Below, in pieces: positions 1 to 33,136 of a DNA stretch of 33,136 bases. This DNA is from a bacterium. Its GTDB lineage: Bacteria > Pseudomonadota > Gammaproteobacteria > Nevskiales > OUC007. The stretch lies in NCBI GenBank assembly GCA_018222345.1, contig JAAFAL010000018.1, positions 1-33,136 on the forward strand, read 5' to 3'. Position 1 is the first letter of the stretch. The number at the start of each line of letters is the position of its first letter. The notes under the pieces were generated by a model that was not told where the DNA came from, did no database searches, and saw only the letters and a list, made by a program, of their open reading frames with translations. Position numbers and translations under genes: made by a program.

Positions 1-288
1 GATTCTGACCGTTGGGGCCGCCCCTGGCCGATCATTACCTCGCTTATTGCCTTGTGCCCGATGATGGGCTTGCTAGGCACGGTGACCGGCATGATTGAGG
101 TTTTCGACGTCATGGCGCTGCAGGGCACGGGCGACGCGCGCAGCATGGCTGGCGGTGTGTCGCGCGCCACGCTGCCGACCATGGCCGGCATGGTGGTGGC
201 GCTGTCGGGTTTGTTCTTTGCCAGCCGGCTCAAGCGCCTGGTTAACAAGAAAACCAACCAGTTCGCCGACTCGCTGGGTTTCGTGTGA
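1..288 (+). CDS. ExbB/TolQ/MotA-type proton channel subunit, C-terminal part
   Basis: The frame is open from the first base of the window, so the 5' part of the gene is missing. The visible 95 residues carry the ExbB/TolQ signature: a membrane segment with PMMGLLGTVTGMIEVF, then SMAGGVSRATLPTMAGMVVA and a second hydrophobic stretch. ExbB proteins form the inner-membrane channel that uses the proton motive force to energise TonB. The wording of the motifs is closest to what I know of the second ExbB of TonB2-type operons (exbB-exbB-exbD-tonB-TPR). The gene is followed after 86 bases by tonB, which supports the role. An exbD gene, expected at this place, is absent. The protein ends in a short polar tail, as in complete ExbB proteins, so the 3' end looks intact. 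Confidence 0.88.
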   Translation, partial: DSDRWGRPWPIITSLIALCPMMGLLGTVTGMIEVFDVMALQGTGDARSMAGGVSRATLPTMAGMVVALSGLFFASRLKRLVNKKTNQFADSLGFV

Positions 289-350
289 CTTGTCTGTTGC
301 GTCCGGGATCAAGCGCGGCCCGAAGTGGTCAAATAATGTCCGCTGATCTA

Positions 351-364
351 CAGAAAATTTTCTG
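351..364. promoter_or_regulatory. Perfect 14-bp palindrome upstream of tonB
   Basis: The sequence CAGAAAATTTTCTG is its own reverse complement. It lies in the 86-base gap between exbB and tonB and ends 10 bases before the GTG start. It could be an operator, or it could sit in the message upstream of the ribosome site. No T-tract follows, so a terminator is unlikely. Its function is unknown. Confidence 0.35.
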
Positions 365-374
365 ACACCCGACC

Positions 375-1067
375 GTGCGCTTCCTGCTCACCCCAGTTTT
401 TGCCGCCAGCATTGCCATCTTGCTGTTTTGGCTGATGTATGTGATGACTGCGCCACCCGAGGTGCCGCTGGAATCGCCAAGTGACACCCGCATTGTCGAG
501 ATCGTGCAGCCACCCGAGGAAGAGGAAGAAGAGGAGCCCGAACCGGAAGAAATTCTCGAGGCTGCCGCGGCGCCGCCATCAACGCCACCGTCGCCGTCGG
601 ATATCGACCTGCCCGACACCCTGACGTTGAGCGCCGAAACCGAGACCACTGCCGACCTGCAGTTGCCCAAGCTGAACCTGCCAGTCAAATTTGGCGGCTC
701 GTCCGGCCTGGGCGACGCCTTTGGTGGTTTTGGCGGCCAGGGCAGTGGTACAGGCGCCGGTGGCTTTGGCAAGGGCCGGGGTTTCACCGGCAAGCGCTTG
801 GTGCCCATCTCAACCGGCCGGCCGCAGATTCCCGAGATTGCCTTTGAACAGGGCATCGAGGGTTGGGTCGAGGTCGTATTCGTCGTGCTGCCCAATGGCA
901 CGGTAGAGAATATCCGCATTATCGACGCCCAACCCAAGGGCGTGTTCGAGGCTGCGGCGGTGGAGGGCGTGTCATCGTGGCTGTACGCCGCGCACCCGCG
1001 CGCCCGCGAGGTCAAGCAAAAAGTCTATTTCCGCCTCGAAGACTTCAAATTCAATTGGAACCGATGA
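375..1067 (+). CDS. tonB: TonB energy transducer
   Basis: TonB links the inner-membrane ExbB/ExbD motor to outer-membrane receptors. The 230-residue protein shows the standard order: a membrane anchor at residues 4-26, a Pro/Glu-rich periplasmic linker (about 30-75, with a run of seven Glu), a Gly/Phe-rich segment (about 108-135), and the C-terminal TonB domain (about 140-230). The last has GIEGWVEVVFVVLPNGTVEN and a conserved W near the end. The start is the GTG at 375; no better ATG lies upstream. The linker is acidic and lacks the Lys-Pro half seen in classic TonB. The gene follows exbB, and its stop codon overlaps the next start (ATGA, 1064-1067), so the two downstream products are translationally coupled. 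The small size fits TonB2-type proteins. Confidence 0.9.
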   Translation: MRFLLTPVFAASIAILLFWLMYVMTAPPEVPLESPSDTRIVEIVQPPEEEEEEEPEPEEILEAAAAPPSTPPSPSDIDLPDTLTLSAETETTADLQLPKLNLPVKFGGSSGLGDAFGGFGGQGSGTGAGGFGKGRGFTGKRLVPISTGRPQIPEIAFEQGIEGWVEVVFVVLPNGTVENIRIIDAQPKGVFEAAAVEGVSSWLYAAHPRAREVKQKVYFRLEDFKFNWNR

Positions 1068-3622
1068 CGCGTTGGACTACCCATTCGCTGGTGGTACTTG
1101 CTCTGGCAGTTGCGCTTGTCGGGCCAGTGCATGCGCAGCAGTACGAGTCCGAGGTGCGCGAGTTGGAGTCGGTGCCCGACCAATCGCAGGCGCCACAGTC
1201 CGATGCGGCCCGCATCGAGGCGGTGCAAGGTGACCCCTATGCGCTAGCCCTGACGCTGCGCGAGCTGGCCGCCAAAGCCGTGCGCGAAGAACGCGCTGAC
1301 CTCGCCGCCGAATATCTGCAACGCGCCATCGACCAGAACGCGTTGTCCAGCGTGGTGCAAGACCAGATGAAGCTGACCATGGGCCAGCTTTATCAGCAGA
1401 CCGGTGACTACGACAAAGTCATCCGCGAACTCGGCCCGCGGGTGTCGGCAAATTCTGAAAGCGACGCCGAATTGCGCCTGGCGGTGGCCAATGCGTATGC
1501 CCAAACCGGGCGCTTTCGCCAAGCCCTGCCGCTGGTCAAGTCGGTGTACGACGAGGGCAAGCCCACTGTGGCGGTGATGCAGCTCTACGCCGTGTGCCTG
1601 CTGGAAACCGGCCAACTCAACGCCGCGTCGCCGATTCTCGAGCGCCTGGTGCGCGCCGACCCGAGCAATCGCGAGGGCTGGATACGGCTGGCTGCGGTGC
1701 AGGTTCAGCGGCAAGACTTCGACCGCGCTGCCGCGGTGCTGGAGCTGGCGCATCGCCAGGGCATGCTCACCGAGCCGGCCGACAAGCGAAAGCTGGTGCG
1801 CATGTTCATGCGTGCCGGCGCGCCCTATGAGGCAGCAGCCTTGCTGCAGGGCTGGATTGACGTCGGCATCATGCCGGCCGATGCCGAAACCCTGCGCGTG
1901 CTGGCGCAAGCCTGGAGCACGGCCCGCGAAAGCCGCCGCGCCATTGATGCGCTGGAGCGTTTGAGTTCCGAGGCGCCGTCCGGCGGTGTGTATTTGCAGT
2001 TGGGCCGCTTGTTGATGGAGCAGGACCGCTGGGCGGATGCGTCGGCGGCCTTGTCGCGGGCGTTGCAGTTGGGTGGCAAGGATGTTCCGACCGCGCAAAC
2101 GCTCACCGCGCTTGGCTTGGCGCGCTATCAAAATGCCGACATCGACGGCGCCTTGCGCGCATTTCGCCAAGCTGGGCAGTCGCGCTCGCAGCGCCGCGTG
2201 GCGAACCAATGGATCAGCTATCTGGAATCTGGCAAGGCGCGCGAGCAAGCCTTGGCGGCGGCCAGCCGTGCGGTAGCGCGCAGTGACAACGACCCCGCCA
2301 GCACGCGGTTTTCTGGCGGGCAAACCGTATCGTTGGCCAGCGCAGCGTCGCGCCCGCAAGTCGAGCCTGGCCCGACCCGTGTTGGCGCCGAGCGTGCGGG
2401 CAACGCCAGTGGCAGCTTGCCGCCCTGGACGGGTGGCCTGACCGACACCGCTGGGTTGGAGCGCATCGATGGCCGGCGCCCCGCCAACCCGTTTGCTGAC
2501 GAACAGCCCAAGTACGTCATCGACCAGAACAATTACACCGAATACAGCGGGCTGTTGTCGGCCGGGCATCAGGAGATGCTGCGCCGCTACAACGACTACA
2601 AGATGCAGGTGTATCCCAGCCACCGAACGGTGGCGTACTCCGACGCCATTGAAGCTGCCACCGAGGCCAACGCCAGCCGGGCAAAACTGTTGGAATCGGA
2701 TTCGCTCACCGGTGCGCGACTGGGCTTTCCGTTCCCCGACCCGGCCACCGGTGCCGAGGTGATGTGGAACCACCGCGTGCGCCCGCGCGGCAAGACGCAA
2801 GAAATCTTTTCGGATGAAGCAGTGGTTGAGCCGGACGGTGACTATGACATCCGCCCGCGTACAGAAAACTCGCTGTACATCTACGGCAATCAGGACTACG
2901 CCGAGTCGGTGGATGACAACAACATGTTGTTGTACTATGTCACCTTCGTGAACAACGTGCCGGTGGTCGGCCGCGCCATTGCCGTGGTGCACGAAACCGC
3001 CGACCAGACGCGCGACCGCCGCCGTATCTGGGTGGGCGCAGGCCTAGGGCGCATGCGGCGCATTCCGCCGGTGGGCTTCGACTTTCCGCGGCCAGGCTCG
3101 GACGGCATTGCCTATGTCGATCAAATCGACATGTATAACGGCTCGTTCAACCGCTACGTCTGGCGCCTGCGCGGCCGGCGCGAAATGCTGGTGCCGTACA
3201 ACAGCTACGACATCAACAGCCCCGAACTCAGCTACGAAACGCTGCTGCAGCCCGGTCATCTGAACCAGGACTACGCCCGCTACGAGCGCCACCGCGTATG
3301 GGTGGTGGAGGCCACCGAGCGCGCACCGGCGCGGCACAAGCTGGGCAAGCGGGTGTTTTACGTCGATGAAGATTCGTGGGCAATTGTCATGGTCGATGTC
3401 TATGACCGCGCCGGCAACCTGTTGCAATTGCAAGAAGGTCACATTTATTACGACTGGCAACCGCAGGTGACAATGACGGCGCCGATCGTGCATTACGACT
3501 TCCAGCGCAATGCTTATTACATCAACCGTATGCTCAATCAGTCGATTGGTGTGAAGTTCAACGAGGCCGATTTCAGGCCTGGCGACTTCCGCTCCAGCGT
3601 CGTGCGCACGCGGTTCCGGTAG
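1064..3622 (+). CDS. Periplasmic TPR protein fused to a DUF1329 domain
   Basis: The start is the ATG overlapping the tonB stop; the reading frame runs further upstream but only inside tonB. The 852-residue product begins with a Sec signal peptide (about 1-28, cut after PVHA), without a lipobox. Residues about 60-430 are helical TPR repeats like those of the TPR protein that ends TonB2-type operons, including QWISYLE near the end. From G446 the sequence switches to DUF1329 (PF07044): GNASGSLPPWTGG, then FPFPDPATGAEVMWNHRVRP, and KRVFYVDEDSWAIVMVDVYD near the C-terminus. DUF1329 proteins are normally separate exported proteins of about 450 residues, thought to have a lipid-binding LolA/LolB-like fold. 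The fusion places such a domain in the TonB machinery, which suggests handling of a hydrophobic ligand. Function is inferred, not known. Confidence 0.87.
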   Translation: MTRWTTHSLVVLALAVALVGPVHAQQYESEVRELESVPDQSQAPQSDAARIEAVQGDPYALALTLRELAAKAVREERADLAAEYLQRAIDQNALSSVVQDQMKLTMGQLYQQTGDYDKVIRELGPRVSANSESDAELRLAVANAYAQTGRFRQALPLVKSVYDEGKPTVAVMQLYAVCLLETGQLNAASPILERLVRADPSNREGWIRLAAVQVQRQDFDRAAAVLELAHRQGMLTEPADKRKLVRMFMRAGAPYEAAALLQGWIDVGIMPADAETLRVLAQAWSTARESRRAIDALERLSSEAPSGGVYLQLGRLLMEQDRWADASAALSRALQLGGKDVPTAQTLTALGLARYQNADIDGALRAFRQAGQSRSQRRVANQWISYLESGKAREQALAAASRAVARSDNDPASTRFSGGQTVSLASAASRPQVEPGPTRVGAERAGNASGSLPPWTGGLTDTAGLERIDGRRPANPFADEQPKYVIDQNNYTEYSGLLSAGHQEMLRRYNDYKMQVYPSHRTVAYSDAIEAATEANASRAKLLESDSLTGARLGFPFPDPATGAEVMWNHRVRPRGKTQEIFSDEAVVEPDGDYDIRPRTENSLYIYGNQDYAESVDDNNMLLYYVTFVNNVPVVGRAIAVVHETADQTRDRRRIWVGAGLGRMRRIPPVGFDFPRPGSDGIAYVDQIDMYNGSFNRYVWRLRGRREMLVPYNSYDINSPELSYETLLQPGHLNQDYARYERHRVWVVEATERAPARHKLGKRVFYVDEDSWAIVMVDVYDRAGNLLQLQEGHIYYDWQPQVTMTAPIVHYDFQRNAYYINRMLNQSIGVKFNEADFRPGDFRSSVVRTRFR

Positions 3623-3675
3623 GCAGGCTGGCGCGGCGCGGCTACACTGGTTGGAATCAATCAGGGATTCCCCTA

Positions 3676-4686
3676 GTGTTTGAGCGCAGTTTCGATTCCG
3701 AGTCACTTGCCCGCTTTGCGGCGGTCGAAGGTTTGGCGAGTATTGCCCGCGTCCCGATCAACGAGCGGATGCAGCGCATCGCCGAACTTGCCGCGCGTAG
3801 CACTGGCGCCCAGGGCAGCGTGGTCAGTTACAGGTTCCCTCGCAAAACCTGGGATCACTGTGGCACCGGCTTGTTCGAGCCTCTGGTCAATGCGCTGGAG
3901 CCCACCTGGTTTGCGCAAAGCATGCCGACACCCAAGGCGATCGACCATGATGCCGCCGCCGGGTTCTACACCGTTGCCGTGCGTGGCTTGGACGATGAGC
4001 CAACAGGCTGCTTGGCGGTATTCCATGACGAGCCAACAAAGCTGAATGGCGAGGCGCTGGCCAGCCTGGCTGATTGCGCCGCCTGCGCCGAAACCGAGTT
4101 GCGCGTGGAAGCGCTACACGACAACCAAAGCCAGTTGCTGGAAGAGTTGTACATGGCCCGCCAGCAGGCACTGCAAGACTCGCTGACGCGGCTGTGGAAC
4201 CGCCAGGCCATGTCGGACCTGCTTGAGCGCGAGTTGGCGCGTGCCTACCGGGAAGACACCGGGATGGGGCTGATCTTTGTGGATATCGATCATTTCGCGG
4301 GCTTGAATGCCGCCCACGGCCGCGCCGCAGGCGACGATGTCATCCAGCATGTCACCAGCATCTTGTTGCGGGCGGTACGTCCCTACGACGCGTTGGGACG
4401 TTACGGCGGCGAGGAGTTTTTGATCTTGCTACCCGGCTGCCCGCCGGAGACAACCCGGCAAGTGGCCGAGCGCATGCGCACTGCCGTTGCATCCGAAGAC
4501 GTGCCAACCGAAGACGGATTTCTGTCCGTGACGATCAGTTTGGGTGTGGCCGCCTGTGCCGAGGGCGCTATTGGCCATTCGCCTGAATCCTTGTTGCGGG
4601 CCGCGGATCGGGCGGTGCTCAAGTCCAAGCAGGCTGGCCGCAATCTCGTGTCTGTGGCCGAGCCCGGCGACTATCACGTCGCCTGA
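3676..4686 (+). CDS. GAF-like and GGDEF diguanylate cyclase
   Basis: It is predicted to make cyclic di-GMP from two GTP in the cytoplasm. Residues about 15-145 look like a GAF sensor domain and contain several cysteines. A short coiled coil (about 145-168) leads to a GGDEF domain. The active-site loop GGEEF is at 244-248, and the product-inhibition I-site RPYD is at 235-238, exactly five residues before it. The guanine-contacting Asn and Asp (LNAAHG, AGDDV) are present, although the usual ND pair reads NA. So the enzyme should be active and feedback-inhibited. The GTG start has an AGGGA ribosome site 8 bases upstream. The gene lies 53 bases after the TPR-DUF1329 gene and may share its transcript. 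It converges on the next gene with a 13-base gap. No membrane segment is seen. Confidence 0.9.
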   Translation: MFERSFDSESLARFAAVEGLASIARVPINERMQRIAELAARSTGAQGSVVSYRFPRKTWDHCGTGLFEPLVNALEPTWFAQSMPTPKAIDHDAAAGFYTVAVRGLDDEPTGCLAVFHDEPTKLNGEALASLADCAACAETELRVEALHDNQSQLLEELYMARQQALQDSLTRLWNRQAMSDLLERELARAYREDTGMGLIFVDIDHFAGLNAAHGRAAGDDVIQHVTSILLRAVRPYDALGRYGGEEFLILLPGCPPETTRQVAERMRTAVASEDVPTEDGFLSVTISLGVAACAEGAIGHSPESLLRAADRAVLKSKQAGRNLVSVAEPGDYHVA

Positions 4687-4699
4687 AGCCGCCGCCGAT

Positions 4700-5152
4700 T
4701 CAGCGGCGCTCGTCCACCACACGCGCCAGGCCCGGCGCAATATTGCGCACTTCGTCCTCGGCCGTCGAGCGCAGCTTGGCGTACATGCTCTTCAGCGTCT
4801 TGTTGTTGCTGCGGGTTGCGCGGCGGTCGGTCACGGCAAGGATTTCGTCTGAGATTTGCACCTTGCGTTGCTTGACGTAATCGGTAAAGGTGCCAGTGCC
4901 TTGGGCTTGGAATGCGTCAAAGTGCGGCTGCAGGGTTGCGCAAAACTCCGGCAGCAGGTGATCCACTGAGTTCGGGATTGCGCTGGGGCTGGCTTTGCGC
5001 GCCATCGTCAGTGCCGTGCGCAGGGCTGCGCCAGAAAAGCCGCGCTTGGCCGAAACCTGAGTTTCGATCAAATGCGATACTTCTGCCACAACCCGCGGGC
5101 GTTCTTTTTCATTAAGCAACAGATCAGCAAGCTGAGTCGATTTGGCAGCCAT
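4700..5152 (-). CDS. DUF6918-like small helical protein
   Basis: The 150-residue product is predicted to be cytosolic and mostly helical, with no signal peptide or membrane segment. From memory it resembles the DUF6918 family: a start of the type LLLNEKERPRVVAEVSHLIE, a central SGAALRTAL, and LAVTDRRA followed by a run of small and basic residues. No function is known for that family. I chose the second ATG (5152) because AAGGA lies about 6 bases before it; the ATG at 5158 overlaps that ribosome site. The gene is divergent from the ABC1 kinase gene with a 60-base gap, so the two may share a control region. The family call is tentative. Confidence 0.72.
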   Translation of the reverse strand: MAAKSTQLADLLLNEKERPRVVAEVSHLIETQVSAKRGFSGAALRTALTMARKASPSAIPNSVDHLLPEFCATLQPHFDAFQAQGTGTFTDYVKQRKVQISDEILAVTDRRATRSNNKTLKSMYAKLRSTAEDEVRNIAPGLARVVDERR

Positions 5153-5212
5153 GACCATCCTTCAAGTAATTGAAAAAATTGAATTTGTTAGCGCCACACC
5201 GCGAGGCCTTGC

Positions 5213-6595
5213 GTGAGCGACGACAAGCAAAAGCCTAGCATAGCGCGCCTGCGTACCAAGCCGTCCGACCGTAACTGGGCGATGACCAAAATGGGTTTGT
5301 CGGCCGGCGCGCAGTTTGCTGCTCACAGTGTCGGCAAGCTGTTCAAAGACGATGCCGGGCGGGCCGACGCCGACCGCGAATTCTATGCGCGGCAAGCGGC
5401 CTATCTGGCCGATCAGTTGGGCGAGTTGAAAGGCTCGGTGATGAAAGCCGGGCAGATGTTGTCGCTGTACGGCCAGTACTTCCTGCCCGAAGAGGCCGTG
5501 GAAGTACTGGCGGGGTTGCAGGATGACACTGCGCCCGTTGCCTGGGACTTTGTGCAGCCCATGTTGGTGGCCGAACTCGATGCCGGAAAATTGGCAGAGT
5601 TGGACATCAACACCCGGCCCATGGCCGCAGCATCGCTAGGGCAGGCGCATCGCGCGCAGCGAAAAGCCGATGGCACTGAACTGGTCGTCAAGATTCAGTA
5701 TCCCGGCGTTGCCGACGCCATCGACAGCGATGTGCGCACCATCGCGCGGCTACTGTGGATGTCGAAGATGGTGCCCAAGGACTTGTCGTTGGAGCCGGTG
5801 GTGGCCGAAGTCAAAGCCATGCTGGGGCGCGAGGTGGACTACCGCCATGAGGCCAAGTGCACGCGGGCCTTTGCCGACCATCTGCGCGGCGAGGCTGTTT
5901 ATGCAGTGCCTGAAGTCTATGGCGACTATTCGGCCGACCATGTGCTGACGACCAGTTTCGAGGCCGGTGTGTCGGTGCGCCATGCGGATGTACAAGCGTT
6001 GGATCAGCCGCGGCGCGACGCGCTGGGCGAAGCTTTTATGGCGTTGTTTTTACGCGAGTTGTTCGACTGGCGGATGGTGCAAACCGATCCGCACTTCGGC
6101 AACTATCGCGTGCGTGACCTAGAGCGCCCGCAGCCCACACTGGTGCTGCTCGACTTCGGTGCCACACGCGAATTCAGCCACGCCTTTGTTGCCGGCTATC
6201 GCGAGATTGTTGCCGGTGCCATCCGCGGCGAGCGCGACCGCGTCATGGCCGGCGCCGAGTCTATCGGCCTGCTCAACCTCAGTTGGCCGGCAAGCACGCT
6301 GGATGCGTTTTATACGCTGTGCCAATTGATCGTCGAGCCGTTTTCGATTGGTGGCACCCATCCACCGCCGGCAGAGTTTGTGGACGATGACGGTAACTAT
6401 TGCTTTGACAAAACCGACCTGCCACGCCGCGTGACCCGGCAGATGTCGCGCGCGGCCCTGTCGCGTTACTTTCGCATTCCACCGCGCGAGATCGTGTTTT
6501 TGCACCGGCGTATGGCTGGCGTGTTCATTGCACAGACCACGCTGCGTGCAAGGTGGAACCCGCGCGAGATGGTGCTCAAGGCGCTATCCGATTAG
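5213..6595 (+). CDS. ABC1/ADCK (UbiB-like) atypical kinase
   Basis: ABC1/ADCK proteins are atypical kinases or ATPases linked to ubiquinone and lipid metabolism. The hallmark KAGQ motif is at K78-Q81, the ATP-contacting lysine is in VVKIQYPG (K160), the catalytic loop appears as QTDPHFGN (D292, N297), and the metal-binding DFG is at D314. At 460 residues it is soluble-looking and lacks the two C-terminal membrane helices of UbiB itself, so it is closer to the COQ8/ADCK3-type cytosolic members. The GTG start has GAGG 6 bases upstream. The next genes encode a DUF2505 protein (54 bases on) and a DUF2970 protein in the same direction, so they may form an operon. The substrate is not evident. Confidence 0.9.
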   Translation: MSDDKQKPSIARLRTKPSDRNWAMTKMGLSAGAQFAAHSVGKLFKDDAGRADADREFYARQAAYLADQLGELKGSVMKAGQMLSLYGQYFLPEEAVEVLAGLQDDTAPVAWDFVQPMLVAELDAGKLAELDINTRPMAAASLGQAHRAQRKADGTELVVKIQYPGVADAIDSDVRTIARLLWMSKMVPKDLSLEPVVAEVKAMLGREVDYRHEAKCTRAFADHLRGEAVYAVPEVYGDYSADHVLTTSFEAGVSVRHADVQALDQPRRDALGEAFMALFLRELFDWRMVQTDPHFGNYRVRDLERPQPTLVLLDFGATREFSHAFVAGYREIVAGAIRGERDRVMAGAESIGLLNLSWPASTLDAFYTLCQLIVEPFSIGGTHPPPAEFVDDDGNYCFDKTDLPRRVTRQMSRAALSRYFRIPPREIVFLHRRMAGVFIAQTTLRARWNPREMVLKALSD

Positions 6596-6649
6596 GATGA
6601 GTGGTGCGCGTCTTGTCGCGCCGGAATAACAATCAACGAGGAGCAAACC

Positions 6650-7141
6650 ATGCAGTTCACCCAAAAACTCGACTATGTGCGCGACAGCGACACCGTCATT
6701 AAAATGTTTGGCGACAAGGACTATTTCGTCCGCAAGTTCGAGTTGCTCAATGCCCGCAGCTTCGAGGTTTTGGAGCATGAACTCGATGGCGACAAGTTCC
6801 GTATCAAGATGAAAGCCGAATTGCCGATGAGTGCGCCGGTGCCGGGTTTTGCCAAGAAGTTTGTTGGCGACACCGTCACCTTGGTGGAAACCGATAGTTG
6901 GAACTTGTCCACCAAGACCGGCTCTATCGAGGTTGATGTGAAAGGCGCGCCGGTTGATGCCACCGGCATCATGACGCTCACCGACGGCGGCAAGGGCGCT
7001 GTCAACAGCATTGACTGGACGGTGAAATGCTCGGTGCCGCTGATCGGCAAAAAGCTGGAAAAGCTCATCGCCGACGACATTAATGCGAAGGGGGCCGATG
7101 ATGAACGGATTTCCAATGAGATCGTGGCTGATTACGGCTAA
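6650..7141 (+). CDS. DUF2505 (SRPBCC-like) protein
   Basis: The 163-residue product matches my memory of DUF2505 (PF10698): an opening with FTQKLDYVRDSDTVIKMFGD, a middle with ELPMSAPVPGFAKKFVGDT, and a C-terminal helix with PLIGKKLEKLIADDI. The family is a member of the START/SRPBCC ligand-binding fold, and its ligand is unknown. It has no signal peptide. A strong ribosome site GAGGAG (6638-6643) lies 6 bases before the ATG. The stop codon directly abuts the start of the DUF2970 gene, so the two are probably co-translated. A lipid or quinone ligand is plausible next to an ABC1 kinase but is only an inference. Confidence 0.85.
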   Translation: MQFTQKLDYVRDSDTVIKMFGDKDYFVRKFELLNARSFEVLEHELDGDKFRIKMKAELPMSAPVPGFAKKFVGDTVTLVETDSWNLSTKTGSIEVDVKGAPVDATGIMTLTDGGKGAVNSIDWTVKCSVPLIGKKLEKLIADDINAKGADDERISNEIVADYG

Positions 7142-7375
7142 ATGACCGAGCATTCAGACCAGACTGACGACACCGAACAGCCGCCACCGACGTTCTGGCA
7201 AACTGCAGCCAGCGTGCTCGCGGCGTTCTTCGGCGTGCAGAGCCGCGCCAATCGTGAGCGCGATTTCACCCGCGGCAAGCCGATTCACTACATCGTGCTG
7301 GGCTTGATCGCTACCGTGTTGTTCGTCGTCATTTTGATGGTGATTGTCAGGCTCGCGTTGGGCGCGGCTGGCTGA
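7142..7375 (+). CDS. DUF2970 small membrane protein
   Basis: This 77-residue protein has a polar N-terminus, then SVLAAFFGVQSRANRERDF, GKPIHYIV and one C-terminal membrane helix (about 50-73). That pattern is DUF2970 (PF11174), a small inner-membrane family of Beta- and Gammaproteobacteria without known function. The ATG follows the DUF2505 stop with no gap. It is the last gene before a strong hairpin at 7391-7423. Confidence 0.88.
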   Translation: MTEHSDQTDDTEQPPPTFWQTAASVLAAFFGVQSRANRERDFTRGKPIHYIVLGLIATVLFVVILMVIVRLALGAAG

Positions 7376-7390
7376 TTACCAACTGTTGCA

Positions 7391-7423
7391 AGCAAGAAGC
7401 CCGGCAGCGCCGGGCTTCTTGCT
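7391..7423. terminator. Bidirectional hairpin between convergent genes
   Basis: A perfect 15-bp stem (AGCAAGAAGCCCGGC and its complement) closes a three-base loop. It lies between the ends of the DUF2970 gene and the reverse-strand PhoX-like gene. There is no clean T-run, but the stem is long and the place is right for ending both transcripts. Confidence 0.75.
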
Positions 7424-7439
7424 GTCTGACGAGCGCCGA

Positions 7440-8870
7440 CTATAGCGCTCGCGCCAAAGGCGGGTTCACCCGCACCGAAAACGGCATGGTGATTTCGTAG
7501 GTCACGCCACCAGTACGGAAGCCGGCTGGTAGGCCATTGAGCAGCGCACGTTGGCTGGACACGTAGATCCGGTCGCCAGGTGGCGCGATGGCCACGCCTG
7601 TGACCTCGGTGACATCCGGGCTGCCGGGCAGGCGCAGCAAGGGGATAGTCGTGCGGTCGGGCAGCAACACCATACAGCGCATGTCGCCACCGTCTTCCAC
7701 CACCAGCATTTCTCCGTCTTCGGTCATGGTGATGTTATCTACGCCGGTCATGCGCGGCTCGCTGTCATCAACCGGCGAGCCAATGACGCCATCGGCCGGG
7801 TTGTAGATCGACTCGATGGTGCCGCCCTCAAGGTCAATGGCAAAGATGTGGTCGTCGGTTTCCGGGTTGCCTGTCGGCTTGCATGAAAAGAAGATGAAGC
7901 CACCGAGGAAGTGCACGCCTTCGTTGCCGGCAAATTGTGTGCTGTCGGGCAGATAAACCTCGGGCTGCGGCGTGCCGTCGTCAACGGCATCGAGCCAGGC
8001 GATGGACACCGGGCCGTCGGCGGCATCGGCCAAGTTGCCGGTGACCTGCAATACCTGCAGCACGCCCAGTGACATGTCAGGGCGTCCGCCATCAGGCCAT
8101 GCAGCGGCGTCAAAAATTGTGCGGTAAAAGCGGTCCTCGCCGCCGAAGTCTTCGGTGTGATAGATCGCCTTGCCGGCCTCATCCACGGCGGCCATCTCGT
8201 GGCCTTTGCGGCCGAAGCGGTCCAGGCGCACCGACTCACCGCCGTCACGCAGTGGGCTGGACTCGAACATGTAGCCGTCGCCGATTTCCTCGCCATTGAT
8301 CCACGTGCCCCACGGCGTGGCGCCACCCGAGCAGTTGGTGGTGGTGCCATCGAGGATGCGGTAGGCATCGACAAGCGTGCCGTCGGCATCAAAACGCAGC
8401 GCGCTGGCGCCGCCAGTAAATGGTGTAATCAGTGCGGCTTGGTCGCGGGACACGCCGCCAGTGGTGGCATCACGCACTTCGGCATTACTGACATAAATCC
8501 AGCCGCCGTCTTCGGTGGCAAATGTGGCGCCGCCATCGGGATCGGAATGCCACAAAAAGCTGGGGTTGGACGCAATCGGCGGTTGGTTGAACACGGCAAC
8601 CACACGCGACGTGAACCCGGCAGGCAGTTGAATGCCGTCGGCATTGGCCGGCTGCAGCGGGCCCATGGTGGCGAACTGGCTTTGGAAGGCGGGCGGCGTA
8701 ACCGGGTCGCCGGGGCCACCAACCGGGTCTGAACCTGCGGGCGTGTTGGAGCTTCCACACGCCGTTAGCCAACTGGCTGCAGGCACGCTACCGGCAGTGA
8801 ACAGCAGGTTTTGCAGGAATTGGCGGCGGCTCAGGCCTTGCGCTTGTGCTTGTTTGAGTATGGGATTCAT
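7440..8870 (-). CDS. PhoX-like (DUF839) Tat-exported protein
   Basis: The product belongs to the PhoX/DUF839 family, calcium- and iron-dependent beta-propeller phosphatases and relatives. Seen motifs: LPAGFTSRVVA at the start of the mature part, a TPWGTWINGEE loop preceded by NCSGG, and GRKGHEMAAVD. The N-terminus is a twin-arginine signal (SRRQFLQ, R15-R16) followed by a hydrophobic stretch and LTAC at C38, so it is probably a Tat-exported lipoprotein. I chose the ATG at 8870; an upstream TTG at 8891 would only lengthen the N-terminus. With 476 residues it is shorter than typical PhoX (about 600). Substrate and enzyme activity cannot be read from the sequence. It stands alone, with the fadE terminator behind its promoter region. 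Confidence 0.85.
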   Translation of the reverse strand: MNPILKQAQAQGLSRRQFLQNLLFTAGSVPAASWLTACGSSNTPAGSDPVGGPGDPVTPPAFQSQFATMGPLQPANADGIQLPAGFTSRVVAVFNQPPIASNPSFLWHSDPDGGATFATEDGGWIYVSNAEVRDATTGGVSRDQAALITPFTGGASALRFDADGTLVDAYRILDGTTTNCSGGATPWGTWINGEEIGDGYMFESSPLRDGGESVRLDRFGRKGHEMAAVDEAGKAIYHTEDFGGEDRFYRTIFDAAAWPDGGRPDMSLGVLQVLQVTGNLADAADGPVSIAWLDAVDDGTPQPEVYLPDSTQFAGNEGVHFLGGFIFFSCKPTGNPETDDHIFAIDLEGGTIESIYNPADGVIGSPVDDSEPRMTGVDNITMTEDGEMLVVEDGGDMRCMVLLPDRTTIPLLRLPGSPDVTEVTGVAIAPPGDRIYVSSQRALLNGLPAGFRTGGVTYEITMPFSVRVNPPLARAL

Positions 8871-8986
8871 GGCTGCAGTATGGTGTTTCAAGAACGCGAG
8901 TCAATTGACGCAACACAATATTCTGCATTAGCAGTGCTGCATTTGTGTGACCAGTTCGTTGGCTCCAAGCGATGCGATGCAGGCAC

Positions 8987-9020
8987 AAAAAAGCCCCGCC
9001 AAGTTTCCATGGCGGGGCTT
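8987..9020 (-). terminator. Rho-independent terminator of fadE
   Basis: Read on the reverse strand, a perfect 10-bp stem (AAGCCCCGCC and its complement, loop of 10) is followed by a run of T (8987-8992). It lies 20 bases past the fadE stop and upstream of the PhoX-like gene. Confidence 0.85.
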
Positions 9021-9039
9021 CATGCTTTAACGCTGCCGC

Positions 9040-11310
9040 TTAGGCGGCTAGTTTTGGCCGCGGCGCCTCGGGGCCGGCGAAGCCTTCGGTGACCTCTGAG
9101 CCACCGATACGCACGTACTCTTCCGGCGTGAATTCATCCACTGCGTAGGCAGCAAACTGCGCCTCGCGCGCGGCGCGGATGAGTTCGGCTTCGGTTTCTG
9201 TGATCACGTCGTGCTCCAAGGCGGCTTCAACCAGGTCAGCCGGGTGGCCTTTGGGCAGCGTGCGGGCACGAATCGCCTTGATGATCTTGGCGTGCGCCGG
9301 GCGCGCCTCACTCAGCAGGCGGAATGCGCGCAGCAGACGTCCCATGCCGCGGTCGCTCTCGTCGGGTTGGAACAGGCCTTCGGTAAGGCGATCCAGGTTG
9401 GAGCCGTAGGTTTGATAGACAGCTGCGGTTGCAGCCAGGTTGTCGTCTTTGACGCCAGTGCCGATGGGATTCAGGCGCAGTGCCCAGCTACCCACGGTCT
9501 TGAGCCACCAGCCGACAATTGGCGCGTCAAAGTTGGAGTACACGCCCTCGAAACCTTTCTGGATTTGCTCCATGGAATGATCCAGCGCATAGCGCACCAT
9601 GGGCAGGTCTTCCTCGCGGCGGCCTTCGGCTTCATAACGGCGCAGCGTGGCCGTTGCCAGGAACATCCAGCTGAGCACATCGGCCAAGCGGCCCGTGAAG
9701 TTGCCCTTGGCCTTGAGCTTGGCGCCCATGAAGATCATGGCCAGGTCGGACAGCATGGCAAAGCGCGTCGAGGCCCAGCCCAGGCGGCGGTAGTAGGTAG
9801 CCGTTGGACCGGACACCGGCGAGCCGGCCGTCCAACCGCGGGTGATATAGCGCACGAAGCCGCGGCCAAAGTTGAGGAACATGTTGCCAACCCAGCCCAG
9901 CAAAGCCTTGCGGAACTTGGTCGAATCCTCGGCTTCGACAGCCTCAACCAGCGTGCGCGCATACGGGTGCGAGCGGTTGGCGCCCTGGCCGTAAACGATG
10001 AGCGTGCGGGTGAGGATGTTGGCGCCTTCAACGGTGATGTTGATGGGTGCGCCCACGTAGGCTTCGTTGATGATGTTGTTGGGGCCGCGTTGAATGGCGG
10101 CGCCGGCCATGACGTCCATGCCGCAGATCGACAACTCGCGCATCATTTCGGTGAGCTGCTGCTTGAGGATGGCGGATACGACCGGCGGCTCCTGGCCTTC
10201 ATCAATCGCCGAGCAGGCGAAGATGCGGCTGGCTTCCATCAGGTATTGGATGCCGGCAATGTGCGCCACCTTGGCCTGAGGGCCTTCCATATGGCCGATG
10301 GGCATGCCGAATTGTTCGCGCACCATGGAGTAGGCCGCAGTGGCCGAGTTGATGGCGCGTGCGCCGCCCACGGCTGATGCTGGCAGCGAAATCGCGCGGC
10401 CGCCAGCCAGCGTTTCCATCAGCATCTTCCAGCCCTTGCCGATGAAGTCGGTGCCGCCGATGGTGTTCGACAGCGGCACGATGACATTCTCGCCGTAGAT
10501 CGGGCCGTTGTGGAAGGTCACGCCCATGGGGTCGTGGCGCTTGCCGATGCTCAGGCCGTCCATGCCCTTGTGCAGCAGCATGACGGTGATTCCGAGGTCT
10601 TCGTCGCCACCCAGCAGGCCGTCGGGGTCTTGCAGGCGCACGGCCAGCGAGATCAGGTTGGCGATGGGTGCCAGCGTGATGTAACGCTTGGCGAAGTTCA
10701 GTTTGGCCTTGAGTACGCCGTCATCGTCTTTGAAGACCACGCCATCGGCCTTGATCGACGCGGCGTCGGAGCCTGCAGTCAGTTCGGTGAGGCCAAAGCA
10801 GGGGATGTAGGTGCCATCGGCCAGACGGGGCAGGTAGTGGTCTTTTTGCTCCTTGGTGCCGTACTTTTCGGTCAGTTCGGCAGCGCCCAACGAGTTGGGA
10901 ATAACCACGATGGAGGCGATGGCGGCACCGCCAGCTTGCAGCTTGGCCATGATGGTGCTGCGTGCCAGCACCGAGAAACCCATGCCGCCGTATTGCTTGG
11001 GAATCAGCAGGGCGAAGAAACCGTTGTCCTTCAGGTAGTTGAAGATCTCGTCAGGCACCTGGCGGCTGCTGGTGATTTCCCAGGTGTCGGCCATGCGCAG
11101 CACTTCCTCGCAAGGGCCGTCCATGAACGCCTGCTCTTCTTCGGTGAGGCTGTTGTAAGCCTCGGCCATGATGGCCTTGAAGTTGGGGTTGCCTTTGAAG
11201 AACTCGCCCTCGACCCAAACCGTGCCGGCCTCAAGGGCCTCGCGTTCGGTGTCGGACAGGCGCGGCAGCATGCCGGCTTTCTTCATGTTGAGCATGATGG
11301 ACTTGAACAT
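9040..11310 (-). CDS. fadE: FadE-type acyl-CoA dehydrogenase
   Basis: It catalyses the first, FAD-dependent step of beta-oxidation, acyl-CoA to trans-2-enoyl-CoA. The 756 residues match the large FadE group: an N-terminal LSDTEREALEAGTVWVEGE, the dehydrogenase core with FGLTELTAGSDAAS, the active-site region ITVEGANILTR, and a C-terminal DUF1974-type helical region. The usual E. coli FadE is 814 residues, with extra N-terminal sequence. I placed the start at 11310 because GGAGAAACC lies directly before this ATG; the frame extends 43 codons upstream without a ribosome site. The gene is divergent from a TetR regulator across about 220 bases that hold an inverted repeat (11381-11400). A T-rich hairpin terminates it. 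Confidence 0.93.
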   Translation of the reverse strand: MFKSIMLNMKKAGMLPRLSDTEREALEAGTVWVEGEFFKGNPNFKAIMAEAYNSLTEEEQAFMDGPCEEVLRMADTWEITSSRQVPDEIFNYLKDNGFFALLIPKQYGGMGFSVLARSTIMAKLQAGGAAIASIVVIPNSLGAAELTEKYGTKEQKDHYLPRLADGTYIPCFGLTELTAGSDAASIKADGVVFKDDDGVLKAKLNFAKRYITLAPIANLISLAVRLQDPDGLLGGDEDLGITVMLLHKGMDGLSIGKRHDPMGVTFHNGPIYGENVIVPLSNTIGGTDFIGKGWKMLMETLAGGRAISLPASAVGGARAINSATAAYSMVREQFGMPIGHMEGPQAKVAHIAGIQYLMEASRIFACSAIDEGQEPPVVSAILKQQLTEMMRELSICGMDVMAGAAIQRGPNNIINEAYVGAPINITVEGANILTRTLIVYGQGANRSHPYARTLVEAVEAEDSTKFRKALLGWVGNMFLNFGRGFVRYITRGWTAGSPVSGPTATYYRRLGWASTRFAMLSDLAMIFMGAKLKAKGNFTGRLADVLSWMFLATATLRRYEAEGRREEDLPMVRYALDHSMEQIQKGFEGVYSNFDAPIVGWWLKTVGSWALRLNPIGTGVKDDNLAATAAVYQTYGSNLDRLTEGLFQPDESDRGMGRLLRAFRLLSEARPAHAKIIKAIRARTLPKGHPADLVEAALEHDVITETEAELIRAAREAQFAAYAVDEFTPEEYVRIGGSEVTEGFAGPEAPRPKLAA

Positions 11311-11380
11311 GGTTTCTCCTGGCGCAGGGCGCGTTGGAAAGGTCAATGGAAACTGGTTGTTAGTCGGTTTTCGGCGCGCT

Positions 11381-11400
11381 TCGGTAATTAAAATTTCCGA
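11381..11400. promoter_or_regulatory. Candidate TetR operator, site A (fadE/tetR promoter region)
   Basis: TCGGTAATTAAAATTTCCGA is a 20-bp inverted repeat in which 8 of 10 base pairs match. It lies 71 bases upstream of fadE and about 130 bases upstream of the divergent tetR gene. A near-identical layout (T-Y-GG-W-AAT, four bases, ATTTCC-R-A) recurs at 27760-27779 upstream of the fadB/fadJ-like gene. This is the basis for calling it an operator. Confidence 0.6.
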
Positions 11401-11530
11401 TTCAGCGCTGCATCGCGTGGGGTCGGTGCCGGCTAACAATGCCGTCTAAGCTAGTCCATACGCTGCCGCATGTCAATACGCCGGCGAATGGTCTGGCATG
11501 TTGCACCGCAAACGGGTAATGTGTGTTTCC

Positions 11531-12151
11531 ATGGCGTCAAACGCACAAACAAAAACCCCTGCCGAGCTCGACCCGGACACCCGCGCCCGCATTGAGGACG
11601 CCATGCTGCGCATCTTCTCGCGGCGCGAATTCCACAAGGTGGGCATGGCCGACATCGCCCGCGAGGCACGCGTTAGCCTGCAAACGCTTTACAAGTATTA
11701 CGGCAGCAAAGAGACGTTGCTGTTCTCGGGCCTGGACAGTTGGTTGGGGCAGCTCACACAGCGCATGCTCGACCATCTGCAAGGCATTCAGACCTACAAG
11801 GATCGCCTGCGCAAGGTGTTCTGGGTGGTGCTGGACTACTTCGAAGCCAATCCGCGCGTAGCGCAGGTAATGACGACGTCGGTCTATGTCAGCGCTTGGC
11901 GCAACGAGCCATCATTCCGCCAACCACAGCTCATGGGTGAGTTTCTGCGCGTACTGGCCGAGGGGCGCGAGCAAGGCGTGCTCACCGACGAGGTCGATGA
12001 AAAAACCCTGCTCGACTTCATCTACGGCGTCGGCTCACGCGTGATTGGCATGTGGATGCACCGCGGCATGCGCGAACCGCTGGCCGAGCGGGCCGACGTG
12101 TTGTTCGAGATGGTTTGGCGGGCGATTGCCAAGCCTTCAAAGAACAACTGA
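11531..12151 (+). CDS. TetR-family regulator, probable beta-oxidation repressor
   Basis: The N-terminal 60 residues form a TetR DNA-binding domain, with the helix-turn-helix in ADIAREARVSLQTLYKYYGS. The remaining about 145 residues are a helical ligand domain without recognisable signature. It is divergent from fadE, the usual place for an autoregulated repressor of fatty acid genes that responds to acyl-CoA. Candidate operators are listed at 11381, 21417 and 27760. The start is uncertain: ATGs at 11498, 11519 and 11531 are in frame and none has a good ribosome site; I took the last, giving 206 residues starting MASNAQ. Known Gammaproteobacterial regulators such as PsrA and FadR use different operator motifs, so it is not clearly either one. 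Confidence 0.85.
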   Translation: MASNAQTKTPAELDPDTRARIEDAMLRIFSRREFHKVGMADIAREARVSLQTLYKYYGSKETLLFSGLDSWLGQLTQRMLDHLQGIQTYKDRLRKVFWVVLDYFEANPRVAQVMTTSVYVSAWRNEPSFRQPQLMGEFLRVLAEGREQGVLTDEVDEKTLLDFIYGVGSRVIGMWMHRGMREPLAERADVLFEMVWRAIAKPSKNN

Positions 12152-12307
12152 AAAAGCATCGCGCGCCTCTGCGATTCAGTCTAGTCGCTGTTCGGATGCG
12201 CTCTTTTACGGCGCCTTATATTGGGCCTTTACGCTGTCGTTACGCCTGCTCAGGTAAAACTGCTGCGACTAACAAATAAATAATCGCGGAACTGCCGGGG
12301 AGGCATC

Positions 12308-15300
12308 ATGATTCACGCGAACTTGGCGGGCGTGCGCCCAGCCATCGTCTTACTTTTTGCGCTGGGGCTTTTTGCCTGCGGCGGAGGTGGCACTGCGACC
12401 TTGCCGCCGACCGGCACGACGCCGCCAGTGACAGCGCCCGATGCGGATGGTGACGGTGTCCCAGATGCCTCGGATGCCTGCCCGGCAACACCGGCCGGCG
12501 CTACCGTAGCCAGCAATGGCTGTGAAATTGATGAAGCCAATGATGCTGACCGAGACGGCGTAGGCGACAGTGCCGACGTGTGCCCCGGCACGCCAACGAG
12601 TAGGCCGGCCGACGCACAAGGTTGTGCCGACACACAGCGCGATGCAGATGACGATGGCATTTCAGACGCAGATGATCAGTGTCCGGCAACGGAACCTGAT
12701 GCAAGTGTGGACACGCAGGGATGTAGCGCAGCACAGCGCGACAGCGATGGTGATGGCGTGGCAGATTCCGCGGACGCATGTCCCGGCACGCTGTTGGGAG
12801 AGACGGTTGACGCCACGGGTTGCAGCCAGGGCCAAATGGACGATGACGCTGATGGTGTCATCAATCGTGTCGATCAATGCGACGCTACGCCAGAGAGTGA
12901 AATGGCCGATGAGTTTGGCTGCAGTGCCAGCCAGCGAGACGCCGATGGTGATGGTGTTAGCGATGCCAATGATTTATGCCCGCTGACCTCACAGGAAGAC
13001 ATCGACAACAATAGTGTGGACGCGCAGGGCTGCGGTGAAAGTCAGCAGGGCGGCGGCGATCCGGATGCCGACGATGATGGTGATGGTGTGCTCAATGGCA
13101 ACGACAGCTGCCCAAACACTCCGCAGTCCGAGATCGATGCGGGTTCAGTCGATGGTGCGGGTTGTGGGCCATCGCAACTCGATGACGACAACGACAACAT
13201 CAGCAATGCGGACGATATCTGCCCCACGACACCAGCAGGGCAGGCCGTCGATGCTGGAGGTTGCTCGGCACAGTTCTGTCAGGCAGAGGCAAGCGCCGCC
13301 TTCGGCGCCTGCCATGCGACCGTCGCAGATACCAGCAATTCCTGCTACAACGATGGCGGCATGCCATGTGCGAGCGATGATGCCGACATTCTGGCTGCAC
13401 GTAGCGCAATGGCCGATCGCGTCAGCGCAGCATGCGGTACCGACACGTCAGCACAGGGCGCCGGCTTTGGCCCAAGCGTGACAACGGCCAACTTGATCGG
13501 ACAATTAGACGCAGCCTGTGTTGGCGAGCCAGCAACATTGGTTGCACGTAGCTACGGCGGGCCACAGGCGCGGCTGCTCAGTGAAGCGCCCACGCCATTG
13601 GCGACAACTTGCTTGACCGCTGCTTACGACACGGCAGATGCGCTGATCCGCGATACGTATGCCGACTACGCGGCTTGCGTGCTAGACCCTGCGTGTAACG
13701 GCACGCAATTGCTGCCAGCAGTTCAGACCAGGCAGACCGAAGGTGCGCAGACGCTGACTGTCATGTGTTCGTCGCCGAGCATGTTGGAAACCCAGGGCTC
13801 AACGCCCGAGATTTTCCTGCAACGTGCCGCTGACCAGGCACGCTGCATGGTGGCTCAGGGCTTGGGAGACACCGGCGGCATTGAACTCAATTGCGGCCCC
13901 GATAACAGCTTGTTTGAACAAGCGACGATTCGCTTGGGTAGCGTTGACGGTGAAGCTGTCTCCAGTGTCGATGACATCCCGCTGGGGGAGGCCGTGCACG
14001 TGACCCTGGACAGCGACGCCTGGGGCACACGCTGCGGCGATGGCAGCGATTACGCATTCGTGATGCGCCTGTCGGAATCGCCTGAGCATTTGGACAAGGC
14101 GATCCTGCACCAGGAAGGTGGCGGCGTTTGCCTGGCAGCGCAAGGTGATTGCGTCACCCGTCCACAAAGCCTGTTCGAAGCGCGTGACAACAATGCCGGC
14201 AACCTGACCAATGGCTATCTGGCCGTTCGCGACGACAACCCGCTACGCGATTGGTCAGCTGTCTTCCAGCCCTACTGCACGCAAGATTTGCATATTGGTG
14301 GAGGCGCCGAAGAAGCGGGTGGCCGGCCGGAAAACGGCGGCACATTATTTCGCTACGGCTCCATTAACGTGAGGGCTTCCACGCAGTTCTATCGCGACCT
14401 GATCTGGCGTCGAGCAAAAGCTGACACGCCAGAAGGCTACAAGCCTGACCAACCGCAAATTATCTACAGCGGTACATCTGCCGGCGCTTATGGCGTGCAG
14501 TACAACCTGCATCATCCATTGGATGAAATGCGCTGGGAGAACACGCTGGCAAGCCCACACGCGGCGTTCACGATAGAAGGCGGTAGCACTGATCTGGCGC
14601 TGCTGCTTGCGACTGTGGGTGAGACTTGGGAGACGCGGCCCTATCAGCCGCCTTACTGTCTCGAGGATCGATGTTCGCTGTCGGTTGTGAACCATCCGCG
14701 GCACGCCAGCCGCATGGGCGTCACGCCGTTCCAGCAAATTCTTGTGACCTCGGCGCAGCACGACAATGTGCAAGAGGGTACGCAGGGGTATCCCGGCCCG
14801 GTTGCGCCACCAGTGCCGGTAGAGGGCCAAGAGCCTCACGATTGGATCAACGCGCTACGCGAACAGTATTGCGAGATTCGCGGCACGCCCAATCTATATT
14901 TCCATCTTGGCGCCAATACCGCCGCGACACACGTGTTCCTGAACAACAACCAGATATTTGACGACACAGTTCGGCGCACGCGCGAACTTTTGGTGAGCGG
15001 CACATCTATGCTCAATCTGCTGGCGGACGTTGCAATGTTCCCCGGCAGCGCCATTGACCGCGTCGAAGACGGCCCAACAATTGAAGGTGTGGAGCCATTC
15101 CCCTGCGACCTGACGCCAATGACTGATGACGGCGTTGACGGTGGGATCGGTGATGCCACCGGTGACGCTGATGGCGATGGCATCGAGAATGCTGATGATA
15201 TTTGTGCTGGGACGTCAGTGGGCAGTGTTGTCGCAACAAATGGTTGCGCCATTGATGCCGGCAACGACGACGATGCTGATGGCGTGGCGAACGACATTGG

Positions 15301-17953
15301 TGGTCCGAGTTTCCGTGCCGACGCCTGCCCGGATACGCCAGCGGGGGAGCTGTCCGACGAATTCGGATGTTCCGCCACGCAGCGCGACACTGATGGTGAC
15401 GGTGTTGTTGACGCCAGTGATCAGTGCCCCGGCACTCTTGAGGACGAGTTTGCGCCGGCCGATGGCTGCCCGGTTGACGGTGTCACGCGGGTGAGTGGCA
15501 CCCAGACGCGTTACAGCTTCAACAACCAGTGCTTGGCCATGCGTTCCGGCATTGACGGTGGCTATGTGACACGCGTCGGTGCGGGCGTTGGCTATTTGAC
15601 TAGCGCTAACATTGCCGACGCCGAACCGTTTTTCATGAAACCCACGGCGCTTGGCAGCTACATGCTCTACAACAGCACTGGCACCTTGATGTCGAGCACA
15701 GGGCCAACCGTTGGCAACACCGTGCTGGATCAAGCCAGCCCAGCAGTGGAGTGGACGCTACGTGGCATCGCCGATGCAACGGTGTACCCGCCATCGCCAA
15801 GTTACGACGCGGAGCCTACTCCGGAACAAGTGACGGCCTATGTTGATTTTGTTGATCCATTGGAGGCTCACGGGGCCTTCAAAGTCACTAACGGTGTTGT
15901 TTCCATGAACTTGGCCGTTGCGCCAAATGGCTCGCTGGTTGTGCAGCCGCAGGATACCGACCCACGCGGTGAAAGCTGGGTGTTCGAGCCGATTGAGAAC
16001 TGTGCGGCCTTTCCCGAAGCCTCAAGCAACGTGGCAGGCGAAGACCCCACCGGAATGGCGCCATCATTCTCGGGCACAACCGAAGATGGCCGCGTGCTGG
16101 GCATGGCCGACGTTCATGTGCATATCAGTGCCACGACCTTCCTGGGCCGCACCGAATGGGGCTCGCCGTTCCATCGCTATGGTGTGACCCACGCGCTGGG
16201 TGATTGCACGCCTTACCACGGCGAACAAGGCACGCAGGACACTGTCGGTGCGTTGTTTTCCGGTGATATGGACGGGCACGACGTCTCCGGTTGGCCAACA
16301 TTCCCGGAATGGCCGGCGCGTGATTTCCTGACCCACGAGGCGATCTACTGGAAATGGATCGAGCGGGCGTGGCAGTCGGGATTGCGGGTGGCAGTCAACG
16401 ATGTGGTCGAAAATGCCACGTTGTGTGAGTTGCAACGTGCTTCGGCACCTGCCGATGAAGCCGCCACGATCGACTGTAACGAAATGAACAACGCCGCCAA
16501 CCAAGTCGGCAGTATGTTTGCGATGCAGGACTACATTGATGCGCAATATGGCGGTCCTGGTCAGGGCTTTTTCCAGATCGTCCGAACACCCGAAGAGGCG
16601 AGAACCGTAGTCGCGAATGGTCAATTGGCCGTTGTCCTGGGTATCGAAATTTCCAACCTGCTGAACTGTCAGATTCGCTACAACAATCCGTTCCGGCTGC
16701 AGCAACCGTTTGAAGAAACTGGTGACCCAGTCGATGGCGGCGTGACCTACGACTGCGCCATGACTGAAACCGGCGCGCCAAATGAAATCCTCACGCAGCT
16801 TCAGCGCCTGTGGGGGTTGGGCATCAGGCAAATCATCTCGATCCATGAATTCGACAATGCATTTGGAGGCAACGGCATATTCGATGGCATGGTGCTGAAC
16901 CTTGGTAATCGCGAGAACAGCGGGGGCAGCAACGGCGCCGATCCGAATGATCCATTCAACGGTAACCCAGCACCTGAGACACCGAGCGGGGAATTCTGGA
17001 CGACCTACGACTGCCCAACCGAAGGCGGTTTGGATAACGATGGTGAACCGTTCTCGGGGTACTTGTGGGGCAGTGCTGGCGGCAGTTCGCAGAGCTTCCT
17101 GACTGCGCCGGATCAATGCACCTTCACTGGCCAGGGCGATCCCGTTGGTACGAGCTTCCGCCCAGGTGGTACAAACCCGTGCTATCCAGATCGTCGCCAG
17201 TGCAATGCGCGCTGGATGACGCCTATCGGCTTGTACTTCTATTCCAAGTTGATGGAGATGGGCTTCATCTTCGACTGGGATCACATGGAATACGAGATGA
17301 AGACCCAGGCGCTGGAGCTGGCCGAGGCACAGAATCCGCCTTATCCATTTGTATCCACTCACGGCACATTCGGGGGCACCTCGCATGAGCAGGCTGGCCG
17401 CGCTTTGGTCAATGGTGGGTTCATGTACCCATCCAACGGATCCAGCCGCGGTTTTCGGAGAGACATGGACGAAACGCTTGGCATCTACCAGCAAGTGTTT
17501 GCTGATGTGCCCGAAGCCGACCGCCCGTTGTTCGGGTTCGGATTCGGGACCGATACCAACGGCTTGTCGGGCCAGACCGGGCCGCGCGGCAATCCACAGC
17601 GGCCGGTTGAGTACCCCTACAGATTGTTCGAGGGCGAGTTGTTTGACGACCTACCCGAATTCAACAACATTGCTGGCTTGGACTTTGAGCAGCCCGCGAC
17701 CAATCCGCCGGAGGGAGACGGTAGAACCTGGCACCAGGACGTGCATGGCAACGCCCACTACGGAATGCTCTCAGGCTTCGTGGAAGAAATCCGCCTGGAA
17801 GGCAGACCTGATCAGATTCGGCACCTGTACAACTCGGCCGAGGTGTTCATCCAAAGTTGGGAGCGCACTCTAGAGTCACAGCAGGGCATTCTGGACAATG
17901 GCTTGGTTCAGCCCGACGGCGTATTGCGGCCAGCGCCGGTCAGCCAACCCTGA
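12308..17953 (+). CDS. Giant lipoprotein: TSP3 repeats, pectinacetylesterase-like and hydrolase-like domains
   Basis: The 1881-residue product starts with a lipoprotein signal (LGLFAC, Cys at 24, followed by Gly, which predicts the outer membrane). Residues about 45-319 are eight thrombospondin type-3 repeats (DxDxDGxxDxxDxCP), which bind calcium. Residues about 320-915 form a pectinacetylesterase/Notum-like esterase: oxyanion motif EGGGVC at 603-608, nucleophile Ser724 in SGTSAG, with Asp819 (QHD) and His875 (THV) as likely triad partners. Three more TSP3 repeats span about 953-1055. Residues 1058-1240 look like a beta-trefoil. From about 1250 a metal-hydrolase-like domain carries DVHVH (about 1268), MQDYIDAQYGGPGQGFFQIV and GTDTNG. 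This last part matches, from memory, large secreted actinobacterial proteins labelled coagulation factor 5/8 type. A GGGGAGG ribosome site precedes the ATG. The substrate is unknown. Confidence 0.88.
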   Translation: MIHANLAGVRPAIVLLFALGLFACGGGGTATLPPTGTTPPVTAPDADGDGVPDASDACPATPAGATVASNGCEIDEANDADRDGVGDSADVCPGTPTSRPADAQGCADTQRDADDDGISDADDQCPATEPDASVDTQGCSAAQRDSDGDGVADSADACPGTLLGETVDATGCSQGQMDDDADGVINRVDQCDATPESEMADEFGCSASQRDADGDGVSDANDLCPLTSQEDIDNNSVDAQGCGESQQGGGDPDADDDGDGVLNGNDSCPNTPQSEIDAGSVDGAGCGPSQLDDDNDNISNADDICPTTPAGQAVDAGGCSAQFCQAEASAAFGACHATVADTSNSCYNDGGMPCASDDADILAARSAMADRVSAACGTDTSAQGAGFGPSVTTANLIGQLDAACVGEPATLVARSYGGPQARLLSEAPTPLATTCLTAAYDTADALIRDTYADYAACVLDPACNGTQLLPAVQTRQTEGAQTLTVMCSSPSMLETQGSTPEIFLQRAADQARCMVAQGLGDTGGIELNCGPDNSLFEQATIRLGSVDGEAVSSVDDIPLGEAVHVTLDSDAWGTRCGDGSDYAFVMRLSESPEHLDKAILHQEGGGVCLAAQGDCVTRPQSLFEARDNNAGNLTNGYLAVRDDNPLRDWSAVFQPYCTQDLHIGGGAEEAGGRPENGGTLFRYGSINVRASTQFYRDLIWRRAKADTPEGYKPDQPQIIYSGTSAGAYGVQYNLHHPLDEMRWENTLASPHAAFTIEGGSTDLALLLATVGETWETRPYQPPYCLEDRCSLSVVNHPRHASRMGVTPFQQILVTSAQHDNVQEGTQGYPGPVAPPVPVEGQEPHDWINALREQYCEIRGTPNLYFHLGANTAATHVFLNNNQIFDDTVRRTRELLVSGTSMLNLLADVAMFPGSAIDRVEDGPTIEGVEPFPCDLTPMTDDGVDGGIGDATGDADGDGIENADDICAGTSVGSVVATNGCAIDAGNDDDADGVANDIGGPSFRADACPDTPAGELSDEFGCSATQRDTDGDGVVDASDQCPGTLEDEFAPADGCPVDGVTRVSGTQTRYSFNNQCLAMRSGIDGGYVTRVGAGVGYLTSANIADAEPFFMKPTALGSYMLYNSTGTLMSSTGPTVGNTVLDQASPAVEWTLRGIADATVYPPSPSYDAEPTPEQVTAYVDFVDPLEAHGAFKVTNGVVSMNLAVAPNGSLVVQPQDTDPRGESWVFEPIENCAAFPEASSNVAGEDPTGMAPSFSGTTEDGRVLGMADVHVHISATTFLGRTEWGSPFHRYGVTHALGDCTPYHGEQGTQDTVGALFSGDMDGHDVSGWPTFPEWPARDFLTHEAIYWKWIERAWQSGLRVAVNDVVENATLCELQRASAPADEAATIDCNEMNNAANQVGSMFAMQDYIDAQYGGPGQGFFQIVRTPEEARTVVANGQLAVVLGIEISNLLNCQIRYNNPFRLQQPFEETGDPVDGGVTYDCAMTETGAPNEILTQLQRLWGLGIRQIISIHEFDNAFGGNGIFDGMVLNLGNRENSGGSNGADPNDPFNGNPAPETPSGEFWTTYDCPTEGGLDNDGEPFSGYLWGSAGGSSQSFLTAPDQCTFTGQGDPVGTSFRPGGTNPCYPDRRQCNARWMTPIGLYFYSKLMEMGFIFDWDHMEYEMKTQALELAEAQNPPYPFVSTHGTFGGTSHEQAGRALVNGGFMYPSNGSSRGFRRDMDETLGIYQQVFADVPEADRPLFGFGFGTDTNGLSGQTGPRGNPQRPVEYPYRLFEGELFDDLPEFNNIAGLDFEQPATNPPEGDGRTWHQDVHGNAHYGMLSGFVEEIRLEGRPDQIRHLYNSAEVFIQSWERTLESQQGILDNGLVQPDGVLRPAPVSQP
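12440..13264 (+). repeat. First block of eight TSP3 calcium-binding repeats
   Basis: The stretch codes for eight repeats of about 28-34 residues, each with an Asp-rich loop, an ADxCP-like centre and a GC end. The repetition is clear in protein but degenerate in DNA, so it is old rather than a recent tandem expansion. Confidence 0.9.
15168..15475 (+). repeat. Second block of three TSP3 repeats
   Basis: Three further Asp-rich repeats separate the esterase-like domain from the C-terminal part. The middle one carries an insertion (IGGPSFRADACP) in its calcium loop. Confidence 0.85.
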
Positions 17954-17971
17954 TCGCAACGGTGCGATCAG
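17950..17971 (+). terminator. Hairpin at the end of the giant lipoprotein gene
   Basis: A perfect 9-bp stem (CTGATCGCA, loop ACGG, complement) overlaps the stop codon at 17951-17953. The next gene converges on it. No T-run follows, so termination there is plausible but not certain. Confidence 0.5.
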
Positions 17972-17983
17972 GGCGTTGGCGCG

Positions 17984-18616
17984 TCAAACAATGCTGCAAA
18001 CCTCGTCAAAGCCAAACCGCGGATTGCGGTCATATACTTTTTCGGGGTTGCCGTAGCCGAGGTTGCACAGGAAGTTGACCTCCACGGTCGTGCCGGCGAA
18101 GAACAAATCTTTCGCCTTGTCGGTGTTGAAGCCCGACATCGGCCCGCAATCCAGCCCCATGGCCCGTGCGGCTAGCATCAGGTAGGCGCCTTGGAAGCTG
18201 CCATTGCGCAGCGCGACCGTTTGCCGGACATGATCGGGCGCTTTGGCAAACATGGTTTTGAAATCGACCTGCGGGTACAGGCGGTCGAGATGCTGGTGGA
18301 ATTCCAGGTCGTGGCCGATCACTGCACACACGGGCGCCGCCAGCGTCTTGTCAACGTTGCCCTCCATCAGGCAAGTCTTGAGCTTTGCCTTTGCCTCGTC
18401 GGACTGCACATAAACAATGCGCGCCGGCAGTGTGTTGCTGGCCGTTGCGCCCATGATGTAGAGGTCGTGCAGGTTGCGCAGGGTGTCTTCGGTGACGGGC
18501 TTGTCCTGCCAGCCGTTGACCGTGCGCGCCTTGCGGAACAGCAAGTCGAGGCCGGCATCGTCTAGCGGCTGGCGGGCGGCGGCAAAGGCTTTGAAGTCGG
18601 CGACAGGATCGGTCAT
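17984..18616 (-). CDS. RutE/HadB-type nitroreductase (malonic semialdehyde reductase-like)
   Basis: A 210-residue flavin reductase of the nitroreductase fold. The opening LDDAGLDLLFRKARTVNGWQ followed by DKPVTEDTL and the LAAPVCAVIGHDLEFHQHL segment are typical of the RutE/HadB group, which reduce malonic semialdehyde or act as NAD(P)H-dependent nitroreductases. It has no signal peptide and should be cytosolic with FMN bound. No other rut genes are nearby, so a role in pyrimidine breakdown is not supported; a general redox role is as likely. The ATG at 18616 has no strong ribosome site. It stands between the giant lipoprotein gene, which converges on it, and the terminator of the CpxP-like gene. 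Confidence 0.88.
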   Translation of the reverse strand: MTDPVADFKAFAAARQPLDDAGLDLLFRKARTVNGWQDKPVTEDTLRNLHDLYIMGATASNTLPARIVYVQSDEAKAKLKTCLMEGNVDKTLAAPVCAVIGHDLEFHQHLDRLYPQVDFKTMFAKAPDHVRQTVALRNGSFQGAYLMLAARAMGLDCGPMSGFNTDKAKDLFFAGTTVEVNFLCNLGYGNPEKVYDRNPRFGFDEVCSIV

Positions 18617-18672
18617 GAGTTATCTGGTGCTTGAGTAGGTCACGCAGTGTCGCCAAACCCGATTGGGGATGC

Positions 18673-18700
18673 AAAAAAACGCCCGGCTCTCTGCCGGGCG
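18673..18700 (-). terminator. Rho-independent terminator of the CpxP-like gene
   Basis: On the reverse strand an 8-bp perfect GC stem (CGCCCGGC, loop of five, complement) is followed by seven T (18673-18679). It lies 20 bases after the stop of the Spy/CpxP-like gene. Confidence 0.9.
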
Positions 18701-18720
18701 CAATGTGGGGGCTGGGGGAA

Positions 18721-19194
18721 TCAGCCGTCGTGGCGCTCCAAAAAACGCTGAGCGCGCTGTTTGCGCTTTTCCATCTTGGCCGCGCGTTTTTCGGCCAGGC
18801 TGGCTCGTTGCTCCGGCGTCAGGATGGCTGCGATCCGGCTGCGGATTTCGCTTTGCAGGCGCACTCTCTCAGTGGTGAGTTGGCCAATGCTTTGCGCTTG
18901 CTCGTCAGCCAATGCAGCAAACCCGGGCGCTGTGGCGTCGGCCTGGCGCAGTGTGCGGCTGGCTTCGCGCAGCTGCTGGCCCAAGGCTTTGCGCTGCGGC
19001 TTGAGTTCGTCCATGACGGTCTGAACCTCGGCGCGTTGTACGTCGGTCGCATCCACAGCGTCCAGCATGCGCTCGACGCGTTTGCCGTCGCGCTGGCCCA
19101 TGCCGTGCCCGCCCGGCGCTGCAATGGCGGTGCCTGCAATGGCCAGTGCCGCCATCAAAGCTGCGCTGCCGGTTAAAAATGTGCGTTTGGTCAT
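18721..19194 (-). CDS. Spy/CpxP-like periplasmic LTxxQ protein
   Basis: The 157-residue product has a Sec signal peptide (about 1-24, ending AIAA), then a His/Gly/Met patch (GGHGMG) and long amphipathic helices, with LTPEQR near the C-terminus. That is the LTxxQ motif of Spy/CpxP periplasmic chaperones and metal-stress sensors; the tail is rich in Arg/Lys. CpxP-type proteins damp the sensor kinase CpxA and bind unfolded proteins. The start at 19194 leaves the signal peptide at the N-terminus; the frame extends 16 codons upstream without support. It is divergent from the response regulator/kinase pair at 19321-21314, the layout of cpxP and cpxRA in enteric bacteria. Confidence 0.87.
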   Translation of the reverse strand: MTKRTFLTGSAALMAALAIAGTAIAAPGGHGMGQRDGKRVERMLDAVDATDVQRAEVQTVMDELKPQRKALGQQLREASRTLRQADATAPGFAALADEQAQSIGQLTTERVRLQSEIRSRIAAILTPEQRASLAEKRAAKMEKRKQRAQRFLERHDG

Positions 19195-19258
19195 GAGGGT
19201 GGCCTCGTGTTGTGTGGGGAGTGCACACTTTAGGTGGCGCAATGCAAGCCGCAGTCAT

Positions 19259-19278
19259 GCTTTGTAAGGCTTTGTCAG
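19259..19278. promoter_or_regulatory. Tandem decamer, candidate response-regulator box
   Basis: GCTTTGTAAG is followed immediately by GCTTTGTCAG, a direct repeat with one mismatch and a 10-base period. OmpR-type regulators bind two such half-sites on one face of the helix. It lies in the divergent region between the CpxP-like gene and its regulator, 42 bases before the regulator start. Confidence 0.55.
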
Positions 19279-19320
19279 TAAACGGCAATTAACGCTTGGC
19301 ACCCCGCTAAACTGCGGCAC

Positions 19321-19995
19321 ATGGACACTCGGCCCACCATTTTGCTGGCAGATGACGACGCCGAATTCACGGCCTTGCTTGACGAGTACTTGTGCGGGCA
19401 GGGCTTTGCTGTGCGTGTCGCGGGCGACGGGCAAGCCGCGCTCGCGGCCGCTGCGCCAGAAGCCGGCGTCGAGGTGATCGTGCTCGACGTGATGATGCCC
19501 AAGCTTGATGGCTTCGAGGTGCTACGGCGGCTGCGCTCAGACGGAGTTCACACGCCGGTGTTGATGTTGACCGCCCGGGGCGAGGACATTGATCGCATTC
19601 TCGGCCTGGAGATGGGCGCTGATGATTACTTGCCCAAGCCGGCCAACCCACGGGAATTGGCGGCGAGGCTGCGGGCCATTTTGCGCCGCGGCGCCGGCAC
19701 CAACACCGAGCAGGCATACACCATTGGGCGCTTGCAACTGGATGCCGCCCGTCGTGATGTTCGCATCGATGATGCGCCGGTGGATCTCACGGGTCTGGAA
19801 TTCGAGGTGTTGCGGGTGCTGTGCCAGCACGCCGGGCAGGTGGTGGACAAGGACACGCTTTCGCGCGAGGCCTTGGGCCGCCGCTTGCTGGCGCACGATC
19901 GCAGTGTGGATATGCACATTTCGAACCTGCGCAGCAAATTGGGCAGCGGCGCGATCAAGACCGTGCGCAGCCGCGGCTATCAATTGGTGCGCTGA
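19321..19995 (+). CDS. OmpR/CpxR-type response regulator
   Basis: The 224-residue protein has a receiver domain (about 6-118) with acidic pocket DDD near residue 12, phospho-acceptor Asp56 in VLDVMMP, and the conserved Lys in LPKPAN. A winged-helix DNA-binding domain (about 130-222) follows, ending in KTVRSRGYQLV. Together with the kinase that overlaps its stop by one base and the divergent CpxP-like gene, it forms a Cpx-like envelope stress system. A tandem decamer just upstream may be its binding site. The name cpxR is likely by context but other CpxR/RstA-like paralogues exist. Confidence 0.9.
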   Translation: MDTRPTILLADDDAEFTALLDEYLCGQGFAVRVAGDGQAALAAAAPEAGVEVIVLDVMMPKLDGFEVLRRLRSDGVHTPVLMLTARGEDIDRILGLEMGADDYLPKPANPRELAARLRAILRRGAGTNTEQAYTIGRLQLDAARRDVRIDDAPVDLTGLEFEVLRVLCQHAGQVVDKDTLSREALGRRLLAHDRSVDMHISNLRSKLGSGAIKTVRSRGYQLVR

Positions 19996-21314
19996 TGGCG
20001 TCCAGCAGAATCTTCTGGCGCGTATTGCTGGCGTTTGTGGCCGTTAACGTGCTGACGGTCGCGTTGTTCGTGTTGGTGTTGCGGCCGGTGCTCAGCAGCC
20101 TCGACGATCCGCGCGGCCAATACCGCCCGCTGGCCGAGCAAACCGTTGCGGAGTTTGAGCAGCGCGAGTTGCGCGACTTTGCAGGCTGGCTGCGCCGGAG
20201 CAATCGCCAACAGCGCATGTTTGCCAGCCTGCTTGATGCCGATGGTCGGCCGTTGCTGCGCCGCCTGCCGGGGCCAATGAAAGAATTGCCACCGCAGATT
20301 CTGCGCGACAACTCGGTGCAGCGTTTGCCCGGCGGCGCGCGCTTCATCGCCATCCCGGTTCGTGGGCAGCAGGGTGCTTACCGTTGGGTGGCCATTTTGC
20401 CGCCGAGCGCGTCTCGCAGCGCTGAGCAGCTCGCCGGCCTGGCGCGCATCGCTTTGTCGGTCATTTTGCTCGCCTGCGCGAGTTGGTGGTTGTCGCGCTG
20501 GCTGGTGCGCCCCATTCAACAACTGACTGCGGCCGCGCGCGCCATTGGCGGTGGCGACCTGACGGCCCGGGTGGATGCCCCAACAACCAAGCGCCGCGAT
20601 GAACTTGGCGAACTCGCCCGTGAATTCAACCAAATGGCCGGCCATACGCAGGCTATGGTCGCAGCGCGAAACCGCTTGCTGATCGATGTCTCGCACGAAC
20701 TGCGCTCGCCCCTGGCGCGGCTGACTGTTGCCACTGAATTGGCGCGTGACGGTGACGACCCGGCCGCGGCGCTAGACCGTATCGAACACGAAAGCCAACG
20801 CATGGACAGTTTGATTGGCGAAACCTTGGCCGCGGCACGTGCGCAAGAGCGCGCCGGCGCACTTGAGCCGGTTGATCTGGCAATGTTGCTGCGCGACGCC
20901 GTCGATGACCTGCGGTTTGAGCATGGCGCCGTGTTGCCTCAAGTGAACATTGATGGGCCGGAGCACCTGCAAATCAGCGCGGACGCCATTTTGTTGCGTA
21001 GGGCAATCGACAACGTGTTGCGCAACGCCGCGCGCTACGGCGCCGCGGGCACAAGCATTGATGTCGGCCTGGCGCTGGAGCCGGACAAGGTGGTCATCCA
21101 AGTGCGCGATTTCGGGCCCGGTGTGGCCGCCGACGAGCTGCAGCGCATCTTTCAACCGTTTTATCGCACGGCGACTGCGCGCGATCGTTCCACCGGTGGG
21201 CACGGTATCGGCTTGGCCATTGTTGCCGAAGCTGCCGCCCGGCATGGCGGCCGGGCTTACGCAGAACGCCCTCACGGTGGCGGCCTACGCGTTTGCATCG
21301 TGCTGCCAAACTAA
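19995..21314 (+). CDS. CpxA-like membrane sensor histidine kinase
   Basis: The ATG overlaps the last base of the regulator's stop codon (TGATG), so the pair is translationally coupled; an open frame upstream lies inside the regulator gene. The 439 residues have a membrane helix (about 8-32), a periplasmic domain, a second helix (about 150-172), HAMP (about 175-228), a HisKA domain with His234 in DVSHELRSPLARL, and an ATPase domain with RAIDNVLRNAARYG, RDFGPGV and GHGIGLAI. It should phosphorylate the adjacent regulator in response to envelope stress. The gene shares the cpxRA layout with the divergent LTxxQ protein. Confidence 0.9.
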   Translation: MASSRIFWRVLLAFVAVNVLTVALFVLVLRPVLSSLDDPRGQYRPLAEQTVAEFEQRELRDFAGWLRRSNRQQRMFASLLDADGRPLLRRLPGPMKELPPQILRDNSVQRLPGGARFIAIPVRGQQGAYRWVAILPPSASRSAEQLAGLARIALSVILLACASWWLSRWLVRPIQQLTAAARAIGGGDLTARVDAPTTKRRDELGELAREFNQMAGHTQAMVAARNRLLIDVSHELRSPLARLTVATELARDGDDPAAALDRIEHESQRMDSLIGETLAAARAQERAGALEPVDLAMLLRDAVDDLRFEHGAVLPQVNIDGPEHLQISADAILLRRAIDNVLRNAARYGAAGTSIDVGLALEPDKVVIQVRDFGPGVAADELQRIFQPFYRTATARDRSTGGHGIGLAIVAEAAARHGGRAYAERPHGGGLRVCIVLPN

Positions 21315-21385
21315 GGTTCGGAAAGCATGCTTACCCTTGCGGTATTGCAATTGTTCCATGGTGTGTCGTGTCGTATAGTCAGCCG

Positions 21386-21428
21386 AGCCGCGCACGGTAA
21401 CTGTTAGCCGCGCGAAGCGGTAACCATT
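21386..21428. repeat. Imperfect direct repeat upstream of the thiolase
   Basis: Two adjacent copies of an AGCCGCGC block, each followed by 2-5 bases and GGTAAC, fill 43 bases. The second GGTAAC is also the left half of candidate operator C. The repeat may have arisen by local duplication. Confidence 0.4.
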
Positions 21429-21436
21429 ATTTCCCT
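21417..21436. promoter_or_regulatory. Candidate TetR operator, site C (thiolase leader)
   Basis: GCGGTAACCATTATTTCCCT aligns with the 20-bp sites at 11381 and 27760, sharing GGTAA, then five bases, then ATTTCC at the same spacing. The outer positions are less symmetric. It ends 14 bases before the thiolase ATG, just ahead of the TGAGG ribosome site. Confidence 0.4.
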
Positions 21437-21450
21437 ACTGAGGTCTGATC

Positions 21451-22656
21451 ATGACCGATGCATTGATTTTCGACGCCGTGCGTACGCCGCGCGGCAAAGG
21501 CAAGAAAGATGGCGCGTTGCACGAAGTAACGCCAGTCCATTTGCTGAAGAACCTGTTTGACGCGGTCAAGGACCGCAACAGCCTGGATACCAGCCGCGTG
21601 GATGACGTCGTGCTGGGTTGCGTGACGCCTGTGGGCGAGCAGGGCGCCGACATTGCACGCACCGCCGTGCTGTATGCCGGCTGGGACGAGTCCGTGGCCG
21701 GCGTGACGCAAAGCCGCTTCTGCGCTTCGGGCCTGGAATCGGTCAACTTGGCGGCCATGAAAGTCATGTCGGGCCAGGAAGATCTGGTCGTCGCCGGCGG
21801 CGTCGAGTCGATGAGCCGCTGGCCCATGGGCAGCGACGGCGGCGCGATGGTGATGGACCCGCGCGTGTCGGCCAAGATGGAGTTCGTGCCGCAAGGTATC
21901 GGCGCCGACATGATTGCCACGCTTGAAGGCTATAGCCGCGACGATGTTGACGCCTACGCGGTCAGTTCACAGCAAAAAGCTGCCAAGGCGCAGGAGGCCG
22001 GTCATTTCTCCGGTTCGATTATCCCGGTGACTGACCTCAACGGCACGGTGGTGCTCGACCGCGACGAGACCATCCGCGGCGGCACAACTACTGATGCGCT
22101 CGGCGACCTCAAACCGTCTTTCGCACAAATGGGCGCCATGGGCTTTGACGCCACCGGAATTCGCAAGTATCCGCAAATCGAAGCCATCAACCACGTGCAT
22201 CACGCTGGCAACAGCTCGGGCATTGTCGATGGTGCGGCGCTGGTGTTGGTTGGTAGCGAGCAGATTGGCAAGGAGTTGGGCCTGAAGGCTCGCGCCCGCA
22301 TTCGCAGCGTGGCAGTCACCGGCACCGACCCGACGATCATGCTCACCGGCCCCGGCCCGGCGTCGATGAAGGCGCTGAAAAAGGCGGGTATGAAACCCGG
22401 CGACATCGACCTGTGGGAAGTCAACGAAGCCTTCGCCGCGGTCGTGCTGCGCGCCATGAAAGATCTGAACCTCGACCCCGACCGCGTGAATGTGAACGGC
22501 GGCGCCATTGCCATGGGCCATCCGCTGGGTGCGACCGGTGCGATTTTGCTGGGCACCGTCATCGACGAGTTGGAGCGCCAGGACAAGCAAACTGCAGCCA
22601 TCACCCTGTGTGTTGGTGGCGGCATGGGCATCGCGACGGTGGTCGAGCGCGTTTAA
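21451..22656 (+). CDS. Acetyl-CoA acyltransferase (thiolase), beta-oxidation type
   Basis: It cleaves 3-ketoacyl-CoA with CoA to acetyl-CoA and a shortened acyl-CoA (or runs in reverse). The 401-residue protein has the three thiolase signatures: nucleophile Cys91 in QSRFCASG, His357 in [11 protein letters not shown], and the second Cys387 in CVGGGMG, plus NEAFAAV. TGAGG lies 7 bases before the ATG. It is separated from the FadB/FadJ-like gene by a four-gene sensory operon instead of sitting in a fadAB or fadIJ pair. I could not decide between FadA- and FadI-type from reading alone. A candidate TetR site lies in its leader. Confidence 0.92.
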
Positions 22657-22663
22657 TTGGTCG

Positions 22664-22690
22664 TGCGGCCTGAGCGATGCAGGGGCCGCA
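22664..22690 (+). terminator. Weak hairpin after the thiolase gene
   Basis: A 7-bp stem (TGCGGCC and its complement) encloses 13 bases, 7 bases after the stop codon. A loose T-containing stretch follows. It could end the thiolase transcript before the receptor operon. Confidence 0.4.
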
Positions 22691-22759
22691 TGATTAGATT
22701 TGCTTAACCCTCAGTGGTTTACGATGGGCGCATCCGTGCTCAAGTTACTGGGGGAGCGC

Positions 22760-24754
22760 ATGGCAAAGCATAAAATAACGAATAACGGCGCCACGTTGAC
22801 CGGCCACATACGGTCAGTGATGGTGGGGGTCGTGCTGTGCGTAGCGGCGCCTGCGGCTGCGCAAACTGAGTTAGCGGCCGCAGGAGACTTTGGCGACTTA
22901 TCGCTAGATGACCTGCTTGAGATCGAGGTCGTTACGGTTTCGCGGGCGGCTGAGCCGATCGGCAAGGCCGCCGCGGCCATCCACGTCATCACCGCCGACA
23001 TGATCCGCCAAGCAGGTGCGCGCACTATCGCCGAGGCCTTGCGGCTGGCACCTGGCGTGCACGTCGCGCGCAGCAATGCGCAGACCTATTCAATCTCGAT
23101 TCGCGGTTTCGCGAGCACGTCTTCAGACAAGCTTGAAGTGCTGATTGACGGCCGCAGCGCTTATACGCCGCTGTTCTCTGGTGTTTTCTGGGAAAGCTTC
23201 GACACCTATTTGCCCGACATCGAACGCATTGAGATTGTTCGCGGGCCCGGCGCCACACTTTGGGGTGCTAACGCGGTCAATGGCGTGATCAACATTGTCA
23301 CCAAGTCTGCCGTCGATACCGTTGGCTCCGATGTGGCGATGGCGGCTGGTACTGAACTCCGTGGTTTTGCGTCCATGCGTACTGGTCAAACCCTGGGGCC
23401 GGGTGCGATTCGCATGTATGCCAAGGCTTACGAACGTGACGCTTCCGAGCAGGCCAGTGGTGGCGAAGCGCTGGATGGCCAGCGTTTCAGCCAAGCCGGC
23501 CTGCGCGGTGACTGGACGCTTGGTGGTGGGCACAAACTCACAGTGATTGGTGACGTGTTCGGCGTGCGTGGCACCGCTGCCGACCCGATCACCGGCGACC
23601 GCGTCGAGTCTGATGCCGACGGCGGTAACCTCAACCTGCGGTGGTCACGCACGACAACAACGGGTAGCACGTTTAGCGCTGCGGTTTATGGCGAATCGAC
23701 GCGCCGCAGGACACCCAATTTATTTGTGGAAGACCGAGAAACGGTTGATGTGAACATGCAGTTTAACCGCGCGTTTGCTGGTGGCCGCCACGACTTGGTG
23801 GCAGGTGTAGGCTACCGCCGGTCAGAGGACGAAACGGGCGCGCCGCCCGACATTGTCATCTTTGATCCGCAAGACCGAACAGTTGAACAATTCAACGTGT
23901 TTGTGATGGACAAGATCACGCTGAGTGACGCGGCCACGTTGTCGATTGGTTCGAAGTTTGAGCACAATGACTTCACTGGCAACGAGGTGCAGCCTGGCGT
24001 GCGTTTCGGCTACGAGTTGTCCGAGAAAAGCTTCACTTGGGCGTCGGTTTCACGTGCGGTGCGCACGCCCAACCGGCTGGACCAAGACGTGGCAATTTTC
24101 TGCCCGCCTCCGACGGGCTTTCCCGGTGTTTGCGCGCCTGGGCGTTTCCGGATTGGCAATCCCGACTTCGACTCGGAAACCGTGCTGGCCTACGAGGCCG
24201 GGTGGCGTAAGCGCGTGGGCTCACGCGCATCGCTGGATTTGTCGCTGTTTTTCAATGACTACGACGACCTGCGCTCAACGGAAACTCAGCCGCCGCCATT
24301 TGGCAGTTTCGAGAACCGCCTGAGCGGCACTGGCGTCGGTGGAGAACTGGCGCTCGTCACGGAATTGCCGCGCGGTTGGGATGTGCGTGCATGGTATGCG
24401 CACCTGAGCCTGGATATCGAGGCGGATCCTGGCAGCACGGATACCACGACGCCAAGCGATCTTGAAACTAGCTCGCCAGAGCATCAAGTCGGTATGACCA
24501 CACGCTGGAGCGACCAAAGCAACTGGGTTGCACATCTGGCACTGCGATATGTTTCGTCGCTCAAGGCCAGTGACACCCCGGCCTACACCGAAGCCGACTT
24601 CACGCTCATCCGCAAGCTTGGCTCCAAGGCCGAGTTACGCCTGATTGGCCGAAATTTGCTGGACGATGGGCACCGTGAGTTTGGTGAGCCGTCAGCAACC
24701 GCTGGCACGCTGCTTGAGCGATCGGCAGCGCTTGAGTTCGGGCTAAGGTGGTAG
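22760..24754 (+). CDS. TonB-dependent outer-membrane receptor
   Basis: The 664-residue product has a signal peptide (about 1-35, ending PAAAQ), then a short region DLSLDDLLEIEVVTVSR that serves as TonB-box area, a plug domain (IRGFAS, VEVLIDGRSAYTPLF-like and IERIEIVRGPGATLWGANAV) and a barrel ending in an aromatic residue (LEFGLRW). It should import or sense an unknown ligand across the outer membrane, using TonB. The LEIEV type with LIDGRSAYTPLFSG is often found beside YfiR genes, as here. I chose the ATG at 22760 since GGGGGAG precedes it; the frame extends 20 codons upstream. Its stop is 2 bases from the yfiR start, so expression is coupled. Confidence 0.9.
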   Translation: MAKHKITNNGATLTGHIRSVMVGVVLCVAAPAAAQTELAAAGDFGDLSLDDLLEIEVVTVSRAAEPIGKAAAAIHVITADMIRQAGARTIAEALRLAPGVHVARSNAQTYSISIRGFASTSSDKLEVLIDGRSAYTPLFSGVFWESFDTYLPDIERIEIVRGPGATLWGANAVNGVINIVTKSAVDTVGSDVAMAAGTELRGFASMRTGQTLGPGAIRMYAKAYERDASEQASGGEALDGQRFSQAGLRGDWTLGGGHKLTVIGDVFGVRGTAADPITGDRVESDADGGNLNLRWSRTTTTGSTFSAAVYGESTRRRTPNLFVEDRETVDVNMQFNRAFAGGRHDLVAGVGYRRSEDETGAPPDIVIFDPQDRTVEQFNVFVMDKITLSDAATLSIGSKFEHNDFTGNEVQPGVRFGYELSEKSFTWASVSRAVRTPNRLDQDVAIFCPPPTGFPGVCAPGRFRIGNPDFDSETVLAYEAGWRKRVGSRASLDLSLFFNDYDDLRSTETQPPPFGSFENRLSGTGVGGELALVTELPRGWDVRAWYAHLSLDIEADPGSTDTTTPSDLETSSPEHQVGMTTRWSDQSNWVAHLALRYVSSLKASDTPAYTEADFTLIRKLGSKAELRLIGRNLLDDGHREFGEPSATAGTLLERSAALEFGLRW

Positions 24755-24756
24755 GC

Positions 24757-25281
24757 GTGCGTCGCACGAATTGCTTGGTTGTGGCGCTGCTGGTCGCCAT
24801 GGGCTGGCCGGGTAGTGCCGCCTCGGCGCAGTCGGATCTGGAGCGAAAGGTCAAATCGGCTTTCATATTGAATTTCGCCAAATTCATCACATGGCCAGAT
24901 TCGGCATTTAATTCGGCCCGCCAAGCGCTGCGCGTCTGCGCCGATTCATCCGATACCGTGAATAGCCTGGCGCAGGTCATGCAGGGAAAAACGGTTGGCC
25001 AACGCCCGCTAGAAGTGACCCAATTGCCCGCGGACGATTGCCAAATCATTTACGCCACCGGCCTGGAGGCAGCGCAAAGCCAGCAATACCTGAGCGCGCG
25101 CACCTCACCCGGTGTGCTGACCGTGTACGAAACGCCGCAAGCCTTGGATGGCGGCGTAATTCGGTTCTTCGTGCAGGATCGGAAAGTGCGTTTCGAGATC
25201 GACCGGGATGAAGCCGCCGCGGCCAATCTGAGTATCAGCTCCAAGCTGCTGCGGGTGGCCACGATACGCGGAGGCGAATAG
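24757..25281 (+). CDS. YfiR-family periplasmic regulator (DUF4154)
   Basis: The 174-residue product starts with a Sec signal (about 1-24). The mature part has VKSAFILNFAKFITWPDSAF, a C61/C95 pair placed like a disulfide of YfiR, and the closing FEIDRDEAAAANLSISSKLL, typical of DUF4154. In Pseudomonas YfiR binds the periplasmic domain of the cyclase YfiN and inhibits it. Here the next gene is a histidine kinase with a similar sensor domain, so YfiR probably sets that kinase's activity. I chose the GTG at 24757, with AAGG 8 bases before it; another GTG at 24748 overlaps the receptor stop. Confidence 0.88.
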   Translation: MRRTNCLVVALLVAMGWPGSAASAQSDLERKVKSAFILNFAKFITWPDSAFNSARQALRVCADSSDTVNSLAQVMQGKTVGQRPLEVTQLPADDCQIIYATGLEAAQSQQYLSARTSPGVLTVYETPQALDGGVIRFFVQDRKVRFEIDRDEAAAANLSISSKLLRVATIRGGE

Positions 25282-25284
25282 GTC

Positions 25285-26820
25285 GTGTCGGCGTTTCGCA
25301 ATGCGCCTATCCGTCGAAAACTCATTGCTATTTCTACCGTGGCCGCGGCCGCTGGTTTGCTGCTGGCTGCACTGGCGCTAACCGGCTATGCCGTAAAAAA
25401 CCAACTGGATGCGATCGAGAGCACCGTGACATCTGTGGCCAGAGTGCTGGCGCTCAACAGCACCGCTGCTTTGGCGTTTAGCGACGCCGCCTCAGCCAAC
25501 GAGACGCTGTCGGCCGTGCGCACCCTGGACGTCGCGCAAGCGGCTTGTCTGTATGCCATTCCTGGCGGCGAGTTGTTCGCCAACTTCCCGAGTTCGTCGC
25601 AGGCGGATTGCCCGCCATCGGCCGCCGAGTTGTCGCGGCAACGCTCGCTCGCGCAACTGCAGGTTGTTGCCCCCGTAGTTTTGGACGGCGACACCGTCGG
25701 GCGCTTGTGGGTGAATGCATCACTGGCGCCCATGTGGCGCCAAGTGGCCGGTCAAAGCTTGATCTTTTTGCTTGTGCTCATCGCCAGCTTGCTGGCCACC
25801 GTGGCTGTGGTGACCCGGTTGCAGGGCATCATCACCCAGCCGATTGTGGACCTGGCATCCGTTGCACGCCATGTGCGTGACACGCGTGACTACACCCAGC
25901 GAGCAACCAAGGCATCCGACGATGAAACTGGAGAGTTAGTCGATGACTTCAACGCCATGTTGGAGCGTATCGAGGGCGCCTCGCGGCAAACAGAGGCGGC
26001 CAACGTTGAGCTGCAAGCGGCAATGTCTCAACTACAAGACACCCAAACGCAGTTGGTTCAAACTGAAAAGATGGCGTCACTCGGTGGCTTGGTCGCGGGG
26101 GTTGCCCACGAGATCAACACGCCAGTGGGTATTGGCGTGACAGCGGCGTCAACTCTGCAGGCGCGCACGGATGAACTGCGCAGTTTGTATTCCAGCGGGG
26201 CCATGAAGCGCTCCGACCTGGACCAGTTCATGGGCTTTGCCGAGCAATCTGCCAGCATCATCATGAGCAACTTGCGCCGCGCCGCGGATCTAGTGCAAAG
26301 CTTCAAGCAGGTCGCAGTCGATCAGTCGAGTTCAGAACGTCGGGTGTTCGAGCTCAAAGCGTATGTCGAGGAAGTGTTGACCAGTTTGCGGCCGCGGCTG
26401 AAGAAGTCGGCGCACCAGGTCGATGTGGATATTCCCGAGCATCTCATAATCGACTCCTACCCTGGCGCGCTAGCGCAAATCATCACCAACTTGGTGACCA
26501 ACGCCCTGATCCACGCCTTTGACGACGGTGAGGCAGGGACGCTGCGCATCCATGCGCGCCAGCAAGGCGACGAGGTCATGCTGAATTTTTCAGACGATGG
26601 CAAGGGCATCCCCGAGGAGAATCAGGCCAAGATTTTCGACCCTTTCTTCACCACCAAACGTGGTTCAGGCGGGAGCGGCTTGGGCATGCACATTGTTTAT
26701 AACTTGGTTACGCAAATGATGGGTGGCAGCGCCAAACTGGTCAGCGCCCCCGGCCAGGGCACCGAGTTCAAGTTCAGGTTCCCGGCCAAGGCACCCAACG
26801 GAGGGCGACTCGATGGATGA
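25285..26820 (+). CDS. CHASE8-like sensor histidine kinase
   Basis: The 511 residues run: membrane helix (about 13-35), a periplasmic domain of about 115 residues, second helix (about 156-176), HAMP (about 177-230), a coiled coil, HisKA with His275 in GVAHEINTPVG, and an ATPase domain with QIITNLVTNALIHAF, DDGKGI and GSGLGMHIV. The periplasmic part (VARVLALNSTAALAFSD and AACLYAIPGGELFANF) resembles the CHASE8 sensor of the YfiN cyclase, the partner of YfiR. It has two cysteines. The HisKA type resembles kinases that act on regulators with DUF3369. The GTG start is 3 bases past the yfiR stop. The gene ends overlapping the next start by eight bases. Confidence 0.87.
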   Translation: MSAFRNAPIRRKLIAISTVAAAAGLLLAALALTGYAVKNQLDAIESTVTSVARVLALNSTAALAFSDAASANETLSAVRTLDVAQAACLYAIPGGELFANFPSSSQADCPPSAAELSRQRSLAQLQVVAPVVLDGDTVGRLWVNASLAPMWRQVAGQSLIFLLVLIASLLATVAVVTRLQGIITQPIVDLASVARHVRDTRDYTQRATKASDDETGELVDDFNAMLERIEGASRQTEAANVELQAAMSQLQDTQTQLVQTEKMASLGGLVAGVAHEINTPVGIGVTAASTLQARTDELRSLYSSGAMKRSDLDQFMGFAEQSASIIMSNLRRAADLVQSFKQVAVDQSSSERRVFELKAYVEEVLTSLRPRLKKSAHQVDVDIPEHLIIDSYPGALAQIITNLVTNALIHAFDDGEAGTLRIHARQQGDEVMLNFSDDGKGIPEENQAKIFDPFFTTKRGSGGSGLGMHIVYNLVTQMMGGSAKLVSAPGQGTEFKFRFPAKAPNGGRLDG

Positions 26821-27739
26821 TGACATACTGTTTGCCGATGAGGCCCCCGAGGCCGAGCCGGAAGAAGACGCGTGGACGATTCTGATCGTTGATGACGATG
26901 CCGAGGTGCACAGCGTCACCGAATTGGCTCTGGACGGGCTGCGTTTCTCGGGCCGACCTTTGAAGTTTATCCATGCCTATTCCGGCGCCGAGGGCTGCAA
27001 ACAGTTGGAGGCACACCCGGAAACTGCGCTGATGCTGCTTGACGTGGTGATGGAAACTGACCACGCGGGTTTGGATGTCGTCGAACATGTGCGAAACACG
27101 CTCGACAACTCGTTTATTCGCATCATTTTGCGCACTGGCCAGCCCGGCCAGGCGCCGGAGCTCGATGTCATTACCCGCTATGACATCAACGATTACAAGC
27201 AAAAAACCGAACTCACGCGTGAGCGGCTGTTCACGACGATCTACACCAGCCTCGGCGTTTATCGTGACCTGATTACGCTAGAGGCGAACCGGCTTGGTCT
27301 CGAAAAAGTGATCGAGGCGTCGGCGACCGTAATGGAGATCGAATCACTTGAGCGGTTCGCCCAGGGCGTGCTCGAACAACTCACTGCCATCATGTTTTTG
27401 GGCCGCGATGCAGTTGTATTACACGCCTCTGGCGTGGCGGCCAACGCAGAGTCCAACGGGCTCACGGTGTTGGCGGGCACCGGGCTTTACGCCAGCAAAA
27501 CCGGCAGAGACGCGGGCAGTGTTTTGCCAGAAGACGTTATCGACAACATTGTTCACGCCAAAACCGAAGAACATGTCGAGATCGACAGCAAGCGCCTGAT
27601 TGTTGTCAGCCGCGCACCGGGTCATTTGATTGCATTCTTTGTGGAGGCCGACGGTGCGCCCTCCGAGCGGAATCGTCGGCTCATCGAGTTGTTCTGCCGC
27701 AATGTGTCGATTGCTTGGCGGCGTCTGCAAGGCGACTAA
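26813..27739 (+). CDS. REC-DUF3369 response regulator without an output domain
   Basis: The 308-residue protein starts within the kinase gene (ATGGATGA overlap), with GGAGGG about 7 bases upstream. A short acidic N-terminus (1-24) leads to a receiver (about 25-150) with the acidic pair in VDDDAE, Asp77 in LLDVVME, and RTGQPGQAPELDVITRYDIN. Residues about 155-305 are a DUF3369 domain. In known relatives REC-DUF3369 is usually followed by an HD-GYP or other output domain; here the protein stops after DUF3369. The regulator may therefore act by protein contact, or DUF3369 may itself sense or bind a partner. No DNA-binding motif is visible. Confidence 0.85.
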   Translation: MDDDILFADEAPEAEPEEDAWTILIVDDDAEVHSVTELALDGLRFSGRPLKFIHAYSGAEGCKQLEAHPETALMLLDVVMETDHAGLDVVEHVRNTLDNSFIRIILRTGQPGQAPELDVITRYDINDYKQKTELTRERLFTTIYTSLGVYRDLITLEANRLGLEKVIEASATVMEIESLERFAQGVLEQLTAIMFLGRDAVVLHASGVAANAESNGLTVLAGTGLYASKTGRDAGSVLPEDVIDNIVHAKTEEHVEIDSKRLIVVSRAPGHLIAFFVEADGAPSERNRRLIELFCRNVSIAWRRLQGD

Positions 27740-27759
27740 CGCAGCGGCCCGCCCTGCGC

Positions 27760-27779
27760 TTGGAAATAGTCATTTCCAA
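27760..27779. promoter_or_regulatory. Candidate TetR operator, site B (fadB/fadJ-like promoter)
   Basis: TTGGAAATAGTCATTTCCAA is a perfect 8-bp inverted repeat around four bases. It lies 139 bases upstream of the fadB/fadJ-like start and shares T-Y-GG-W-AAT and ATTTCC-R-A with site A at the fadE promoter. No T-run follows, so a terminator for the preceding operon is less likely. Confidence 0.6.
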
Positions 27780-27918
27780 TTGGTGTGCAGCTATTTTGCT
27801 GTAGTGACGATAATGCTACGCTCACGCCTCCGACTAATGCGTTGAAAACAATATGCGCGGGTAACACTCCTTACCCAGTCGCTGGTTTTCGTCAGTTACA
27901 CCAACCCAGACCACTACC

Positions 27919-30054
27919 ATGACTGCAGTCACACAGGATTTGGATGCCGACGGCATCCTGACGCTCACGATCGATTTGCCCAACCGCTCGATGAATGTCA
28001 TCAACGCGGAATTTGGCGAAGGCTTTGAGCCTGCGTGCAAGCGCGCAATTGAAGACGACGCCGTCAAGGGCATCGTCATCACCTCGGCCAAGGACAGCTT
28101 TGTGGCCGGCGCCGACATCGATATGATCTTCCCGATCACAGATGCCAAGCAGGCCGAGCAAGCCGCCAAGGGTTTGGCCGAGGGGCTGCGCGCATTGGAA
28201 ACCTGCGGCAAGCCGGTTGCAGCGGCCATGAATGGCACGGCGCTGGGCGGTGGGCTGGAGATTTGCCTGGCCTGTCACTACCGCGTGGCCATCGACAACC
28301 CACGCGCCAAAATCGGCCTGCCTGAAGTCAAGCTGGGCTTGTTGCCGGGCGCCGGTGGTACGCAGCGTTTGCCGCGCATGATCGGTATCCAAGCCTCGCT
28401 GCCATTGATCCTGGAAGGCAAGGAACTCGACCCCGCCAAGGCCAAATCGATGGGCATTGTTGACGACCTGGCCAGCGACCGCGACGACATGATGGCCAAG
28501 GCCAAAGCCTGGGTGAAAGCTACCCCGAAGGCGGCGCAGCCGTGGGATCAGAAAGGCTTCAAATATCCGGGCGGCGACGCCAAGAATCCGAAGATGGGCC
28601 AAGTGCTCGCTATCGCGCCATCGATGCTGCGCGACAAAACCAAAGGCAACTACCCGGCGCCGGAGAATATCCTGAGCTGCGTGGTCGAGGGTTCGCTGGT
28701 CGATTTCGATAGCGCCATGACCGTGGAGGCGCGCTACTTCGCCAACTGCGTGGTCAGCCAAGTGTCGAAGAACATGATTGGCACACTGTGGTATCAGCTC
28801 AACGCCATCAAGCGCGGCGCGTCGCGGCCTGATGGATTCGAGCCGTACAAGACCAAGAAGGTCGGCATTTTGGGTGCCGGCATGATGGGCGCGGGCATCG
28901 CCTACGTGAGCGCCAAGGCCGGTATCGACGTTGTGCTCAAGGATGTGTCGCAGCAAGCGGCAGATAAAGGCAAGGCCTATTCCGAGTCGCTACAGGACAA
29001 AGCCATCAAGCGCGGCCGCAGTACGCCGGAGAAAAAGGCTGAATTGCTGGGCCGTATCACTGCCACAGACAGCTACGACGGCATGGCCGACTGCGACCTG
29101 ATCATTGAGGCGGTGTTTGAAGACCGCGGCCTGAAAGCCAAGGTGACGCAGGACACCGAAGCCGTGTTGCCCGAAACGGCCACGTTTGCCTCCAATACCT
29201 CCACGCTGCCTATCACCGGCCTGGCCGAGGCGAGCAAACGCCCCGAGCAATTCATCGGCCTGCATTTCTTCTCGCCGGCCGACAAGATGCCGCTGGTGGA
29301 AATCATCAAGGGCGAACAAACCAACCCCGAGACGCTGGCCAAGGCCTTCGACTACGTGTTGCAGATTCGCAAGACGCCCATCGTGGTCAACGACTCGCGC
29401 GGCTTTTACACCAGCCGCGTGTTCGCCACCTACGTGAACGAAGGCATGGCCATGCTGGCCGAAGGCGTGCCACCCATGGTGATCGAGCGCGCCGGCCTGC
29501 AAGCCGGTATGCCGGTGGGACCGCTGGCACTGCATGACGAAGTGTCGCTGTCACTGTCTTGGCACATCATGGAGCAGACCCGCAAAGACTTCGAAGCCGA
29601 GGGCAAGGAGTTTCCCAAGAGCCCCGGATACGACGTCGTGGACAAAATGGTCAACACGCTGGAGCGGCCAGGCAAGAAAGCTGGCAAAGGCTTTTACGAC
29701 TACCCCGACGGCGGAAAGAAAGCCATCTGGTCCGGTTTGGCCGAGCACTTCCCGCGCAATGATGATTGGGATTTCGACACACTGGTCGAGCGCTTTGGCA
29801 CCATCCAGGCCAACGAAACGGCTCGCTGTATGGAAGAGGACGTGGTCGAGACTGTGGCCGATGCCAACATCGGCAGCATCTTCGGTTGGGGCTTTGCCCC
29901 GCATGAAGGCGGCACGCTGCAATACATCAACGCGCGTGGCCTGCAAGCCTTTGTCGATCAGTGCAAGGCATTTGCCAAAGACTACGGCCCGCGCTTCGAG
30001 CCGGCGGAGCTGTTGGTGAAGATGGCGGCCGATGGCAAGCAATTTGAAGCCTAA
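27919..30054 (+). CDS. FadB/FadJ-type enoyl-CoA hydratase and 3-hydroxyacyl-CoA dehydrogenase
   Basis: It carries out the second and third steps of beta-oxidation. The N-terminal crotonase domain (about 1-190) has the oxyanion motif AGADIDM and both catalytic glutamates (E114 in [10 protein letters not shown]136 in GLPEVKLG). The dehydrogenase starts near residue 310 with the NAD fold [13 protein letters not shown], and the catalytic His lies in [18 protein letters not shown]-terminal helical domains follow. With 711 residues it is nearer FadJ (714) than FadB (729), but no fadI or fadA gene is adjacent. The ATG has no clear ribosome site. A candidate operator lies upstream, and a REP-like element follows 15 bases after the stop. 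Confidence 0.93.
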
Positions 30055-30068
30055 GCTTTCACAACGCA

Positions 30069-30159
30069 TGTCATTGCGAGCGCCAAAGGCGCGCGGCAAT
30101 CTCACTGGGTGGCGCTTACGTGGCGAGATTGCCGCGGCGCTCCGCGCCTCGCAATGACA
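30069..30159. repeat. REP/MITE-like palindromic element
   Basis: Two 35-base arms in inverse orientation (30069-30103 and 30125-30159) share TGTCATTGCGAG at the outer ends and GCGGCAATCTC at the inner ends. Each arm has its own small hairpin (GCGCC, loop, GGCGC). The end motif is one I recognise from palindromic intergenic repeats of various bacteria; copy number in this genome cannot be seen. It lies between the fadB/fadJ-like and thioesterase genes and contains the start codon of the latter. Confidence 0.85.
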
Positions 30160-30642
30160 GCCTCCGTGGAGCACGACGCCCACATCGCTGCGCTGCAAAG
30201 CCGGGCCCTGCCGCCGCTGATCGATGACAAGATTTGCCAGCAATGGATCGCCGGCCTCGGCGCCCACCCCATCATGGCGCAGACTGGCCTCAAAGCCACA
30301 TTGCTCGACGGTGGCTTGGTGCGCTTCGACCTGAATGAACTGCAGGACTACCACCTGGGTGGTTTTTCGGGCACGCGGCAAGTGGTCAATGGCGCCATTT
30401 TGGCGGCCATGCTCGATGGCCTGTGTGGTGCAGCGGCTAACCTGCACGCGCCCAAGGGCGGGGCGGCAACTGTCGATCTATCCACTCAGTTCATGCGCGC
30501 CACCATGGGCCCTAGCGTCACTGGCTACAGCGCTGTGGTATCGCGCGGCACGAAGCTGGCGTTTGTCGAGGCCATGCTGATTGACGGCGCCAACAATGTG
30601 ACCGCGCGCTGCACCGCCACTTGCACCGTGAGCAGCACATGA
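30154..30642 (+). CDS. PaaI-type hotdog thioesterase
   Basis: A 162-residue acyl-CoA thioesterase of the PaaI/hotdog fold, which releases free acid and CoA. It has the helix VVNGAILAAMLDGLCGAAA, where the family's usual HGG reads NG, with the catalytic Asp still present in MLDGL, and a strand with VDLSTQFMR. The ATG at 30154 lies inside the right arm of a palindromic repeat, with no ribosome site before it. An in-frame ATG at 30109 lies within the repeat's spacer, and a GTG at 30166 is an alternative. The stop overlaps the racemase start (ATGA, 30639-30642), so the pair is coupled. Substrate unknown; the neighbours suggest branched or long acyl-CoA. Confidence 0.8.
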   Translation: MTASVEHDAHIAALQSRALPPLIDDKICQQWIAGLGAHPIMAQTGLKATLLDGGLVRFDLNELQDYHLGGFSGTRQVVNGAILAAMLDGLCGAAANLHAPKGGAATVDLSTQFMRATMGPSVTGYSAVVSRGTKLAFVEAMLIDGANNVTARCTATCTVSST

Positions 30643-31664
30643 AGCCACTCGCATCGCTCAAAGTATTGGATTTGTCGCAGCTCTTGCCCGGCCCGTTCAT
30701 GACGGCCTGGCTGGACGATTTGGGCGCCGACGTCACGCGTATCGAACCGCCGCAAGGCGAGCCGACACGGTTGATGTTCCCGGAAATGTTCAAACTGCTG
30801 GCACGCGACAAATCTGAACTGCGGCTCAACCTCAAGGACGCGGCCGACCGCGACAAGCTGTTGGAGATGGCCGCTGAAGCGGATGCCGTGGTCGAGCAGT
30901 TCCGCCCGGGCGTCATGGACCGCTTGGGCCTGGGCTGGGACGCACTCAAAGCGCGCAACCCGGCCATTGTATTGGTGTCGCTCACGGGCTTCGGCCAAGA
31001 CGGCCCTTACGCCAAGTTTGCCGGCCACGACATGAACTACCGCGCCATTGCCGGTGAGCTGCATCAAGCGGGCACGGCGGACAGCGGCCCGGCGCCCGGC
31101 AATTACCAGACCGCCGACATCGCTGGCGGCTCGCTGACCGCAGGCATCGGCCTGCTGGCTGCTGTTGTTCAAGCCAGAGCGACCGGCGAAGGCGCGCATG
31201 TCGATGTGGCGATGACCGATTCGATCTTCGCCCAGCAAGCGGTCAACCACAGCACACAACTGACCACCGGCAAATCACCCGAGCGCGGCCGCGACATGCT
31301 TAGCGGCGGCCTGGCAAATTACAGCGTGTATGAGACCAGCGACGGCAACCACGTGGCGCTGGGCGCACTGGAGCCGAAGTTCTGGCAAGCATTCTGCGTT
31401 GCAGCCGAAGCGCCCGAGTTGCTGCCCTACGGCCTGGCTACTGGCGATAAAGGCGCCGAGGGCCGGCGTAAAACTGCCGAGTTGATCGCCAGCCGCAGCC
31501 GCGACGCCTGGGCCGAACTGGGCCAGCAGGCCGATTGCTGCCTGTTCCCCGTGCTCACGCCCGACGAAGCCTTGCACGACCCCCACCTTCGCGCCCGTGG
31601 GATTGTGGTCGATGCACCTGACGGCAAGTTCCATGTAGGCTGCCCCATCAAATTTTCCGGCTGA
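30639..31664 (+). CDS. Alpha-methylacyl-CoA racemase-like CoA-transferase family III protein
   Basis: A 341-residue CaiB/BaiF-fold protein. It carries LLPGPFMTAWLDDLGADVTR, GFGQDGPYAKFAGHDMNY, and GALEPKFWQAF. The residues that catalyse racemisation in the mycobacterial enzyme MCR are His126, Asp156 and Glu241. Here His130, Asp160 and Glu245 stand at the same spacing, which favours racemase over CoA-transfer activity. Such enzymes turn (2R)- into (2S)-2-methylacyl-CoA so that branched chains or sterol side chains can enter beta-oxidation. The start overlaps the thioesterase stop. Followed by a PaaG-type crotonase 17 bases on. Specificity is inferred. Confidence 0.88.
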   Translation: MKPLASLKVLDLSQLLPGPFMTAWLDDLGADVTRIEPPQGEPTRLMFPEMFKLLARDKSELRLNLKDAADRDKLLEMAAEADAVVEQFRPGVMDRLGLGWDALKARNPAIVLVSLTGFGQDGPYAKFAGHDMNYRAIAGELHQAGTADSGPAPGNYQTADIAGGSLTAGIGLLAAVVQARATGEGAHVDVAMTDSIFAQQAVNHSTQLTTGKSPERGRDMLSGGLANYSVYETSDGNHVALGALEPKFWQAFCVAAEAPELLPYGLATGDKGAEGRRKTAELIASRSRDAWAELGQQADCCLFPVLTPDEALHDPHLRARGIVVDAPDGKFHVGCPIKFSG

Positions 31665-31681
31665 TTCCGAACGAGATTCTC

Positions 31682-32479
31682 ATGCCCTATGACACCTTGA
31701 ATTACGCCGTGGACGACGGCATTGCCACATTGACCCTGAATCGCCCCAAGCAGCTCAATGCGCTCAATGGCGACTTGTCACGTGAACTCGGCGAAGCCTT
31801 TGATGCTGCCGCGGCCGACGACGCCGTGCGCGCCATCCTGATCACCGGCGAAGGCCGCGGCTTTTCTGCCGGTGCCGACATTGCCAACCCGGGCGACCTG
31901 CCGATGGACGCCGATGGCAAGATCGACCTCGGCGCCGCCTTGGAAGCGCGCTATAACCCGCTGATCAAAACCATGCGTGCCTGCCCCAAGCCGGTGATCG
32001 GCGCGGTGAATGGCATCGCTGCTGGTGTGGGCTGTTCGATTGCACTGAATTGTGACCTGACGGTCGCCGCACGCTCCGCCCAATTCCTTTTGGCATTCGT
32101 CAACATCGGCCTGATTCCGGATGGCGGCGCCACCTGGTTCATTCCGCGCACCGCAGGCCATCAGCGCGCCATGGGCATGGCGCTACTGGGCCAAAAACTT
32201 CCCGCCGACACCGCCCGCGATTGGGGCCTAGTGTGGGATGTGGTTGACGACGACGCTCTGATGGACACCGCGCGCGGCTTGGCTGAGCGCTTGGCCAATG
32301 GGCCGGCGATCTCCATTCGTGGCATCAAGCAGTCCATCTACGCCGCCGAAGACAACGACCTGCCCACGCAGCTCGACATGGAGCGCGACCTGCAGCGTGG
32401 CTGCGGGCAAACCCAAGACTTCATGGAAGGCGTTGCGGCGTTCGCGCAGAAACGTAAGCCGAGCTTCAAGGGGCGCTAG
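31682..32479 (+). CDS. PaaG-type enoyl-CoA hydratase/isomerase
   Basis: A 265-residue crotonase. The oxyanion motif is SAGADIAN and the second signature is NGIAAGVGCSIALNCDL. The active-site loop reads GLIPDGGATW (Asp147), as in PaaG, which isomerises a ring-epoxide acyl-CoA, and unlike classic hydratases with two glutamates. It may be an enoyl-CoA isomerase or hydratase for unusual chains. It follows the racemase by 17 bases and precedes the SRPBCC gene by 3, so it sits in one operon with them. No other paa genes are visible, so phenylacetate breakdown is not supported here. Confidence 0.88.
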   Translation: MPYDTLNYAVDDGIATLTLNRPKQLNALNGDLSRELGEAFDAAAADDAVRAILITGEGRGFSAGADIANPGDLPMDADGKIDLGAALEARYNPLIKTMRACPKPVIGAVNGIAAGVGCSIALNCDLTVAARSAQFLLAFVNIGLIPDGGATWFIPRTAGHQRAMGMALLGQKLPADTARDWGLVWDVVDDDALMDTARGLAERLANGPAISIRGIKQSIYAAEDNDLPTQLDMERDLQRGCGQTQDFMEGVAAFAQKRKPSFKGR

Positions 32480-32482
32480 GCT

Positions 32483-32923
32483 ATGTTTCGGGTTGAAGTT
32501 TCGGAGTTGATCCAGCGTTCGCCGGAATTTGTTTTCAATGCGCTCACCGACCACGACAACTATGGCCAGTTTCCGGGTGTTGACTCGGGGCAAGTGCTCG
32601 AGCCCGGCATGCAAGACCGCAACGGCGCCGGTGCGCTGCGCGTGGTCAAGGCCGGGCCGCTGGTGTTGCACGAGCGCATCACGGGCTTCGAGCCCGGCAA
32701 GCTGATGACGTACCACATCGAACGCGCGCGGCCGCTGCCGGTTGTGCACGACGTGGGTGAAATTCGGCTCAGCGCCGAAGCTGGCGGCACGCGGGTCAAC
32801 TGGCTGTCCGCGGGCCGCATTGCAATCCCGGTGCTTGGGCTAGTCATCGACAAAGTGTTCGAGCGGCAAGTGCACAAGGCATTCTCCGCCATGCTTCGCT
32901 ACATTGGCCGTATGCCGGAGTAG
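32483..32923 (+). CDS. SRPBCC/polyketide-cyclase-like protein
   Basis: The 146-residue product opens with a strand-helix pattern FRVEVSELIQRSPEFVFNAL, followed by DHDNYGQFPGVD and several strands, with a long C-terminal helix. This is the SRPBCC/START ligand-binding fold, which binds lipids or polyketides in a deep pocket. It has no signal peptide. It follows the PaaG-type crotonase after 3 bases, so an acyl or sterol-like ligand is a fair guess. Function unknown. Confidence 0.82.
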   Translation: MFRVEVSELIQRSPEFVFNALTDHDNYGQFPGVDSGQVLEPGMQDRNGAGALRVVKAGPLVLHERITGFEPGKLMTYHIERARPLPVVHDVGEIRLSAEAGGTRVNWLSAGRIAIPVLGLVIDKVFERQVHKAFSAMLRYIGRMPE

Positions 32924-32932
32924 GTCAACGGG

Positions 32933-33136
32933 TTAAGGCGCTGGCACACCCGTAAGTTCCTGCAATGCCTGCGCATAGGTCTCGGTAGGCACGTCTTCCG
33001 GCGCAGCGGACCCGGCGGTCATTAAGGCCTGCTGCTGGCGTGCGTTGAAGTCGGCCACTGTGGCGTCGTCCGTGCCGGTGGTGGGCGCAATGTCGGGTGG
33101 CGAGCGGTGCAGGGTGGCCTGCTCGTAGTCACCATC
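32933..33136 (-). CDS. C-terminal end of an unrecognised protein
   Basis: On the reverse strand a frame is open from the window edge to a TAA at 32933-32935, giving 67 residues. It is rich in Ala, Pro, Thr and acidic residues, with a repeated Gln stretch (ARQQQAL) and ends GVPAP. I do not recognise the family, and the start lies outside the window. It converges with the SRPBCC gene with a gap of 9 bases. The G/C at third positions fits a real coding frame. Confidence 0.55.
   Translation of the reverse strand, partial: DGDYEQATLHRSPPDIAPTTGTDDATVADFNARQQQALMTAGSAAPEDVPTETYAQALQELTGVPAP

Follow-up and report, generated by a model that had tools for sequence, protein, structure and literature searches.

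A TonB-dependent receptor, YfiR and a CHASE8 histidine kinase as a candidate outer-membrane signalling cassette in a gammaproteobacterium

In the window, i.e., the whole analysed stretch of 33,136 nucleotides from a bacterium of the Nevskiales, genes for a TonB-dependent receptor, a periplasmic YfiR-like protein, a membrane histidine kinase and a response regulator closely follow one another, and the question is whether they form one signalling chain, in which a YfiR switch, as known from YfiBNR, acts on a two-component system and is fed by the receptor. YfiR–YfiN cores with sensor-kinase outputs, as well as variants without YfiB, have already been reported, the outer-membrane input of YfiR systems lacking YfiB being left open (Malone et al., 2012; PMC3375315).

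The locus and the encoded proteins

The four genes were found in the predicted order, strand and spacing: the receptor and YfiR genes are separated by 2 bases, the YfiR and kinase genes by 3 bases, and the kinase and regulator genes overlap by 8 bases. The genes and the positions discussed below are as follows.

22760..24754, + strand: TonB-dependent receptor gene (664 aa, plug and barrel, without STN domain; TOL_0244-like)
24757..25281, + strand: gene for the YfiR-like periplasmic protein (DUF4154; signal peptide, 174 aa, GTG start)
24880..24882, + strand: YfiR Lys42, coupled to kinase residues 133–134
24988..24990, + strand: YfiR Lys78, charge-paired with kinase Asp136
25285..26820, + strand: membrane histidine kinase gene (511 aa, GTG start; TM1, CHASE8, TM2, HAMP, HisKA, HATPase_c)
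25417..25713, + strand: CHASE8 periplasmic sensor domain, kinase residues 45–143 (Pfam profile)
25465..25479, + strand: AALAF motif, kinase residues 61–65, corresponding to the YfiR-binding AAVVF motif of YfiN
25690..25692, + strand: kinase Asp136, charge-paired with YfiR Lys78
26813..27739, + strand: REC-DUF3369 response regulator gene (308 aa)
27041..27043, + strand: regulator Asp77, predicted phospho-acceptor, within LLDVVM

Shine–Dalgarno-like GGAGG stretches precede the kinase and regulator starts, and no Rfam elements were found in the window. The cassette is flanked by beta-oxidation genes, a thiolase gene (21451–22656) before it and a 3-hydroxyacyl-CoA dehydrogenase/enoyl-CoA hydratase gene (27919–30054) after it, the latter followed by thioesterase, CoA-transferase III and ECH genes; the flanking genes differ in relatives, and thus the four-gene cassette looks inserted. 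With these two neighbours, no gene for YfiB (an OmpA-like lipoprotein) is directly adjacent to the operon. Elsewhere in the window, a protein of 1881 aa that carries thrombospondin type 3 repeats (12308–17953) is encoded shortly upstream of a separate regulator–kinase pair (19321–21314), and the ORF at 863–3622 joins TPR repeats and DUF1329, which may be one protein or may reflect a wrong start. The named relatives closest to the window YfiR include Gammaproteobacteria of the Salinisphaerales.

According to Pfam, the receptor comprises a plug (3.7e-22) and a barrel (2.9e-29), with no STN signalling domain found (the plug match begins at residue 69), and YfiR belongs to DUF4154 (YfiR/HmsC-like; 2.5e-33, 115.6 bits against the cut-off of 24.9). 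The original prediction saw a resemblance to CHASE8 in the kinase sensor, and the profile confirms it: PF17152 matches residues 45–143 at 8.7e-15, with 55.3 bits against the cut-off of 27, and the sensor is thus not an unrelated domain. The kinase also matches HAMP (1.1e-8) and HATPase_c (2.2e-27), and the regulator matches DUF3369 (4.5e-33). Although HisKA of the kinase (19.4 bits) and REC of the regulator (22.9 bits) remain below the Pfam cut-offs, the residues that define a two-component pair are present, namely, the H-box AHEINTP (274–280), the N-box, and the G1 and G2 boxes of the kinase, and Asp77 in LLDVVM of the regulator, at the REC phospho-Asp position.

A fold model of YfiR fused to the kinase through an in-frame TAG has good domains (pLDDT 91.6), with a pTM of 0.63 and no contacts reported; its YfiR part matches the solved YfiR structure 4zhu (Z 16.3, rmsd 2.6 over 138 residues). 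The kinase sensor, whose model alone has a pLDDT of 93.4, resembles PAS/Cache-like periplasmic sensors in structure comparison (Z about 10.6–13.6), and the Phe of its AALAF motif is invariant in 33 aligned sensors. Among the structural neighbours is 4u64, a domain of the LapD type (Z 10.6), and the LapD–LapG system is similar in that a membrane signal protein carries a PAS-like output domain on which a periplasmic protein docks. The two systems involve different protein families and differ in the direction of control.

The best NCBIfam matches (release 20) are NF053590 (TOL_0244) for the receptor, NF053591 (TOL_0243) for YfiR, and NF053592 (HK_near_YfiR_like) for the kinase sensor. These models are matched by all sampled sequences (31/31 receptors, 19/19 YfiR, 33/33 sensors), while the window proteins score about 10% under the cut-offs (584.5/645, 112.3/125 and 175.5/194, respectively). 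The receptor–YfiR–kinase neighbourhood is already known to NCBIfam curators; the models name it without function and leave the regulator uncovered.

Conservation of the cassette and diversity of its outputs

Of 321 gammaproteobacterial genomes, 48 have DUF4154, 63 have a CHASE8 match that exceeds the cut-off, and 44 have both, with CHASE8 lying within 3 kb of 55 out of 80 DUF4154 matches. For the collection scan, set A1 (19 YfiR) was too diverse, and set A2 was used. In the fetched neighbourhoods of 281 distinct YfiR genes, a receptor gene is directly upstream in 179 and a CHASE8 protein directly downstream in 238, the median YfiR–CHASE8 intergenic distance being -4 nt; receptors make up only two out of 402 genes at least four positions away. 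No receptor is directly upstream of the remaining 102 YfiR genes, some of which have a downstream receptor or are found at the end of a contig; 43 of the 281 have no adjacent CHASE8. The same order occurs in Acidobacteriota, Verrucomicrobiota, Desulfobacterota, Alphaproteobacteria and Gammaproteobacteria, and also on plasmids of Sphingobium and Caballeronia. Thus, the gene order, whose loss in relatives would have spoken against the original prediction, is kept across phyla, and the receptor–YfiR–CHASE8 cassette is real and widespread.

Several loci depart from this arrangement. One genome (G115) has several receptor–YfiR pairs, one of them tandem, with no CHASE8 protein nearby (L041, L043, L045), and in L309, L315, L322 and L336, YfiR is accompanied by a CHASE8 hybrid kinase with a receptor-like gene downstream of the kinase rather than upstream. 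The plasmid pSRL1 of Sphingobium indicum B90A (L406), typed as mobilizable, carries a cassette of receptor, YfiR and an ATP-binding protein. An apparent receptor–YfiR fusion in L405 was rejected, as the receptor there is frame-shifted and its reading frame continues into YfiR. Large open frames around some YfiR matches also suggested fusions with neighbours; in L031 and L033, YfiR and the genes beside it are separate.

Behind the same front end we see kinases, hybrid kinases followed by REC-GGDEF-EAL proteins, and GGDEF-EAL proteins. Of the 238 downstream CHASE8 proteins, 181 are kinases and 37 are GGDEF proteins, the other 20 being truncated or unassigned, and at least 14 switches between kinase and GGDEF outputs are placed on the YfiR+CHASE8 tree. 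In one locus (L170), a single protein of 1664 aa combines CHASE8, HK, REC, GGDEF and EAL behind the receptor and YfiR. Moreover, L349 (3121–5088), L354 (2602–4503) and L356 (2473–5067) encode natural fusions of YfiR with a histidine kinase; the two parts are connected by a long coiled coil plus a membrane helix, and no CHASE8 match was found in these proteins. The cassette looks like a widespread means of carrying an outer-membrane signal inward, with different outputs attached.

The form seen in the window, with REC-DUF3369 after the kinase, is rarer: in the whole-genome set, REC-DUF3369 follows the kinase in only eight out of 44 kinase loci. All eight loci of this form, the window included, have the window's order, and five of them have an added REC-kinase gene. 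No catalytic or DNA-binding output domain was found in the 308-aa regulator. The host genome encodes DUF4154 in a single gene and DUF3369 in three, and has 25 matches to GGDEF; judging by their sequences, a further REC-DUF3369 protein (contig C6) comes after a PAS kinase belonging to the same class, and a REC-DUF3369 protein on contig C156 has an HD-GYP-like tail, which the window regulator lacks. The domain combination REC-DUF3369-HD-GYP has been described before (PMC4212101, PMC9756655).

Testing YfiR for co-evolution with the sensor and the receptor

Paired coupling analysis was applied to 234 non-redundant YfiR–CHASE8 pairs. Inter-protein couplings appear at overall ranks 6, 16, 22, 27, 30 and 33, and connect YfiR Lys42, Lys78, Leu85 and C-terminal residues 162–168 with kinase residues 52–74 and 127–136; the coupling of YfiR Ala168, which partly reflects end gaps, was set aside. 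The mean of the top 20 couplings is 1.03, compared with 0.70–0.78 after random re-pairing and 0.74–0.84 after re-pairing within clades, and 179 kinase-only pairs yield the same pattern. The distances among YfiR proteins are likewise correlated with those among the CHASE8 sensors (r about 0.72–0.75), and in 84 complete operons this correlation is 0.72, versus 0.12 for YfiR with the kinase core that belongs to the sensor. In this 84-row subset the YfiR–CHASE8 coupling loses strength, and re-pairing is exceeded by the kinase-core control as well, hence kinship contributes to the coupling.

The charges at positions corresponding to YfiR Lys78 and kinase Asp136 are opposite in 130 out of 138 charged cases (109 +/-, 21 -/+, 5 ++, 3 --). 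There are only approximately five independent supported pairs of charge swaps (3.4 the same way, 0 opposite; sign-test median p 0.25), and the Fisher p is thus inflated by kinship. Cys61 and Cys95 are strongly coupled within the window YfiR.

The coupled regions can be compared with published data, as genetics maps the YfiN contact to the C-terminus of YfiR and the AAVVF motif of YfiN (PMC3375315), and the first helix, with the loop that follows, belongs to the conserved surface of YfiR (PMC4655355). Given that YfiR co-evolves with CHASE8 and not with the kinase core, and that the sensor has the AALAF motif, docking of YfiR on the kinase sensor is very probable. Hence the pairing of YfiR with this kinase stands, and none of the three outcomes that would have spoken against the original prediction was observed.

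The receptor was surveyed in 146 related genomes, with matches above 400 bits (n = 31) taken as the subfamily. These TOL_0244-type receptors directly precede yfiR in 27 out of 31 cases, and two of the four exceptions lie less than 200 bases from a contig start; by comparison, the 19 next-best receptors listed (145–250 bits) include not one that directly precedes yfiR. At the same time, no receptor–YfiR covariation above background was observed: the distance correlation is 0.17, with a partial correlation of -0.08 given CHASE8. Couplings of the receptor plug block with YfiR above random re-pairing were attributed to kinship, as the YfiR–kinase core negative control shows a similar excess. The receptor is linked to YfiR by gene order and distribution, and covariation gives no support for a contact between the two.

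Proposed mechanism and alternatives

The window system shares with the YfiR–YfiN core a periplasmic YfiR and a CHASE8(PAS)-HAMP membrane protein with an AAVVF-type motif. It differs in the output, GGDEF in YfiBNR and a HisKA/HATPase_c kinase with REC-DUF3369 here, and in the outer-membrane partner, which here is a TonB-dependent receptor. FecA–FecR and FpvA also have a TonB-dependent receptor as the signal input, as proposed here; however, the window receptor lacks STN, so that it is not FecA/FpvA-like, and the scan of the adjacent genes showed neither a FecR nor a sigma-factor gene. In the literature searched, TonB-dependent receptors are nowhere described as forming a system with YfiR, YfiN or CHASE8, and the text of Malone et al. 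(2012; PMC3375315) does not mention TonB. Thus, the new part is the receptor as a constant partner, while the idea of a kinase output dates from 2012.

Taken as a whole, we consider it fairly probable that in this operon a two-component system is controlled by a YfiR switch, which the receptor feeds. It is strongly supported at the sequence level that periplasmic YfiR would bind the CHASE8 domain via the surface used on YfiN. By analogy with YfiN, bound YfiR would keep the kinase in a fixed state, which is probably the off state. The near-exclusive linkage of the receptor subfamily to yfiR suggests the receptor as the input, whose ligand or occupied state may change YfiR and hence the kinase, and the motifs and gene order suggest that the kinase phosphorylates Asp77 of the regulator. 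REC-DUF3369 would then probably act by contacting another protein; the c-di-GMP network is a possible target, since elsewhere the same front end drives GGDEF-EAL directly or via REC-GGDEF-EAL.

The absence of receptor–YfiR covariation also fits a scheme in which import of the ligand is the receptor's sole task, and YfiR or CHASE8 senses it free in the periplasm, with no contact between the receptor and YfiR. Such transport-coupled sensing is comparable to that of PfeA with PfeS. It agrees with the YfiR fold, related to periplasmic substrate-binding proteins (e.g., 3lft and 5z6v, Z 10.6–11.7), and with the resemblance of CHASE8 to ligand-binding PAS/Cache domains, e.g., those of CitA and DctB. 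However, YfiR–CHASE8 co-evolution means that the sensor reads YfiR, which is needless if CHASE8 alone senses a small molecule, and import by itself leaves the near-confinement of the receptor subfamily to yfiR loci unexplained; we regard this scheme as a serious possibility, though not the most probable one.

It is rather unlikely that YfiR senses redox state or envelope stress for the kinase, the receptor gene being a mere regulated neighbour or an output. YfiR from P. aeruginosa does respond to disulphide loss (PMC3375315, PMC4655355), the coupled C61–C95 pair is kept in the window YfiR, and some YfiR–CHASE8 loci have no receptor nearby; but direct precedence of yfiR by 27 out of 31 subfamily receptors, and persistence of the order across phyla differing in flanking genes and output domains, argue against this reading. 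That an ordinary two-component system merely happens to lie beside an unrelated receptor and yfiR is hardly credible: the four genes do stand amid beta-oxidation genes without a clear link to them, but the same order across phyla and plasmids, together with the co-evolution, contradicts a chance neighbourhood.

Beyond this locus, a TonB-dependent receptor, YfiR and CHASE8 might constitute a general, undescribed outer-membrane signalling route across phyla, parallel to FecA–FecR, that interchangeably drives histidine kinases or c-di-GMP enzymes and in which YfiR reads receptor occupancy directly; we put this forward tentatively, with less than even confidence. The near one-to-one linkage of the receptor subfamily and yfiR provides a concrete candidate input for YfiR systems lacking YfiB, the residues of the YfiR–sensor interface are testable, and one cassette driving both kinases and c-di-GMP enzymes is a natural experiment on modular signalling.
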